Shown piece after piece: positions 1 through 64,000 of a stretch of 64,000 bases of DNA (positions are counted from its first letter, which is position 1; each line of letters opens with the position of its first letter). The notes below the pieces were generated by a model. It saw nothing but the letters and a program-made list of their open reading frames with translations, made no database searches and was not told where the DNA came from. The stretch covers positions 186,001 to 250,000 of the forward strand of contig JACDGL010000001.1 of NCBI GenBank assembly GCA_013815385.1. The letters are read 5' to 3'. The position numbers and the translations under genes were made by a program. The DNA comes from Taibaiella sp. GTDB taxonomy: Bacteria; Bacteroidota; Bacteroidia; Chitinophagales; Chitinophagaceae.

Positions 1-557
1 GCTGCCACACGCAGTTCGGGTATTTTACTATTAGTAAGCGGTAATATGGTAACATCTGATATGCGGATCTCCATTTGGGTCAACTCTACAATGCCTTGTA
101 TTTTTCTGTACCACCTACTGCTATCTATTTTATTAAATGAATCGTTTTGAAGATCCATATCAATGTAAAGCTTACGCAACAGCGCACCAAGATCACCGCC
201 AAAGTTTCTTTTGTATCCCAAAAGCGCCTTTATCAGCGCAGCCCTTACCCATGGCTTCTGAAATATAGGGCGGCCTATAGCTGCCGGGTCAAAAACTATT
301 GAATCAACAGGGTATTCATTTTGCAAACTTTCATTCAGCAACACCTGCTCTGTAATAAGATCATTAATAACAGGCGTTATATTTTTTAATCTTTTTTCAT
401 ACATATAGGAGTTATAGCGCCTGGTTAATATTACAATATAGGCTATGATAGTAGAACATACCGCTATCACAATAATGACTAAAGCAATCTGAATTACAAG
501 GGGGAGGTCCCAAAAATCAGTATAAAAGCTAATTATATGAAATCTTGATCGGATCAT
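1..557 (-). CDS. Membrane-anchored protein, N-terminal part (cut by window edge)
   Basis: An open frame runs from an ATG at 557 to the left edge without a stop, giving about 185 residues. The start MIRSRFHIISFYTDFWDLP is followed by one hydrophobic segment at about residues 21-45 (IQIALVIIVIAVCSTIIAYI). After it comes a soluble region with alternating helices (around WVRAALIKALLGYKRNFGGD, and a later IPELRVA segment) that suggests HEAT-like repeats. Bacteroidota have HEAT-repeat proteins with a single N-terminal anchor, but I cannot confirm the family from this fragment. The start lies 5 bp after the stop of the receiver-domain gene upstream on the same strand, so the two are probably co-transcribed. 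The gene was too open-ended to be called as a complete ORF. Confidence 0.7.
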   Translation of the reverse strand, partial: MIRSRFHIISFYTDFWDLPLVIQIALVIIVIAVCSTIIAYIVILTRRYNSYMYEKRLKNITPVINDLITEQVLLNESLQNEYPVDSIVFDPAAIGRPIFQKPWVRAALIKALLGYKRNFGGDLGALLRKLYIDMDLQNDSFNKIDSSRWYRKIQGIVELTQMEIRISDVTILPLTNSKIPELRVA

Positions 558-562
558 GAAAG

Positions 563-946
563 TTAGATTAAACTATTAGACTTGTCGTTAAGTATCTTTT
601 TTATGCGTATCAGCAATTCCGCAGGCATAATGGGTTTTTTCAGATAATCGTCTGCGCCTAATCTGAAAGCTTCCAATATCGAATCTTCGCTGCCAATGGA
701 GGAAACAACTATTAAGCCAACCTCGCCTCCACTATCGTGAGACTTTACATGGCTTATCACTTCCAGGCCATTTGTATAGGGCATCATCATATCTGTAATT
801 ACCAGTGCAAAATTACCCCTATCAAAAATCTCCATGCCCTCCTTTCCATTTCTTGCAGTAACCACCTTATACCCATTTTTATTAAGTATATTATTGATTG
901 CCTTCAACATTATATCATCATCTTCAATAATTAGAATGTCTTTCAT
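563..946 (-). CDS. Single-domain response regulator (CheY-like receiver)
   Basis: A 127-residue protein that is a receiver domain only. Acidic pocket IIEDDD at residues 6-11, phospho-acceptor Asp52 in VITDMMMP, conserved Ser in VVSSIGS (about 80-86) and the Lys-Pro pair LKKP at about 102-105. There is no output domain, so it should act through protein contacts, as a phosphorelay intermediate or by binding a partner. The next gene, 5 bp downstream, is a membrane protein with possible HEAT repeats, which is a reasonable partner but unproven. No kinase is adjacent. Family assignment is secure; the role is not. Confidence 0.93.
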   Translation of the reverse strand: MKDILIIEDDDIMLKAINNILNKNGYKVVTARNGKEGMEIFDRGNFALVITDMMMPYTNGLEVISHVKSHDSGGEVGLIVVSSIGSEDSILEAFRLGADDYLKKPIMPAELLIRIKKILNDKSNSLI

Positions 947-1447
947 AGGAAGATTAATTTAATAAATACTTATAATAAATTTAGATAAGTAGTATATGAA
1001 CTGTTTGTTGCCCTATAATTCCCTTTAGTAAAAATAGTAAAATAACTTACACTGGTCGTATTGCGGTGCGAATTTATCATTAATAAAATCCTTGAATGTG
1101 ATAAAATATATATTTTAAGTTTTGCCGACAATTTTACGTTAATTGGATTTTTTCCATTTTCAGGAACACGCTTCCACCTTTAAGACATAAGTTGTTGCTT
1201 TCATTAATCGTAAACACTTTCGAAAATTGTAATGAACCAATAAAAAGCAAAGCCACTAATACCGTGCGATAAGCCAGCACAGGCGAGCTATAGCCTGTTT
1301 TCAACTTCTGTGCTGAAGCAAGCGGTAATTTTAAAAGTGGTAATCCAATGCTTTCCATATTGATAAAGATGCAAAAACTTAGCCAATGCGGAATTTTAGT
1401 AAATTGGTATATTGAAATGATTAACTTTAACCTGTATATTTTTTCTT
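947..1447. other. Intergenic stretch without a convincing gene
   Basis: About 500 bp of AT-rich sequence. It should hold the promoter of the receiver gene to the left. An ORF at 1134-1358 on the minus strand (74 codons) has no recognisable family and an odd composition, so I do not call it. No clear terminator or repeat was seen here. Confidence 0.5.
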
Positions 1448-1579
1448 ATGTGGACATTCAAAGACTATAGGGACTATTACGAAGCTAACCCTTTGTGTTA
1501 TTTCTATATTATACTTATTATTATTATTTGCCTGGTGGGGGCTATATATTCCTACAGAAGAAGGAGAAGAAGAGCATAA
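1448..1579 (+). CDS. Small single-pass membrane protein with poly-Arg tail
   Basis: A 43-codon frame from ATG 1448 to TAA 1577-1579. It reads as a short soluble start (MWTFKDYRDYYEANPLCY), a strongly hydrophobic run (FYIILIIIICLVGAIY) and a C-terminus of six consecutive Arg residues then Ala. This is the layout of an N-out, C-in membrane miniprotein by the positive-inside rule. A strong hairpin with a T-rich flank follows 21 bp after the stop, as for a real transcription unit. I do not recognise a family. Coding status rests on composition and context only. Confidence 0.45.
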   Translation: MWTFKDYRDYYEANPLCYFYIILIIIICLVGAIYSYRRRRRRA

Positions 1580-1600
1580 CTCCTAATTCTACAAAAAATA

Positions 1601-1624
1601 AAGACCTGCACTTCTGCAGGTCTT
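1601..1624. terminator. Bidirectional intrinsic terminator
   Basis: Ten-base perfect arms (AAGACCTGCA and its complement) around a CTTC loop. It sits between the small plus-strand ORF ending at 1579 and the TonB-receptor gene ending at 1645 on the minus strand, with A/T-rich flanks on both sides, so it can serve both. Confidence 0.85.
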
Positions 1625-1644
1625 ATTCTACTTGAATAGTATAA

Positions 1645-3972
1645 TTAAAATTTATAGGTAGCACTCAGTTTTATAAAAAGCGGTGTGCCTGGTGTAAAAC
1701 AAAGATCAGTAACCGCCGGACTGTGCGACATAACTTCCTGCCTTAATCGTGTGTTGGTAGCAAAGGCAGCTTCATCCCATTGTACATTGAATATATTCTG
1801 TACCTGCAAACCGAATTCATACCTGGGCCTGCTATAGTTTGCCACTACGTCAAATATCGTATAAGCGGGTGCGACAATAGAATTATCCTGGTTTGCAGGC
1901 CGGTCGCCAATAGTACGTACACGAATGCTTGTCGAAAGGCTCTTATTTATTTTAAACGTAGCACCTGCTATTGAAGTGAAGCTGGCAGCCAGTGGCAGAT
2001 AGTTATTACCTGCTGAATCGTCTCTAGATCGGGCTTTTGTCAGGTTCATATCACCATCTATGTACAGCCATTTAAAGACTTCATAACGAATGGACAGATC
2101 AAATCCCTGGCGGCGAGTACGCGGCCCTGGGCTAACCGATGATTCATCGCCACTATAAGTAAACTCCGTTTGCAGGTTTAGCAGCCATACTGCGGCAGAA
2201 AGCAATAGCCTATCGTAAGGCTTTACAATAATACCGAGGTCATGAGAAAAAGCCAGAGGCAGTACATTATGTACCAGGTTTTGTCCAGGATATTGCAGCT
2301 GGTTCAAAGGATTAGAACCTATAGCTAATGTCCGCGTATCATTGGTATGAAAGCCAACACCATAATTATAATAGATACGTGCCTTATTGCTTACATTGTA
2401 ATAGACACCAACCTTAGGGCTGAACGCGCTGTTGTTAAATGTAACATCAGGAATGCTTGCGGGATCATTAGTCAGCTTATTATTGTATTGCTGTATAAAA
2501 TAATCAAAACGTGTACCTGCGGTCAGTACCAATTGTGGCAGTATATCTATTGTCTGGTTTATGTATCCATATATATTGGTTTCATGCACATCGCCTAATG
2601 CTATCGTTTTGAGTGTAATCTTGTCTACAGTGTGAGATAGCTCATCGTTCATTACATTATCATACCTGAAGCCAAGCCCCACCTGTGTTTTCATATGTAT
2701 GTCCTTTACAGAGTAGTTAGTACCATATTCACTATTGTACCCACCCATTATACGTTTCTCAGCCTGGCGTATCTGGTCGCCATTTATAGAATCTACTGCG
2801 AAGAATGTAAAATCAGAATACAATTTAAACTGGTAATAAGTCAGGTACATATTGCTTTTGAAATAGCTGTTATTGCCAATGGTCTGGAAATATTGCAGAT
2901 TGGCATTATAACGGCTGGTAGCACCGCCTTCACCATCTAAAGCACCAAACCTGCCTATATATCCTGAATCAATGGCGCGGGTAGGTATTTGCCCTGAGGC
3001 ATCCCAGCTGGTACTAAAGCCTGATAAAGTAAGACTCAATATTTTATTGCTTGCAAGGTAATTTGTATACTTACCCATAAGATTAAAACGCTGAAAATTT
3101 TGAGAACGATCAAAATAACTTCTGTTGTAACCGTATTCTCCCATTATATAAGCGTCCTGCTTATGGTTACCCTCGTCCCTGTTCAGCAGGTTCAGTCCTA
3201 CTACTGTCCTGAAGTATCCATAAGTGCCGCCATCTACCTTTACAAAGCTTTTATCAAGGGTATTTTTAGTTTTAAAGGCTACCCAACCCGCCGTAGCCAG
3301 GTTGCCCTTATCTATCTGGTAGGGCCCTTTGCCAAAATCAAGCAGCTGTACAGATTCGGGGATAATGAAGTGTGTATCGGCAAAGCCCTGGCCATGCGCA
3401 TGAGATACCATATTCACCGGCATGCCATCTACACTTACATTGACATCTGTGCCATGGTCTGCATCAAATCCGCGCAGAAACATTTGTTCTGCTTTTCCCC
3501 CACCCTGGTGTTCTGCTGTAAATAAGCCGGGCACCAGTCGCATAAGGTCCTGTGTTGAGTTAACAGGTCTCAGTTTTAGATCCAGGCCGCTGATGCTACT
3601 CAGTGTCAAATCTTTTTTTGCATTCACTGAAACCTCACTCAGTTTTACTTCAGAAGGCTCCAGGTTTATTGCCAGATCTGATGTGACACCGTCTTCTATT
3701 TTTATTGATTGTTCCAGAGTCTTATATCCTAACGTGCTTACATACAGGGTAACCTTTCCATCTTTCAGACCCTTCATAAAAAACTTACCAAAGGCATCGG
3801 TAACCGCGCTTAGGTTTTGTTCTTTAAGGTACACGCTTGCCCCTTCTATTGGTTTGTGGGTGGTGTTATCATATACATACCCTTTCAGGCTTCCGGTATG
3901 GGCCTGCGCCATTAAAGCAGTGCAAAGGCATATTATTATAGTAATTAAAAATTTGGTAATCGTTGATCGCAT
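1645..3972 (-). CDS. TonB-dependent outer membrane receptor with carboxypeptidase-like N-domain
   Basis: A 775-residue protein. Signal peptide at 1-24 (ending ALMAQA), a CarboxypepD_reg-like domain at about 27-108 (GSLKGYVYDNTTHKPIEGAS), a TonB plug domain at about 120-240, and a beta-barrel to the C-terminus, which ends in Phe (SATYKF) as outer membrane proteins do. The plug contains FDADHGTDVNVSVDGMPV and a His-rich HAHGQGFADTHF segment. It is the last gene of a minus-strand cluster with a HupE/UreJ-like permease and DUF4331 proteins, which suggests import of a metal or metal complex. The substrate is inference. A 254-bp gap upstream leaves room for its own promoter. Confidence 0.93.
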   Translation of the reverse strand: MRSTITKFLITIIICLCTALMAQAHTGSLKGYVYDNTTHKPIEGASVYLKEQNLSAVTDAFGKFFMKGLKDGKVTLYVSTLGYKTLEQSIKIEDGVTSDLAINLEPSEVKLSEVSVNAKKDLTLSSISGLDLKLRPVNSTQDLMRLVPGLFTAEHQGGGKAEQMFLRGFDADHGTDVNVSVDGMPVNMVSHAHGQGFADTHFIIPESVQLLDFGKGPYQIDKGNLATAGWVAFKTKNTLDKSFVKVDGGTYGYFRTVVGLNLLNRDEGNHKQDAYIMGEYGYNRSYFDRSQNFQRFNLMGKYTNYLASNKILSLTLSGFSTSWDASGQIPTRAIDSGYIGRFGALDGEGGATSRYNANLQYFQTIGNNSYFKSNMYLTYYQFKLYSDFTFFAVDSINGDQIRQAEKRIMGGYNSEYGTNYSVKDIHMKTQVGLGFRYDNVMNDELSHTVDKITLKTIALGDVHETNIYGYINQTIDILPQLVLTAGTRFDYFIQQYNNKLTNDPASIPDVTFNNSAFSPKVGVYYNVSNKARIYYNYGVGFHTNDTRTLAIGSNPLNQLQYPGQNLVHNVLPLAFSHDLGIIVKPYDRLLLSAAVWLLNLQTEFTYSGDESSVSPGPRTRRQGFDLSIRYEVFKWLYIDGDMNLTKARSRDDSAGNNYLPLAASFTSIAGATFKINKSLSTSIRVRTIGDRPANQDNSIVAPAYTIFDVVANYSRPRYEFGLQVQNIFNVQWDEAAFATNTRLRQEVMSHSPAVTDLCFTPGTPLFIKLSATYKF

Positions 3973-4226
3973 AAAACATTTATCTAAAAAACATAATACA
4001 ATTGTTGTAGTGATCCAATTTTATAAAAGAGCGATACTTGTAGCAGGAGATACAGCATACAAACAGCTATTCAATAGAATTATACAACGAAATGATCCAT
4101 TATTTCAAAAATGGAGCAAACCAGTTCTGAGCGAATCGAAGTATTCGGTAAAATAAATACTAGAGCATACCCCATTGCAACATAGCTTGTATGTAGAAAA
4201 GGTGCCATCTCAGAAAAGCTAATGTA

Positions 4227-4586
4227 CTATGCCTTTGGAGGACGATACTCCATATCCAGGTACGAGACCGGATAATAACAACTGTAAGAAGGGAAAATAT
4301 TGCCTAGTAAAGCGTGCTTAAAGCCTTTGAAGGTTATGAGAGCGGTTACTTCAAAATATTCTGCTATTTCAAGTTTATAGCTGCTGGAAGTTTTTCCTTT
4401 CTCCGATTGATGCGAGGCCTGCACCAGTTCCTGGTGAACGTGAAACTTCCCATGTACTTCGTGAACAGTCAATATATGTTTGCTTTCCCAAAAGGTATGC
4501 GCTACGGCATCAGCAATAAGAGGCATAACTGGCTTCAACATTGTGATAGTATAAGAAAACAGTATCAGGTAGGTTAGTTTCCTCAT
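4227..4586 (-). CDS. Small His-containing membrane/periplasmic protein
   Basis: 119 residues from the ATG at 4586 (MRKLTYLILFSYTITMLKPV). An upstream in-frame ATG at 4673 exists, but its extra 29 residues look non-coding. A hydrophobic N-terminus (about 1-22) is followed by a His-rich stretch (AHTFWESKHILTVHEVHGKF, then HVHQELVQASHQ). As far as I recall, small proteins of this shape occur next to TonB receptors and metal-handling genes in Bacteroidota; I do not know a named family. It lies between the HupE-like permease gene and the receptor gene, so a metal-binding accessory role is plausible but inferred. Confidence 0.7.
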   Translation of the reverse strand: MRKLTYLILFSYTITMLKPVMPLIADAVAHTFWESKHILTVHEVHGKFHVHQELVQASHQSEKGKTSSSYKLEIAEYFEVTALITFKGFKHALLGNIFPSYSCYYPVSYLDMEYRPPKA

Positions 4587-4782
4587 TATGCTCTCCTTCC
4601 ATTCATTTCCATGCTTCGCTCCTTCCCTTATGGAATGTGGCTTCGAATATTTTATGGAAATTTTTGAATACATGCCTGATATTATATCAACCTTGATATT
4701 GGATATACGGGTAATTTAACAATTCAGATTTTATCTATACTGATAGAGCATAAAAGAATCGTTCCCATATTTTGATAAGGTA

Positions 4783-5451
4783 TTACTTGGTAAAGAATAT
4801 CCGCTCTATAGTCCAGTAGCTGGCTATTAATGCTATCACCAGCGAGGATGGAATAACGATGCGTTTCCTGTACCAGGTTTTATTGGAAAACGACTTAGCA
4901 ACTACCCAGTACATAAAAAGAATAATTGTCAATTGTCCTAATTCCACACCCACATTAAAGCTGACCAAAGCTGCTGCGAAGGCATACTCTGGCATACCTA
5001 ATTGCGAAAGCGCACCGGCAAACCCCATACCGTGTACCATACCAAAAAGGAAAACCATGGCCATTCGCCATGGTTTCACCTTATTGGAAAATACATTTTC
5101 AAGCGCTAAGAATACTATAGATAAAGCAATTAAAGGCTCCACCACAGCAGTGGGTGGATGTATGACGCCATACATTGCCAAACCCAGCGTAATAGAATGT
5201 GCCAATGTGAACATAGATGCCTGTAAAACTATATTCCTGATATTGGTATTCAGGAAGAAGACGCAGAGTATAAAAAGTATATGGTCAAATCCATAAGGTA
5301 TAATGTGTGTGAAACCAAGACACACATATTTCCATACTACAGAACTGTTATCTATCTTATCCAACTGGTAATTGATGGTGTGCGCATGTACGTGGGTACA
5401 GTACAAACAATAAAACAGTATGAACGCCAGTATAGGCAGTAGCTTCTTCAC
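4783..5451 (-). CDS. HupE/UreJ-family membrane protein
   Basis: 222 residues. An N-terminal signal-like helix ends in a His-rich HVHAHTINYQ segment. About six membrane helices follow, with the family's hallmark His and acidic residues inside helices: HIIPYGFDHILFIL, FTLAHSITLGLAM, VEPLIALSIVFLALENVF, FGMVHGMGFAGAL and FNVGVELGQL. HupE/UreJ proteins are nickel or cobalt permeases, or accessory proteins of nickel enzymes. No hydrogenase or urease gene is present, so the metal here is open. The gene is 21 bp downstream of the TPR lipoprotein gene. Confidence 0.88.
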   Translation of the reverse strand: MKKLLPILAFILFYCLYCTHVHAHTINYQLDKIDNSSVVWKYVCLGFTHIIPYGFDHILFILCVFFLNTNIRNIVLQASMFTLAHSITLGLAMYGVIHPPTAVVEPLIALSIVFLALENVFSNKVKPWRMAMVFLFGMVHGMGFAGALSQLGMPEYAFAAALVSFNVGVELGQLTIILFMYWVVAKSFSNKTWYRKRIVIPSSLVIALIASYWTIERIFFTK

Positions 5452-5472
5452 TTACTATGTTTTATTTGGGTA

Positions 5473-6819
5473 TCAGCGCTGCACTACCGCTCTTTGTTTT
5501 GATTCATTAATGATCAGTTGATCAATATATGGATTAATAGATTGTGCTTCTGCAATAAGCTGGTTACCTTTTACAGTATCGCCTGCACTTATATATATAA
5601 CACCTGCTTTATACAAGCTATTTGCATTCTTCGTATTTGTTTTTAGCATTTTGTCAGCATGCATTTTGGCATTTGTATAATCACCTTTGCGATAATATAT
5701 CCAGGCTGCCAGTTCATTTGCATCTATATTATCAGGACGCATATTAAGGTCTTTCTGGTCATACTCCAGTGCCTTGGCAATATTATTATCATTAAGATAA
5801 GCCATTGCTAATTCGCGATTAGCATTGTGTTTCACCAGCACATCCTTCTGGTCTTTCTCTCCATCTTCCATTAGTCTTATTACATCGCTTCTCACTTCTT
5901 TAGCTTTACCAGTATCGCCTTTCAGCTCATACAGATCTCCCAGATAAGTAACAAAAGCAGCCTCGCTTTGTAATTTTATTGCAGCCTTGGTATGCTCTAT
6001 TGCTTCATCGTAGTTTTTACGTGCACGTGCCACTTTTGCCATACCCAGTTCTGCAACGGGGTAATTAGGCCTGTAAACCAGTGCAGTACGATAAGTAATG
6101 TTGGCACTATCCAGATTACCGATATTCAGATATAGGTCGCCAAGTGTTACCCGCGCCCATTCGGTACTTTCAGCACCGGGCAAGCCCGATTCTACAGCCA
6201 TCTTCATCGCATCAATAGCACCGCGGTTATCGCCGTATATCTGCCTCAGATAGGAAGCCCGTGAATAGGAACGTAAATCAGGACGAATGTTTATCATTTT
6301 ATCGCAGTCTTTTACAGCCGTGTCGTAATGGCCCAACTCTACATTCGCATCAACCAGAGCACCGTAGATACCTGAATTAAAATCGCTTATTGCCCTGCCT
6401 TTTTCAGCTACATCCAGGGCATCTTTAAACTGGTGCATATTTAATAGCACCGTAGACTTGAGACTATAAGCCTGAAATAATAAATCATCGCTTTTGTTCT
6501 GTCCGTTAATGACCCTATCCAGCACATTTACTGCGGCATTACCATAATAAGTATTATTGCCTGTTATTCTTCCCTCCAGTATATATACTGTACCCAGCGT
6601 TATATACTGCTTCATGTCATCCGGATTTTCTTTTAGTGCCAGTACAGCCTTCTGGTAAGTAGCATTTATATTATCCGTTTCTTCTTTGGGAGCAATGCTC
6701 GCTTTAGACTCCAATAACGGAGGTATTGAATCTTTTTTTTCTGAACAGGATATAAGGCTTATACAAATAAGCATTATAATAAGATGCAATCGAGTTGTGG
6801 AAGTTCTCATATTCTTCAT
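5473..6819 (-). CDS. TPR-repeat lipoprotein
   Basis: 448 residues. An N-terminal hydrophobic segment ends in a lipobox (LISC, Cys at about 25), so it is probably a lipoprotein. The rest is built of TPR-like helical pairs (for example NYPVAELGMAKVARARKNYD and ANSLYKAGVIYISAGDTVKG), at least eight. TPR proteins act as protein-binding scaffolds. It lies in the middle of the DUF4331/HupE/TonB cluster, 63 bp after the first DUF4331 gene, with a strong hairpin in that gap. A scaffold in the periplasm or on a membrane linking the exported DUF4331 proteins to the transport proteins is a reasonable guess. Confidence 0.85.
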   Translation of the reverse strand: MKNMRTSTTRLHLIIMLICISLISCSEKKDSIPPLLESKASIAPKEETDNINATYQKAVLALKENPDDMKQYITLGTVYILEGRITGNNTYYGNAAVNVLDRVINGQNKSDDLLFQAYSLKSTVLLNMHQFKDALDVAEKGRAISDFNSGIYGALVDANVELGHYDTAVKDCDKMINIRPDLRSYSRASYLRQIYGDNRGAIDAMKMAVESGLPGAESTEWARVTLGDLYLNIGNLDSANITYRTALVYRPNYPVAELGMAKVARARKNYDEAIEHTKAAIKLQSEAAFVTYLGDLYELKGDTGKAKEVRSDVIRLMEDGEKDQKDVLVKHNANRELAMAYLNDNNIAKALEYDQKDLNMRPDNIDANELAAWIYYRKGDYTNAKMHADKMLKTNTKNANSLYKAGVIYISAGDTVKGNQLIAEAQSINPYIDQLIINESKQRAVVQR

Positions 6820-6831
6820 TTACTATCAAAG

Positions 6832-6862
6832 ATAAGGAGGGCATATTAATAGCCCTCCTTAT
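6832..6862. terminator. Strong hairpin inside the DUF4331-TPR operon
   Basis: Perfect 11-bp arms (ATAAGGAGGGC and its complement) around a 9-nt loop, located between the stop of the DUF4331 gene (6883) and the start of the TPR gene (6819). On the minus strand it is not followed by a clean T run, so it may be an attenuator or an mRNA-stabilising 3' end rather than a full terminator. Confidence 0.65.
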
Positions 6863-6882
6863 TATTTAAATTATAAAAATTA

Positions 6883-8901
6883 TTAATTAGCCTTAACCAA
6901 CTTCACTGTATTAAAAGGTACATTGTTAGCTGATATGCGTGCGAAATAATTACCTGCTGGAAGATTAGAACCATTCCATTTTGCAGTGTAATCACCAGCG
7001 CTTTGGCTACCCTGGTTGATCGTTTGTACAGTACGTCCGTTAACATCCAGTATTGCAATAACTACATTTGCGCCATCATTAAGTTTGTAGCGGAATGTGA
7101 TCTGCGAAGTGAATGGATTAGGATATGCACTCATCACGGCTGCAGGGGTCTGAAGATTTAACTGATTAACAGCTACCGGTGTGCTTACATAATTTGTACC
7201 GTTAAAACCTCTCCATGGTGCCTGCAAATAAGGGAAGCAAGCTTTAAATGTAGTGTCATTATGAGTAACACCAGCATTAAAGGTCAGCACACTATCCAGC
7301 CTTGGAGTAACAGGGCTGCCAGTGCCTGGGTAATCATCATACCACAATCCTATAGCTGCTAGAGCTATACCAGATACTGCCTGAAGTTCTATAGTGGTTA
7401 CATCATCTTCTAGACGACGACCATTAGGGAACCCGTCCATATTTGGTATAAATTGCAAAGTAGTAGTAGTGTTGAATCTTGCATCTGTAAGGCCTAAAAC
7501 TGCAGCCTGCACAATGCCCAGTGAACTGAAATCTGCACTAGCCCTTGGTGTAACCGGTACCGCCATGTTCAAACGGAGCATATCACACAGAGTTGGCAGA
7601 AAGTTATTGATAAATGGCTTGCCTGCAGCTAATGGATTGTTCGCAGGTTTTCCTGTTGCTAACTGATACGGAGCCAGGTTAGGTACCCCTGTATAAAATA
7701 TAGGGAGTATATCTACAGAACGTGGGCTGTGATTATCAGGCAACAATATATTACCATACGTAGCCGGATCGAATGCTGTACCAACAAGCCCTGGAGAACC
7801 CTTTAAGGAATATAGACCAACCTTAGTATTGCGGAAGTCAAAACTACCTAATGAATTAGTCTGTATCCTTAATTTTGAAAGGCCGGGTACAGCACCACCG
7901 AATGCTGAAGCATCCATGTATAGGGCCAACTCCGGATTTTCGAAATAGGGTACATAAGAAGCATCACCAGTATAGGGGTTTGTGCTATTCCATTGATCTT
8001 TCATACCAATCGGTATTATTACTTCATTGGTAAGCGGCATACCTAAACGGGATACTTGAACATAGCTACTGGAGAAAGTAGCTCCTCCTGTTGTATTAAG
8101 TGTAGTAATAGTGGGTCTGCTGGCAGAAGCCCAAACCCCAATCACAAAATTAGGATCCAGAATGCTGGTTGCAGAAGTAACACTAAGACCAGTTTTCTGC
8201 AACGAGGAAATAGGTATTTCGAGCACTATGCTGTGACAGTTATATTTAGCCAAACCATCACGGCCTGGATTACGGAAACCACCTACATCAAAAGCTCCGC
8301 CAAGATCTACAAAGAATGGATCATCAGAAGGGCCGCAGAAAAGCTTTTCACCAGTGCTGGCCGTAGCTATTGCTGCATTGATCAGTGCATCATAAGATGC
8401 AGCATGAAGACCTGCAGCACCTTCTATTGATTTGGGGCCAATATTATTTGGAGGTACAATACCATTACTATATATAATAGCAAATGTAGTACCGCCATCG
8501 GTGCTTTTTTCGCAAGTGTATGTTGCTTTAATGTTTTGCTTGCCAAGGCGAATATTAAAGAATGTGCTGGTATCCTCATTTACACGTGTAAAAGTGAAGC
8601 GATAAGTGATATCATCACCTGAGGTTGTAGTCTTATTCTTTATATGTATCTCGTATCGCACATTTTCACCAAACTGGTAATAGTTCGGACCTCCCGCGGG
8701 AGATTCAAAAGGTATATAATTGGCTATAATAACGATTTTATTTGTATCGCAAGGACTGCGGAACGCATAAACATCTGTATTATCAGCTACCGGGTCGTTC
8801 GAAATGAGTGGGGCCTCCCTGTGTGAAGACGCCATCACATTTACCTGTGGCAAAAAGGATATCATTAATGCCACAACTACTTTATTTAGAATTTTTTTCA
8901 T
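6883..8901 (-). CDS. DUF4331 exported protein with T9SS sorting domain
   Basis: 672 residues. Signal peptide ending at MASSHREA; mature start SSHREAPLISNDPVADNTDV is the family signature of DUF4331, whose function is unknown. The DUF4331 region covers about 25-560. The last roughly 85 residues form a T9SS type A sorting domain: YPNPFTSQITFRY, ILDVNGRTVQTI, LPAGNYFARIS. The protein should therefore be secreted through T9SS and displayed or released at the surface. It is the second of two tandem DUF4331 genes, 27 bp after the first. Residue-level similarity between the two is high over the DUF4331 part. Confidence 0.93.
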   Translation of the reverse strand: MKKILNKVVVALMISFLPQVNVMASSHREAPLISNDPVADNTDVYAFRSPCDTNKIVIIANYIPFESPAGGPNYYQFGENVRYEIHIKNKTTTSGDDITYRFTFTRVNEDTSTFFNIRLGKQNIKATYTCEKSTDGGTTFAIIYSNGIVPPNNIGPKSIEGAAGLHAASYDALINAAIATASTGEKLFCGPSDDPFFVDLGGAFDVGGFRNPGRDGLAKYNCHSIVLEIPISSLQKTGLSVTSATSILDPNFVIGVWASASRPTITTLNTTGGATFSSSYVQVSRLGMPLTNEVIIPIGMKDQWNSTNPYTGDASYVPYFENPELALYMDASAFGGAVPGLSKLRIQTNSLGSFDFRNTKVGLYSLKGSPGLVGTAFDPATYGNILLPDNHSPRSVDILPIFYTGVPNLAPYQLATGKPANNPLAAGKPFINNFLPTLCDMLRLNMAVPVTPRASADFSSLGIVQAAVLGLTDARFNTTTTLQFIPNMDGFPNGRRLEDDVTTIELQAVSGIALAAIGLWYDDYPGTGSPVTPRLDSVLTFNAGVTHNDTTFKACFPYLQAPWRGFNGTNYVSTPVAVNQLNLQTPAAVMSAYPNPFTSQITFRYKLNDGANVVIAILDVNGRTVQTINQGSQSAGDYTAKWNGSNLPAGNYFARISANNVPFNTVKLVKAN

Positions 8902-8928
8902 GACTGTATTTTTTGTTTTACAGATTAA

Positions 8929-10692
8929 TTAGAATCGTGGCTTCATTACATAATCATATCCTCTCCATGGCGCCTGTAAATACGGGAAAGAGGCATTGAA
9001 AGTTGTGTCATTGTGAGTAATACCTGCTGTAAAGCCTAATGTGCTCAACAATTGAGGCGTTACCGGTGAGGTAGATGTACCTGGAACATAATCATCATAC
9101 CAAAGCCCTATGGCAGCAAGTACTACGCCTGATACTGCTTGTAGTTCTATGGTAGTTACATCATCTTCTAATCGACGACCATTAGGGAAACCATCCATAT
9201 TAGGGATATTCTGCAAAGAAGTATCGCCATTATAAGTAGTATTGGTAAGTCCCAGAACAGCTGCTTTAAGCAGACCTAAAGAACTGAAATTTGGATCTGT
9301 TCTAGGTGTTGGCGGTACAGCCATATTAAGGCGCAGCATATCACCTACTGTTGGTAAGTAGTTATTGATGAATGGCTTGCCATGGGCTAAGGGATTGCCT
9401 GCAAGTTTATGAGTAGCAAGCTGGTAAGGTGCAAGATTTGGCACCCCAGTATAAAATATAGGCAATATATCTACTGCACGCGGACTTGTGCTATCCGGAA
9501 GCAAGATCGTACCTGCAATTGCATCATCCAGAGCAGTACCAGAAACCGCTGCTGATCCCTTAAGTGCATACAAGCCTTTATGGCCATTACGGAAATCATA
9601 AGCACCTAATGAATGGCTTTGTATACGCAATGCATTAAGCGCCGGTACAGCACTGGCGAATTTTGATGCATCCATATACAATGCTAGCTCTGGATTTTTT
9701 AAATAGTATACATAATCTACGTCACTTATGTAAGGGCTTAATGCGTTCCAACGATCCTTTTTACCTACGGGTATGATGGCTTCATTCGTAAGGGGCATGC
9801 CGATACGTGAAACCTGCTGCCATGAACCTGAATAGGCTACTGTACCCCCAGTATTTAAAGTTTTTATAGATTGTCTGCTTGCTGACGCCCAAACTCCTAT
9901 TACAAAATCTTTATCAAGGATGTTGGCTGCCGAAGATACACTTAGTCCACTTTTCTGAAGCATATTAATTGGTATCTTCAAAGAGATGGTGTGTACATTA
10001 TAGCCTGATAATGCATCTTTTGTAGAATTGGTTGTGTTACCTTCTGGCCTGAAATTGCCAAGGTCAAATGCACCTGCCAGATCTACAAAAAATGGATCAT
10101 CTACTGGTCCGCAAAACATTTTTTCGCCTGTGCTTGCAGTACTTATTGCAGACGTCATTAATGCAGGATAAGTAGTACCTAGCCCTACTGTACTATTTTC
10201 AATAGAACGCGGACCTATGTTTGCAGGAGGTACAATTCCATTTGTAAAGATTGTGGTGAACGATGCACCACCATCTGTACTCTTTTCACAGGTATAGGTA
10301 AGCTTCAGGTTTTGTTTACCCAACCGGATATTGAAAAAAGTAGTAGGGTCCTGATTTACTGACGCAAAAGTAAAACGATAAGTTATATCGTCACCGGTAG
10401 TAGATGTTTTGTTCTTTATGTGTATCTCATAACGCACATTAGTACCAAAACCATAATAATTGGGGCCACCCTCCGCTAATTCAAATGGAATATAATTAGC
10501 GATGATCGTAATAGTTGTCGGATCATCGGGGCTTCTGAAGGCATACAGGTCAGTGTTATCTGCCTGGGGATCGGATGAGATAAGTGGAGCTTCCCTGTGG
10601 CTGGAGGCGAAACTGGCCATCGACATCGTCATCAATCCCAAAAAGATGCATCTACTGCGCACCTTTTTAAATAATGATAAACTTTTCTTCAT
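8929..10692 (-). CDS. DUF4331 exported protein without sorting domain
   Basis: 587 residues. Signal peptide ending at about residue 29 (MASFA), then SSHREAPLISSDPQADNTDL, the DUF4331 signature. It aligns along its whole length with the neighbouring DUF4331 protein but stops at WRGYDYVMKPRF, exactly where the neighbour begins its linker and T9SS sorting domain. It is thus predicted to stay periplasmic while its paralogue goes to the surface. It is the first gene of the minus-strand cluster; its upstream region contains an imperfect palindrome at 10721-10736. Function is unknown. Confidence 0.93.
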   Translation of the reverse strand: MKKSLSLFKKVRSRCIFLGLMTMSMASFASSHREAPLISSDPQADNTDLYAFRSPDDPTTITIIANYIPFELAEGGPNYYGFGTNVRYEIHIKNKTSTTGDDITYRFTFASVNQDPTTFFNIRLGKQNLKLTYTCEKSTDGGASFTTIFTNGIVPPANIGPRSIENSTVGLGTTYPALMTSAISTASTGEKMFCGPVDDPFFVDLAGAFDLGNFRPEGNTTNSTKDALSGYNVHTISLKIPINMLQKSGLSVSSAANILDKDFVIGVWASASRQSIKTLNTGGTVAYSGSWQQVSRIGMPLTNEAIIPVGKKDRWNALSPYISDVDYVYYLKNPELALYMDASKFASAVPALNALRIQSHSLGAYDFRNGHKGLYALKGSAAVSGTALDDAIAGTILLPDSTSPRAVDILPIFYTGVPNLAPYQLATHKLAGNPLAHGKPFINNYLPTVGDMLRLNMAVPPTPRTDPNFSSLGLLKAAVLGLTNTTYNGDTSLQNIPNMDGFPNGRRLEDDVTTIELQAVSGVVLAAIGLWYDDYVPGTSTSPVTPQLLSTLGFTAGITHNDTTFNASFPYLQAPWRGYDYVMKPRF

Positions 10693-10720
10693 GGAATTGT
10701 TGTTTTAATTGTTCTTTAAT

Positions 10721-10736
10721 GTGAGTATTTACGCAC
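10721..10736. promoter_or_regulatory. Imperfect palindrome upstream of the DUF4331 operon
   Basis: GTGAGTATTTACGCAC: seven-base arms with one mismatch around a two-base centre, starting 29 bp upstream of the start codon of the first DUF4331 gene. The position suits an operator, but there is no proof of binding. Confidence 0.3.
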
Positions 10737-10845
10737 TAACAGTACGTTTAGATTTGATTCTCTATATTTTAATAAAAACCATACCAATCGACTTTTACCC
10801 CATTAGTTTATTTTTTTTCCCCTTTTAGACCATAAACCTGCATTT

Positions 10846-10869
10846 TATACGGAGTAACTATCCCGTATA
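10846..10869. promoter_or_regulatory. Inverted repeat upstream of the PAS kinase gene
   Basis: Perfect seven-base arms, TATACGG and CCGTATA, separated by 10 bp. It lies in the divergent region between the DUF4331 operon and the PAS histidine kinase gene. A similar pair (TATACG and CGTATA) is found at 15333-15354 upstream of the LuxR-type two-component operon, so it could be a shared regulator site. Confidence 0.35.
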
Positions 10870-10960
10870 CCTTCCCCAATTCAATCATATACCTTTTAGT
10901 AAAACCATATTCAATACATTGACGTATATTGGACTTCGATAAGTAATTAACTGTAATCCA

Positions 10961-12856
10961 TTGAAACCAGCATTGAATATAAAGAGGTCGAAATATCTTT
11001 TATTAGTGGGTATTTGCCTCCTATTCATCAGTGTATTAGTCTTAATAGGCTGGCAATTCAATATTCCTACCCTCTATAGCCTATTGCCAGGTATTACACC
11101 TATGAACCCAATGACAGCTATGTGCTTTATATTTTCAAGCATTTGGGTATATACGTATTACTCTGAAAATCAAGAAATTAGGAAAATACTACCCGGAATA
11201 GCTTTAGCAGTAACGCTCTTTGGTTTAATACACTTCGTTACCTACATCTACCCTATCCCAGCCATTCGCCTTGATTATTTTTTATATAAGGAGAAAATAA
11301 TAAGAAACCATGCCCCCAGCCTTGTCGCTCCTAATACGGCATTGGGTTTTATGCTTTGCGGCATCACCATGTTATTATCCCCAAGCAGCGATAAACGAGC
11401 CCAGATAACAAAACAGGTAATATTGATTCTATCATTTTTATTATCCTATATGTCCGTTGTAGGGTACATATTTAACGTACAACCGGCCTACAGGATGGGA
11501 GGTTTTACACCAATGGCGCTTATTACTTCCGTATCATTTATTATACTCACTATAGGAATAATGTTTACCGACACCCGCTATGCGTTTGCGCGCTTACTCT
11601 CGTCCCCTCTTAGTGGCGGGCGTATGATAAGGGCCGTCATACCTTTTCTTCTTATTTTCCCTCCTATTATGGGGTACCTGCGCTTGTTAGGTGAACGTAA
11701 AGGCCTTTATCCATCTGAATTTGGTGTTGAGTTGAATACCCTTCTATTCATATTGGTTATATTGTCCTTTGTTAGTATCTACGCTGCACTTCTCAATAAA
11801 AAACAGCTATTAACAATACGATCCAATAATACCCTGGAGGTAAATGAAAAAAAATTCAGGACCCTTATATATGCATTAAATGAAGGAATAGTGAATCTGG
11901 ATATATACGGTAGCATACGGTTCTGCAACCCTGCATTTTGCAGCATAACTGGTTTTGATGAAAGAGAACTGACAGGTGGTAATATAATAGATATGTTGGT
12001 ACCCAATACCGGAAAGGAAGATTTTATTGAACGCCTGAAAAATGAAAATAAAAACGAAGAAAGTTATCGTATAGAAATAGTCAGAAAAGCTGGACAACTG
12101 GTTTGGCTGGATGTGAAAATACGTCAGTTACTTGATATAGATAATACTGCGCAAGGTGTGCTATTATCTATAAATGATGTAACCGAAGACGTTCTTAAAA
12201 TTGAGGATCTGAAAGCATTTACCTCATCAGCAGCCCACGATCTAAATGCACCAATGTCGCGTATTATTGCCCTTACCGAGCTAATAGATAATGGCAACCT
12301 GGATGAAGAACAAAAAGAACTATTAGGGATCATAACAGATACTGCCCGCAACATGAGTACAATGCTTCGGGATCTGTTGCAATTTTCAAAATTGGGTGCA
12401 GCACAATTAGATAAAACATTGATAGATGTAGATACATTAGTGGAGGAAATATGCAGTGCCTATAAAACAAATGGCAACTGTAAAATTAATGTACACGCTC
12501 TACCCCCGGCAAATGGGGATATCGGCGCAATAAAGCAGGTTTATACAAATCTTGTTTCCAATGCGGTAAAGTACTCTTCTCATAATGCACATCCAATAGT
12601 AGAAATAGGTGCAGATACAATCGGCAAAAGAGTATTCTATTATTTTAAAGATAATGGCGTAGGATTAAAAGAGGAGCAGCTAAAAACATTATTTACACCT
12701 TTTAAACGTTTTCATCAGCAATTTGAAGGCAATGGATTAGGACTGGCAATGGTAAAAAGGATCGTTGAAAAACATGGTGGCACTATCTACGCAAAACCTA
12801 ATAACGACGCAGGTCTCACTTTTTACTTTACACTAACACCAGAGCTAAACAACTAA
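10961..12856 (+). CDS. Membrane PAS-domain sensor histidine kinase
   Basis: 631 residues from a TTG start; a TAA lies in frame at 10940 and no ATG precedes the first membrane helix, so TTG is the most likely start. About seven to eight membrane helices (to about residue 275), a PAS domain at about 300-415, a HisKA domain with His426 in SSAAHDLNAPMSR, and a HATPase domain with N-box VYTNLVSNAVKYSS, FKDNGVGL and GNGLGLAMV. It is a complete, probably active kinase with no receiver of its own. The LuxR-type regulator that converges on it starts its stop codon at the next base (12857), so the genes meet with no spacer. Whether they are partners is unknown. Confidence 0.92.
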   Translation: MKPALNIKRSKYLLLVGICLLFISVLVLIGWQFNIPTLYSLLPGITPMNPMTAMCFIFSSIWVYTYYSENQEIRKILPGIALAVTLFGLIHFVTYIYPIPAIRLDYFLYKEKIIRNHAPSLVAPNTALGFMLCGITMLLSPSSDKRAQITKQVILILSFLLSYMSVVGYIFNVQPAYRMGGFTPMALITSVSFIILTIGIMFTDTRYAFARLLSSPLSGGRMIRAVIPFLLIFPPIMGYLRLLGERKGLYPSEFGVELNTLLFILVILSFVSIYAALLNKKQLLTIRSNNTLEVNEKKFRTLIYALNEGIVNLDIYGSIRFCNPAFCSITGFDERELTGGNIIDMLVPNTGKEDFIERLKNENKNEESYRIEIVRKAGQLVWLDVKIRQLLDIDNTAQGVLLSINDVTEDVLKIEDLKAFTSSAAHDLNAPMSRIIALTELIDNGNLDEEQKELLGIITDTARNMSTMLRDLLQFSKLGAAQLDKTLIDVDTLVEEICSAYKTNGNCKINVHALPPANGDIGAIKQVYTNLVSNAVKYSSHNAHPIVEIGADTIGKRVFYYFKDNGVGLKEEQLKTLFTPFKRFHQQFEGNGLGLAMVKRIVEKHGGTIYAKPNNDAGLTFYFTLTPELNN

Positions 12857-13543
12857 TTATTCCGGGTTATATAAACCTAACTTAATAGCAGTAATTACTA
12901 CCCCAACCGAGTTTTTTGCTTTTAGTTTATCGAGTATTTTAAGTCTTACACCTTCCATAGTACGTATCCCGGTAAAAAGTTTTTCGCCTATTTCCTTCGT
13001 GGTATACCCCTCGCATATCAGTTGAATTACTTGTAATTCGCGGGCATCCAACTCGGGTACTATTTTTATATTCTGCTTGCTCTTCTTGTTGTTTGCTATC
13101 ATCCTTGCCAGCTTCACCGATGTATGCTTACAGTAATACTCCTCATTAGCATTTACTGCATGTACTGCATCTATAAGTTCTGCCTTGTCTGAGTTTTTTA
13201 AAAGATAACCACTCCCGCCGGCATCTATCATGTCCATTATCAATTGCTCCTCTTCAAACATAGAAAGAGCCAACACACCTATCCCGGCAAATCGCCTTGT
13301 TATTTCTCTCGTAGCCTCAATACCGTCCATATTGGGCATTTTTATATCGGTAATTACTACATCTGGTCTTACCTTATCAACTATAGCTAATAACGCTACG
13401 CCATCTGCCGCCTCACCCACAAGCATAATATTCTCTGCTTTCTTAAGCATCAGTCTCAAGTCATCCCTGAATATTTCATGATCGTCAGCTATCACTACTT
13501 TTATAATATTATGCTCAGCAGCTTCTTTTGTATTGTCTTGCAT
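12857..13543 (-). CDS. LuxR/NarL-family response regulator
   Basis: 228 residues. N-terminal receiver domain with ADDHEIFRDDL, phospho-acceptor Asp66 in VVITDIKMP and Lys in YLLKNSDK. C-terminal LuxR-type helix-turn-helix at about 165-225: LDARELQVIQLICEGYTTKE, then IGEKLFTGIRTMEGVRLKI. It is a DNA-binding regulator, encoded 6 bp after its probable kinase (13550-14302) as the last gene of a four-gene operon. Confidence 0.96.
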   Translation of the reverse strand: MQDNTKEAAEHNIIKVVIADDHEIFRDDLRLMLKKAENIMLVGEAADGVALLAIVDKVRPDVVITDIKMPNMDGIEATREITRRFAGIGVLALSMFEEEQLIMDMIDAGGSGYLLKNSDKAELIDAVHAVNANEEYYCKHTSVKLARMIANNKKSKQNIKIVPELDARELQVIQLICEGYTTKEIGEKLFTGIRTMEGVRLKILDKLKAKNSVGVVITAIKLGLYNPE

Positions 13544-13549
13544 GCATCT

Positions 13550-14302
13550 CTATTTTACCGGTATTTCAAAAACAAACTTCGTTCCTTTACCGTTTTCAGC
13601 GTTCAATGAAAATTTTGCATTCAGCACTTCTGCCCTGCTTTGTAAATTGTATAATCCCAGTCCGGAGTTTTTGGTCGAGTTTTCGTTAAAATCAAATCCT
13701 ATACCATTATCAGCGGTTACAAGATAAAGTGTAGACTGATGACGTCGAAACTGGATGGATAAAAATGTAGCCTTTGAATGCTTTATAGTATTGTGTATGA
13801 TCTCCTGGAGTATCCGATATAGGTTTATTTCCTCCTCCTTTGTCAATATAGTATCGCCAATACTATTATCGAAATTAATCTTCAGGCCGTTGGTTTCGCC
13901 AAGTTTATCTATGTACTCTTCTACTGCCTTTACCAGGCCATGCCTTACTAATATAGCGGGCAAAAGGTTGTAGGAGATCTCCCTCAGTTTATTCACCATA
14001 TTATCTATATGCCTGTTCGATATCTCCATCAATTCTTTATCCTCATCGCTTTTGCACTCCAGGTGGTTAATATGGAGTTTAATGGAGGATATAACAGGCC
14101 CAAGCTCATCATGCATATCTGATGCTATTCTTTTGCGCTCTTTTTCCTGCGTATCTATTTCCGCCTTTATACGCGCTTTATATAGCGCCACATTTCTTTT
14201 ATGGTGCTTTATCATTGTTATTATAAAATAAGCAATAATAAGCCCTAACACCACAGCAGTTACTGCCACTGCGGTATAAAATTTGTCTTCCGGGGAATAC
14301 AT
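13550..14302 (-). CDS. DesK/NarX-type sensor histidine kinase
   Basis: 250 residues. One membrane helix near the N-terminus (AVAVTAVVLGLIIAYFIITM), a HisKA_3 domain with the phospho-acceptor His in IASDMHDELGPVISS, then a HATPase domain (ILQEIIHNTIKHS, ADNGIGFDF, GLGLYNLQSR). It has almost no extracytoplasmic domain, so the signal may come through the membrane protein encoded just upstream or from inside the membrane. It pairs with the LuxR-type regulator 6 bp downstream. In the restored reading of the upstream gene, the two genes overlap by 43 bp. Confidence 0.95.
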   Translation of the reverse strand: MYSPEDKFYTAVAVTAVVLGLIIAYFIITMIKHHKRNVALYKARIKAEIDTQEKERKRIASDMHDELGPVISSIKLHINHLECKSDEDKELMEISNRHIDNMVNKLREISYNLLPAILVRHGLVKAVEEYIDKLGETNGLKINFDNSIGDTILTKEEEINLYRILQEIIHNTIKHSKATFLSIQFRRHQSTLYLVTADNGIGFDFNENSTKNSGLGLYNLQSRAEVLNAKFSLNAENGKGTKFVFEIPVK

Positions 14303-14315
14303 AAGATTGCTATGG

Positions 14316-14939
14316 CTAATAAAAGATTGAAAAATACATTGAGGTAGGTTTCGATGCTGAATATATGTTGTCTGATGGTATTGTCTGGAGCGAAATCATA
14401 GAATATTTCAACCATAATTCTATAGGAGAAAAAAATATCACATCAATACAAATTAAAAAAATTGGGTTCTTTAAAATCTCATTTCTATCGTTAATTATTA
14501 TCCAGTTTAGTTGATTAACAGCTAATAATACTAATGCAACACAGTAACTAACACAAAATATGGGGCTATACATATTTATACGCCCCATAAAAATGTTTTC
14601 AATTACCCATACTATTAACAGGGAAATGGTTAATGCATAAAAGAGGTTTTTGTTTTTTAGAATATTTCCCCAGTTTTTAAATTGCCAGCAAAACAATAAA
14701 TATTCTACAATTAGATAAATATTATTGGGAACGGCATTGTTATTTAATGGATAGCATATCAGTTCATTAACAAGTCCGGCTAATAATAAAAGTATTAATG
14801 GACGATAAATCCGCACAATTTCCTTGTACTTATATAATCCAACCCCAAGCGGAGCCAGAATACTTAGGCTCATATAGAAGGCGGTTCTACTATCCATTTT
14901 CCATATTGTATTTATGGATGTCTCTGTCCTGTTTCGCAT
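14316..14939 (-). CDS. Multi-pass membrane protein with a probable frameshift
   Basis: The open frame codes 207 residues with about six membrane helices (LILLLLAGLVNELICYPL, NIYLIVEYLLFCWQFKNW, ALTISLLIVWVIENIFM, SPIFCVSYCVALVLLAV). The last 45 residues after VIFFSP look non-coding. Shifting by one base at the run of seven T (14429-14435 on the plus strand, as A) restores a sensible tail: YRIMVEIFYDFAPDNTIRQH, then IFSIETYLNVFFNLLLAIAI, ending at 14260 inside the kinase gene. So one T is missing, by mutation, phase variation or sequencing error. The better start is the ATG at 14897 (MDSRTAFYM), 14 bp after the preceding gene. Possible signal input for the downstream kinase. Confidence 0.75.
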   Translation of the reverse strand: MRNRTETSINTIWKMDSRTAFYMSLSILAPLGVGLYKYKEIVRIYRPLILLLLAGLVNELICYPLNNNAVPNNIYLIVEYLLFCWQFKNWGNILKNKNLFYALTISLLIVWVIENIFMGRINMYSPIFCVSYCVALVLLAVNQLNWIIINDRNEILKNPIFLICIDVIFFSPIELWLKYSMISLQTIPSDNIYSASKPTSMYFSIFY

Positions 14940-15256
14940 ACCTGCGTTAAACTACAGGCGCCATTTAGCATTATAATATCTTGTCCCGTAGCATCCGTTG
15001 CCAGGAATATGCTCCTCATATGGTTGCTGGTATCCATGCCTGTATATATTCTGAAGCCAGATGCACCACCTTGGTTAATGACCGACTGCACGGCTGAAAG
15101 GTTAAATGATTCGTAATCCATTAATACTGCGGGGTCGCCTGCCATGCCACCACCAAGCAGGTTCTGCTGCTGGCTGTTATAGGCATCTATCATAGCTTTG
15201 GCATCCTGCCACGATATTGTATGATCCTTTGAATTTAAACTATCTGCGTAAGACAT
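14912..15256 (-). CDS. Conserved small protein of unknown function
   Basis: 114 residues, soluble, no signal peptide. It begins MSYADSLNSKDHTISWQDAK, has a Gly/Met-rich turn (NLLGGGMAG) and a middle part SGFRIYTGMDTSNHM, with two Cys near the C-terminus (GACSLTQVCETGQRHP). As I recall, proteins of this outline occur in Chitinophagaceae next to membrane protein-kinase-regulator operons like this one, but I know no name or function. It is the first gene of the four-gene operon. Confidence 0.75.
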   Translation of the reverse strand: MSYADSLNSKDHTISWQDAKAMIDAYNSQQQNLLGGGMAGDPAVLMDYESFNLSAVQSVINQGGASGFRIYTGMDTSNHMRSIFLATDATGQDIIMLNGACSLTQVCETGQRHP

Positions 15257-15332
15257 AATTTGGGGTTTTTAATATTGATGACTATTTATCAGCCACAAAA
15301 GTATAACTCTGCTTCAGGGATGCAATAGTAGC

Positions 15333-15376
15333 TATACGTTTTATACTGCGTATAACTACGTAAAATTTACAGTAGT
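15333..15376. promoter_or_regulatory. Two inverted repeats in the divergent promoter region
   Basis: First repeat: TATACG and CGTATA, 10 bp apart (15333-15354). Second repeat: ACTACGTAAA facing TTTACAGTAGT (15355-15376), nearly perfect with a one-base bulge. They sit between the start of the minus operon (15256) and the plus gene (15477). Likely regulator sites; the operon's own LuxR-type regulator is a candidate. Confidence 0.4.
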
Positions 15377-15476
15377 AATACGCATACAGAATCAGTACCC
15401 TTACTCTTTTAGTGATCTGTGGGCAGACTTACTTTTGTTTTTAATTATTTGATATTAAAAAGCAATTCCCAGGTTT

Positions 15477-15797
15477 ATGCATCCCACATCAATAAGTACC
15501 GAAAAAAAATTGTTACAGGTGTATCGCGATATAGCCGGAGATGTAATAGAAAACTATTCTGCTTCTATACCAGATGAGGTACTGAGCACTACGCACAGTG
15601 ACAGTACAGAGCAGCAAAAAAAACTCCACACCATACTACGTGAAATTGATGCAGAACTTAAAGACAAAGCAGATAATATAATGGCGGCTATTCATTTCGA
15701 TCGCAACTCCGATATATTAAAACTAAAGGAGCAGCTATTTATTATCCGTAAAGATTACTTTAATGATTTTATGAAGAAAGCAGTATTGTGCTACTAG
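15477..15797 (+). CDS. Small helical protein of unknown function
   Basis: 106 residues, charged, predicted almost wholly helical (for example QQKKLHTILREIDAELKDKA), with no signal peptide or membrane helix. No family recognised. It is transcribed divergently from the two-component operon and converges with the exported protein gene at 15808, with only 10 bp between stops. Confidence 0.6.
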   Translation: MHPTSISTEKKLLQVYRDIAGDVIENYSASIPDEVLSTTHSDSTEQQKKLHTILREIDAELKDKADNIMAAIHFDRNSDILKLKEQLFIIRKDYFNDFMKKAVLCY

Positions 15798-15807
15798 TAT
15801 ATCCGAA

Positions 15808-16677
15808 TTATTGCATTCGCTGTTTTAGAGAAGTGATCACAGACGCAGCCGTGGAGTCAGAAAGTTTTCTAAGTTCTTCCCATGCCTTGTTAGACCACCG
15901 TCTCCCATTATAAGTATACATTTTTTCCCGCGGACATAATGGAGCGGTAGTTAAGCGCCCGAAACTATAGGAATCGGTATGATTATCGTGATATAGTAGG
16001 GCATTTTCGTTATTCGCCTGGTGTACAAAGTCCCCTAATTTGTAAGTATAGGCATTATTGCTGAATGACATCTTAATAGTAAAATACACATTACCTTTTG
16101 TGGCGGCATTACTTAGCTGTACATGGCTGTGATATGGGAAAAAGGCATCAATTTTTATAGTACCCTTTTGTTTATTAGCTATTACTAATGAATCTCCCGT
16201 TGTACCTATTGTCCTCCTATACCACGCTATAGCACGTTCATATAAAACGCCTTCCGCTCCGGGTGTGGCTATGGTGTCTTTATACGCCAGGTCTATTCCA
16301 TTCCTGTTTTTTCTATAGTCAAGATAATTAGGAGGGGGAAGTAATTCTTTGTTCCTGAGGGCTTTTTCAGTAAGGCACTTATAGCTAACACCACTTGCGT
16401 CCTTTAATGTCAGGTTTACAGTACGGGTAAAGGCTGAATAATATTCTCTTACTACTTTCAACCTTCTACCTGCAAAGCTGGGTGGTAAGTTCGGGCGCCC
16501 ATGTGTATTTGCAAATAAATAAACAAAACCTTTATTCACACTACTCCCTGTGCCTAGGGTTACACTATCGCCTTTTTTTACCTTCCACCCGTTGCTGAAT
16601 ACAAACTCCTTGAAAAACGCTTGCCCCTTTACCAGCGATGGTATTAATATTAATAATATAACCGCGAACCACTTCAT
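15808..16677 (-). CDS. Exported protein, possibly DUF4468-like
   Basis: 289 residues. Signal peptide at 1-18 (MKWFAVILLILIPSLVKG). The first half has a small beta domain (GDSVTLGTGSSVNKGFVYLF). The second half (IKIDAFFPYHSHVQLSN, VYFTIKMSFSNNAYTYKL) resembles DUF4468-type TBP-like beta domains of Bacteroidota, but the match is by eye only. Probably periplasmic or outer-membrane associated. Function unknown. Confidence 0.7.
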   Translation of the reverse strand: MKWFAVILLILIPSLVKGQAFFKEFVFSNGWKVKKGDSVTLGTGSSVNKGFVYLFANTHGRPNLPPSFAGRRLKVVREYYSAFTRTVNLTLKDASGVSYKCLTEKALRNKELLPPPNYLDYRKNRNGIDLAYKDTIATPGAEGVLYERAIAWYRRTIGTTGDSLVIANKQKGTIKIDAFFPYHSHVQLSNAATKGNVYFTIKMSFSNNAYTYKLGDFVHQANNENALLYHDNHTDSYSFGRLTTAPLCPREKMYTYNGRRWSNKAWEELRKLSDSTAASVITSLKQRMQ

Positions 16678-16831
16678 TTCTCTGCGCTCATTTTTCAGGG
16701 TGCAAAGTAATGTCTTATATCTGACATAGGAAATTATATAACACCTTATGCTTAAACCTACCTTCCTGCAAAAGAATACATTATAATTTGTTAAATCCCA
16801 CCATACTGATAGCGTGGTAACTGTATTTTTC

Positions 16832-16839
16832 TATTTTTG
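16832..16839 (+). promoter_or_regulatory. Candidate -7 element
   Basis: TATTTTTG matches the Bacteroidota -7 consensus TAnnTTTG and lies 23 bp before the ATG of the DUF2723 gene. No good -33 TTTG was found at the usual distance. Confidence 0.35.
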
Positions 16840-16862
16840 TTGCCTGTCATAAAAATCGCTGC

Positions 16863-19800
16863 ATGAATTACCGCAAAGTCAACAACCTATTTGGTTGGAT
16901 AACGGGTGCTATAGCCTTTATCGTATATCTCAAGACTATGGAGCCTACCGTTAGCTTCTGGGATTGCGGAGAGTTTCTCTCCTGTGCCTACAAATTAGAA
17001 GTAGGGCACTCCCCCGGCGCTCCTTTCTTTATGTTATTGCAGCGCATGTTTGGTATTTTGGCTGGTGGCACTACCGGTCAGCCTTCAGCATCGGCGGCTA
17101 TGTATATCAATGCCTTCTCTGCCCTTACCAGTGCCCTTACCATTTTGTTCCTGTTCTGGAGCATTACGCACATGGCCAAAAAGCTGGTAGCAGAGGGGAA
17201 TGTGCCGGACAACAAGCAGATACCTCTTATTATAGGCGCAGGTCTTATAGGCGGGCTGGCCTATACTTTTTCAGATACGTTCTGGTTCTCAGCCGTTGAG
17301 GCAGAAGTTTATGGTACTTCTTCATTCTTCACGGCTATTACATTCTGGGCTATTCTTAAGTGGGAAAATGTAGCAGACAATAAACATGCAGATCGCTGGC
17401 TATTACTCATATCTTATCTTATAGGGCTATCGGTTTGCGTTCACTTGCTCAATTTGCTTACTATCCCTGCTGTAGGTATGGTATATTATTTCAGGCGCTA
17501 CAAGGCTACCCCTATGGGTACGTTGACGGCATTCCTTATTAGCTGCATCATACTGGCTTTTGTACAGTTTGGCATTATACAGTACATCCCTATTATTGCC
17601 TCCAAACTTGATATTTTATTTACAAATAGTTTTGGCCTACCCTTCGATGCAGGTTCTATCACTTTCCTGGTGCTCCTTTGTGGTATTCTGATATGGGCGC
17701 TGATGTTTGCCAAACGAAAGGGTAAATACCTTTTACATACGGGCATTCTCTGTATCATGTTCATCGTTATTGGCTATAGCAGCTACATAGTACCTGTTAT
17801 CCGCTCACGGGCCGATGTACCTATTGATATGACCAATCCCGACAATGCGCTTTCTTTAAAATCATATGTATCGCGCGAACAGTTTGGCGAGCAGCCCTTA
17901 CTGTTTGGACAGGATTTTGATACGCAGCCTATCGGTTATGATTCAAAAGGGCCGGTATACAGCCAGACCAAAAAAGATGGTAAAGATTTTTATGAAGTGG
18001 TTGGTGAAAAAAGGGAGCCAAAATACGATCCGGCTACACTTCGCTTCTTCCCTCGTGTATATGAGAATAATGACCCCTCACACGCACAGTTCTACAGGAA
18101 TTATTTAGGCCTTGCACAAGGGGAATCCCCTACTTCTGCAGATAATTTCAAGTTCTTCTTCCGGTACCAGATGGGCTGGATGTGGTGGCGCTACTTTATG
18201 TGGAACTACGCTGGTCGCCAGAACGATCTGGAAGGCCAGGGTGAACCAAAGAATGGTAACTGGATATCAGGTATCAAACCTATAGACAAGTGGATGGGGT
18301 TGGGTGATATTGACCAGATGGCAGATGGGTATAAGAACAATCCTGCCCGCAACCAGCTTTATTTCCTTCCTTTTATCCTTGGGTTATTAGGCCTTGTTTT
18401 CCAATTCAACCGCAACCGCAAAGATGGGTTTGTAACATTAACCTTATTCTTCTTTACCGGCGCGGCAATAGGTATCTATCTTAACATGAATCCTTTGCAG
18501 CCACGCGAACGTGACTATGCCTTTGCAGGCTGTACCTATGCCTATGCTATATGGATAGGTCTTGGCGTGCTCATGGTTCACAAATGGTTCCAGAGGGCAA
18601 CTAAAGGCAGTCTTGCTACTTATGGTGCCATAGCGCTATGCCTGCTGCTGGTACCTGCCCTCATGGCAAAAGAAGAATGGAACGATCACGATCGCTCCAG
18701 CAAAACACTTGCTCGTGCTACGGCCTACAATACTTTAATGTCTTGCGCACCCAACGCCATACTATTTACATTTGGCGATAATGATACGTACCCTGTATGG
18801 TACCTGCAGGAGATAGAGCATATACGCAGCGATGTGCGCGTTATTAATATGAGCCTGCTGGGCATAGACTGGTACATAGACCAGCTTAATTACCGCGTTA
18901 ACGATGCTGATGCAGTACCCATGCTGTGGAAGAAAGCAGACTATGTGGGCGACAGGCATAACTATATACAGTACAATGCTAGCAATCCGCTCATACAGCA
19001 GGATAAGTATTACAACCTGGTGGAACTTTGCGATTTCTTTGTAAATCCCATAAGGCAGTCGCAAACTTCTAATGGTGAAATGTCCAATTACCTGCCTACC
19101 AAAAAGATGTATGTAAACTCGTTGAGTAAGGCTGACCTTGTAAAGAATGGCCTTGTCAATGCTGCAGATACCGCAAACATTATCAATGAGGTTAAATATA
19201 CCTACCCTAAGAACCTCGCTACAAAAGATGACCTTGCCGCTATGAATATTATTGCTGCTGTGGCACGCGATGGCTGGAAAAGGCCTATCTATTTTGATGG
19301 TGGCTTACCTGGCGATAACTACGAAGGTCTGAATGAATATATGAAGCTGGAAGGTATTGTTTACCGCCTGGTGCCCTATAAATTTGCAGATTCTGGCAAG
19401 CAACCCTCACAGGAGCAAGGTTTTAGCGACCTTGATAAGAGCTACGACCTGATGATGAATAAATACATCTGGGGTGGTGCTAATACAAAAAATGTATATT
19501 TTGATGAGAAGAACCGCATCATGTTTGCCTCTTATCGTATGAATGCGGGCCGCTTTGCTACTGAGTTAGCTGCAAAAGGCCGTAAAGACGAAGCCGTAAA
19601 ACTGCTCGATCACGTATTGCAGGGCATTACAGAGCATTCTTACTTCTACGATTTCACTGCATACTATATGGCTACAGCCTATTATCGTGCGGGTGCACTT
19701 GCCAAGGGCAAAGACCTCACCCTTATGCTCACAAGGAATTGTGAGGACGATATTAAGTGGGTTATGTCTCTTGATGACAATGGCAGGCAAAGTGAAGCGA

Positions 19801-19964
19801 ACGATGTGCAGCGTGATCTTTCCCTAATGTACATAATGGGTAATACCGCAATAGCTGCGGGCGATACCACCACAGGCCGCATGTTGCAGCAAAAAGTAGA
19901 AACAACAAATAAGCAAGTGGGCTATCTGTTCGGCAACGGGCAGCAGCAACAGCAGCAGCAATAG
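16863..19964 (+). CDS. DUF2723 / TMEM260-like membrane glycosyltransferase
   Basis: 1033 residues. The N-terminal DUF2723 domain (about 10-190) has the family motif EPTVSFWDCGEFLSCAYKLE and GHSPGAPFFMLL. About ten to twelve membrane helices follow, then a large soluble domain with FGDNDTYPVWYLQEIE. Eukaryotic TMEM260 is a protein O-mannosyltransferase of the GT-C fold, and the bacterial family is placed with it, so a lipid-linked sugar donor and transfer outside the cytoplasm are expected. The acceptor is unknown; Bacteroidota do O-glycosylate exported proteins. The protein ends in seven Gln encoded by CAG/CAA repeats. Monocistronic, with a strong terminator downstream. Confidence 0.9.
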   Translation: MNYRKVNNLFGWITGAIAFIVYLKTMEPTVSFWDCGEFLSCAYKLEVGHSPGAPFFMLLQRMFGILAGGTTGQPSASAAMYINAFSALTSALTILFLFWSITHMAKKLVAEGNVPDNKQIPLIIGAGLIGGLAYTFSDTFWFSAVEAEVYGTSSFFTAITFWAILKWENVADNKHADRWLLLISYLIGLSVCVHLLNLLTIPAVGMVYYFRRYKATPMGTLTAFLISCIILAFVQFGIIQYIPIIASKLDILFTNSFGLPFDAGSITFLVLLCGILIWALMFAKRKGKYLLHTGILCIMFIVIGYSSYIVPVIRSRADVPIDMTNPDNALSLKSYVSREQFGEQPLLFGQDFDTQPIGYDSKGPVYSQTKKDGKDFYEVVGEKREPKYDPATLRFFPRVYENNDPSHAQFYRNYLGLAQGESPTSADNFKFFFRYQMGWMWWRYFMWNYAGRQNDLEGQGEPKNGNWISGIKPIDKWMGLGDIDQMADGYKNNPARNQLYFLPFILGLLGLVFQFNRNRKDGFVTLTLFFFTGAAIGIYLNMNPLQPRERDYAFAGCTYAYAIWIGLGVLMVHKWFQRATKGSLATYGAIALCLLLVPALMAKEEWNDHDRSSKTLARATAYNTLMSCAPNAILFTFGDNDTYPVWYLQEIEHIRSDVRVINMSLLGIDWYIDQLNYRVNDADAVPMLWKKADYVGDRHNYIQYNASNPLIQQDKYYNLVELCDFFVNPIRQSQTSNGEMSNYLPTKKMYVNSLSKADLVKNGLVNAADTANIINEVKYTYPKNLATKDDLAAMNIIAAVARDGWKRPIYFDGGLPGDNYEGLNEYMKLEGIVYRLVPYKFADSGKQPSQEQGFSDLDKSYDLMMNKYIWGGANTKNVYFDEKNRIMFASYRMNAGRFATELAAKGRKDEAVKLLDHVLQGITEHSYFYDFTAYYMATAYYRAGALAKGKDLTLMLTRNCEDDIKWVMSLDDNGRQSEANDVQRDLSLMYIMGNTAIAAGDTTTGRMLQQKVETTNKQVGYLFGNGQQQQQQQ

Positions 19965-20016
19965 TAATTATATTGCTTACGGTTGCAAGTTCACCACTGC
20001 TATAAAGAATACTCCT

Positions 20017-20052
20017 AAAAGATCCCCTCTTATAAATAAGAGGGGATCTTTT
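20017..20052 (+). terminator. Strong intrinsic terminator
   Basis: Perfect 16-bp arms (AAAAGATCCCCTCTTA and complement) around a TAAA loop, ending in TTTT, 52 bp after the DUF2723 stop codon. Confidence 0.92.
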
Positions 20053-20112
20053 AATTAAACTACCCTTTATTCCAAAAAACACACACCGCACAAACACATA
20101 GCATCTATAGGC

Positions 20113-21081
20113 ATGTTTTTTATGAAACATAAAATAAATATTTCCTCCATGCGTATTTCTACTTATTTAAAGACGGCATTGCTGGCCGGTGCAGGTCTTT
20201 ATTTCATCGCATCGTGCCGTATGGTACATCCTACCACTACAGATAATTTTACGGTAAACTATAAAACAGCAGATGTAAAACATGGTAAAGCATTGCTATA
20301 CAGCAGTTGCGGTGGCTGCCACTATGTAGATAAAACCGGAAAATTCAGCGGCCGGCAGTTAAGCGACCTGCCAAAGATCCTAGGCAAAGTTTACTCTGCC
20401 AACCTTACTGCCTCACCCGAATATAGCCCTGTGCCCCACTATAGCGATGCGGAGCTGGCCTACCTGGTACGTACCGGTATAAAAAGGGATGGGCACTTTG
20501 TACCCTACATGCTGCGCCCCAACATGAGCGACCAGGACCTGAAAGACCTTATTGCCTACCTGCGCTCTGGCGATGAGCCTGTAGCAGCCAGTAGCGCCAC
20601 AGCAGGCCATACTAAACTGAACTTCCTCGGCAAGCTGGTAATCAACGGCCGCAAGCCAATGCCCTACGAGACAAATATCCCCAACCCTACCAACCCGATA
20701 GACAAGGGCCGGTATCTGGTAGATAATATAGGCTGCTTTCACTGCCACTCTAAAAAAATAACTTCCGTCAACTACCTGCACCCAGAGGAGAGTAGAGGCT
20801 ACCTTTCAGGCGGTGCCAAATTTAAGATACCGGGCGTAGGCACCGTACGTGGCTCAAATATTACTATAGGTAAAGAAACAGGTATCGGGTTCTTTACCGA
20901 AGAAGATTTCAGGAATGCGGTGCAGCACGCAAAAGCCCCCAATGGTAGCAAGCTGCGCCCGCCTATGGAAGCCTTCCACCTTACCAATGAAGAGGCTGAT
21001 GCTATCTACGCTTACATCAATACTTTACCCCCTAAGGAGCACAAAGTCAAAGGCCAGGTACAGGTAGGTGTAGTCCACTGA
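20113..21081 (+). CDS. Diheme c-type cytochrome lipoprotein
   Basis: 322 residues as listed; the more likely start is the ATG at 20149 (MRISTYLKTALLAGAG), which gives a normal lipoprotein signal with lipobox IASC. Two heme c motifs are visible: CGGCH (about residue 74) and CFHCH (about 213), each heading a cytochrome c domain, with Met residues in VPYMLRPNMSDQ and LRPPMEAF as possible distal ligands. It should carry electrons in the periplasm while tethered to a membrane. No oxidase or dehydrogenase gene is adjacent, so the partner is unknown. Confidence 0.9.
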   Translation: MFFMKHKINISSMRISTYLKTALLAGAGLYFIASCRMVHPTTTDNFTVNYKTADVKHGKALLYSSCGGCHYVDKTGKFSGRQLSDLPKILGKVYSANLTASPEYSPVPHYSDAELAYLVRTGIKRDGHFVPYMLRPNMSDQDLKDLIAYLRSGDEPVAASSATAGHTKLNFLGKLVINGRKPMPYETNIPNPTNPIDKGRYLVDNIGCFHCHSKKITSVNYLHPEESRGYLSGGAKFKIPGVGTVRGSNITIGKETGIGFFTEEDFRNAVQHAKAPNGSKLRPPMEAFHLTNEEADAIYAYINTLPPKEHKVKGQVQVGVVH

Positions 21082-21100
21082 TAAAACTAAACACAAAAAA

Positions 21101-21120
21101 GCCGGAACATATGTTCCGGC
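21101..21120. terminator. Bidirectional terminator
   Basis: GCCGGAACATATGTTCCGGC is a perfect 20-bp palindrome with A-run on one side and CCCATTTT on the other. It separates the convergent cytochrome and cold-shock genes. Confidence 0.88.
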
Positions 21121-21146
21121 CCATTTTAAAACATTATAAATATTCT

Positions 21147-21353
21147 TTACCGTATAACACGAACGTTTACAGCGTTCATCCCTTTTCTTCCTTGTTGCAG
21201 CTCAAACTCGACGCGGTCATTTTCTTTAACCTGGTCTTGCAGGCCACTTACATGTACAAATGTTTCCTCACCGGATTCATCATGTTTAATGAAGCCAAAA
21301 CCTTTGCCTTCATTGAAGAACTTTACAGTTCCTGTTAATTTTTGCTGTTGCAC
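21147..21353 (-). CDS. Cold-shock domain protein (CspA family)
   Basis: 68 residues, the usual length. RNP1 motif KGFGFIKH and RNP2 motif ETFVHVS are intact, in a five-strand OB fold (GTVKFFNEGKGFGF at the start). It binds single-stranded RNA and DNA and acts as an RNA chaperone. The ATG is preceded by a long AT-rich leader, common for this family. Ends before a bidirectional terminator. Confidence 0.97.
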   Translation of the reverse strand: MQQQKLTGTVKFFNEGKGFGFIKHDESGEETFVHVSGLQDQVKENDRVEFELQQGRKGMNAVNVRVIR

Positions 21354-21432
21354 TGTAAAATAATTTAAAATAATTAAATAAGAATATGAGATAAAGATAA
21401 TAATAACACTGATATAAAATTAGTATTCCTTA

Positions 21433-22533
21433 TTATTTTCTACCCAGTTCCTTAAGCGTTTTCCCATGCGCTCGCATAGCATTAAAAAAGGTGCGGTGCT
21501 CCTGGTAAGGCAGGCCATTTTCCAGTGCGGCAGTGCGTACAATAGCAGCTAGTTTGGGATAGTGCACATGGCATATATGCGGAAATAAGTGGTGCTCAAT
21601 CTGTTGGTTAAGCCCGCCTACAAACCACGAAAAAAAGCGGCTCCCCTGTCCAAAATTGCAGGTATTCTGTAGTTGGTGTACGGCCCAGTTGTTCTCCATT
21701 TTACGGTCGTCATTGGGCATTGCATAGTCTGAAGTTTCCATAACATGGGCCAGCTGAAAAATAGACGACAGCAGGAAACCTGCAGTAAAATGAAGTATCA
21801 TAAACCCGATCACTACATACCACCAGGGCATACCTGAATACAATATGGGCAGTACCAGTATATACCCAAAGTAAAACAGTTTATAAAGTGTCAGCTCCAC
21901 CATCCCTTTACGCAGCGATGTTTTTTCTTTACGCAGCAGGCCGTTCTTATCATAATCATATAACAAAAGAAAATCCTTAATAGTAACCCATTGTAATGTC
22001 AGGAAACAATAAAGCATCCACCCGTATATATGCTGGAAACGATGCACCTTATATCGCTTTACATTCGGCGATATACGCATCAGCACACCCGTATCTATAT
22101 CCTGGTCCAGGCCATCTATATTGGTATAGGTATGGTGCAGTACATTGTGCTGTATCCTCCAGGTCACATCATAAGCGCCTATCAGGTTTACAATGCTGCC
22201 TATGGCGCGGTTCACTTTCTTTTTATCAGAATAGGATCCGTGATTGGAATCATGATGTACCCCACAGCCTATGCCTACCATACCCAGCCCCACCATAAAC
22301 CATAATGAAAAGAATATAACGGGATGCCCCGCAACTATACCACTAACTATAAAAAAGTAAGGAACAAAAAACAAAGAAACCATTATCACCGTCTTCCATT
22401 TCATAGCACGGTTAGCGTGCGTAGGAATGTTATTCTCTATAAAGTAATGCTCTATCTTCTTTTTAGCCGTATCGTAAAAACTTTCACCATTGCGTGGAGC
22501 GTAGCGTACAATGTTCAATTTGGTAGTGGACAA
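21433..22533 (-). CDS. Membrane fatty-acid desaturase (front-end type, no cytochrome b5)
   Basis: I use the TTG at 22533 (LSTTKLNIVRYAPRNGESFY); an ATG at 22605 would add 24 residues that look non-coding. The three His boxes of membrane desaturases are present: HHDSNHGS, HNVLHHTYTN and the variant QQIEHHLFPH in which Gln replaces the first His, as in front-end acyl desaturases (delta-5/6 type). Four membrane helices fit the family. It introduces double bonds into acyl chains of membrane lipids or acyl-CoA; the regiospecificity cannot be read from the sequence. Proximity to a cold-shock gene is suggestive but may be chance. Confidence 0.9.
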   Translation of the reverse strand: MSTTKLNIVRYAPRNGESFYDTAKKKIEHYFIENNIPTHANRAMKWKTVIMVSLFFVPYFFIVSGIVAGHPVIFFSLWFMVGLGMVGIGCGVHHDSNHGSYSDKKKVNRAIGSIVNLIGAYDVTWRIQHNVLHHTYTNIDGLDQDIDTGVLMRISPNVKRYKVHRFQHIYGWMLYCFLTLQWVTIKDFLLLYDYDKNGLLRKEKTSLRKGMVELTLYKLFYFGYILVLPILYSGMPWWYVVIGFMILHFTAGFLLSSIFQLAHVMETSDYAMPNDDRKMENNWAVHQLQNTCNFGQGSRFFSWFVGGLNQQIEHHLFPHICHVHYPKLAAIVRTAALENGLPYQEHRTFFNAMRAHGKTLKELGRK

Positions 22534-22629
22534 AATAATATAATAATTTAAGCAAATGTAACTTAATGAGAAGCAGAGATTGTCATGGATTATCTTAGAA
22601 TCCATGAGAAGGATAGGGGAAGGGAAATT

Positions 22630-23883
22630 TTAACGAAACGATTCAATATTCTTCTTCATTTCGTTGGCCTTGTCCATCTTATTTAACCGCACATAGATCT
22701 CTTTTAATGCGATCATAGTACTCTGGTAAGTATCGTGGTCTTCAGTCGATAGAGAGGATTGTTTTAGCTGATATAAATGATAAGTTTTTTCAAGATCAGG
22801 CAAGGCCTTTGTAAACATAGCATCGCGCTGTGCTTTAAGCACCTCATATTTTTTAAGATCAGCGGGGGTATTGCCGGTTATGAGATTTATCTGTTTGTTT
22901 ATTTCACTAGCCTGGTTGTAATACAATGCGCCAAGGTTATAATGATAGTCAGTATTATCGGGTGCCAGTTGTAATGCCTTCTGGTAATTGATCTCGGCTT
23001 TAGAAACGTATTCGCTGAAGTTAGCAGGCCTTACCCCACTTGCAGGAAATGCGCTGGTATTATATCCTGCTGCAAGCGCATATAAAAGTTCTTTATTATT
23101 AGGGTCTGTTGCCAGAGCAGCCTCCAGTTTCTTTATCATTTCCTCCTCCTTACCCGATCTGATATAATAATTCAGCTCGAGGTTTCTGAGCGTTGCGTCA
23201 TCCGGATAAGCTATGCGGCCTTCCTGTATTGATGCAATAGATGCCGCATCGTTCTTTTGTTTTGTATAGATATCGGCCAGCAGCGTATATACCGCCGGAG
23301 TCCTGGCTACCGGACTGGTTTTTAATTGCAGCAACAATGGCAATGCATCTTCATAATGGTTACTGAAATACGCGCTGTTAGCTTCCACCAAACGGGCCTG
23401 TGCAGCTACCGTGTCAAAAGAAAGATTACCTGCATAGCGCCTGCCATTCTCTATATCATGTATGGCTATGGTTTTTTTCATCAGGTCAATAGTTCCCGGG
23501 AAGTTCTTGACATTATAGGCTACTATACCATCGTTAAAGAAAAGGTAGGCACAAACCTGTAGGTTTTTTGTAACAGTTTCCTTTTCGTAGTCTGCCCTTA
23601 TCCTTATTACATTTTCAAGAGAAGCGGCGGCTTCCCTATATGCTAATGGGTCTTTTGCAGCAGGATTATTCTGCAATGCAAAGTATACATCTGCCCTTAT
23701 CAACCAGGTCTTAGCCTCGTTTTTAGTAGTAGGGTCCAGTATGGCTTTTTCTATATACTCTTTAGCCTTTACAGGATTTTTTTCCTGAAGTTCCAGTCTT
23801 GCATCTGTTACAAATTTTTCCTGCGCATGTAGTCCTGTAACGGAGGCTATAGTAGCAAATGCAATCAGTATTGCTTTTTTCAT
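22630..23883 (-). CDS. Exported TPR protein
   Basis: 417 residues. Signal peptide at 1-20 (MKKAILIAFATIASVTGLHA), then TPR-like repeats, clear at about 285-330 (AEINYQKALQLAPDNTDYHY). Probably a periplasmic scaffold. It follows gyrA on the same strand with a 54-bp gap and may be co-transcribed. Function not known. Confidence 0.82.
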   Translation of the reverse strand: MKKAILIAFATIASVTGLHAQEKFVTDARLELQEKNPVKAKEYIEKAILDPTTKNEAKTWLIRADVYFALQNNPAAKDPLAYREAAASLENVIRIRADYEKETVTKNLQVCAYLFFNDGIVAYNVKNFPGTIDLMKKTIAIHDIENGRRYAGNLSFDTVAAQARLVEANSAYFSNHYEDALPLLLQLKTSPVARTPAVYTLLADIYTKQKNDAASIASIQEGRIAYPDDATLRNLELNYYIRSGKEEEMIKKLEAALATDPNNKELLYALAAGYNTSAFPASGVRPANFSEYVSKAEINYQKALQLAPDNTDYHYNLGALYYNQASEINKQINLITGNTPADLKKYEVLKAQRDAMFTKALPDLEKTYHLYQLKQSSLSTEDHDTYQSTMIALKEIYVRLNKMDKANEMKKNIESFR

Positions 23884-23937
23884 TTACTAAAAAATTATTA
23901 AGATGCACATTGCTGCAACCTTAGTTCTGATAAATAT

Positions 23938-26577
23938 TTATGCTTCTGGTACAGGGTTTATATCTATTATGCCTGCGGCCTCTTTATCGTCCTCTCCAGC
24001 TATATCCTGTTCTTCTATACGTGCTATTGCAGCTATAGAATCTCCCTCATCAAGGTTTATCAGCTTCACACCCTGTGTAGCCCGTCCTGCTTCCCTTATA
24101 GCTTCTACACTCATGCGTATCGTTACTCCCGAGCGGCAGGTTATGATTAGGTCGTCCTTCTGCTCTACAGCAAGCAAGCCTACAAGGGTGCCCGTCTTAT
24201 CTGTAAGATTTATCGTTTTTACTCCCTTACCGCCTCTGTTGGTAACGCGGTATGCAAGCTGGTAGCGTTGGTTATGACCATCAGCATCCGGTATCTCAAT
24301 AGTATTAGATAATTCAGCAGTATTCTCATTTTCTACTTTCTCAAGGAACGGCGTACGTTTTCCAAGACCTTTTTCAGATACCACCAGTATTTGTTTCTGT
24401 ATATCGTTCCTGGCTACACAAAGCATACCTATCACCTCGTCGTTATTCTCATCCAGCTCTATACCAAATACACCAATAGCGCCACGACCCGTTACGCGTA
24501 CTTTATTCTCTGGGAAGCAAATAGCCCTGCCCGATTTTACAGCCATCATTATATAGCTGGTACCATCGGTCAGTGATACATCAAGTAACTGATCCCCTTC
24601 GTTGATACTGATAGCATTTATACCATTCTGCCTTGGACGGCTGAAGTCAGCCAATGAGGTTTTCTTAATGATACCCTGCCTTGTGCATAATACTATGCAA
24701 TGCTTATCTACATAATCCTTATCCTCCAGCTGTGATACGTCTATTATAGTACGTATCTTATCATCAGGGGGTATCTGTATCAGGTTTTGTATAGCACGCC
24801 CTTTACCGTTCTTATCGGCTTCGGGTATTTCATATACTTTTAACCAGAAGCACCGGCCCCTTTCTGTAAAGAACAGTAGCGTATGATGCGTGGATGCAAT
24901 AAACAAATGCTCTATAAAGTCCTCATCACGGGTGCGGCCTCCCATAGCGCCACGGCCGCCACGGCGTTGTGAGCGGTACTCAGCCGCAGAGGTGCGTTTT
25001 ACATAGCCCAGATGAGATATGGTTATTACTACATCTTCCTCTTCTATTAAGTCTTCAATACGCATTTCATTGGCCATGTAGTGTATCTCGCTCTTGCGCA
25101 CATCACCAAATTTCTTTTGCACCTCCAGCAACTCATCTTTAATGATCTGGTATCGTAGGCCTTCATTACCCAGTATCTCATTAAAATAGGCTATCTGTTG
25201 CATCAGTGAGGCATGCTCCTCGCGTATCTTATCGCGCTCCATACCGGTAAGGCGCTGCAGGCGAAGTTCCAGTACTGCTTTCGCCTGTATATCGCTCATG
25301 CCGAACTGGTTTATCAGTCCTTCCTTAGCTATATCAGGATTAGCAGAATTCCGTATCAGCGATATTACCGCATCCAGATGGTCAAGAGCTATCAGGTACC
25401 CTTCCAGTATATGCGCCCTCTTCTGTGCCTCGCGGAGTTCATATTGGGTCCTGCGCACCACCACTTGATGGCGGAATATTACAAACTCAGATATCAGATC
25501 CTTCAGGTTCAGGGTGCGCGGCCGGCCATTTACCAAGGCTACATTATTGATACCATAAGAGGTCTGTAATTCACTGTATTTATAAAGCTGGTTAATGATA
25601 ACCTGGGCCACTACATCGCGGCGCAGTTCTACCACTACACGTGTTCCATCTTTATTTGACTCATTGGCTACATGTGTTATGCCATCAATGATCTTGTTGT
25701 TTACCAGGTACCCGATCTTTTCAGCCAGTGTATCACGGCTTACCTGGTAGGGAACCTCTGTTATAACTATCTGCTCTTTACCATTCTTCATGGTCTCCAC
25801 ATTCACCCTTCCACGCAGCACTACCCTTCCCCTACCGGTATGCATCCCCTGTTTGATGCCATCTATACCATATATGATACCACCTGTTGGGAAATCAGGC
25901 GCTTTCACGAACTTCATCAGTTCGTCTATAGTTATTTCCTTATTCTCTATATATGCTACACAGCCATCTATTACTTCACTAAGGTTATGCGGCATCATAT
26001 TGGTTGCCATACCCACAGCTATACCAGATGAGCCATTCACCATCAGTAACGGTACCCTTGTAGGCAATACTGTAGGCTCCTGCAGCGAATCATCAAAATT
26101 CAGCGCAAAATCTACCGTTTCTTTATCCAGGTCTTCCAGCAGGCTTTCACCAAGGCGTTGCAATCTTGCCTCTGTGTACCTCATTGCCGCCGGCCCATCG
26201 CCATCCTGCGAGCCGTAGTTACCCTGGCCATCAACCATCATATAGCGCATGCTCCAGGGCTGTGCCATACGCACCATAGCATCATATACGGATGCATCAC
26301 CATGCGGATGGTATTTACCAAGCACCTCACCCACTATACGGGCGCATTTTTTATAGGGCTTGTTGTACGTATTACCCAATTCATGCATGGCAAAAAGTAC
26401 TCTGCGGTGAACCGGTTTTAATCCATCACGTACATCGGGCAATGCACGGCCTACAATTACCGACATAGAATAATCTATGTAGGCTGTTTTCATCTGTTCT
26501 TCTATATTTACCTGTATTACCTTATTCCTTTCTTCAGGCATATCCTGCGGGGTAAGATCCGGGTTGTTTTGATCCAT
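23938..26577 (-). CDS. gyrA: DNA gyrase subunit A
   Basis: 879 residues, typical length. Catalytic Tyr134 in [11 protein letters not shown]-terminal breakage-reunion domain, and a C-terminal beta-pinwheel with the GyrA box QRRGGRG at about 540, which separates GyrA from ParC. The tail is acidic. With GyrB it introduces negative supercoils using ATP. In the quinolone region [12 protein letters not shown], Ala95 stands where E. coli has Ser83, while Asp99 (E. coli 87) is kept. Essential gene. Confidence 0.98.
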
Positions 26578-26775
26578 AAATGGCTATTGAAAAGCAGTGC
26601 GAAGATAGCTTAAATAGGTGGTAATTTTTGCAGCTGTTTTCAGAGATATTCAATTAAAAACTATTGTCACAAACGCAAAACTACATCTATCATATTATAA
26701 TATAACATAATTGATGTAATGCATAAATAATGCACTAGAAAATGGAGGAGGATTATGCTTAAAAGAGCGTAAGAA

Positions 26776-27756
26776 TCAGCGGGCAATATCCTTATGGCCT
26801 ATCATCCTGTTAGTGTCTGCGTCCCAGACTTTTAGCTTAAAGCAGGCGCGTACATCCTTTATAGAAAGAGATGTAGTCTTCACCTTTTGTAATTCAGGTA
26901 TGGCCGCCATTACTTCAGGAAGGCGGTAAAAGGGTATCCGGGAATTGAGGTGATGGATGTGATGATAACCAATATTGGCAGTAAACCACTTCATTACCGG
27001 GTTCATCAGCATAAAGCTTGAGGATTGCAGGGCGGCCACTTCATACTTCCAGTCACTGTTTGTGGCAAAGTTCACAGTGGGGAAGTTATGCTGTGCGTAG
27101 AACAGATAGGCACCTATGCAGCAGGCAATGGAAAATGGTATAAATATCCCAAACAACCATGCCTGCCACCCAATAAAATAGAAAACCAATACAGATAACG
27201 TAATGTGAAGGACCAAAGCAATTAATGAATCGAAATGTTTTTTAGGGCTGCTAACAAACGAACTGATACACATTCCGAATATGAACATAGAAAAGTAACC
27301 CAATAATATAGTAATCGGATGCCGGGTAAGCAGATATATGCGCTTTTCTCCGGTGCTCATAGCTAAGAACTTAGTGCGGGTAACTATTGGATAGGACCCA
27401 ATGCTGGCACTGAATAATTTTGAGTTATGATTATGATGATAATCGTGCGACCGCTTCCAAATGCTGGTAGGTGCCAATACAAATATGCCAAAAATGGTCA
27501 TTATAAAATTGGCCAGTTTCGATTTATACAGGATAGCATGGTGTTGGTGATCGTGATAAATGACAAACATCCTAACTATCAGTAACCCCGTAAGTATGCT
27601 GCAAAGAAGCTTTAGCGGAAGGAAGTGAATATACAGGCTGCCATATAATCCGCAAATGACCATAAAAAGCGTAGAAAGGGCGTAGAGCCAGCTCTTGCTT
27701 CTTACCTCCTTTGTGAAAGGCTTGGTAGCTAATATTAATTCCTTACCACTAAGCAT
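26776..27756 (-). CDS. Membrane fatty-acid desaturase
   Basis: 326 residues. His boxes HDHQHH (about 68-73), HDYHHNHN (about 109) and HHIHH (about 268) match the diiron membrane desaturase/hydroxylase family; about four to six membrane helices. It lies 20 bp downstream of the LpxL-like acyltransferase gene and is probably co-transcribed, which suggests that it acts on envelope lipids. It is distinct in sequence from the desaturase at 21433. Confidence 0.88.
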   Translation of the reverse strand: MLSGKELILATKPFTKEVRSKSWLYALSTLFMVICGLYGSLYIHFLPLKLLCSILTGLLIVRMFVIYHDHQHHAILYKSKLANFIMTIFGIFVLAPTSIWKRSHDYHHNHNSKLFSASIGSYPIVTRTKFLAMSTGEKRIYLLTRHPITILLGYFSMFIFGMCISSFVSSPKKHFDSLIALVLHITLSVLVFYFIGWQAWLFGIFIPFSIACCIGAYLFYAQHNFPTVNFATNSDWKYEVAALQSSSFMLMNPVMKWFTANIGYHHIHHLNSRIPFYRLPEVMAAIPELQKVKTTSLSIKDVRACFKLKVWDADTNRMIGHKDIAR

Positions 27757-27776
27757 GATACATTATACACTTTTTC

Positions 27777-28673
27777 TTAATTACTATCCTGCAAATTTAC
27801 GGCAGGTTGTTTATGTTTCCATCTTTTGTGAGACCATAGCCAATTGGCCGGGGCAGCCATTATGTCTTTTTCAAGCCTTGTTGTATGCATTTCTGATATC
27901 TGGCCATCGGGCATATTAGCAGCATCATCCGTCAGCAACTCTGCAAAGATCTCGTAATAACCCCTTTTTATCTTCTTTATAGTGGCGTATACTACCGTAT
28001 AATTCAATTTTTTTGCAATGATCTCCGTACCCTTAAAAACCGGAGTATTCTGGTTAAGGAAGGTGGTCCAGTAAGCATTTTCAGGCGACGGTGTCTGGTC
28101 TGCTATAAAGGCAGTAGCGCTCACCTCACTGCGCTTGGTCAGCATTTCCCGAAACGTATTTTTCATTGCTATCAGCTTGGTGCCAAAGCGTGTACGCATA
28201 CGGTACATAAAACCATCAAAATACTTGTTACCAATAGGATGGTAAATGACATATAGTTGCTGCTTACATAATATACTGAACGAATTCCCCGCCCATTCCC
28301 AGTTACCCAAATGCCCCATTACCAGCACTATGCTCTTCTTTTCATCGGCAAGTTTTGCAAACAGCGCGCTCGACTGCGGACTGAATTTACAATGCTTCAC
28401 CATATTTTCCTTGCTGATAGACAGGGTTTTGAATGTTTCCAAAAACAGATCGCATAGATAATGGTAGTATTCTTTGCAGATAATATGTAATTCCTTTTCT
28501 GTTTTATCAGGGAAGGAGTTGCGCAGGTTTTGCATGATTACCTTTTTCCTGTAGCTAAAACCGTAGCATAGCAATACATACAATCCGTCAGACAAAAGGT
28601 ATAAAACAGGAAACGGCAGCAATGAAAGCAGGTAAATGAATGGTAATGAAATGTAATAAATTACTGCAGCCAA
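27777..28673 (-). CDS. LpxL/LpxM-type lipid acyltransferase
   Basis: 298 residues. An N-terminal membrane anchor (about 1-35), then the lysophospholipid/lipid A acyltransferase fold with the catalytic HX4E motif in MGHLGNWEW (about 118) and the conserved ADQTPS and VFKGTEIIAKKL blocks. The family adds secondary acyl chains to lipid A precursors at the inner membrane. First gene of a two-gene unit with a desaturase. Confidence 0.9.
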   Translation of the reverse strand: MAAVIYYISLPFIYLLSLLPFPVLYLLSDGLYVLLCYGFSYRKKVIMQNLRNSFPDKTEKELHIICKEYYHYLCDLFLETFKTLSISKENMVKHCKFSPQSSALFAKLADEKKSIVLVMGHLGNWEWAGNSFSILCKQQLYVIYHPIGNKYFDGFMYRMRTRFGTKLIAMKNTFREMLTKRSEVSATAFIADQTPSPENAYWTTFLNQNTPVFKGTEIIAKKLNYTVVYATIKKIKRGYYEIFAELLTDDAANMPDGQISEMHTTRLEKDIMAAPANWLWSHKRWKHKQPAVNLQDSN

Positions 28674-28800
28674 GTACTTGAAGTTTTTACAAAGAAAGAG
28701 AATTAATACTAATTCTAACCTGTCCAGAGCGATATATTGCTATGCGAATGTCATATCCATTCAGGATTACATCTATGTATTGCGTTACTGTAGTAATATT

Positions 28801-28830
28801 AACAGCGCCCCTCTAATGAGGGGCGCTGTT
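28801..28830 (-). terminator. Intrinsic terminator
   Basis: Perfect 13-bp GC-rich arms (AACAGCGCCCCTC and complement) around a 4-nt loop. It follows the SRPBCC gene on the minus strand and separates it from the acyltransferase gene. Confidence 0.88.
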
Positions 28831-28852
28831 AATATGCATTATATAAAATTTC

Positions 28853-29302
28853 TCAGTTGCCTGGTTGTTTAAAATTACCTTTCCCAGTAGTAAAATAGGA
28901 AAATAAGCTTGTTTTGATCCAATGCGTCCAACCTGGTTTACAGTCCTTGTAGCACTCAACCTCGGGTGTAAGCCCTTCATGTTTGAAGTTCAACTCTGTT
29001 TCCCCATTATTTTCGTTAACATCGAAAATTAATCTGGTGTTGGCCCATTCCTTTTTATCTGAATACCAGGGCATGTTGCAGTCTGTAACTAACCAGACAA
29101 CTTTTTTGTCCGGGATCAATTCTGTGACAGTAAAGTTGAAAAAAGAATCCCCACCCATCTTTACCGTAAACTTATCATTTTGTTTTTCGGAGCTACCGGT
29201 AAAAGCCACTCCCCACCATTCCGGTACGTTGCTGATCTTTTTGATCGCTTCTTTTGCGCTAATGTTTGCGGAAAACCCGGTGTTAAAATCATTCTTTTCC
29301 AT
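28853..29302 (-). CDS. SRPBCC / AHSA1-like domain protein
   Basis: 149 residues covering one START-like domain: FSANISAKEAIKKISNVPEW at the start, then VTELIPDKKVVWLVTD and a long C-terminal helix (GWTHWIKTSLFSYFTTGKG). The family binds hydrophobic ligands; members are often regulated with an adjacent transcription factor. An AraC-type regulator gene lies 62 bp upstream on the same strand, so they probably form one unit. Confidence 0.85.
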   Translation of the reverse strand: MEKNDFNTGFSANISAKEAIKKISNVPEWWGVAFTGSSEKQNDKFTVKMGGDSFFNFTVTELIPDKKVVWLVTDCNMPWYSDKKEWANTRLIFDVNENNGETELNFKHEGLTPEVECYKDCKPGWTHWIKTSLFSYFTTGKGNFKQPGN

Positions 29303-29364
29303 TTTGTTTATTTTTAATACAAAAGTAAATCGACACTATCGCTTAGTATTGTACAAATCGGAAC

Positions 29365-30195
29365 TCAACTCGTATAATGTTTGGTAGCGAGTTCGTTAAT
29401 GCTGTTCTGCAGGTCGGTTGGGGTAAATCCGGTAAACCTTTTAAATGCCCTGATAAAATGGGATTGATCGTAGTAATAATGATAAATATGTTCTTTTAGG
29501 TTTTGTAATTTAGTGCCGGTTGAATACGCCTCATAAAATTGTTTGAACCGTACTATTTCTGAAAGGTTTTGCGGTCCTGTTCCCAGATGCTCTGAAAATT
29601 TTGCATGCAGCCATCGCGCGCTGTAGCCGGTTTCTTTTTCAAGTTGTGCCACGCTGATCAGCCCTCTGAAGTCGGATATACGATTGATGCAATAATCATA
29701 TATCGGATCAGGAGCCGTCTTTTCCAACTGCTTTATCAGAAAATTCTGTAGAATTTGTAATTTAAGATCTAAAGCACCTGCATCTGCAAGTTGCGATTGA
29801 AGTTCTTCGGCGCGGTTGCCAATCAGGTCTGGCAATACAACTATTTTATTTTTGACCTCCCTGTACGATAAATGAAATAGACGATAGGCTCCAAGCGGAT
29901 TGAATTCGATGATTATCGTGCCGGTCTGTGCATCATCCTGCGGATCAAGGATGACGGGCGAATCGACCAGACCTGTTAAGCTTAGTTCATTTTCACTTTG
30001 AATGAAGGTCTTGTCTGCTATACGGGCCACTAACCCGTTACGGTATGTAAGCGCTAATTTCAAATTTGCATTTGGAACGATCAGTTTTCTATCCTGGTCA
30101 GGAAGACGGCCACTGCTTTCGAACACCCACATTTTAGAAATGTAAGGCGCTAGTAAAGGATGAGGTGTGACCGGATTGAATCGGAACGCTGTCAT
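29365..30195 (-). CDS. AraC-family transcriptional regulator
   Basis: 276 residues. N-terminal sensing domain of the DUF6597 type (HPLLAPYISKMWVFES), then a C-terminal AraC double helix-turn-helix at about 170-265 with YYYDQSHFIRAFKRFTGFTP, the classic second-helix motif. It likely controls itself and the downstream SRPBCC gene. Ligand unknown. Confidence 0.92.
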   Translation of the reverse strand: MTAFRFNPVTPHPLLAPYISKMWVFESSGRLPDQDRKLIVPNANLKLALTYRNGLVARIADKTFIQSENELSLTGLVDSPVILDPQDDAQTGTIIIEFNPLGAYRLFHLSYREVKNKIVVLPDLIGNRAEELQSQLADAGALDLKLQILQNFLIKQLEKTAPDPIYDYCINRISDFRGLISVAQLEKETGYSARWLHAKFSEHLGTGPQNLSEIVRFKQFYEAYSTGTKLQNLKEHIYHYYYDQSHFIRAFKRFTGFTPTDLQNSINELATKHYTS

Positions 30196-30288
30196 TTGCT
30201 TCCCAGTATTATACTGCGATAAAGATAAAGCTAAGAAATGTAATTGTTCTTAATTCATGCATTCGGCCTTCTGCAAAATTGTCAAGAC

Positions 30289-30315
30289 AAAAAAGCCGCT
30301 CATTTGAACGGCTTT
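30289..30315 (-). terminator. Terminator-like hairpin, probably displaced from tRNA-Arg
   Basis: Arms AAAGCCG and CGGCTTT with a partly paired interior, followed on the minus strand by a run of T. No gene ends here on either strand. It lies just beyond the copy of the tRNA-Arg 3' end at 30321-30341, as expected if an insertion pushed the tRNA's original terminator away. Confidence 0.6.
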
Positions 30316-30320
30316 AAATT

Positions 30321-30341
30321 CTATGTGACTTGGCTTGGGTT
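30321..30341. repeat. Imperfect copy of the tRNA-Arg 3' end (possible attachment site)
   Basis: CTATGTGACTTGGCTTGGGT and the next T match 31385-31405 at 17 of 21 positions, in the same orientation. The other copy is the 3' end of tRNA-Arg. No further tRNA-like sequence extends from this copy. The roughly 1.06 kb between the copies holds a single gene. Confidence 0.55.
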
Positions 30342-30403
30342 ATTAAAACAAATTACTTGATTATCTAAAAAAGGTAATAATTCTCACAATATATTAAATT
30401 TTA

Positions 30404-30411
30404 TACTTTTG
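30404..30411 (+). promoter_or_regulatory. Candidate -7 element of the PLD-like gene
   Basis: TACTTTTG fits TAnnTTTG, 83 bp before the ATG. Surroundings are very AT-rich. No clear -33 element. Confidence 0.3.
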
Positions 30412-30494
30412 GATTGAACACTAAAGAAATCAAATAAATAGCTTTTGAAGTTATTGCAAAAAATGAAACTTTAATATTTTCTAAATTACTTAAC

Positions 30495-31256
30495 ATGGCA
30501 AAATTTTTAAACACAAAGAAATCAGTTTCAGAAATAGAAGACCTAATAAAAGATGCTGGGCAAACTCTAATCTTAATTTCTCCATATCTAAAACTCTCTA
30601 AAGACTTCAAAGAATTATTATCGTACAGAAACAGTAAAGACAAGATAACAACCGTTATTTATGGTAAGGTAGATCTCAATCCCGATGAGCTGAAATTTTT
30701 GGAAAGCTTGCAGTTTGTTATTCTAAAATATAAAGACGACCTACATGCCAAATGTTACTTAAATGACGAAAAGATGATAATTACGTCTCTCAATTTGTAT
30801 GACTTCTCCATGAATAATAATAAGGAAATGGGTGTACTTATTGAAAAGACAAATGAAAACGATAGAGAACTTTATGAAGAGGCATTTAAAGAAGTGGATT
30901 ATATAAACACAACCAGCCAACGCTTCGCATATAAAACCGAAACCACTCCGCAAGACCAAAGTAGTAGAGTAACATCAAAGGAATCTGAAAAGGCTAGAAC
31001 ATCTGACCACAAGCCGGCAAAGAATATTCAAAGCAAAAATGGCTATTGCATTCGGACTGGGGTAGAAATACCATTTGGCATTGAGAAACCGATGTCGGGT
31101 GAGGCATACAAATCTTGGAGCAAATTTGGTAACAAAGATTATCCCGAAAAATTTTGCCATTTCTCAGGTGAGCCATCAGAAGGCAAGACAAGTCTAAGTA
31201 AGCCCATACTTAGCAAGAACTGGAAAAAGGCAAAAGAAACTTTCAATCTGTCTTAA
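30495..31256 (+). CDS. Phospholipase D-like nuclease/transferase domain protein
   Basis: 253 residues. N-terminal PLDc_2-type domain with one HKD motif, His84-x-Lys86-x4-Asp91 (DLHAKCYLNDEKMIITSLN). A charged linker (about 155-190) leads to a C-terminal part with GYCIRTGVEIPFG and PEKFCHFSGE, whose Cys residues could bind zinc. One-HKD proteins usually dimerise to form the active site; the superfamily includes nucleases and lipid-cleaving enzymes. The gene is clearly more AT-rich than its neighbours and lies alone between tRNA-Arg and a copy of its 3' end, so it is probably acquired. A defence or DNA-processing role is possible but unproven. Confidence 0.8.
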   Translation: MAKFLNTKKSVSEIEDLIKDAGQTLILISPYLKLSKDFKELLSYRNSKDKITTVIYGKVDLNPDELKFLESLQFVILKYKDDLHAKCYLNDEKMIITSLNLYDFSMNNNKEMGVLIEKTNENDRELYEEAFKEVDYINTTSQRFAYKTETTPQDQSSRVTSKESEKARTSDHKPAKNIQSKNGYCIRTGVEIPFGIEKPMSGEAYKSWSKFGNKDYPEKFCHFSGEPSEGKTSLSKPILSKNWKKAKETFNLS

Positions 31257-31359
31257 TGTGAGGCTCTACTGAAATTATTATGAAAGTAACAAGTAATTAG
31301 ACTGGTATTCGGTAATTATCGTAAAGCCCGCTATTTAAACCATTGGCTATTTGAATAGC

Positions 31360-31385
31360 AAAAGGGTACCAATTGCTTAGTACCC
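31360..31385 (-). terminator. Terminator of tRNA-Arg
   Basis: Six-base arms GGGTAC and GTACCC with a 10-nt loop, followed on the minus strand by TTTT. It begins immediately after the tRNA 3' end. Confidence 0.75.
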
Positions 31386-31389
31386 TACG

Positions 31390-31463
<74 letters not shown>

Positions 31464-31512
31464 GTACAAAATCGGCTGCAAAGCTAAATAAAATGTGGCT
31501 AAAGGGAAATGA

Positions 31513-32424
31513 TTATTTAGAAATGAATTCTTTGCCGCCAGAGGGTGCATTGCCATCGCCCAATTCCTGTATGGGTATCAGGTCTTTTATATACTTCCAC
31601 TGTTCCTCCTCCCACTTAAAGCCATCATACTGGCCGCTGGGCACGTAGGTATATTTCCGGTTAGGGTCATTCACCTGAGATACCAGCTTGTCAAAGAACA
31701 CGCATTTCAGCTCATCGTCCCAGTTCATAGATACCTGTACTTCCTTTTTATACTCCAGTATAAAGCGGTACACCTTCTGCCCGGGCACATTTTCAGAGGT
31801 TACATTAAATATCTGTGCGCCAAATACCGGCCCATGCTCCGTAAATGTAAGCGGGTCCATTACTTTTTTATTGCTGATAGCGCTGGCTGCATTGAGGCCA
31901 AAAAGTGTGTATACCTTTTGCCCGCCTGCATCGTGGGTAAGTATTTTATAATAGAGGGCGCCAAACCATTTTCCATTGGCAAGGGCGCTATCAGCAACGG
32001 TCCTGCCCAGTTCATTGGTATAGTCCACCAGGGGGTATAGCTTCAGTTGCTCTCCGGGCATCTGTATAGCCCCATAATATCTGCGGGTAACGGGAGTAGT
32101 GGATATGTTCCAGTTCAGTATCCTGAAGCTGTTATCATCGGGGCCAATAATATTAATTACATCTTTTAATTTATCAAATGAGTAAGTGTAAGAAAAGGGT
32201 GTTTTCAGCGCCTTTACCAACTGCTTTATAAACCGTTGGCTATATTCCTGTCGTTCATCCGGTATAAATGCATGGTACATAGAATCGGCAGTTAATACCA
32301 GGCTATCCTCCATGGCATGCATTACATCCCTTCCTTCTGGCGAAAGCTGCCCTTCCTGTCCAAAAGTTATGGCAGGCGAAAGCATTAATACACAGGCTAT
32401 TAATACGATGAATTTCCTTAACAT
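31513..32424 (-). CDS. Exported protein of unknown function
   Basis: 303 residues from the ATG at 32424 (MLRKFIVLIACVLMLSPAIT), which gives a normal signal peptide ending at FGQ; an ATG at 32487 would add 21 unlikely residues. The mature part has repeated beta-strand patterns (YYGAIQMPGEQLKLYPLVDY, KWFGALYYKILTHDAGGQKV) and no cysteine motif or membrane helix. No family recognised. Divergent from the Fe-S oxidoreductase genes with a 114-bp shared upstream region. Confidence 0.8.
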   Translation of the reverse strand: MLRKFIVLIACVLMLSPAITFGQEGQLSPEGRDVMHAMEDSLVLTADSMYHAFIPDERQEYSQRFIKQLVKALKTPFSYTYSFDKLKDVINIIGPDDNSFRILNWNISTTPVTRRYYGAIQMPGEQLKLYPLVDYTNELGRTVADSALANGKWFGALYYKILTHDAGGQKVYTLFGLNAASAISNKKVMDPLTFTEHGPVFGAQIFNVTSENVPGQKVYRFILEYKKEVQVSMNWDDELKCVFFDKLVSQVNDPNRKYTYVPSGQYDGFKWEEEQWKYIKDLIPIQELGDGNAPSGGKEFISK

Positions 32425-32538
32425 CGAAGCGGATTGGTTTACATCAAACCTAAACAATTTTATGTTAAAGACACAATAAAACGCCAAACTATGTTTTTAC
32501 TGTAAAAGCGTTTATTTTCGGGCATAAATACGCCACAC

Positions 32539-33867
32539 ATGCACCTGATTCAGCAATTACTTTTTATAATATGTGCAGGCATTGCTGTTGCTTTTTTCTC
32601 CCGTAATGCAATAAAGATCCGCCGCAATATAAACCTGGGGCGAGAGGAAGACCTTAACGACAATAAGAGCGCACGCTGGAAGAATATGTTGCTGCTGGCA
32701 TTGGGACAGAAGAAAATGTTCAAACGCCCTGTACCTGCTTTCCTGCACCTGGCCGTATATGCCGGTTTCATTATTATTAATATAGAGATACTGGAGATCT
32801 TCCTTGATGGCATTTCTGGCAGGCACCGGTTATTCGCCCCTTTTATTGGTTCCTTGTACCCATTCCTCATTGGCTTTTTTGAAATACTGGCTGCATTGGT
32901 ATTAGTATCATGCGTCATCTTCCTTATCCGCCGTAACCTGCTAAGGCTTCACCGCCTGAATATGAAAGAACTGAATGGCTGGCCAAAAAGCGATGCGAAC
33001 CTTATCCTTATTACAGAGATTATTCTGATGACCCTTTTCCTCACCATGAATACTGCCGACCTGGTGCTGCAAAGCAGGCATATAGAACATTATACTACTA
33101 CCACCCCATTTTGGATCACCTCCCATTTTACATCTTTATTGTCGCATATGAGCGATGGTGCACTGATGGGGCTGGAGCGTACCTGCTGGTGGCTGCATAT
33201 AATAGGAATATTTGCGTTTCTCAATTATCTCCCTTATTCCAAGCATTTGCATATCATTCTCGCATTCCCTAATGCCTATTATGCACGGCTGGAGCCACAA
33301 GGCAAACTGGAAAATATGCCTGCCATACAGAATGAGGTACTGTACATGATGAAGCCTGAAATGGCACCGCCACCTGCTGAGGGCGAGCAGGCGCACCAGC
33401 GTTTTGGCGCTAAGGATATTACAGACCTGAGCTGGAAGAACCTGCTCGATGCTTATTCGTGCACAGAATGTGGCCGCTGCACTACCGTTTGTCCGGCAAA
33501 TGTTACTGGCAAAAAACTTTCTCCCCGCAAAATAATGATGGATACACGCGACCGAATGGAGGAAGTGGGCCATAATATTGATAAGAACAAGACCTTTGTT
33601 GATGATGGTAAATCGTTGGTTAACGATTATATCACTGTGGAGGAGTTACGTGCATGCACTAGTTGCCAGGCATGCGTAGAGGCCTGCCCGGTATCTATTG
33701 ATCCGCTTGATATTATTGTGGAGCTGCGGCGCTACCTGGTAATGGAAGAAAGTAATGCCCCGCAGGAATGGAACCTGATGTTTGGCAACATTGAGAATAA
33801 TATGGCTCCGTGGAAATTCAGCCCCGATGACCGGGATTCGTGGGTAAATGAAATGAGTAATAGTTAA
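32539..33867 (+). CDS. Membrane-bound (Fe-S) oxidoreductase subunit
   Basis: 442 residues. About five N-terminal membrane helices (to about 245), then a Fer4_8-type domain with two [4Fe-4S] motifs: CTECGRCTTVCPANVTGK (about 310) and CTSCQACVEACPVSIDP (about 373). This layout is that of HdrDE/GlpC-like quinone-linked Fe-S proteins. It is followed after 15 bp by a CCG-domain protein, its natural partner, and together they resemble a split HdrD. Electron transfer between a flavoprotein or thiol substrate and the quinone pool is likely; the substrate is unknown. Confidence 0.9.
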   Translation: MHLIQQLLFIICAGIAVAFFSRNAIKIRRNINLGREEDLNDNKSARWKNMLLLALGQKKMFKRPVPAFLHLAVYAGFIIINIEILEIFLDGISGRHRLFAPFIGSLYPFLIGFFEILAALVLVSCVIFLIRRNLLRLHRLNMKELNGWPKSDANLILITEIILMTLFLTMNTADLVLQSRHIEHYTTTTPFWITSHFTSLLSHMSDGALMGLERTCWWLHIIGIFAFLNYLPYSKHLHIILAFPNAYYARLEPQGKLENMPAIQNEVLYMMKPEMAPPPAEGEQAHQRFGAKDITDLSWKNLLDAYSCTECGRCTTVCPANVTGKKLSPRKIMMDTRDRMEEVGHNIDKNKTFVDDGKSLVNDYITVEELRACTSCQACVEACPVSIDPLDIIVELRRYLVMEESNAPQEWNLMFGNIENNMAPWKFSPDDRDSWVNEMSNS

Positions 33868-33882
33868 TTTAAAGAATCAATT

Positions 33883-34671
33883 ATGTCTGTTACTATAAAA
33901 TCAATGGCAGAATATGCCGCCGGGGGAGAAACACCTGAGGTGCTTTTTTGGGTAGGTTGCGCAGGTAGTTTCGATCGGCGTGCACAGCGTATCACAAAAG
34001 CCTTTGCGCAGATACTGGATAAGGTGGGCGTAAAGTTTGCCATATTGGGCAAGGAAGAAATGTGCACAGGCGATCCTGCACGCCGGGCGGGTAATGAATT
34101 TCTTTTTCAGATGATGGCCTATAATAATATACAGACGTTAAATGGCTACAACGTAAAGAAGATAGTTACCGCTTGTCCCCATTGCTTTAATATCCTCAGG
34201 AACGAATATCCCGCACTTGGTGGTAATTATGAAGTGATACACCATACAATGTTTCTCCAGCAGTTGCTCAATGATGGCCGCATACGCATAAAGGAAGGTG
34301 GCGCATTCAAAGGAAAGAAGATAACCTATCACGACAGTTGTTATCTTGGCCGTGGCAACGGTATATATGAAGCGCCGCGCGCAGTATTGGAGACATTGGA
34401 TGTAGAACTGGTAGAGATGAAACGCTGCAAGACTAATGGCATGTGTTGCGGTGCAGGTGGCGCACAGATGTTCAAAGAAGAAGAGCCGGGCACTACCCGT
34501 ATCAATTTCGACCGTGCGGCTGAAGCAGTTGGTACAGGAGCTAATATCATAGCGGCCAACTGCCCTTTTTGCACCACTATGCTTACCGATGGCGTTAAGA
34601 ACCAGGAAAAAGAAGATGATATAAAAGTGATGGATATAGCCGAGATGGTAGCGCTATCACTTGCGGAATAG
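33883..34671 (+). CDS. CCG-domain (cysteine-rich) oxidoreductase subunit
   Basis: 262 residues with two cysteine-rich domains: VGCAGSFDRR with CTGDPARRAGN and CPHCFN, then YHDSCYLGR with GMCCGAGG and NCPFC. The second set is a full CCG motif, the first a variant lacking the double Cys. CCG domains hold special [4Fe-4S] clusters in heterodisulfide reductase, GlpC and LldE. Encoded 15 bp after the membrane Fe-S subunit. Confidence 0.93.
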   Translation: MSVTIKSMAEYAAGGETPEVLFWVGCAGSFDRRAQRITKAFAQILDKVGVKFAILGKEEMCTGDPARRAGNEFLFQMMAYNNIQTLNGYNVKKIVTACPHCFNILRNEYPALGGNYEVIHHTMFLQQLLNDGRIRIKEGGAFKGKKITYHDSCYLGRGNGIYEAPRAVLETLDVELVEMKRCKTNGMCCGAGGAQMFKEEEPGTTRINFDRAAEAVGTGANIIAANCPFCTTMLTDGVKNQEKEDDIKVMDIAEMVALSLAE

Positions 34672-34677
34672 AAAATT

Positions 34678-35295
34678 ATGAAAGCATTACCGGAAAATAA
34701 TACAGAAGGCGAATGGAGCAGTAGTTTAATAAAGGACTTGTCTTTTATTAAAAAGAACTTACGCTACCCGCTCAGCAAAAAGACACTGGTTCCGGGTATT
34801 ATTATAGGGCTGGTCATTGCATTAGTGCTGCGAATTACATTTATCGGATGGACCTTGAAAAATGGAAGTCATCGTGGATCATGGGCTACTTATCTTCTTA
34901 TTTTCTTTATTGCAGTGCCTTTAGTTATAAGTATAGCGCGTTATATACAGACGCTTAAGTTCATTGCCATCCCTACCGCTTATTACCTTGGGGAAAACAT
35001 GCAGTTGCTCCAGAAGTTTCTGGAATCGGAACGCCTCATAACGCTACGCCATCCTGATGCGCCGGAAGTATTCCAGATAGTAAGTAAAAGCGTCAGCCAG
35101 TATAAAGATGAGCGCGAGATAATGATATTCATTGCTGACGATAAGCGGATATTGATCAACAGTCATTTTACCAATACCGGGTTCACAATAGTACCTGCCT
35201 CAAAACATTACAAACAAATGGGTAAAATGCTAAGCAGCTGGATATCTGCTCATACAGTTAATACCGGTAATTCCCTGGTATATAAAGGTTTTTAG
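34678..35295 (+). CDS. Two-helix membrane protein of unknown function
   Basis: 205 residues. Two membrane helices at about 39-60 (VPGIIIGLVIALVLRITFIG) and 73-90 (LLIFFIAVPLVISIA), then a soluble alpha/beta domain (IMIFIADDKRILINSHFTN). It begins 6 bp after the CCG-subunit gene and ends the three-gene unit, so a link to the Fe-S complex is possible. No family recognised. Confidence 0.7.
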   Translation: MKALPENNTEGEWSSSLIKDLSFIKKNLRYPLSKKTLVPGIIIGLVIALVLRITFIGWTLKNGSHRGSWATYLLIFFIAVPLVISIARYIQTLKFIAIPTAYYLGENMQLLQKFLESERLITLRHPDAPEVFQIVSKSVSQYKDEREIMIFIADDKRILINSHFTNTGFTIVPASKHYKQMGKMLSSWISAHTVNTGNSLVYKGF

Positions 35296-35402
35296 ATACG
35301 GGTCGGCACACCAGTTAGCAGTGCGATACAGACACCCTCTGCTATTTAAAGAAATTATCACGAATGATTTGCTAATTTCATAGTTGGGGTCAGCTATAAA
35401 AC

Positions 35403-35957
35403 ATGATTCGTACCACTATAGTAGCATTCCTGTTACTTATTTCAGGATATTCAATTTCACTTGCCGGCACTATATATAAAATGCAGGCAGGAGTGGTAAA
35501 TTTTTATTCCACAGCACCGCAGGAATTGATACATGCCTCGTCTGAAGACCTCAGGGGAGCTATAGACCCCGATAAAAAAACATTTGCCTTTAAGATCTCA
35601 ATTGTCTCTTTCAAAGGGTTTAATAATGCTTTGCAGCAGGAGCATTTTAATGAGAACTACATGGAAAGTACTGTTTTTTCGCAGGCTACCTTTATTGGTA
35701 AGATCATAGAAGATGTAGACTTCTCAAAGAATGGAGAATATGATGTGCGCGCCAAAGGAAAATTATTGATACATGGTATAGAGCACGAACGGCTTGTAAA
35801 AGCACATATAACCACCAAAGATGGCAAGATGAATGTACACGCTGAGTTCATTTTGGAACTCTCGGATTACAATGTAAAAATACCAAGGATAGTAGATAGT
35901 AAGCTGGCTAATAATATACGGATCACCGTGAATGCCCAATTCATACCTAATAAATAG
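35403..35957 (+). CDS. YceI-family protein
   Basis: 184 residues. Signal peptide at 1-21 (ending ISLAG), then the YceI lipocalin-like barrel with FKGFNNALQQEHFNENYMES, SKNGEYDVRAKGKLLIHGIE and the C-terminal LSDYNVKIPRIVDSKLANNI. YceI proteins bind isoprenoid or other long hydrophobic molecules in the periplasm. A second YceI gene is at 40501 with a similar core. The stop is 7 bp before the start of the LytS-type kinase gene. Confidence 0.9.
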   Translation: MIRTTIVAFLLLISGYSISLAGTIYKMQAGVVNFYSTAPQELIHASSEDLRGAIDPDKKTFAFKISIVSFKGFNNALQQEHFNENYMESTVFSQATFIGKIIEDVDFSKNGEYDVRAKGKLLIHGIEHERLVKAHITTKDGKMNVHAEFILELSDYNVKIPRIVDSKLANNIRITVNAQFIPNK

Positions 35958-35964
35958 CCCGCAC

Positions 35965-38808
35965 ATGCGTTACCTGCTCCTCTGCTTACTATTCTCTTCT
36001 GCACTGTGCAGCGGGCAGGAGCCATTTACCAAAGATTACTTTGTAAATGAAACAGCTAACCCAGTAAAAGTAAATGCGCTGGTACAGGATAAGGTAGGCT
36101 ATATATGGATTGGGACTGATGAAGGGTTGTATAAATATAACGGACAGGCCTTTTTAAAAGTGGCAGATGCTTTCCATCGTCCTATTACTGCATTGTATAC
36201 ATCAGGTAATAATTTGTGGGTAGGCTGTAGTGATGGCAGCATCGGGATATTGGACAGAGGGAGAATAAAAACAGTCAAAGTATACAGAGGCCTGTCTAAT
36301 GCTATTACCAGTCTGTACGCCAGTAATTATATAATGCTGGCAGGTACCGAAGGTCAGGGATTATTCCTTGTCATTAACAACCTGGCCCAAATAATAGATA
36401 CTACTACGGGGATATCTGATAATTACATCTATACAGCAGCACTCTTATCTTATAGTCATATTCTCACAGGAACAGATAAAGGCCTAAACGAAATAAAGCT
36501 GGAACAAAACAAAACACTTGTACATACTATTACACAAGCACAAGGCTTGCCGGACAATATAGTACGGGTAATAAAACACATACCTCATACTACTCAAACC
36601 TGGATAGGCACTCAGGATGGCGGCATTTGTATCTATAATACGCACACACACCATATAGATAGTGTATGCACAGGTAATGCATGGAAATGGGGACAGGTAA
36701 ATGACATCTTATCGCTCACCCAGGAACATGCATGGGTAGCAACAGAAGAGGGTTATCTGGTAGATGTTTATCATAATGCCCAAGCAAATAAACTGATTCC
36801 ATACCACCATCCCGGAAAAGTATTTAGAAAGCTAATGGTAGATAGGGCAGGCAATATCTGGTGTGCTACCAATACAGGACTTACAATGATGACGAGTGAA
36901 TACCTGTATCACATACCATTAAGAGCCCCTTATTATCTTCCGGATGTAACTGCTATGGGCTGGGAAAACAACAAGTTGCTGGTAGCACTGAAGAGTACAT
37001 TGTATACTATCCCATTAAATGACACCATACCGACGCTGCAAAAAACATTTGCTCTGGGCGCAACCATTACCAGCATGTATAAAGATGCTGATAACACTTA
37101 CTGGATCGGCACCTGGGGTAAGGGGCTTTACTATAAAACATCAAATAGCACTACACTACACCAGGTTACAGGTATATCCTATTTGAATAATGAAAGTATA
37201 CTCAGCATTACGGGCATAGGTAAGAGGGTTTGGGTTGCTGGCCTCAATGGGGTGGAAGAACTGGGAATAACAAGCGATAAAATTGCGCTGATAAAGCACC
37301 ATGATAAAAAGGAAGGGATAGGCAGCGATTATGTGTACCAGCTATATCCTGATACCAAAGGCAATATATGGATGGCTACCGATGGTGCCGGCGTGTGTAT
37401 GTACAATGGGCAGCAATACCTGCATTGGGATTCATTTTTCTCAAAAAACAACAAGGTTGCTTACAGTATCACCGAAGATGCACAAGGCAATATGTGGGCA
37501 GGCACGTTGTATAAAGACCTCTATCGCTATCAGGGTGAACGATGGCAGAATCTCAGAAGGCAGGAAACGCAATATGTAGATATAAACATATCCACTGTTA
37601 GTGCCAATGCTACCGGGCAAGTGTTATCTGTATACCAGCGTTGCATAGATGAATGGTACCCAAAAAGCGGTTATTACCGGCATTATAACAGCGCAATGGG
37701 CATTGGGCTCGACAGCACATCCAATGTACTGAACTGCACAACCAAAGACAGCGTAGGCAATGTATATCTGCCTTATCAGCATGGTATATTAATAATGAAG
37801 AACCAGTATGTGCATTACAATATCCGTCCTGATGTACACATTACTGCTATCAGCATCTACCTGAAACCGGTAAACGATGGCCGGAACAAATTTGCCTACG
37901 ATGAAAATCACGTTACATTTTCTTTCGAAGGCATCAACTATATCAACACCGAAAGGCTTAATTATCGTTACAAACTGGAAGGCTTTAACAATGCATGGGT
38001 AGTAACCCGCGATGCCTCCGTCACCTTTCCGCAGCTACCTTCCGGACAATATAAATTCCGGGTGCAGATATCTCTGAACCCCGGTTTTAATAATGCATCT
38101 GAAGATGTATTTGATTTTGTGATAACCCCCCCGTTTTTTAAAACCTGGTGGTTCTACCTTATATGCCTGATAGTTATCGGCGGGTTGATCTATCTGTACA
38201 TAAAGCTACGCGAGCAAAGGCTAAAAAATCTTTCCCTCCTGCAGCAGGAACGCATGATGTATGAGTACGAGCAGCTTAATAACCAGGTAAACCCGCATTT
38301 CCTTTTCAACAGTCTCAATACCCTTACCAGTCTTATAGAAGATAACAAGGAAATGGCACTTGACTATACTATTAATCTGTCAGACCTTTACCGCAATATG
38401 CTGGCATATCGCAGTAAGGATGTGATATTGCTGAAAGAGGAATGTGAGATACTGAATAATTACATTCACATTCAGAAAAGCAGGTTCGGTAATGCACTAT
38501 CGGTAGCTATTAATATTCCGGAAAACCTGATGAATACTAAAAAGATAGTACCAATGGCACTGCAATTATTAGTCGAAAATGCGCTGAAACACAACATTGT
38601 CTCAATGGCAATGCCGCTACATATAGACATTACTGCAGATGAGTATACCATAACGATACGTAATACCTATCAGCTGAAAATAAGCAAGGAAAAAGGCACA
38701 GGTATAGGGCTGAACAATATTCGCAAACGATATGATCTGCTCACTAATAAACCTGTTTTCTATGGGCCTAATGACACTGAATTTATTGTAACACTGCCTT
38801 TATTATGA
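35965..38808 (+). CDS. Beta-propeller sensor histidine kinase (Reg_prop / Y_Y_Y / LytS-type)
   Basis: 947 residues from the ATG at 35965 (MRYLLLCLLFSSALCSGQ, a signal peptide); an ATG at 35932 would overlap the YceI gene. Periplasmic two-component propeller repeats (for example DKVGYIWIGTDEGLYKYNGQ) run to about 590, followed by a Y_Y_Y domain (YKLEGFNNAWV), one membrane helix (YLICLIVIGGLIYLYI) and a LytS-type kinase domain with VNPHFLFNSLNTL and LLVENALKHN. It should sense an extracellular or periplasmic cue and phosphorylate the LytTR regulator whose gene overlaps it by 4 bp. Confidence 0.95.
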   Translation: MRYLLLCLLFSSALCSGQEPFTKDYFVNETANPVKVNALVQDKVGYIWIGTDEGLYKYNGQAFLKVADAFHRPITALYTSGNNLWVGCSDGSIGILDRGRIKTVKVYRGLSNAITSLYASNYIMLAGTEGQGLFLVINNLAQIIDTTTGISDNYIYTAALLSYSHILTGTDKGLNEIKLEQNKTLVHTITQAQGLPDNIVRVIKHIPHTTQTWIGTQDGGICIYNTHTHHIDSVCTGNAWKWGQVNDILSLTQEHAWVATEEGYLVDVYHNAQANKLIPYHHPGKVFRKLMVDRAGNIWCATNTGLTMMTSEYLYHIPLRAPYYLPDVTAMGWENNKLLVALKSTLYTIPLNDTIPTLQKTFALGATITSMYKDADNTYWIGTWGKGLYYKTSNSTTLHQVTGISYLNNESILSITGIGKRVWVAGLNGVEELGITSDKIALIKHHDKKEGIGSDYVYQLYPDTKGNIWMATDGAGVCMYNGQQYLHWDSFFSKNNKVAYSITEDAQGNMWAGTLYKDLYRYQGERWQNLRRQETQYVDINISTVSANATGQVLSVYQRCIDEWYPKSGYYRHYNSAMGIGLDSTSNVLNCTTKDSVGNVYLPYQHGILIMKNQYVHYNIRPDVHITAISIYLKPVNDGRNKFAYDENHVTFSFEGINYINTERLNYRYKLEGFNNAWVVTRDASVTFPQLPSGQYKFRVQISLNPGFNNASEDVFDFVITPPFFKTWWFYLICLIVIGGLIYLYIKLREQRLKNLSLLQQERMMYEYEQLNNQVNPHFLFNSLNTLTSLIEDNKEMALDYTINLSDLYRNMLAYRSKDVILLKEECEILNNYIHIQKSRFGNALSVAINIPENLMNTKKIVPMALQLLVENALKHNIVSMAMPLHIDITADEYTITIRNTYQLKISKEKGTGIGLNNIRKRYDLLTNKPVFYGPNDTEFIVTLPLL

Positions 38809-39563
38809 ACGTAGTAATAATAGAAGATGAGCTGCCTGCATATACCAGGCTTGCAAAGTTGCTAAAGGAATTATTACCCACAGCAACTATTGTGGCACAC
38901 CACGATAGCGTGCAGGGAGCCCGACAATGGTTTGAGCAAAACAATGTACCAGATCTGGTATTAATGGATGTGCAGCTTGCCGATGGTACCGCCTTTGACC
39001 TTTTGCAGCAAGTAAAAATAGAATGTCCTATTATCTTTACCACTGCATATGATACCTATGCTGTAGATGCCTTTAAAGCTACCAGTATCGATTACATCCT
39101 GAAACCAATTAAGAAAGCAGACCTGGAAGGTGCACTCAGGAAACTAAAAGACCTGCAGTATATGTTCAGGCAGGGGGATAGACCTGCACAGCCAACTTCT
39201 GTGAACAATGCTGCCTATAAAAAACGTTTTCTTATCCGCTTTGGCGAACATATAAAAACCGTGGCCGTAGAAAATATAGCCTATTGCTGCAGCGAGAACA
39301 GGAGCACGTTTGCACAAACACATGATGGCCACCGCTACCCCATGGACCATAACCTGGATACCCTGGAAACAATGCTTGACCCAAACGACTTCTTTCGCAT
39401 TAACAGGCAATACCTGATAAGCCTGAAGGCCATAGACGAAATGAAGACCTATAGCAAAGCCAGGGTAATTGTAAGGTTAAAACCCGCTGTAACTGATCCT
39501 CCGGTAGTAAGTTCAGAGAGGGCGGCAGAATTTAAGCAATGGCTGGCAGGCGATACAGAATAG
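38805..39563 (+). CDS. LytTR-family response regulator
   Basis: 252 residues. Receiver domain with IIEDELPA and Asp55 in LVLMDVQLAD, Lys in YILKPIKKAD; LytTR DNA-binding domain at about 145-248 (RFLIRFGEHIKTVAVENIAY, DFFRINRQYLISLKAI). ATGA overlap with the kinase gene. The likely target is close by: the OB-fold, CX4CH lipoprotein, YceI and DUF5777 genes downstream, or itself. Confidence 0.96.
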   Translation: MNVVIIEDELPAYTRLAKLLKELLPTATIVAHHDSVQGARQWFEQNNVPDLVLMDVQLADGTAFDLLQQVKIECPIIFTTAYDTYAVDAFKATSIDYILKPIKKADLEGALRKLKDLQYMFRQGDRPAQPTSVNNAAYKKRFLIRFGEHIKTVAVENIAYCCSENRSTFAQTHDGHRYPMDHNLDTLETMLDPNDFFRINRQYLISLKAIDEMKTYSKARVIVRLKPAVTDPPVVSSERAAEFKQWLAGDTE

Positions 39564-39671
39564 CTATATAAAGCTCTATGACCTGTTCATTACAAAAATT
39601 TCCCACTTCGTACGGTTACATACCGATATACAGTTAGTAGTTGCTATTTTTATATTGAATACCATACCCCG

Positions 39672-40088
39672 ATGCGAAAAAGACCTGTTTTATATATCAT
39701 AGGCTGTATTATTGTTATATCTGTAGTTTGTATAGCCATGCTATACAATAAACCGCACCGTAAAGCCGAAAATGAGAAAGGCATCGCGATTACAGCGCCG
39801 GCCTTGTGCCAGGCCTACCAGGCTAATGAAAATAGTGCCAATGCCCAATACCTGAATAAAACACTACAGGTTACCGGTAAAGTAAACAATATTAAAACCA
39901 ACCAGGATGGTGCTACCGTTGCGGAACTGGAAGGAGATAACGGGCTTGTGGTATTGTGCACTATGCGCAATAAGAAAGAAAACGTAACAGCCAGTGCTAA
40001 TGTAACAGTAAAAGGTTTTTGCAGCAGCAATACAATGCTTGATGTATTGCTCACGGATTGTATATTGATAATTGGAAAAGACAATTAA
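39672..40088 (+). CDS. OB-fold (tRNA_anti-like) membrane protein
   Basis: 138 residues. N-terminal membrane helix (VLYIIGCIIVISVVCIAML), then an OB-fold of the tRNA_anti-like type (KTLQVTGKVNNIKTNQDGAT, ANVTVKGFCSSNTMLDVLL). Known members are small envelope proteins in Bacteroidota; function unknown. Stop is 2 bp before the next gene, so it is the first gene of a four-gene unit. Confidence 0.8.
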   Translation: MRKRPVLYIIGCIIVISVVCIAMLYNKPHRKAENEKGIAITAPALCQAYQANENSANAQYLNKTLQVTGKVNNIKTNQDGATVAELEGDNGLVVLCTMRNKKENVTASANVTVKGFCSSNTMLDVLLTDCILIIGKDN

Positions 40089-40090
40089 AT

Positions 40091-40474
40091 ATGAATAAGC
40101 CCATCTTAGCTATAGCATTGGCAATAGCTACTTTCTTTTTTGCAGGTTGTTACAATAATAATCAACAGGATCTCTACCCTGTGCCCAACGGTACAGTGTG
40201 CGATTCTACCAATGTTACATTTACCGCTACTATCATGCCTATAATGCGAACCAACTGTGCCCTGGCAGGGTGCCACAACAGCGCTACTGCATCCAACGGA
40301 TATGAATTTGAAACCTACACCGGCATTAATAAGGCTGCGATAAATGGCAAATTGCTGGGTGGCATCAGGCATCAGAGCGGCAACATACCCATGCCATTAA
40401 ATACACCTATGCTGGATGCATGTACTATAAGCAAAGTAGCACATTGGGTAAATGCCGGTGCACCTAATAATTAA
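40091..40474 (+). CDS. Cytochrome-like lipoprotein with CX4CH motif
   Basis: 127 residues from the ATG at 40091 (MNKPILAIALAIATFFFAGC, lipobox FAGC); the ATG at 40058 lies inside the previous gene. It contains CALAGCHNS, a Cys-x4-Cys-His motif instead of the usual CXXCH, and a pattern (GGIRHQSGNIPMP, WVNAGAPNN) typical of small cytochrome c-like proteins of Bacteroidota. Heme attachment at CX4CH is known for some cytochromes but cannot be assumed here. Confidence 0.85.
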   Translation: MNKPILAIALAIATFFFAGCYNNNQQDLYPVPNGTVCDSTNVTFTATIMPIMRTNCALAGCHNSATASNGYEFETYTGINKAAINGKLLGGIRHQSGNIPMPLNTPMLDACTISKVAHWVNAGAPNN

Positions 40475-40500
40475 CAAACAATAACGATAATATATCAATT

Positions 40501-41052
40501 ATGAAAAAATTATTCGCAGTTGCATTAATAGTCCTGTCCGCAAATTCCATGTATGGGCAACGGTACATGACCCGCACTGGGAAAGTGTCATTTTACTCAT
40601 CTACACCGGTTGAGAACATTGAAGCTTTTAATAATGAAGTAGCCACCGTTCTGGATAGCAAGAGCGGTGATATGATGTTTCAGGTTCCAGTCAAAAGTTT
40701 CAAATTTGAAAAAGAGCTGATGCAGGAACACTTTAACGAAGACTTCATGCAAAGCGATAAATATCCTAAAGCTGATTTCAAAGGAAAGGTAACAGATATT
40801 GATAATGTGAATTTTGCCAAAGATGGCACCTATCACGTTAAGGTTGCAGGAAAACTGACCATGCATGGAGTATCAAAGGATATAAATGTCCCCGGCACCA
40901 TTACGGTGAAAGGCAGTGAGGTAACTACCAATGCAAAGTTCACTATACGAGAAGAAGATTATGGAATAAAGATCCCATCGGTGGTATCATCCAAAATAGC
41001 TGAAAAGATGGAGATAACCGTCAACGCTATACTTACTCCATTACAAAAATAA
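40501..41052 (+). CDS. YceI-family protein
   Basis: 183 residues. Signal peptide at 1-19 (ending SMYG), then the YceI barrel: KVSFYSSTPVENIEAFNNE, MQEHFNEDFMQSDKYPKADF, GTYHVKVAGKLTMHGVSK, EEDYGIKIPSVVSSKIAEKM. Binds a hydrophobic ligand in the periplasm by family precedent. It shares the core order and several motifs with the YceI protein at 35403, suggesting an older duplication. Between the CX4CH lipoprotein and DUF5777 genes. Confidence 0.95.
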   Translation: MKKLFAVALIVLSANSMYGQRYMTRTGKVSFYSSTPVENIEAFNNEVATVLDSKSGDMMFQVPVKSFKFEKELMQEHFNEDFMQSDKYPKADFKGKVTDIDNVNFAKDGTYHVKVAGKLTMHGVSKDINVPGTITVKGSEVTTNAKFTIREEDYGIKIPSVVSSKIAEKMEITVNAILTPLQK

Positions 41053-41082
41053 AAAACTGCTACTACTTTACAATTTATACCC

Positions 41083-42069
41083 ATGTCTTTAAAACATACT
41101 TTTAAAAGTGCAGTGTTTGTATTCCTGACTCTCGGAACAATGAATGCAACAGCCCAAAGTAATGATACGCTTAGGTCACCGGCAAAAGAGAATAAGACCG
41201 CTGATAATGATACAGACCTGATGAATATTGTAAATGAGGACAAGTCTGTAAGAAAGAAAAGCTACATCGCCTCTACATTCAAGGCTACACGTATTATTAA
41301 CAGTGCAAGTATTGAGAATCTCGGTAAAGGAATACTCGACTTTAGGATCAGTCACCGCTTTGGTGAGCTGAACCAGGGCGCAAAAAACTTTTTCGGTCTT
41401 GACAATGCTACTACAAAGTTGTCATTTGACTATGGACTTACCAACTGGTTAATGATAGGTCTGGGCAGGAGCACCCTCGAAAAAGAATTCGATGGATTTA
41501 TAAAAATAAAATTACTTAGGCAAACAGATAATAATACAATGCCGGTAAGTCTCAGCTATAATGTAGGCATGTCGGTCCAAACACTACCTGCGCCAATAGA
41601 ACCTAATGGTGGCGATTACACATTTGGTAACCGCTTATACTACTTCCACCAGGTATTAGTAGCACGGAAATTCAGTCAGGGTTTTTCACTGCAGTTAATG
41701 CCTACAGTGGTACATTATAATTTAGTAACGCTTCATACCGAACCTAATAATGTAATAGCTTTGGGGGTGGGCGGCAGGTTAAAGGTGAGCCACCGAATAG
41801 CCATTACCGGCGAATATTATTATACACTACCGGGTAACCAGCTAAGTGGCTACCACAATTCATTATCGGTGGGCATTGATATAGAAACCGGAGGGCATGT
41901 TTTCCAGCTATTATTTACAAACTCTACCGGCATCACTGAACGCACGTTTATAGGACAGAATACAAGTGAGTGGAGTAACAACGGCATACATTTTGGATTC
42001 AATATATCCAGGATCTTTACCGTAGTACGGCCTAAAGGTTTCAAAAATACCAGGAATAAGATATATTAA
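41083..42069 (+). CDS. DUF5777 outer-membrane beta-barrel protein
   Basis: 328 residues. Signal peptide at about 1-24 (TMNATAQ). The mature protein matches the DUF5777 outline: YIASTFKATRIINSASIENL, ILDFRISHRFGELNQGAKNF, FDYGLTNWLMIGLGRS, then alternating beta strands to the end. Likely an outer-membrane barrel. Such proteins sit with YceI and small cytochrome-like lipoproteins, as here. Function unknown. Confidence 0.88.
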   Translation: MSLKHTFKSAVFVFLTLGTMNATAQSNDTLRSPAKENKTADNDTDLMNIVNEDKSVRKKSYIASTFKATRIINSASIENLGKGILDFRISHRFGELNQGAKNFFGLDNATTKLSFDYGLTNWLMIGLGRSTLEKEFDGFIKIKLLRQTDNNTMPVSLSYNVGMSVQTLPAPIEPNGGDYTFGNRLYYFHQVLVARKFSQGFSLQLMPTVVHYNLVTLHTEPNNVIALGVGGRLKVSHRIAITGEYYYTLPGNQLSGYHNSLSVGIDIETGGHVFQLLFTNSTGITERTFIGQNTSEWSNNGIHFGFNISRIFTVVRPKGFKNTRNKIY

Positions 42070-42081
42070 TCAGTACCTTTT

Positions 42082-43581
42082 ATGAATAAGATATTATTAT
42101 TCAATCCACGCAGCGCAAATAACAAATTCCGCATACCTAATTCTATTTTGAATATCGCGGCATCTGTTGACGGCCTCTTCGATTGGACAATAGTTGATGG
42201 CAACAGGGAGCAGGATCCGTTTTTAAAAATAAAAGAATATTTAAATACAGGTGAATATAAATATGTAGGCTTTACTGTTATGCCCGGCCCACAGCTCAGG
42301 CAGGCTATTCCATATGCAAAAGCTATCAGGGAGGCTTACCCCGGTACTATAATGATATGGGGGGGCTATTTTGCTTCTAATCAATACAAGGTAGTATTAG
42401 ATTCAGGTTATGTTGACTTTGTTATAAATGGCCCCGGCGATCGTGCCTTCCCCAGGCTCATTACAGCGCTAGAAAACAATACACCTTACGAGCTTATAAA
42501 GAATCTTATTTACAAGATAGACGGCCATTGTATTAAAACCACCAAGGAAGACCTTATAGAGCAGGATACACTCCCCGCTCTTCCCTACAATAAGTTAGAC
42601 AGTATATACCCAATAGACAGGTATCTGGGCAAAACGTACCTGGGCAAAAAGACTTTCGCTTACCATAGCAGTATCGGGTGTCCTTTTACGTGCTCTTTTT
42701 GCGCGGTGGTGCCTATATACGAAGCTAAGTGGAAAGCCAAATCTGCGAGATCGGTTTACGAAGATGTAAAGTATATAAAAGATAAGTGGGGTGCTGACGC
42801 AATAGAGTTTCACGATAATAATTTTTTTGTATCAGAGAAGCGAACAGCCGAATTTGCAAGGTTGATACGCAATGAAAATATGGTATGGTGGGGCGAAGGT
42901 CGTATAGACACTATTGATAAATATAGCGATGATACACTGAAGCTGATGCGTGAATCTGGCTGTAAAATGATTTTTTTCGGTGCCGAAACAGGCAATGACG
43001 AGATATTAAAGAAAATGGACAAGGGCGGCAGACAAACAGGTGCGCAGATAAAACAATTTGCCGCACGGATAAGAAAGTTCGATATCATACCGGAATATTC
43101 TTTTGTGCTCGGTACCCCTGCCGAAACGCCGGAAAAAGCATTGCAACAGATTGATTTTGATATTAACTTTATAAAAGAAATAAAGGCAATAAATCCTGAT
43201 ACAGAAATTGTAATATATACCTACAGCCCGGTGCCTACTGAAGGTTCTGAACTATATAAGGATGTATTGTCCACCGGATTTAGGTTTCCTGACAAGCTCG
43301 AAGATTGGATAAGCCCTCAATGGGAAAAATTTGACCTTAGAAAAAATCCGCTTACACCCTGGCTTACGCCGGCTATGATAGATAAGATAAGAGATTTCGA
43401 AACAGTGCTGAATGGCTATCACCCTACCGTTACTGATATAAGAATGAATACAGTTCGGAGAAAAACAATACAGGCAGTGGCTGCCATACGTTATAAGATA
43501 AACCTTTATAAATATCCCTATGAAATAAAACTTTTACAAAAGCTGTGGCGATACAGGCAACCGGAGATACAAGGCTTTTGA
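42082..43581 (+). CDS. B12-binding radical SAM protein (BchE-like)
   Basis: 499 residues. N-terminal B12-binding-like Rossmann domain (about 1-150, YKYVGFTVMPGPQLRQAIPY), then a radical SAM domain with Cys200-x3-Cys204-x2-Cys207 (GCPFTCSFCAVV) and a long C-terminal region. The DxHxxG cobalamin-ligand motif is not evident, so B12 may bind base-off or not at all. First gene of a plus-strand run with two methyltransferases, another radical SAM enzyme and a glycosyltransferase. Possibly modifies a sugar or lipid carbon; the substrate is unknown. Confidence 0.9.
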   Translation: MNKILLFNPRSANNKFRIPNSILNIAASVDGLFDWTIVDGNREQDPFLKIKEYLNTGEYKYVGFTVMPGPQLRQAIPYAKAIREAYPGTIMIWGGYFASNQYKVVLDSGYVDFVINGPGDRAFPRLITALENNTPYELIKNLIYKIDGHCIKTTKEDLIEQDTLPALPYNKLDSIYPIDRYLGKTYLGKKTFAYHSSIGCPFTCSFCAVVPIYEAKWKAKSARSVYEDVKYIKDKWGADAIEFHDNNFFVSEKRTAEFARLIRNENMVWWGEGRIDTIDKYSDDTLKLMRESGCKMIFFGAETGNDEILKKMDKGGRQTGAQIKQFAARIRKFDIIPEYSFVLGTPAETPEKALQQIDFDINFIKEIKAINPDTEIVIYTYSPVPTEGSELYKDVLSTGFRFPDKLEDWISPQWEKFDLRKNPLTPWLTPAMIDKIRDFETVLNGYHPTVTDIRMNTVRRKTIQAVAAIRYKINLYKYPYEIKLLQKLWRYRQPEIQGF

Positions 43582-43636
43582 CAAACCATATCCCTATGAT
43601 AATGCAATGCTTAAAGAGTGCTAAAACACTAAGCTT

Positions 43637-44356
43637 ATGGTCGTCACTACTCCTGGTTCCGATTTTGAACACCAATACCTGAAAGTACGTGAACAGGAAC
43701 ATCGGATATATACAGACGAGCAAATAGCCTTGCTGCCTGATATATCCCCCGGTCATATACACTACGCAGAATGGCTGGTAAGAAAACGCTCTGCTAACAG
43801 GCTGGTAAAATATTTTAAACAAAAGAAGCGCAGCCTTTACATCATGGAAGCCGGTTGTGGTAATGGATGGTTAGCTGCAAAATTATCAGCAATTGCCGGA
43901 GCTGATGTTACCGCCTGCGACGTTAACAGGGTAGAACTACAGCAAGCTACAAAAGTATTCGGTAATATTAAAAACCTCCACTTTATTCCAGGCGATATTC
44001 ATAGTAGCGACGTAAAAAAAAGAAAATATGATATTATAATTTTTGCAGCCTCAATACAGTATTTCCCATCGCTCCAGAATATTATAACGGATAGTATGCA
44101 ACTGTTAACAGACAATGGAGAAATACATCTTGTAGATACACAGCTCTATAAAGAAGAAGACATAAATGCTGCAGTAAGCAGGACAGAGAAGTATTACCAA
44201 CTGGTAGGTAGTCCTGCAATGTGTAAGTACTACTTTCATCACAACATTAGTGACCTGGATTCATTTAAATATAAAAAGCTATTCAACCCTGCCGGTCTCT
44301 ATAATAAAATATTAAGAAAAGAAGATCATTTCCCATGGATAGTTATCTATCCATAA
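43637..44356 (+). CDS. Class I SAM-dependent methyltransferase
   Basis: 239 residues. Motif I YIMEAGCGNGWLAAKLSA, the acidic ADVTACDVN that binds the SAM ribose, and a Rossmann core to about 190. A 25-residue N-terminal extension carries EHQYLKVREQEHRIYTDEQ. It follows the first radical SAM gene by 55 bp. A small-molecule substrate within the polysaccharide or glycolipid pathway is likely. Confidence 0.9.
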   Translation: MVVTTPGSDFEHQYLKVREQEHRIYTDEQIALLPDISPGHIHYAEWLVRKRSANRLVKYFKQKKRSLYIMEAGCGNGWLAAKLSAIAGADVTACDVNRVELQQATKVFGNIKNLHFIPGDIHSSDVKKRKYDIIIFAASIQYFPSLQNIITDSMQLLTDNGEIHLVDTQLYKEEDINAAVSRTEKYYQLVGSPAMCKYYFHHNISDLDSFKYKKLFNPAGLYNKILRKEDHFPWIVIYP

Positions 44357-44378
44357 TAACCCAGATCCTATCATTATA

Positions 44379-45842
44379 ATGAAAGACATATTATTTACAC
44401 ATTCCTATTTTCTACGTTTCGATGCTAAGCAATGGGCATTGGGGCAGCCCTATGCACCATTAGGAACCCTCTATGCGGCCTCATTAATGAGAGAAAATGG
44501 TTACCAGGTAGCTGTTTTCGATACTATGTTTGCTAAAAGTGCAGAAGAGGTCATGCCAGCATTAGATGAGCATCAGCCGCAGTTTTTTGTTATTTATGAT
44601 GACGGTTTTAACTACCTAACAAAAATGTGTCTCACCAATATGCGTGAAGCTGCATTTAAAATGATAAAGCTGGCTAAGGAGAGAGGATGTACCGTACTGG
44701 TATCCAGTTCTGATTCTACAGACCAATATGTTAATTATCTCAATCAGGGTGCAGATATTATAATGCTAGGTGAGGCAGAGTATACCCTGCTTGAAACAAT
44801 AGCAGCAATCAAACAGGGCAAAGAAATTGGCCAGGTACACGGCATTGCGTTCAAAAAAAATAACGAGATAATAAAAACATCCCGGCGCAGTGTCATAAAG
44901 GATCTTGACAGTTTGCCGCTACCTGCGTGGGATATAATAGATATAGCACCTTACAAAAGTTCCTGGACTAAAAGTGTAGGCTATTTCAGCATGAATATTG
45001 GTACCACGCGCGGTTGTCCATTTAAATGTAACTGGTGCGCCAAGCCAATATATGGGAACAGGTATAATTCCAGGTCCCCTCAGAATGTCATCACTGAATT
45101 AAAAATGCTGAAAGAAAATTATGAGTATGACCATATTTGGTTTTGCGATGACATCTTTGGATTAAAACCGGGGTGGGTACATGAGTTTGCTGATCTTACC
45201 GTGAAGGAAAACCTTCATTTAAAATTCAAGATACAATCCCGGGCAGATCTTCTTCTTCAGGAAAATAACATAGAAGACCTTGCCAGGGCAGGATGTGACA
45301 ATATCTGGATCGGCGCCGAAAGTGGTTCGCAAAAAATACTCGATGCTATGGATAAGGGTATTACCATAGACCAGATAAGCAAGGCCGCTGGTTTGTTAAA
45401 GAAGCATGGAATAAAACCCTCTTTTTTTATTCAGTTCGGCTATCCCGGCGAAACCTGGGAGGATATACAGAGCACTATAGATATGATCAACAGACTGCTG
45501 CCATACAGTATCGGGGTATCTGTATCCTATCCTTTACCAGGCACAGTATTTCATGAGCGCGTACTCAGTGAGCTAAAAGAAAAGACCAACTGGACTGATT
45601 CAGATGAATTGCAACTAATGTTTAAAAATACTTACCAGCCTGCTTTTTATAAACAATTGCATCGCTATGTACAACACAATTATCGAAAGCATCTGGCAAT
45701 GGAGCAACTAAAGAAAATGTTGCGCGGTAGTGTGCGTATATCAAAGACAGCAGCGCGTAAGGTGTTATCGCTATTATATTATATGCCTGTCGTAGCTTTA
45801 GATCATTACAAACTCAATAAGCTTGAACAGACAAGGGGTTAA
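44379..45842 (+). CDS. B12-binding radical SAM protein
   Basis: 487 residues. N-terminal B12-binding-like domain, then radical SAM with Cys213-x3-Cys217-x2-Cys220 (GCPFKCNWCAKP), WIGAESGSQKIL and FFIQFGYPGETWEDIQ, which mark BchE-type enzymes. It resembles the product at 42082 in layout but not closely. It starts 22 bp after the first methyltransferase and is followed 7 bp later by a second. Confidence 0.92.
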   Translation: MKDILFTHSYFLRFDAKQWALGQPYAPLGTLYAASLMRENGYQVAVFDTMFAKSAEEVMPALDEHQPQFFVIYDDGFNYLTKMCLTNMREAAFKMIKLAKERGCTVLVSSSDSTDQYVNYLNQGADIIMLGEAEYTLLETIAAIKQGKEIGQVHGIAFKKNNEIIKTSRRSVIKDLDSLPLPAWDIIDIAPYKSSWTKSVGYFSMNIGTTRGCPFKCNWCAKPIYGNRYNSRSPQNVITELKMLKENYEYDHIWFCDDIFGLKPGWVHEFADLTVKENLHLKFKIQSRADLLLQENNIEDLARAGCDNIWIGAESGSQKILDAMDKGITIDQISKAAGLLKKHGIKPSFFIQFGYPGETWEDIQSTIDMINRLLPYSIGVSVSYPLPGTVFHERVLSELKEKTNWTDSDELQLMFKNTYQPAFYKQLHRYVQHNYRKHLAMEQLKKMLRGSVRISKTAARKVLSLLYYMPVVALDHYKLNKLEQTRG

Positions 45843-45849
45843 CAAATAA

Positions 45850-46668
45850 ATGGAAAACGATAAAGGCCATATAGAAAATGTTGCAGCAGAAGCCTTCACA
45901 AGGCAATCGGGTATTTTTGATGATATTTATGGAAGCAACACTATCATAAAATACAAGAGAGAGCGGATCAGGGCTCATATAAATAAATACCTCCAACCCT
46001 CTGGCAACATACTGGAGCTAAATGCAGGGACAGGTGAAGACGCCATTTATTTTGCAGAACAAGGCCATACTGTTCACGCCACTGATATTTCATCTGGCAT
46101 GCTAGGCAAACTGAAAGGGAAAGTAAACATTATGGAGCTTGTTAATAAAATTACTACTGAGCAATGCTCATTCAATGTGCTGGATAAACTAAAACATCGT
46201 GGCCCTTACGACCTTATATTTTCCAATTTTGCAGGTTTGAACTGTACCTGGCAGTTGCCTGAAGTGATACGCTCTTTTGAACCGCTCTTAAAAGATGGCG
46301 GTATCGCCACTTTGGTTTTACTGTCCCCATTCTGCCTTTGGGAATCATTACAATTATTAAGAGGGCAAGGAAAGTTGGCAACTCGAAGGTTCAGCGCACG
46401 CAAGGGCGTACCGGCACATGTGGAAGGGGTACATTTTACATGCTGGTACTATAGTGCATCTGTCTTGCAGGATAGCGTGAAGGATATATTTGAAGTAATA
46501 GATACAGAGGGTTTATGCACCCTCGTTCCCCCCTCCTACTTCGAGCACTTTGCAGAAAAACACCCACGTACCTATGCATGGTTAAAGCAGAAGGAAGAAT
46601 CACTTAAAAATAAAGATCCGTGGCGATCAATTGGTGACTACTATATCATAACATTCAGGAAAAAATAA
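45850..46668 (+). CDS. Class I SAM-dependent methyltransferase
   Basis: 272 residues. Motif I LELNAGTGEDAIYFAEQGH, then VHATDISSGML and YDLIFSNFAGLNCTW. C-terminal part includes VHFTCWYYSASVLQDS. Second methyltransferase of the run, 7 bp after the second radical SAM gene. Each radical SAM gene is thus followed by a methyltransferase gene. Confidence 0.92.
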   Translation: MENDKGHIENVAAEAFTRQSGIFDDIYGSNTIIKYKRERIRAHINKYLQPSGNILELNAGTGEDAIYFAEQGHTVHATDISSGMLGKLKGKVNIMELVNKITTEQCSFNVLDKLKHRGPYDLIFSNFAGLNCTWQLPEVIRSFEPLLKDGGIATLVLLSPFCLWESLQLLRGQGKLATRRFSARKGVPAHVEGVHFTCWYYSASVLQDSVKDIFEVIDTEGLCTLVPPSYFEHFAEKHPRTYAWLKQKEESLKNKDPWRSIGDYYIITFRKK

Positions 46669-46743
46669 AACCATTATTCTATTATTAAAATTATTGACTT
46701 ATCGCTCAGTTATCAAAGCAGTGTATCGGATGCACAAAAAGCT

Positions 46744-47814
46744 ATGTACCAATACCGTTACTGGTATGGCTATACTGAACACCTGCCTCCCGATATAAAG
46801 CCCCTCATCATACAGCATATTAATTACGAAGGCAAAGAGATACAAAGGGGTATCCCCTATTATTTTTTCCGAAGCAGGAATAGCTTTAGGTACATCCCCA
46901 GCCAAACTTTTAAATTAATAAAACACGAGCAACCGGACATACTCCTCATTCATGGTATCATCTTTCCACTACAGGTACTTGCATTAAGACGGATATGCGG
47001 TAGAAAGACAGCTATCATTATATTCCATCACATGGAGCGGCCCGAAAGGTTAAAAAGGATCTTTCAGCGGTTAGCAGATAGATATGTAAGTGCTTACATT
47101 TTTACTAAATCAGACTTTTCAAAAGAATGGCTTGATAAGAATATAATCAAACATACAGCTAAGTGTTATGAGCTGCAGGAAGGCTCTACAGATTTTAAAA
47201 AAATACCAAAAGAACAGGCTAAGATAAAAACTGGGATTACCGGCAGGGATGTTTTCCTTTGGGTAGGACGTCTTAATGCCAATAAAGATCCCATTTGCGT
47301 ACTTACTGCTTTCCAACATTTTGCAGCAGATCATCCCGATGCGAAGCTCTATATGATCTATCAGACAAATGATATGCTGGAACAGATTCAGCACATGATC
47401 GCGGATAGCCGGATACTATCAGGGGCTGTAACACTTGTTGGCAAAGTTGATAATGATGATCTGCCGTATTGGTATAGTTCTGCCGATTTTTATCTGTCTG
47501 GCAGCCACAGCGAAGGCACTTCAGCTGCCATGCTGGAAAGCATGGCATGTGGTTGCATTCCTGTTGTTACCGATATTCCTGCATTTAGAAAATTAACCGC
47601 AGAGGGTAAGTATGGATTGCTATATAAGGCTGGCAATTCTGATGACTTGCATCAGAAAATGCAAACAGCAATTTCTTTATCCAGGCAAAGAACATCCGAG
47701 GAGGTAGTAAAGCATTTTAATGAGGAGTTTTCGTTTGCACCATTCTCAGCCAGACTAATAAAGATATTTCGTGAAGTATTACAGATCAAAAAACATCTGC
47801 ATCGGCAAAAGTAA
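46744..47814 (+). CDS. Glycosyltransferase family 4-like protein
   Basis: 356 residues from the first ATG. GT-B fold with the donor-site block SHSEGTSAAMLESMACGCIP and the helical LWVGRLNANKDP. The frame is open upstream to the stop of the previous gene and reads IKIIDLSLSYQSSVSDAQKA, typical of a GT N-terminus, starting at an ATT codon (46681 or 46684), so the true protein is probably about 20 residues longer. The 3' end overlaps the convergent GNAT gene by 29 bp. Transfers a sugar in surface glycan synthesis. Confidence 0.85.
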   Translation: MYQYRYWYGYTEHLPPDIKPLIIQHINYEGKEIQRGIPYYFFRSRNSFRYIPSQTFKLIKHEQPDILLIHGIIFPLQVLALRRICGRKTAIIIFHHMERPERLKRIFQRLADRYVSAYIFTKSDFSKEWLDKNIIKHTAKCYELQEGSTDFKKIPKEQAKIKTGITGRDVFLWVGRLNANKDPICVLTAFQHFAADHPDAKLYMIYQTNDMLEQIQHMIADSRILSGAVTLVGKVDNDDLPYWYSSADFYLSGSHSEGTSAAMLESMACGCIPVVTDIPAFRKLTAEGKYGLLYKAGNSDDLHQKMQTAISLSRQRTSEEVVKHFNEEFSFAPFSARLIKIFREVLQIKKHLHRQK

Positions 47815-48718
47815 ATTTAATCTTATCAGCATCTATATCGCCCCTCAGCACTTTATAGATCATATTAAAGGCAGGAACACCTTCATACAATTCAGCAAAT
47901 GCTTTAGCTAATCCAACACTCCCACTGGCCTGGAAATAAATAGCTTTGATCCCTAATTTGCCGGCCAGCTCTTTCAGCACGCTTACTATTGTCTCAATGT
48001 CCTCCCCTCTTCTTTCTATATCGCCTATATATGCGGCATCTTTTACCTTTAACCAAACCCTGCCTTCGCCAGCTTTCACAACAATGCTACCGGTATATCC
48101 TTTATAATCAAAGTACTCACCAGATCTATCTATACCTGCATAACCCTCTCTTATTACTGAGTTATCAACACCATTAAGTAATAGGGTATATTGGGCAAGC
48201 ACCTTTTCTTTATATACTGCATACAATCCTTTTAAAACAGGTAACCGTTTTAATAAGGCAGCACTCATACTTGCCCTTACAGATATAGTAAAATTCAATA
48301 GTCGTTCAGTCTCTTTCCAGCCAAACTTCTGCATCATGATCTCATAAGAGAACTGGTTAGGGAAACCAAACAATAGATCCACACCTTGCTCATTGCAATC
48401 ATTCATTATCCGATTCACCATCTCCACAAATAAGCCCTTCTTTTGGTGTTCACGCAGCGTCATAGCATCTGCGGCCTGCCCCGCCAGCAGAAGTCTGTTT
48501 TCATATTTTATAAAGCATGGCAGAAACGCAAACGCAGCAACCGGCTTACCTTCTACAGTATATGCAATATACCCTATCGGCGACTTGCCGGTATAGATGG
48601 TATTATATTTTTTTCTGAAGAATTCAGTAGACAATCTTTCTCCATATACTTTATAATGCAGTTGCGCTATATGTCGCACATTACTTGCATTTATTTTATC
48701 GATCCTGTAGCCTTTCAC
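47786..48718 (-). CDS. GNAT N-acetyltransferase
   Basis: 310 residues with a GNAT core: acetyl-CoA loop LREHQKKGLFVEMVNR (about 92-107) and IDLLFGFPNQFSYEIMMQ-like acceptor region. Larger than a minimal GNAT. It is the last gene of the minus block and probably acetylates a sugar amine or an O-position of the polysaccharide. Starts 3 bp after the polysaccharide deacetylase stop. Confidence 0.85.
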   Translation of the reverse strand: MKGYRIDKINASNVRHIAQLHYKVYGERLSTEFFRKKYNTIYTGKSPIGYIAYTVEGKPVAAFAFLPCFIKYENRLLLAGQAADAMTLREHQKKGLFVEMVNRIMNDCNEQGVDLLFGFPNQFSYEIMMQKFGWKETERLLNFTISVRASMSAALLKRLPVLKGLYAVYKEKVLAQYTLLLNGVDNSVIREGYAGIDRSGEYFDYKGYTGSIVVKAGEGRVWLKVKDAAYIGDIERRGEDIETIVSVLKELAGKLGIKAIYFQASGSVGLAKAFAELYEGVPAFNMIYKVLRGDIDADKIKFTFADADVF

Positions 48719-48721
48719 TTG

Positions 48722-49732
48722 TTAATAATACTTCCCGTTAATAATAGCATTCATTTGGTTGTGCACCGAAATATAAGGATTTATGGTTAACCGCTCCTTC
48801 AGTTGATTATCCTCCTTATCGCCAGGCATGTTAAAATCCATCGCCAGCAATTTTGTATAGCTTACATTCCGGGCAGCGTCAATTACCTCTTTGGAATACG
48901 ACCCATAGGGGAATGCTATTGTGTCCACTTTCCTATTGGTTATGCTTTCCAGGTATTTTTTAGATGCTGTCAATTCTTCGGCTACTTCCTCAGCAGTTAT
49001 TGCGGCTAAGTCATTATGATAATACCCATGCCCCCCAATCGTAACGTAAGGTGATACCGACAGTTCTCTGATCTGTTCTGTGGTCATCTGTTTCCAATAG
49101 TCCTCTATCTCAGCAATGTTCCTGAAATAAAAACAGTCATCCAGATAATCCATCAATTTACGCTTTGCATAAAAATTTTGATCCCGTAAAGTAACTGACA
49201 ATGGTACTTTGCTATCTTTCGAAACATACTTACGATGTTGATTCCTGATATAATCAATCCCTTCGAATGAAAATTGAGCCGGGCCATATGCACCAGCCAT
49301 ATTAATGTAGTCATTCCAGAGTATATCATATCCCGCATCGCTAATTCCGGTTATATAAAAAGATGCAGGTACTTTATATTTTTCTAAAAACGGCAGCACA
49401 TATTTATGGTTATTGGCATACCCATCATCAAAGGTCAGGCAAACATTAAAGCGCTCCCTATCAAAATTGCCAAGCCAGTAATCCTCAAGCGAAACGACAT
49501 TAAAATGCCTGGTATAAAATTTCAGGTGCTCTTCAAATGTATCTCTTGTAATAAAAATATTATTGAACCTGGTAGGCTCATTCAAACAGATACCATGATA
49601 GATAAGGATACGCGCACCCCTGGCACTTTTATAAAATGCATCAGGGTTTGTAAATAACCTTCCTATATCGTCTGAAAGATATTTACCCTGGGTATGGATA
49701 CGGGTTAACTTATTTTTTATACGCCGTATCAT
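48722..49732 (-). CDS. Polysaccharide deacetylase (NodB type)
   Basis: 336 residues. NodB domain with CLTFDDGYANNHKYVLPFL (catalytic base and metal Asp pair), the metal-binding GGHGYYHNDLAA, and FPYGSYSKEV. It removes N- or O-acetyl groups from a glycan. Overlaps the GT4 gene by 4 bp. Confidence 0.93.
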   Translation of the reverse strand: MIRRIKNKLTRIHTQGKYLSDDIGRLFTNPDAFYKSARGARILIYHGICLNEPTRFNNIFITRDTFEEHLKFYTRHFNVVSLEDYWLGNFDRERFNVCLTFDDGYANNHKYVLPFLEKYKVPASFYITGISDAGYDILWNDYINMAGAYGPAQFSFEGIDYIRNQHRKYVSKDSKVPLSVTLRDQNFYAKRKLMDYLDDCFYFRNIAEIEDYWKQMTTEQIRELSVSPYVTIGGHGYYHNDLAAITAEEVAEELTASKKYLESITNRKVDTIAFPYGSYSKEVIDAARNVSYTKLLAMDFNMPGDKEDNQLKERLTINPYISVHNQMNAIINGKYY

Positions 49733-50793
49733 TCAATAGCCCCTTTATCATAGCCAAATAATCGCATAAATGCCTCCGCATTATCATCAATAAGGCCTAC
49801 AGATATGCAGCTAAAATCCCTTTCATTGGCCAGTATATTATAACATTGCTGTAGCATTTCTTCCTTATCCCTAACTATGTGCCAGTGGTCAATATCATGT
49901 TTTAGTGGTTTACAGAAGCTCACCACATGTGCACCAGCAAACAGCGCTTCTGAACACACAGTACTATACCCTTCATAATCCGATGGATGCAATAATATTT
50001 TAGCGCGTTGCATCAGGTATATTATCTCCTTATGTGGCACCTCGCCCAAAAAGGTAATATTGTTTTGCATCCCTGCCCCATTGACCATCTCCTTCAATCT
50101 GTCTTCCATTTCCCCTTTCCCAGCCAGCAGGCACTTAATAGCCGGATTGGCTTTTGATAGCTCCTTAATGATTTCAATAAAGATATCATATCGTTTCAGC
50201 GGTATCAATGAACCTGCCCCTATTATATCTATGTCTCTTATTCCGGTGCCTTCTGTATAAAGCGATGGATCAATCCCATTCCCTATAATATGCGCAGGGA
50301 GTATATGATGATTTTTCTGAAACACCTCCGCTATCGAGTCCGACATTGCTACCAGTTCATCTGCCTTTGGCTTTATTCGTGCTACGTATTTGTTAGTGGG
50401 CAGGGCATCCTGTCCCAGTACCCAGTTTATATGTTGCACTCCATATCTTAGGCCAAACCTGTGCCCTACCAATGCGCACTCTGTACACCAGAAACTAAGT
50501 ATACCTATTACGTTTTTTTCCTTTAATAATGCTCTTAGTTTGCTCCACACACGCATCCAAACCGCCAACCGCAGCCCTTTACCTTTATTCTGCCCGTTAA
50601 AGCTGACTACGGTACATCCATGCCATTCATAAGTTGCTAAGGAAAATGGGTATTGGAACGCGATCACAATTACCTCCAGCTCAGGGTGCATTTTTTTAAT
50701 AGCCTTCACTGGCAACTGTAGCGCAGGCAGGCAGGTGGTATCATCCTCATTAGCAGGAAAACCGGGTGACAATATGATGAGCGTCTCACACAT
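49729..50793 (-). CDS. Glycosyltransferase family 4-like protein
   Basis: 354 residues. GT-B fold with GNGIDPSLY, ITFLGEVPHKEIIYLMQRA and the EX7E-type block DYEGYSTVCSEALFAGAHV. Overlaps the deacetylase gene by 4 bp and the ABC exporter gene by 8 bp, so it is translationally coupled in the operon. Acts in repeat-unit assembly. Confidence 0.93.
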   Translation of the reverse strand: MCETLIILSPGFPANEDDTTCLPALQLPVKAIKKMHPELEVIVIAFQYPFSLATYEWHGCTVVSFNGQNKGKGLRLAVWMRVWSKLRALLKEKNVIGILSFWCTECALVGHRFGLRYGVQHINWVLGQDALPTNKYVARIKPKADELVAMSDSIAEVFQKNHHILPAHIIGNGIDPSLYTEGTGIRDIDIIGAGSLIPLKRYDIFIEIIKELSKANPAIKCLLAGKGEMEDRLKEMVNGAGMQNNITFLGEVPHKEIIYLMQRAKILLHPSDYEGYSTVCSEALFAGAHVVSFCKPLKHDIDHWHIVRDKEEMLQQCYNILANERDFSCISVGLIDDNAEAFMRLFGYDKGAIE

Positions 50794-52450
50794 CCAGCGA
50801 TATGATTTTATTACAGTAAGAAAGGCACAGGTTATTGTGTGTTACCAGTAAGATGGTCTTGCCCATAGTAGTCATTCCTTTTAGCACTTCCAGCATTTCC
50901 TTTTCAGCTGCTTCATCTAGCTCACTAAAAGGCTCATCAAGTATCAGTATATCCGCATCCTTGTATAGCGCCCTTGCCAGGGCCAATCGCTGGCGTTGCC
51001 CACCGCTTATATTTTTACCATTTTCTGTAATTTCCATTTTTAATCCGTTACTGCCGCTCATTAATTCACCTAATCCGGCGAGTTGTATCACCCGGTTTAG
51101 CCGCTCCTCATCATATACATGGTCATCTAGCACTATATTTGTGAGCAGGGTATCATGTATATAGAATGGCTGTTGTTTTATATATCCTATGCTTCTCCTA
51201 TATGCCTTCCGTTCTGTAATATCAGTAGCCTTATTATTAATAAGAATGTCGCCATCTTCCTGCTCCAAAAATCCGAGTAGCAGATTGAATAGTGTGGTTT
51301 TACCAATACCCGAGTGCCCCACTATACCTGCAAAATCACCCTTGTTGATAACCATGCTTATATCCTTCAGTACTTTTTTCTGCGGGTAGCCAAATAACAC
51401 ATTCCTGAATTCTATTGTGGATATAGGCAATGGTTGTTCCGAAATTTTTTCACGTTGCATCGTGGCTCCCATATCGGTTACAGTAAACCGATAGGTTTTC
51501 ACCTGGCCTGCCATATTAATGGTACGCACAATGCCTGGTATTACCTTGTATGCAGCCGCAATAAATGCTGTGATGCTGATAATACCCTGCCAATTGCCGC
51601 CAGATGAGGATACATGCAGTGCTATCAGAACAAAAAGGCCTGCCACCGCAAACAATTCTATAATGCGCACATTCCCACCCTGTACGCTCTGCATATCAGA
51701 GAGGTGTGCATTCAGGCGCTTTTGGTATTTTATATACCGGTCAGCGAAAAAATCATGCTTATCATATAGGTTACTCTCTACGTATCCGTTTATCGCCTCC
51801 CATAAGTGTTGGTGTACCCTTGCTGATGCTAACTGCAGGTCCTGCCTTGCTTTTTTTAATCGTCTTCTGGAAAAATAAGCCACAATTAGGGTAGCAGGCA
51901 CTAGGAATACAAATAGCAGGGTAAATATAGAAGGGCTAAATACGAGTATGGCCATTATGGTAAATAAAGAAAGTACTACCTCGGTGAATATTTGCTGCAT
52001 TCCAGCTAATATATACTGGCTGTACTCTGCCGGTGCCTGGCATATAAGCCGTAGATTTTCTGATGAATCGGTGGCGATGTAAGATGTATAATCCCCTTCC
52101 AGGTAGTTAATTAGATTACTATAAGAAAGGCGTGATGCAATGCTGTATATATAGCGTGTTTGGTACTGGTTGGTATAATAAGCAACAGTATTTTTAATTG
52201 CAAACAGGAGTGTTATTATGGCAATGGGCAGTAACGAACGGTTATCACTTAATACCTGGGGTATATGGTAATGACTATAGATACTTACAGGATGTGTATA
52301 GAAAGCAATAACAAATACTAACCCGGCCAGCGATGCAATATCCGCTATACTTATCGCAAGATTTACCAATGCCAGTTGGTAATATCTTTTCCTTTCCCTG
52401 GGGGTAAGAATAGATAGTGCTGCTTTAATAAATTGTAATTGCCCCTTCAT
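50786..52450 (-). CDS. ABC exporter (fused permease-ATPase)
   Basis: 554 residues. Six membrane helices in the first 330 residues, then the nucleotide-binding domain with Walker A GHSGIGKTTLF, signature NISGGQRQRLALARAL, Walker B ILILDEPFSELD and H-loop LLVTHN. Half-size exporter, acting as a homodimer, that may flip the lipid-linked oligosaccharide or export the glycan. Overlaps both neighbours by 4 to 8 bp. Confidence 0.95.
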   Translation of the reverse strand: MKGQLQFIKAALSILTPRERKRYYQLALVNLAISIADIASLAGLVFVIAFYTHPVSIYSHYHIPQVLSDNRSLLPIAIITLLFAIKNTVAYYTNQYQTRYIYSIASRLSYSNLINYLEGDYTSYIATDSSENLRLICQAPAEYSQYILAGMQQIFTEVVLSLFTIMAILVFSPSIFTLLFVFLVPATLIVAYFSRRRLKKARQDLQLASARVHQHLWEAINGYVESNLYDKHDFFADRYIKYQKRLNAHLSDMQSVQGGNVRIIELFAVAGLFVLIALHVSSSGGNWQGIISITAFIAAAYKVIPGIVRTINMAGQVKTYRFTVTDMGATMQREKISEQPLPISTIEFRNVLFGYPQKKVLKDISMVINKGDFAGIVGHSGIGKTTLFNLLLGFLEQEDGDILINNKATDITERKAYRRSIGYIKQQPFYIHDTLLTNIVLDDHVYDEERLNRVIQLAGLGELMSGSNGLKMEITENGKNISGGQRQRLALARALYKDADILILDEPFSELDEAAEKEMLEVLKGMTTMGKTILLVTHNNLCLSYCNKIISLDV

Positions 52451-53346
52451 GCTTTGCTGAATATACCTTTTCCTATTTTTTTAATCGGAATAATGCTTGC
52501 AGGGCAGTACTGCCATGCTTTTATAAAGTTACCTATAGCAGCGCATTTTTTCTTTTCTATCAGGTAGCTTTCCCCCGATCTTATATAGGCGCGGAACAAT
52601 GCTTTTCTGCCTATTGCTCGTGGAAGCATTTTATTAGCAAGGTATTTCTGTATAATGTCTATCCCCTTCCTGCTGGCGCTTATGCGGTTATCTGCCGAAT
52701 GGCTGCCTGCATGCACCCTGCGGTAGAGAAGTGGTTCGTACAATACAAGTGCCGGGAAACAGGACGAAATATGGATAAGATAATCTACATCGGTAAACTC
52801 ATTTGTTTCGTCAAAGAGGCCTGCCTTAGTTATTGCATCCCGCCACATCATTAGCGACGGTATCATAGCTGCATCCTCACTCTGGAAAAATGATAGAAAT
52901 ATATTAGCTAATTTGCTTCCCGTACGTTCCTTATAAAAGTATTCATACGGCACGCCCTCTGTTCTGAAGTTATATCCTCCTGTTATCGAGAATGCAGCTT
53001 CCGTATGTTCCCGGAGTCCCTTCACCTGTTTTTCAAGTTTCTCTCTGTGCCACAGGTCGTCTGAATCCAGGAATGCTATCAATTCTCCCTCCGCCATGCT
53101 GATGCCTATGTTCTTTATCCGCCCCGCTATCCCTACTCTGCCTGCTTTGTAATAGTGTATGCGCTTATCAGTTAACGATCGTATTATAGTTTCCGTTTCA
53201 TCGTCCGATCCGTCATCCACTATTATCAGTTCCCATTTTTCATATGTCTGCTCCAGCACACTTTGTATCGATCGCATAATATATTCAGCCCTGTTATAGG
53301 TTGGCATTATGATGCTTACCTTCGGTAGCGCTGTTGATGCAATCAT
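52447..53346 (-). CDS. Glycosyltransferase family 2
   Basis: 299 residues. GT-A fold: KVSIIMPTYNRAEYIMRSI, IIVDDGSDDETETI, the DXD-type LIAFLDSDDLWHREKL. Transfers a sugar from a nucleotide donor. Overlaps the ABC exporter gene by 4 bp. Divergent from the methyltransferase gene at 53435. Confidence 0.95.
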   Translation of the reverse strand: MIASTALPKVSIIMPTYNRAEYIMRSIQSVLEQTYEKWELIIVDDGSDDETETIIRSLTDKRIHYYKAGRVGIAGRIKNIGISMAEGELIAFLDSDDLWHREKLEKQVKGLREHTEAAFSITGGYNFRTEGVPYEYFYKERTGSKLANIFLSFFQSEDAAMIPSLMMWRDAITKAGLFDETNEFTDVDYLIHISSCFPALVLYEPLLYRRVHAGSHSADNRISASRKGIDIIQKYLANKMLPRAIGRKALFRAYIRSGESYLIEKKKCAAIGNFIKAWQYCPASIIPIKKIGKGIFSKA

Positions 53347-53434
53347 TATTAATAGCTATTCGATTATTAAAAATACAATTGAATTATTTCCTATAATTTT
53401 AAGTGTACATTTTTTTACCGTCCTACTGCATACT

Positions 53435-54106
53435 TTGAGAAAGCTGATAAAATACCTTGCTGGTAAGACCATACAGCCTATTGTTGCGCGCTATCTTTCC
53501 CAAACCAGGGTTTATACATACAATAGTATTAAATTAACTATTCCGCCCGATGTTTTTCATCCTGCATTTTTCTTTAGTACCCATTTACTGCTCAGGTATA
53601 TTAGCGGCATACCATTATCACAAAAAAAATTACTGGAGCTGGGCGCTGGCAATGGGCTTATTGCTATGTCAACGGCCAGGATGGGGGCTATAGTTACTGC
53701 TACCGATATTAATAAGAATGCGATAAAATATTTAGCAGATAATGCTGCTAAAAACCAACTACCGCTTACCATTATATACTCCAATCTGTTTGATCATATT
53801 CCGGTACAGCAGTTTGATATCATAGCCATTAATCCCCCTTACTATAAAAAAGATCCGCATACAGATGCTGCCTATGCCTGGTATTGTGGCGGCAATGGCG
53901 AGTACTTTGTCAAATTGTTTCAGCAGCTCGGTTCATACATAGGGCCGCATTCACAGGTGCTCATGATCCTTTCCGAAGATTGTGATATAGGTATGATAGC
54001 CTCTCTTGCCGATCGTGCCTCATACAGTATGTCGCTCATCAGATCATACAGGCGTTTATGGGAAAGGCTATATCTCTATACCATTACCAGTGCACCTGCC
54101 GTCTAA
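53435..54106 (+). CDS. HemK/PrmC-type class I methyltransferase
   Basis: 223 residues from a TTG at 53435 (LRKLIKYLAGKTIQPIVARY); the ATG at 53309 would overlap the divergent GT2 gene and add unlikely residues. Motif I LELGAGNGLIAMSTARMG, ATDINKNAIKYL and the NPPY motif (INPPYYKK) that marks methylation of a nitrogen in a planar group. It is the only plus-strand gene inside the minus-strand polysaccharide block, and overlaps the next gene's 3' end by 4 bp. Substrate unknown. Confidence 0.88.
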   Translation: MRKLIKYLAGKTIQPIVARYLSQTRVYTYNSIKLTIPPDVFHPAFFFSTHLLLRYISGIPLSQKKLLELGAGNGLIAMSTARMGAIVTATDINKNAIKYLADNAAKNQLPLTIIYSNLFDHIPVQQFDIIAINPPYYKKDPHTDAAYAWYCGGNGEYFVKLFQQLGSYIGPHSQVLMILSEDCDIGMIASLADRASYSMSLIRSYRRLWERLYLYTITSAPAV

Positions 54107-55014
54107 ATCCCAAACCTGCGTATGCACGCCAGTATTCTTTTCTGGTGATTGGCAGGATGGTTTTTAGACACGTGCAGTGTAGTCTTGAATGCAAGGTCAT
54201 AATCCTCCGGCGGATAGTTTTTCTTACTCCACTTCTTTCTCCATTTCCCATCGGTCAGTTTCATCAGCCAGCAGTTCACCCTTGTTGGTATACACAGGTT
54301 GATGATCCGCTCTGCTACCTTCTTTAATACCGGCCTTTGTTTCTCCATGCTGCCCGCATGCAGTGTATAGTACTTGTTGGGTGCATAAGCTGCTACCCAT
54401 TTATTGGCCTTTATAAAATAGTTGTACACGGCATTTCCGGCCACCGGCATCATGGTCGATAGCTCCACTGCGGTAAACCGGTTTTGCTCTTGTAGCTGCA
54501 ATCGCTCTGTGTCTATAAAATAGTTCATGCAGTACATATGCTGCCTGCCGGTTATAAAAGTTAGTTTTTTGTACAGGTGCAGCAGTGTCCTGCATATCCA
54601 CAATCTGTTCTTATCGGTGATGATGAAAAAATCAAAATCACTGTGTTCATCTGCATAGCCTTTTGATAAGGAACCCGATATACCCACAAAACGCACAAAT
54701 GGAAATTTATAGATGAACGATCCTGTTTTGTAAGCGCTTACTTCCTGTATCCGTGCAAGGGCATTTCCTTTCTTTCGGCGGTATACCAGTGCCGCTACAT
54801 CCGGGGTCAGGGTGTAGTAGCCTTCATAGGCAAATATTTTATTCTCTGTTTCCAGTTCGTCTATAGCAATTATGATATCCGAAAGAGTGCAATGGTGGGG
54901 TGCATTCTGGAATATCTCCTCTGCTTTCAGCGGATAATCAAATATCGAGTAATACTGCAATGCATAGAGTACAGATAGGCGGGTGTTATGGGTGATATTT
55001 ACATTCTTCAGCAT
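54103..55014 (-). CDS. Nucleotidyltransferase-fold protein
   Basis: 303 residues. Pol-beta-type nucleotidyltransferase signature GSLSKGYADEHSDFDFFI at about 112-129 (GS followed by DFDF, the metal-binding Asp pair), with an N-terminal helical region and a basic C-terminus (TDGKWRKKWSKKNYP). Similar proteins occur in polysaccharide clusters. Activity not known. Its start codon is 2 bp from the sugar transferase stop. Confidence 0.8.
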   Translation of the reverse strand: MLKNVNITHNTRLSVLYALQYYSIFDYPLKAEEIFQNAPHHCTLSDIIIAIDELETENKIFAYEGYYTLTPDVAALVYRRKKGNALARIQEVSAYKTGSFIYKFPFVRFVGISGSLSKGYADEHSDFDFFIITDKNRLWICRTLLHLYKKLTFITGRQHMYCMNYFIDTERLQLQEQNRFTAVELSTMMPVAGNAVYNYFIKANKWVAAYAPNKYYTLHAGSMEKQRPVLKKVAERIINLCIPTRVNCWLMKLTDGKWRKKWSKKNYPPEDYDLAFKTTLHVSKNHPANHQKRILACIRRFGI

Positions 55015-55016
55015 AC

Positions 55017-55694
55017 TCAGCGTAGTTTTAGAAAGGTAGTAATAGTTCGCAGCATTATTCTTACATCCAGTAGCAATGAGTTTTTCTTAAGGTAAAAAAG
55101 GTCCAGTCGCGTACGCATAGCTATGCATTTATAGTCTTTTATATATCCGTGATAGCCCATAACCTGGGCCAGTCCCGTAATGCCGGGGCGCAGTAGGGAG
55201 CGTTGCCTGTAGGTGGGTACAGTAGCTCCAAAGGCGCTGTCGTGCAGCAGCATGTGCGGCCGTGGCCCTACTATGCTCATATCACCCACCAGCACATTTA
55301 TCAGTTGTGGCAGTTCATCAATGTGCGTTCTGCGCATCCATTTGCCTATGGTCGTTACGCGCAGGTCTTCTTCCTGTGCCTGGCATATATCTGCATCCCT
55401 GTTCAGTACCATGGTTCTGAATTTGTAGCAGTTAAAGGTCTTGCCCTTGTACCCCGTCCTTTTTTGTACAAACAGCCCCTTTCCTGGCGATGACAGTTTT
55501 ATCAGCAGCCATACTACAGGATATATCCATAGCAGTACAGTAGCTATTCCAAAAGCAGCCACCACTATATCAAATCCACGTTTCAAGCTGTACTCATTAA
55601 TTGTATCATCATAATACAATAAGGCAGGCGGTTTTTCCTCCCTGATAAGAGGAGCTTTTAGTTCTGTGTCTTTATAGGTGATTGCACGAAGCAT
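55017..55694 (-). CDS. Undecaprenyl-phosphate sugar phosphotransferase
   Basis: 225 residues. One N-terminal membrane helix, then the WcaJ/PglC-type bacterial sugar transferase domain: YKFRTMVLNRDADICQAQE, RRTHIDELPQLINVLVGDM, IVGPRPHM and LRPGITGLAQV. It loads the first sugar-1-phosphate onto the lipid carrier, starting repeat-unit synthesis. First gene of the minus-strand operon, so the intergenic region to its right holds the operon promoter. Confidence 0.97.
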   Translation of the reverse strand: MLRAITYKDTELKAPLIREEKPPALLYYDDTINEYSLKRGFDIVVAAFGIATVLLWIYPVVWLLIKLSSPGKGLFVQKRTGYKGKTFNCYKFRTMVLNRDADICQAQEEDLRVTTIGKWMRRTHIDELPQLINVLVGDMSIVGPRPHMLLHDSAFGATVPTYRQRSLLRPGITGLAQVMGYHGYIKDYKCIAMRTRLDLFYLKKNSLLLDVRIMLRTITTFLKLR

Positions 55695-55878
55695 TTTGTA
55701 GATAGAATTTATAGAATGATCACTTATATCATCTACAAATTACATCGTAGGTATACCAAATGCAATCAATTTCCAACCATAAGGGAGAAATGGCAACCGA
55801 AACGAGAAATATAGACTATAAACCCACCGGAACATAATGACACATGCCTCATTAGGATGTATTCAATTACCCCGGATT

Positions 55879-55918
55879 TGTTTTATGATACCCGTGATTA
55901 GTGTAGTATCATAAAACA
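55879..55918. repeat. Perfect 13-bp inverted repeat
   Basis: TGTTTTATGATAC and its complement separated by 14 bp, immediately followed by TAGATTTG. Could be an operator or a stem in an untranslated leader or a small RNA. No T-run follows, so it is not a typical terminator. Confidence 0.6.
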
Positions 55919-55926
55919 TAGATTTG
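55919..55926 (+). promoter_or_regulatory. Candidate -7 element TAGATTTG
   Basis: Matches TAnnTTTG directly after the inverted repeat. If used, transcription runs rightwards, about 320 bp before the radical SAM start, leaving a long leader or a separate small RNA. Confidence 0.35.
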
Positions 55927-56070
55927 GTGGTCTTGACCATCCTATATTATATTGCACAAACCAAAAAGATCAAATCATGCGCCTATCCGCTTACCTTCAA
56001 ATACACCCCGCCAACTTACAAACAAATTGCCCATCTCATCCTGTTATACATTACGGCACCATGTAACGTT

Positions 56071-56090
56071 ATGGGAGATTATGGGAGATT
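56071..56090. repeat. Tandem 10-bp repeat
   Basis: ATGGGAGATT twice in a row. An inverted match to its core (CTCCCAT) occurs at 56139-56145, so a stem of about 7 bp could form. Confidence 0.5.
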
Positions 56091-56253
56091 TAAAAAATTA
56101 TAATACCCCTGTATCCACGGTATTTTCGTCCTCCTAACCTCCCATTACTGACCAAAACATTTTTATTTTCAGTGTTACATTCCATCATCACATCCTATTA
56201 AACCATCAACCGTCAGTTAATCAAATAACCCGGCTAATTAAGTAATTTTACCT

Positions 56254-58449
56254 ATGAGCGTCTATTTAATCACCCCACCCTTCACGCAGCTCAATACGCC
56301 CTACCCGGCCACGGCCTACCTGAAAGGTTTTTTAAATACGCGTGGCATCACCTCCTTCCAGTCCGATCTTGGTATAGAGGTTACACTCAGGCTTTTTTGC
56401 AAAAAAGGGTTGCAGCAGTTATTTGGCCATATAGGTACCGCACAGGGCAAAGAATTATCAGATAACAGCCGCAGGATACTCGCGCTTCAGGATGATTATA
56501 TTCAGGTGATAGATGACGTGGTATTATTCCTGCAGGGCAGCAACCCTACACTCGCTCATCTTATATGCAAACGTAATTTTCTCCCGGAGGCCTCCCGCTT
56601 CGCGCAACTACAAGACCTTAATTGGGCATTCGGCAGTATGGGTATTCAGGACAAGGCAAAGCATCTCGCCACCATGTTCCTCGAGGATATTTCTGATCTC
56701 ATCATGGAGTGTGTAGATCCACATTTTGGTTTCAGCCGCTATGCGGAGCGCCTCGGCAGGTCCCCCGGCAGTTTCGATGAATTACACGCTACCTTGTTAG
56801 AAGAATATACCTATATCGATAGCCTGCTGATAAATATTCTAAAAGAGCGCATGGCTGCCATACAGCCGGCACTTGTTGCTATCTCTGTACCGTTCCCCGG
56901 CAATCTGTATAGTGCATTCCGTTGCGGGCAATGGATCAAAAGGAACTATCCGCAGGTAAAGGTGGCTATGGGCGGCGGCTATGCTAATACCGAGTTGCGC
57001 TCGCTCACAGACCCGCGTGTATTTGAGTTCTTTGATTTCATTACACTCGATGATGGCGAGGCGCCGCTCGAGAATCTGGTAAAGCATGTAGCCGGCGGAC
57101 TTGCTGTTACAGAGCTAAAGCGCACATTTATTTTACAAGATGGAAGGGTTACTTATATTAATAACCAGGCGTGTAGCGACTACAAGCAAGGGCAGGTAGG
57201 CACACCCGATTACTCCGATCTGCTGCTCGATAAATATATTTCTGCGATAGAGGTAGCCAACCCCATGCACAGCCTGTGGAGCGATGGCCGCTGGAACAAG
57301 CTCACTATGGCGCACGGTTGCTACTGGGGCAAGTGTACTTTCTGCGATATTTCGCTCGACTACATCAAGGTTTATGAGCCCCTCACGGCATCCCTTCTCT
57401 GCGACCGTATGGAAGAAATTATAGCACAAACAGGCCAGAATGGCTTTCACTTTGTAGATGAGGCCGCTCCTCCCGCATTGATGCGGGCGCTGGCTATCGA
57501 AATCATTCGCCGGAAGATGGTAGTAAGCTGGTGGACAAACATCCGCTTCGAAAAAAGCTTCACGCGAGATCTTTGTCTGCTGTTAAAAGCATCAGGCTGC
57601 ATTGCCGTATCTGGTGGGCTGGAAGTAGCATCCGATCGCCTGCTGGAGTTGATACAGAAGGGAATTACCATTGCGCAGGTAGCCAGGGTTAATAAAAACT
57701 TTACAGAAGCAGGCATAATGGTGCATGCCTACCTTATGTACGGCTTTCCCACACAAACCGCTCAGGAAACCATTGACTCGCTTGAGATCGTCCGGCAGAT
57801 GTTCCATGCGGGTGTCCTCCAGTCTGCCTTCTGGCATCAGTTCGCTATGACGGCGCACAGCCCGGTAGGCCTGGAGCCGGAAAGGTTTGGGGTACGAAAG
57901 GCAACTGCAGCCATTGGTACATTCGCCAATAACGATGTAGAACATATAGACCCTATCGGTGCAGAACATGATACCTTCAGCTTTGGGCTTAAAAAGTCAC
58001 TATTCAATTACATGCAGGGCGCCTGTTTGGATTATCCCCTCAGCAAATGGTTCGATTTCAAAGTACCAAAGACAACCGTCCAGCCCGATCATATAACCAG
58101 GGCATTAGAGCAGGATGAATATACCGCCATGAAACCCACTGCAAAAATAATATGGCTGGGCAACCCACCTCATATAGAACGTTTTACAAAATCTAAAAAA
58201 GGCAGCCAATGGGAAATGGCATCACTCACTTTCCAGAGCAGGCGCGAAGCACTGAATATTAAAGTAGACCAGCAGCAGGGAATGTGGCTTGCAGATATGC
58301 TCGGGAAACTATCCGTCCATAATCTTAAGACCTACACCCTTCAGGAAGTAAAAGATAGCTATGAGGGAGCAGGCCTGGAGGATTTTGAACTTTTCTGGGA
58401 CAATAAGCCAGTTAATACTCTATATAAATTTGGATTATTAAGGCTGTAG
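56254..58449 (+). CDS. B12-binding radical SAM protein with CX4CX2C motif
   Basis: 731 residues. N-terminal region (about 1-290) with a B12-binding-like domain (VAISVPFPGNLYSAFRCGQW, VKVAMGGGYANTELR), then radical SAM with Cys356-x4-Cys361-x2-Cys364 (GCYWGKCTFCDI), one residue longer than the canonical CX3CX2C. The remainder includes SGGLEVASDRLLELIQKG and YLMYGFPTQTAQETIDS, typical of BchE-like enzymes, then a C-terminal region of unknown type. Divergent from the polysaccharide operon and transcribed alone. Confidence 0.9.
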   Translation: MSVYLITPPFTQLNTPYPATAYLKGFLNTRGITSFQSDLGIEVTLRLFCKKGLQQLFGHIGTAQGKELSDNSRRILALQDDYIQVIDDVVLFLQGSNPTLAHLICKRNFLPEASRFAQLQDLNWAFGSMGIQDKAKHLATMFLEDISDLIMECVDPHFGFSRYAERLGRSPGSFDELHATLLEEYTYIDSLLINILKERMAAIQPALVAISVPFPGNLYSAFRCGQWIKRNYPQVKVAMGGGYANTELRSLTDPRVFEFFDFITLDDGEAPLENLVKHVAGGLAVTELKRTFILQDGRVTYINNQACSDYKQGQVGTPDYSDLLLDKYISAIEVANPMHSLWSDGRWNKLTMAHGCYWGKCTFCDISLDYIKVYEPLTASLLCDRMEEIIAQTGQNGFHFVDEAAPPALMRALAIEIIRRKMVVSWWTNIRFEKSFTRDLCLLLKASGCIAVSGGLEVASDRLLELIQKGITIAQVARVNKNFTEAGIMVHAYLMYGFPTQTAQETIDSLEIVRQMFHAGVLQSAFWHQFAMTAHSPVGLEPERFGVRKATAAIGTFANNDVEHIDPIGAEHDTFSFGLKKSLFNYMQGACLDYPLSKWFDFKVPKTTVQPDHITRALEQDEYTAMKPTAKIIWLGNPPHIERFTKSKKGSQWEMASLTFQSRREALNIKVDQQQGMWLADMLGKLSVHNLKTYTLQEVKDSYEGAGLEDFELFWDNKPVNTLYKFGLLRL

Positions 58450-58715
58450 CATTCAGTTTATAGGCATCCCCACATATTCTTGTTAGATATATAACGCAGA
58501 TATAGAAGGCATATATTAAACAACAGTAACCAATAACTCATTTATAGCAGTAATTACTCCACAGATAATGTCCGGTAAGTATTGATTACCAACTATTTAA
58601 AACAATACTACGTATATATCTAAGCAACTTTAGACAAGTTTATCATTGGCGTAATATTTGTGTCTTGAATAAAATCTGATTTGTGAGAATGTTTATAATT
58701 AACTGATTCGTTACT

Positions 58716-59456
58716 ATGATATTAGCAGAAGAAAATCGTTTGGAATCAGTAGAACGTTTCAAGCAATTGAATTTTTCCCAGAATAAGGAATTGCAGGAAA
58801 TTGTAGCGCTGGCTGCGGAGATATGTAATGTACCCGTAGCTATGATCACACTGTTAGATGAGGATACCAACCGCTTCCTGGTTTGCCAAGGGCTTGACAT
58901 TACAGAGTCCCCGCGCGAAATTTCCTTTTGCCAGTACACTGTTTTACAAGAAGGAGTACTGGAAATAGCAGATACTACTAAAGACGAACGGTTTATTACC
59001 AACCCGATGGTTACTAATGCTCCTGGTGTCCGTTTCTATGCCGGTGCGCCTTTATGTGCCAATGATGGGGGCAATATAGGTTCATTATGCGTGCTGGATG
59101 CACAGCCCCATACGTTAACCCACATACAGCACCAGATGTTATCGGTATTATCCCGCCAGGTAATGTATCTGATGGAAATAGAATACAGCAAGTATCTGAC
59201 ACAGGAGCAACGTTATGAAATAGAGATTCAAAACCAGGCGCTCATGAAGATAGCTTATATCCAGTCGCATGAGTTTCGGGGTCCTGTAGCATCAATACTG
59301 GGGTTAATGAGCCTGATAAAAGAAGAAAATTATACTCCACCACCGCACCTACTACATATGATGGAAGACGTGGTAAAGGCGCTCGATGAAAAGATACAGA
59401 CTGTAGTTACCTATTCAGCTACTAAATATTCTGAACTCCAAAAAATATTGGTTTAG
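58716..59456 (+). CDS. GAF-domain protein with histidine-kinase DHp segment and no ATPase domain
   Basis: 246 residues. GAF domain at about 15-155 (VPVAMITLLDEDTNRFLVCQ, GVRFYAGAPL, IGSLCVLDAQP), then a DHp-like helix pair with His185 in IQSHEFRGPVASILGLM. The protein ends about 60 residues later with no HATPase domain. It could be a pseudokinase-like phospho-acceptor, a truncated gene, or a signalling adaptor. The stop TAG overlaps the GTG start of the next gene by one base. Confidence 0.85.
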   Translation: MILAEENRLESVERFKQLNFSQNKELQEIVALAAEICNVPVAMITLLDEDTNRFLVCQGLDITESPREISFCQYTVLQEGVLEIADTTKDERFITNPMVTNAPGVRFYAGAPLCANDGGNIGSLCVLDAQPHTLTHIQHQMLSVLSRQVMYLMEIEYSKYLTQEQRYEIEIQNQALMKIAYIQSHEFRGPVASILGLMSLIKEENYTPPPHLLHMMEDVVKALDEKIQTVVTYSATKYSELQKILV

Positions 59457-60055
59457 TGCAGACGATCTATGCCAAAGATGCCACAGAATGGCACAAGTGG
59501 CTCAAAAAAAATTATAAGAAAGAGCAGGAAGTTTGGCTGGTCTTTTATAAAACTCATACAGGTAAGGAAAGCATTAGTTATCCTGAATCTGTAATAGAAG
59601 CAATTCGGTTTGGATGGATAGATGGAATTCGTAAAAAGGTAGATGAGGAACAATATATAATGAGGTTCACCCCCAGGAAACCCAAAAGCATATGGTCACT
59701 GGTAAACAAAAAAACGGCTGAAAAGCAAATTAAGGAAGCCACTATAACTCCGGAGGGTTTAGCCGCTGTGGAAAACGCCAGGAAGAATGGTATGTGGGAT
59801 AAAGCCTACAGCATAAAAGAAGGGACTGAATTACCACCAGACTTCCAGAATGCGCTTACTAAAAACCGTAAAGCGTTTGCTAATTTCAAGACCTTTAGCA
59901 ACTCCAATCAGTTCGCCTATATATACCAGGTAAACGCAGTGAAAAATGAAGAAGCAAGGGCAAAAAGAATAGCGCTCGTAGTATCCTTATTGGAAAGGAA
60001 TATCAAGCCTTATGTAAATGGCCAGCGCTCTATAAATTTATACAAAGAGGACTAA
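59456..60055 (+). CDS. YdeI/OmpD-associated family protein
   Basis: 199 residues from a GTG start. Conserved blocks DATEWHKWLKKNYKKEQEVW, RFGWIDGIRKKVDEEQY and TPRKPKSIWSLVNKKTAEKQ are typical of the family, which also contains bacteriocin-protection proteins; the biochemical function is not known. Starts one base into the stop codon of the GAF gene, so the two are translationally coupled. Confidence 0.93.
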   Translation: MQTIYAKDATEWHKWLKKNYKKEQEVWLVFYKTHTGKESISYPESVIEAIRFGWIDGIRKKVDEEQYIMRFTPRKPKSIWSLVNKKTAEKQIKEATITPEGLAAVENARKNGMWDKAYSIKEGTELPPDFQNALTKNRKAFANFKTFSNSNQFAYIYQVNAVKNEEARAKRIALVVSLLERNIKPYVNGQRSINLYKED

Positions 60056-61048
60056 TTATAAGGCCATAAGGCTGCATCCTCTCAGTACGGAATTATCTGC
60101 TCTGCCCAGCACCTCAAAGGTATCATCCACAAACAACCTCCCTATATCGTCAGTAGCTATAAAGGCGCATGAATCTACATTCGCCAGGTCTGCAACATTG
60201 ATACATCCCGTTCCTGCTCTACTTATATCCAGTGGATCATTCACATCACGCACCAGCACCTGCATAGTGGATGAAGTTCTGAATAACCCTCCTCCTGCCG
60301 AATAAGCTTGTGAAAGCAGTTCGGTCATCCCATATTCAGAATGAATAGCTGGTACGCCCCACTTTTCGATAAGAAAATCATGTACTTGTTCCCTGGTCCA
60401 TTCTTCCCGCCGCCCCTTCATTCCGCCAGTTTCCATTATAGTTGTATGTTCCAGCTGTAGAGGGTATTGTTCCGCAAAGTCAAGCAAGGCAAACGTAACA
60501 CCTAGTAATAGCGTTGGTTTTTTATTCTTCTCCAGATGTAGTAGCGTATTGGCCAGCTTTTCAAAATCATTCAGATAAAAGCCGTTATGTTCCTGTCTGC
60601 TTAGGTTCATCAATGATTGCGCCATATGTACAAGTGATGAATTGCTCCGCTCCAGGTAAGACGGTAATAACGCCAGTATAGTGTATCGGGCAGGATCGCC
60701 ATAAAATTCGCTGAACCCCTTTAGAAGTGCCGCATGGTAAAGTTCCTCATTAGGCACAAAATGACGGCTGGCCGTATCTCCCGATGTTCTGCTGCTTTCA
60801 AAGACCAGGAGCGCATTTTTTTCAGGCCCGGTAGTTACCTTGAAGTTTTTAAAAAACGAGATGGGTAGATAGGGTATTGTCTGCAGGTTGACAACCTTAG
60901 CCGGATCGGTATTCAGCGCATTACAAAACCGCTGGTAAATAGCATTATGCTGGTACTGGTATTCAAAAAGAGCTAATGCTGTTGCCACAAAATTGCCTGC
61001 CTCAATACTTTGAATATACTCCTGGCTATTGAAATATTTATTAAACAC
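60056..61048 (-). CDS. LuxE/PaaK-like acyl-protein synthetase domain protein
   Basis: 330 residues from a GTG at 61048 (VFNKYFNSQEYIQSIEAGNF); the ATG at 61159 would overlap the divergent gene. Adenylate-forming-like motifs: ESSRTSGDTASRHFVPNEEL (SxTSG loop), TTIMETGGMKGRR and HSEYGMTELLSQAY. LuxE-type enzymes activate a fatty or aromatic acid as acyl-AMP and transfer it to a protein or thiol. No partner reductase is nearby, so the role is open; polysaccharide or lipid modification is possible. Confidence 0.85.
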   Translation of the reverse strand: MFNKYFNSQEYIQSIEAGNFVATALALFEYQYQHNAIYQRFCNALNTDPAKVVNLQTIPYLPISFFKNFKVTTGPEKNALLVFESSRTSGDTASRHFVPNEELYHAALLKGFSEFYGDPARYTILALLPSYLERSNSSLVHMAQSLMNLSRQEHNGFYLNDFEKLANTLLHLEKNKKPTLLLGVTFALLDFAEQYPLQLEHTTIMETGGMKGRREEWTREQVHDFLIEKWGVPAIHSEYGMTELLSQAYSAGGGLFRTSSTMQVLVRDVNDPLDISRAGTGCINVADLANVDSCAFIATDDIGRLFVDDTFEVLGRADNSVLRGCSLMAL

Positions 61049-61054
61049 TTTTGT

Positions 61055-61062
61055 TAACTTTG
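61055..61062 (+). promoter_or_regulatory. Candidate -7 element TAACTTTG, possibly leaderless
   Basis: Fits TAnnTTTG and ends only 5 bp before the ATG of the lipoprotein gene. If used, transcription would begin at or near the start codon. It also overlaps the start region of the divergent LuxE-like gene. Confidence 0.35.
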
Positions 61063-61067
61063 AGAAT

Positions 61068-61526
61068 ATGAGATATTTTACGGCACTTGCTTTCCTATCA
61101 GTTTTGGCATTGGCATCCTGCCGCAAAAACAATGCATCAAAGATACCACACATCAGCACTTTATCTATAGCGCCCGATTCTATTATAGGAGGTTCATCGG
61201 GAGATACAGTCTATCTTTCATTCCACTTTACCGATGGTGATGCAGATCTTGGCAATAACCAGAATACAACCAACTACGATATATATATCAAAGATTTACG
61301 CACAAATACAGTGACAGGATACTTTTTCCCGTCCATACCTTCTCAGATAGAAGATCCAAATGTAGGATTAGAAGGCGACTGCAGGATAAAGCTCCTGGCA
61401 GCTTTTATAATACCCCGTCCCGATCATCTTTTACTGGACACGGTGCGGTACGAGGTTTATATAAAAGACAAGGCGCAAAATGAGAGTAATCACCTGACTA
61501 CTCCCAATATTATCATCCTGCCTTAA
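61068..61526 (+). CDS. Lipoprotein of unknown function
   Basis: 152 residues from the ATG at 61068 (MRYFTALAFLSVLALASC, lipobox ALASC, Cys18); the ATG at 61029 is inside the divergent gene's start. The mature part is a beta-rich domain (GDTVYLSFHFTDGDADLGNN, YEVYIKDKAQNESNHL) seen in lipoproteins of Bacteroidota. Convergent with the protease gene, 2 bp between stops. Function unknown. Confidence 0.85.
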   Translation: MRYFTALAFLSVLALASCRKNNASKIPHISTLSIAPDSIIGGSSGDTVYLSFHFTDGDADLGNNQNTTNYDIYIKDLRTNTVTGYFFPSIPSQIEDPNVGLEGDCRIKLLAAFIIPRPDHLLLDTVRYEVYIKDKAQNESNHLTTPNIIILP

Positions 61527-61528
61527 TA

Positions 61529-63289
61529 TTATTTAACGATGGTAAATTTCCGGGTTATTAACTGTTCACCAGCCTTGATGCGTAACATATAAACCCCTGC
61601 TGAATAGTTTGAGAAGTCTATCTTATATTTTGTAGCATATAGATCAATATCCACGTTGTAAACAGTTTGCCCAAGAGAATTATAGACTTCAATAATATTA
61701 ATTTTTTGGCCATTATTAATTGCTACATAAAAAGTCCCGTTATTAGGATTCGGATAAATGCTGATACTATTATCTGCAGATACATTGCGTACCGCGGTAG
61801 GAGCACAGGCACTTACACCTCCAAGGGTAGTTGCACCCGAATTAGTTGGGTCAAGCCAGGGTTTTAGCTGTTGCGTAGCTGCTGATGCGTACGTCCAGTC
61901 AAATGAAAATTTACTGTACTGTGCATGGTCGGCGATCTCCTTCCCATCTGTATTGGGTGTTGTACATGAAGGGGATTGTGTATACCCTCCTGATAATATG
62001 CCAATTTCGTTCCCGCTACTGTTAAACAATGGCCCACCCGAAGAACCCTCTTCTGTACCGCCTGTACTCCAGTTAATACTCCAGTGGCTATTTGTTGCCC
62101 CACCATTGAAACTCCCGGTCGGATCAGCACTGGTAGCAGTAGAAACTTTTTTTACATCACCATCAGGATGGTGAAAGCTAACAAATGTACCGAATATAGG
62201 AAGCAGGGCATCGTTCCTGTCCCACCCTGCAAGGTATGCACCGTAAGAGGCTGGGGGATTTTGATATAGCTTCAGCAATAAGAAATCTGCCGCTATCTTT
62301 CCGTTGGCTGAAGTATCGGTCAAAATAGATCTTGCAACAAATTTCGCACCTGTTACTGAGTATAGTGCCGGTTGAGTTGGGTCTGTTGTGCAGCCGGAAG
62401 TCTGGTAATTATAATAGAATATCCATCCGGTGAATGAGCTGTTCAAGGTACTGTTTGTTGGCTCTACATGCGAAGCTGTCAATACATACGGTGTGCAATC
62501 TCCACTGGTATTATTGATCATTGTCCCGGTAGCCGCATATGCCAGGGTATGGGCTGCATTCAGGTATTCTATATGAACCGTTGCATTTCTTTGGTTCACA
62601 AACCCGCTGGAGCAAAGAGCATTTACCTCGCATGGCGATGAATGATTATAAGGGTAGTAATTCGTAGTCCTTAAGTTACTTGCACTTGTTTCATATTTCT
62701 TAAGGTATTCAGTGCTTTTATAAAACACACACGCACCATTAATATGCAACTGTATGTTAGTTATATCTACATCAGCATCTATATCTATTTCCAGGTTTAC
62801 AATATCCCCCTGAACTTTCTCATTTGCCCATTCATTTATATTAGCAGGTGGATTATTTTCAGAGGTATAGGCTCCCAAAAGCTGCCTTCCATTTGCATTA
62901 GATATATAATACCTTACACCTGGGCACAATGAAAACTTATCGTAATATAGCCCTATGGCAGGGGCATCTGCTATATTCACTTTCAAACGGCATATGCGTT
63001 GTCCATTGGATAGTGTGGTAATAGTTCCCGTTTTTATAATGTCTATATCCACTCGTACAACCGCGCCGATCCTAAGCAGTTTTATACTTGCATTGCTACT
63101 GTTAGCTTTTCCCATTGCAGCAATATCGGGTGCCTGATAACTTACTACAGGTATATATGCCTGGCCGGATAGTTCACCCGCATATGCCTGTTGCATGCTA
63201 AGCGGTTGCCCCCCATGACCCTCCTGGCAGTAGGAAAGTGAACTTGATAGAATCTGGAAAATACTAAGGAAAATAAATACTCTTTTCAT
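61529..63289 (-). CDS. T9SS-secreted trypsin-like serine protease
   Basis: 586 residues. Signal peptide at 1-21 (SSSLSYC). An N-terminal beta region (about 40-215) leads to a chymotrypsin-fold domain with His274 (VLTASHVE), Asp335 (IAADFLLLKL) and Ser417 (EEGSSGGPLF), the catalytic triad. The layout resembles lysyl endopeptidases. The C-terminal roughly 75 residues are a T9SS type A sorting domain (IYPNPNNGTFYVAIN, YNSLGQTVYNVDID, SAGVYMLRIKAGEQLI). Secreted and probably surface-bound or released. Confidence 0.93.
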   Translation of the reverse strand: MKRVFIFLSIFQILSSSLSYCQEGHGGQPLSMQQAYAGELSGQAYIPVVSYQAPDIAAMGKANSSNASIKLLRIGAVVRVDIDIIKTGTITTLSNGQRICRLKVNIADAPAIGLYYDKFSLCPGVRYYISNANGRQLLGAYTSENNPPANINEWANEKVQGDIVNLEIDIDADVDITNIQLHINGACVFYKSTEYLKKYETSASNLRTTNYYPYNHSSPCEVNALCSSGFVNQRNATVHIEYLNAAHTLAYAATGTMINNTSGDCTPYVLTASHVEPTNSTLNSSFTGWIFYYNYQTSGCTTDPTQPALYSVTGAKFVARSILTDTSANGKIAADFLLLKLYQNPPASYGAYLAGWDRNDALLPIFGTFVSFHHPDGDVKKVSTATSADPTGSFNGGATNSHWSINWSTGGTEEGSSGGPLFNSSGNEIGILSGGYTQSPSCTTPNTDGKEIADHAQYSKFSFDWTYASAATQQLKPWLDPTNSGATTLGGVSACAPTAVRNVSADNSISIYPNPNNGTFYVAINNGQKINIIEVYNSLGQTVYNVDIDLYATKYKIDFSNYSAGVYMLRIKAGEQLITRKFTIVK

Positions 63290-63323
63290 ATAAGTACATG
63301 ATTATTAAACGCTATGATACATA

Positions 63324-63365
63324 TATTATGCCATCAATGTGGAATATTATGCCATCAATGTGGAA
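63324..63365. repeat. Two perfect 21-bp tandem repeats
   Basis: TATTATGCCATCAATGTGGA plus A, twice in a row. A reverse copy of the core (ATGGCATA) lies just after, near 63378-63385. Located between the protease gene (minus) and the MlaE gene (plus), so it may be an operator cluster. Confidence 0.7.
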
Positions 63366-63471
63366 AAGCGGGATACAATGGCATAGTTTTTAACGTACTT
63401 TAGCATAGCGTCTTGTATGTTTTAATTTTTATGATACAAGATTAATCATATTTTGAATAAATCATTTAATA

Positions 63472-64000
63472 ATGGGCGATAGAAATACTATCAGAAATAA
63501 GACTCTTGAAGCCGCAGGAGACCAGGTATTATTTGGTGGTAGCTTTATCAGGAACATTTTTAAAGGCGGGTTTGAATGGAATGAATTTATTCGCCAGTGC
63601 TACATTATTGGGAACAAATCATTACCTCTAGTAGCCGTTACAGGTTTCATTCTTGGTTTTGTTCTTACCTTACAATCCGAGCCTACAATGAAGCAATTTG
63701 GGGCACAGAGTTTTGTACCCAGCATGGTGGCTATATCCGTTATCCGCGAAATAGGGCCTGTGATCATAGCGCTGATATGTGCCGGAAAGGTAGCCAGCAG
63801 TATTGGTGCTGAATTAGGCAGCATGAAGGTAACAGAGCAAATAGATGCAATGGAAGTATCCGGGACAAACCCTATACAATACCTTGTAGTAACACGGATA
63901 CTCGCCTGCACATTAATGATCCCTTTATTGACTATTATGGCCGATGGGATAGCGCTGATAGGCGGTTATGCAGGAGTAAATATCAGTGAAAAAATGAATT
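63472..64000 (+). CDS. MlaE-type ABC transporter permease, N-terminal part
   Basis: Open frame from ATG 63472 to the window end, 176 residues. The family hallmarks are clear: IREIGPVIIALICAGKVASS and IGAELGSMKVTEQIDAMEVS, within a multi-pass membrane region. MlaE permeases move phospholipids between the inner and outer membrane, with an MlaD-type MCE protein and MlaF-type ATPase usually next to them; these would lie beyond the window. Confidence 0.94.
   Translation, partial: MGDRNTIRNKTLEAAGDQVLFGGSFIRNIFKGGFEWNEFIRQCYIIGNKSLPLVAVTGFILGFVLTLQSEPTMKQFGAQSFVPSMVAISVIREIGPVIIALICAGKVASSIGAELGSMKVTEQIDAMEVSGTNPIQYLVVTRILACTLMIPLLTIMADGIALIGGYAGVNISEKMN

Follow-up and report, generated by a model that had tools for sequence, protein, structure and literature searches.

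Six consecutive genes on the minus strand of a 64,000-nucleotide stretch of a Taibaiella sp. contig (hereafter the window) are, to judge from their recurrence, a conserved set kept in one order far beyond what chance would produce, and on balance we think that they probably encode an exported module for the capture and uptake of a transition metal, with nickel as the leading candidate and copper or cobalt as possible alternatives. The row runs from 10692 to 1645, as the original prediction had it, and all features located below lie on the same strand. It begins with two DUF4331 genes, A (8929..10692, 587 aa) and B (6883..8901, 672 aa), followed by genes for a TPR lipoprotein (5473..6819, 448 aa), a HupE/UreJ-2 permease (4783..5451, 222 aa, GTG start), a small His-rich membrane protein (4227..4586, 119 aa from its likely start) and a TonB-dependent receptor (1645..3972, 775 aa). 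The identities proposed earlier for the DUF4331 pair, lipoprotein, permease and receptor were borne out by Pfam, in which every call for the row exceeded the gathering cut-off, and, for the TPR protein, by a LISC lipobox as well as by matches to TPR families. The small gene had been called at 4227-4673; a likelier start is 4586, behind a strong Shine-Dalgarno-like aaggag.

The intergenic gaps are, in order, 27, 63, 21, about 196 (taking 4586 as the start of the small gene) and 253 bp. A terminator-like hairpin (1601..1624) with a 10-pair stem, followed by TATTTTTT, lies after the receptor stop and is the only one found within an intergenic stretch, which, together with the gap lengths, fits a single transcript, although a sigma-70-like match (4108-4079) falls inside the 253-bp gap before the receptor gene. 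Overall, sigma-70-like and terminator-like sites occurred at chance frequency. The Bacteroidota promoter consensus had no match in the window, and no riboswitch or other Rfam element was found in positions 1-16000.

Gene order was compared in a Bacteroidota-wide sample of 296 genomes (38 with DUF4331 loci, 258 without) and in 52 named loci with room downstream and differing flanks. The conserved order is DUF4331-(DUF4331)-TPR-(HupE)-(small)-TBDR, and its recurrence in named loci with differing flanks rules out a chance neighbourhood. The TPR gene immediately followed DUF4331 in 36 of the 38 Bacteroidota loci and in 50 of the 52 named loci, and these two genes form the nearly invariant core. 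A receptor of one TonB subfamily followed in 20/38 and 45/52, and a HupE/UreJ-2 permease was adjacent in 8/38 and 21/52. The original prediction would have been refuted had DUF4331 genes seldom occurred together with HupE-like and TonB genes; with one set conserved in one order, this refutation fails. Its claim of one pathway is sustained as far as one set in one order goes; given the permease and receptor counts in the Bacteroidota sample, however, the six-gene form represents the fullest version rather than the rule. Beyond Bacteroidota, 11 of 14 plasmid loci from Proteobacteria and Actinomycetota had the arrangement DUF4331-TPR-permease, the permease slot being occupied by HupE_2 in Gamma-, Beta- and Alphaproteobacteria and by a NicO nickel permease in Actinomycetota. 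The interchange of two nickel-permease families at this position is a clue to the cargo. In Actinomycetota, a sortase gene adjoins DUF4331.

Both DUF4331 proteins carry a signal peptide and belong to PF14224 (424 bits for A and 410 for B, cut-off 27), covering profile positions 1-421 of 421. Protein A lacks a sorting tail, and protein B has a type IX secretion sorting domain at its C-terminus (residues 593-660, 6922..7125; PF18962 and TIGR04183), which scored 39.6 bits against a cut-off of 23 for TIGR04183 and marks B as a type IX substrate with the cell surface as its predicted destination. Hundreds of sequenced species carry genes for the family (at least 592 pattern matches, 589 of them confirmed relatives). 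Our literature search returned no paper naming DUF4331 or PF14224, although subscription journals may contain one. By sequence, no related solved structure was found, and a fold search gave no significant match (best E 0.12), which says little because the query model was weak (mean pLDDT 68).

With signal-peptidase sites inferred from the -3/-1 pattern, mature DUF4331 A would begin at Ser30-Ser31-His32 (codons 10597..10605) and B at the equivalent Ser-Ser-His (8821..8829, in VMA↓SSHREAP). The segment A29-S30-S31-H32-R33-E34-A35-P36 was invariant in 14 sequences from 3 phyla, and the predicted cut A↓SSH satisfied the -3/-1 rule in every one of 141 sequences: A stood at -1 in 137 of them, and position -3 held nothing but small or aliphatic residues. 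A divergent flavobacterial head, A↓ADHxDAP, keeps His at position 3. An alternative cut, ASS↓H, may instead place His as residue 1. The predicted head appears to be a newly recognised X-X-His (ATCUN) copper/nickel motif. Proteins and peptides of the ATCUN type carry copper/nickel sites at NH2-X-X-His (PMC7701195, PMC12509749); DUF4331 would resemble them in its predicted Ser-Ser-His start but differs from them in that its head is known as a prediction only. No conserved exported protein family built around this motif was found in the literature search.

Predicted N-terminal histidines recur in the two transporters. The permease would start with His24 (codon 5380..5382, VHA↓HTIN; invariant in 25 aligned sequences), and a His came straight after the predicted cut in all 26 permeases. 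The receptor would start with His25 (3898..3900, AQA↓HTGS), and of the 49 receptors in the set, 39 likewise have a predicted N-terminal His. The permease belongs to HupE/UreJ-2 by domain (PF13795, 154 bits, cut-off 24.5) and by topology, its AF2 model (pLDDT 87) having seven helices after the signal peptide. No related solved structure was found by sequence, and a fold search with this model gave no significant match (best E 0.26). It also exceeds the PF04955 cut-off (40 bits against 23) and shares with PF04955 proteins an H...DH motif near the first helices; it differs from them in its best match (PF13795), in the spacing H-x6-DH and in coming from a genome without detectable hydrogenase. The small protein, as called at 4227-4673, had no match in Pfam or NCBIfam. 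Seven homologues were nevertheless found at the same place in other loci, with one more between TPR and receptor genes, and H30, H37, H42 and H49 were invariant across nine aligned sequences.

The receptor combines Plug, barrel and CarboxypepD_reg-like domains (PF07715, PF00593, PF13715) and has no second full-length relative in the genome of the window. Its plug had been described as His-rich, and this holds: within the stretch QHQGGGKAEQMFLRGFDADHGTD...SHAHGQG (3385..3510), H155, H173 and H193 never vary across an alignment of 29 receptors, which come from two phyla and include 10 proteobacterial ones, nikR/hoxN-linked receptors among them. Of 12 annotated contexts of proteobacterial members, counted for this subfamily alone, 8 have the receptor gene beside nikR, hoxN or hydrogenase genes; examples are Cupriavidus necator pHG1 and, on Afipia pHCG3, the hyp cluster. 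The receptor of the window shares with these relatives the invariant plug motifs QH.G.GKA.Q, DHG[TS]D and H.H[GA]QG. It is, however, only 26-31% identical to them (about 28%), carries, as other Bacteroidota receptors do, an additional CarboxypepD_reg-like domain at the N-terminus with His as its first residue, and sits in a DUF4331 operon beside DUF4331, TPR, HupE and regulator genes, with no nikR or nickel-enzyme gene next to it. Given such identity, its cargo may differ from that of the nickel-linked receptors. The nikR-, hoxN- or hydrogenase-linked subfamily and the HupE_2 or NicO slot together support the earlier proposal that a metal is the likely cargo.

In the module that we favour, the exported DUF4331 proteins, one of them sent to the surface by the type IX system, would collect metal outside the cell or in the periplasm, the trimmed protein offering a square-planar copper/nickel-binding Ser-Ser-His head. 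The receptor, with its N-terminal His and His-lined plug, would carry the metal or a metal complex across the outer membrane, and the permease, likewise His-headed, across the inner membrane. Two further proteins would assist, the small His-rich one as carrier and the TPR lipoprotein as assembly partner. What the analysis shows directly is the content, order and conservation of the genes, the invariant motifs and the contexts of the subfamilies; we infer metal binding, the direction of import, the handover and the roles of these last two proteins. The original picture of the module, with the TPR lipoprotein as a putative scaffold, missed the X-X-His motif, the type IX signal and the spread to other phyla. 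A wider generalization is more tentative and, in our view, rather less probable than its opposite: DUF4331 as an unrecognised class of exported metal collectors with a Ser-Ser-His head (Ala-Asp-His in Flavobacteriaceae), held at the surface by type IX secretion, as a lipoprotein-linked pair or perhaps by sortase, and handing metal on to receptors and permeases that are themselves headed by His, which would put an N-terminal metal-binding residue at successive envelope steps.

Among the closest described systems are the anglerases, in which Ang-1 or Ang-2 domains with an N-terminal His are fused to HupE/UreJ-2 permeases and bind Cu and Ni (PMC12537917, Nat Commun 2025). Like them, the permease of the window belongs to PF13795 and has His right after the predicted signal-peptide cut, and permeases of proteobacterial DUF4331 operons resemble Ang-1 in carrying about 180 additional N-terminal residues, the first of them His. 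The permease of the window differs in lacking an Ang domain, with only some 10 residues separating His1 from the first modelled helix, and in being joined by DUF4331, TPR, small His-rich and TonB receptor proteins, partners that the consulted passages on anglerases do not name. Lacking an Ang domain or other separate N-terminal metal-binding domain, it was rejected as an anglerase in that sense. If the favoured module is correct, these His-headed permeases, described only recently, gain an arm at the outer membrane and cell surface, and we have an indication of how aerobic Bacteroidota might gather a metal in short supply. The TPR partner, the two nickel-type permease families in three phyla and the nikR-linked receptor subfamily give DUF4331 a first testable function, of which the X-X-His head on the mature protein is the key prediction.

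Urease, [NiFe]-hydrogenase, LarA and CobN were not detectable in the genome of the window, which counts against nickel; a search for Ni-SOD left its controls undetected and has no bearing on the presence of that enzyme. Across the 296 Bacteroidota genomes, nickel enzymes showed no tie to DUF4331 (7/38 with, 82/258 without). Urease was weakly enriched among DUF4331 genomes (4/38 against 6/258) and hydrogenase depleted (3/38 against 77/258), the latter probably because anaerobes carry hydrogenase, and this phylogenetic profile lends nickel no support. Also against nickel, Ang-1, a published relative of the permease head, binds Cu (74 nM) more tightly than Ni (220 nM) (PMC12537917). The lack of an adjacent permease in most Bacteroidota loci counts against the favoured module.

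ECF sigma genes were found in 14 of the 38 Bacteroidota neighbourhoods and RskA-type anti-sigma genes in 13, as well as in Pseudoalteromonas, and such neighbours would also suit a stress response. They favour, among the alternatives, an unlikely one in which DUF4331 is an exported metalloenzyme (serving, for instance, redox or peroxide defence) whose metal sits at the N-terminal X-X-His, the receptor and permease only supplying or recovering that metal and the TPR protein assembling the enzyme within a stress-defence operon. Exported globin genes preceding DUF4331 in two loci agree with this, as does strong conservation along the whole length of DUF4331 (including G501-P503-N504-G505-R506-R507...D510-D511 across three phyla), which exceeds the need of a simple metal sponge. 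However, DUF4331 resembles no enzyme by sequence or, with a low-confidence model, by fold, and in Flavobacteriaceae it is split into two separately anchored halves, which speaks against, without precluding, one active site common to both.

The RskA-type pairs and the missing nickel sinks would also fit protection from excess metal, with DUF4331 and the His-rich proteins sequestering it at the surface and the permease storing or exporting it, with ECF regulation. When Sphingobium was given excess nickel, the strongest induction was that of a HupE/UreJ-like gene (PMC5557971). We regard protection as slightly more doubtful than the metalloenzyme, given that no RND, P-type ATPase or CDF pump belongs to the conserved set and that the proteobacterial receptor relatives sit with nikR, hoxN and hydrogenase genes, on the uptake side. 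TonB receptors, moreover, work in the direction of import.

Bacteroidota TonB receptors with a CarboxypepD_reg-like domain frequently import glycans, and the row resembles SusCD systems in combining such a receptor with exported partner proteins. It differs from them in its metal-type inner-membrane permease and in lacking degradative enzymes and SusD, to which none of the six proteins had a match, and a SusCD-like glycan system was rejected on these grounds. That DUF4331 is a SusD-like surface binder of a peptide, glycan or cofactor for the receptor, its histidines incidental, is very improbable: the receptor domain, the nearest solved receptors by profile (the cofactor transporter PqqU/YncD, then siderophore receptors, CntO and BtuB) and a C-type lectin domain present in one DUF4331 protein speak for it, but the set holds no SusD-like or glycan-degrading gene, nickel-type permeases fill the inner-membrane slot in three phyla, and the invariant plug histidines are common to the nikR-linked receptors.

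The six minus-strand genes of the row (10692 to 1645) lie where the original prediction had placed them, as the gene coordinates bear out. Pfam identified two DUF4331 proteins (PF14224; 8929–10692 and 6883–8901), the second with a type IX secretion sorting domain, a TPR lipoprotein (5473–6819), a HupE/UreJ-2 permease (PF13795; 4783–5451) and a TonB-dependent receptor (1645–3972); the small His-rich protein (4227–4586) matched no family in the Pfam search of the window's proteins. Intergenic gaps are 21–63 bp in the first half of the row and wider around the small gene, and the terminator-like hairpin 3' of the receptor is the only one within an intergenic stretch. No other full-length relative of the receptor is encoded in the same genome. 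According to Pfam, a PAS histidine kinase is encoded divergently on the plus strand at 10961, and the next minus-strand genes encode a LuxR-type regulator and a kinase; these flanks showed no consistent recurrence at other DUF4331 loci. Elsewhere, the window contains a TMEM260-like predicted O-mannosyltransferase (1033 aa, 16863–19964) and a plus-strand cluster with two radical SAM proteins carrying a B12-binding domain (42082–43581 and 44379–45842), the domain match of the latter being below the cut-off.

The grouping of DUF4331 with HupE and TonB genes, proposed for this row, recurs elsewhere as a set in the same order. Among 296 genomes sampled across Bacteroidota, some of them closely related, 38 encode DUF4331; the TPR gene adjoins it in 36 of the 38 neighbourhoods, which include a receptor homologue in 20 cases, HupE in 8, an ECF sigma factor in 14 and an RskA-type anti-sigma factor in 13. 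A search over 84,980 species gave at least 592 matches, 589 of those listed being confirmed relatives. The matches listed comprised 78 distinct named loci. Counts were made on the 52 that extend 5.5 kb or more downstream, and these contained TPR (50), receptor (45) and HupE (21) genes; this set is skewed towards close relatives of the query, the phylum sample being the better guide. Order and strand are near-constant over the named loci, with flanking genes differing genus by genus. Two DUF4331 genes, TPR and receptor form the arrangement in 25 of the 52, with HupE before the receptor in 13 more and with HupE plus the small gene in 3. Across genera, the slot before the receptor holds several small membrane proteins that look unrelated to one another, contain His or His/Cys and often end in PPR or PPK (4227–4586 here; L040 13467–13853, L091 15579–15974 and L102 15509–15904, L-numbers denoting DUF4331 loci of other genomes).

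Outside Bacteroidota, plasmid searches served as the entry to DUF4331 loci, and in 11 of the 14 looked at, DUF4331, TPR and a permease are all present. DUF4331-TPR-HupE_2 operons were found in Marinobacter, Pseudoalteromonas (also with ECF sigma/anti-sigma genes), Comamonadaceae, Variovorax, Paraburkholderia and Lichenicola, and a NicO nickel permease occupies the HupE slot in Streptomyces, Streptomycetaceae, Embleya and Nonomuraea. The exceptions are Miltoncostaea, with DUF4331-TPR only, and Paracoccus and Sulfitobacter, with neither TPR nor permease. No single finding says more about the cargo than this alternation of two nickel-permease families at one place in the operon. A class F sortase gene is also present in two of the actinomycete loci. 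On a Streptomyces plasmid (L173, 1–13263), a sortase, a molybdopterin oxidoreductase, a fasciclin protein and a DUF4394 protein are encoded near the DUF4331 operon, which may be part of a wider regulon.

The DUF4331 proteins, the permeases and most of the receptors are predicted to carry His at or near the mature N-terminus. SSHREAP is preceded by Ala in 137 of 141 DUF4331 proteins and by Gly or Ser in the others; two residues nearer the N-terminus, all have A, S, T, G, V, L, I or M. These limits constitute the classic -3/-1 signature and predict signal-peptidase cleavage immediately before Ser-Ser-His. Where X-X-His forms a free N-terminus, it constitutes the ATCUN copper/nickel motif, as defined in a quotation in PMC12509749. 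Cleavage after ASS would put His first, likewise a metal site, but is the less likely cut, since it would not account for the -3 restriction. With cleavage before Ser-Ser-His, His is third; the ASSHREAP block is wholly invariant in a 14-sequence alignment spanning three phyla, and the divergent flavobacterial half-protein, cut before ADHxD[AT]P, keeps His third with changed neighbours. The predicted mature start is His in 26/26 permeases and 39/49 receptors, and His directly follows the predicted cut in each NicO or HupE permease from another phylum for which the start was read. PMC12537917 (2025) independently reports binding of Cu (74 nM) and Ni (220 nM) by N-terminal-His domains fused to HupE/UreJ-2, and describes DUF6702 and DUF4198 as N-terminal-His metal binders; DUF6702 proteins precede HupE in two DUF4331 loci. 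The word TPR is absent from that paper, and DUF4331 is named in no paper of the literature searched, PMC12537917 included.

Proteobacterial receptor relatives were found by tblastn. In 12 annotated contexts from the top of the match list, covering this receptor subfamily alone, nikR occurs in 5, hoxN-type genes in 4, and either or both in 8; among these are the hydrogenase regions of pHG1 (C. necator) and pHCG3 (Afipia) and a hoxN/cobW/cobN region in Novosphingobium. His-rich plug motifs are common to the Bacteroidota and proteobacterial receptors, with H155, H173 and H193 invariant in the alignment. Given a metal role, nickel has roughly an even chance; it is favoured by the genes found beside these receptors and by the families to which the permeases belong. 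Copper, a less likely candidate, is favoured by the measured preference of the related domains and by the genome of the window, in which urease, hydrogenase, LarA and CobN were not detected; it is also weakly favoured by a conserved block of seven genes that lies just upstream of the operon in three loci (L070, L073 and L080) and whose last gene is cytochrome c oxidase subunit I-like. Across the 296 genomes, DUF4331 occurrence does not track nickel enzymes. Cobalt or another metal is less likely than either.

The original prediction had joined receptor, permease and DUF4331 proteins into one pathway, perhaps for a metal; the observation stands, and the interpretation is supported in part and sharpened. 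Beyond gene content and motif conservation, our preferred reading, inferred from sequence, is a route in which DUF4331 would capture the metal, the receptor would pass it on and the permease would take it up over the inner membrane, with the small His-rich protein and the TPR lipoprotein as putative partners. Metal uptake by TonB and a His-headed permease is already known; what is new is a family without a function so far at its centre.

In Flavobacteriaceae-type loci (L050–L068), DUF4331 is divided between neighbouring genes, one for an exported N-terminal half and one for a C-terminal lipoprotein half. The split point looks like a domain border and agrees with the AF2 model, in which strands give way to helices near residue 297 (modest confidence). 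Other variations include one protein (L036, 9188–11704) in which a C-type lectin domain (PF00059) separates DUF4331 from the T9SS tail, and Bac_globin (PF01152) genes with a signal-peptide-like start upstream of DUF4331 (L039, 2334–3053; L041, 8084–8551).
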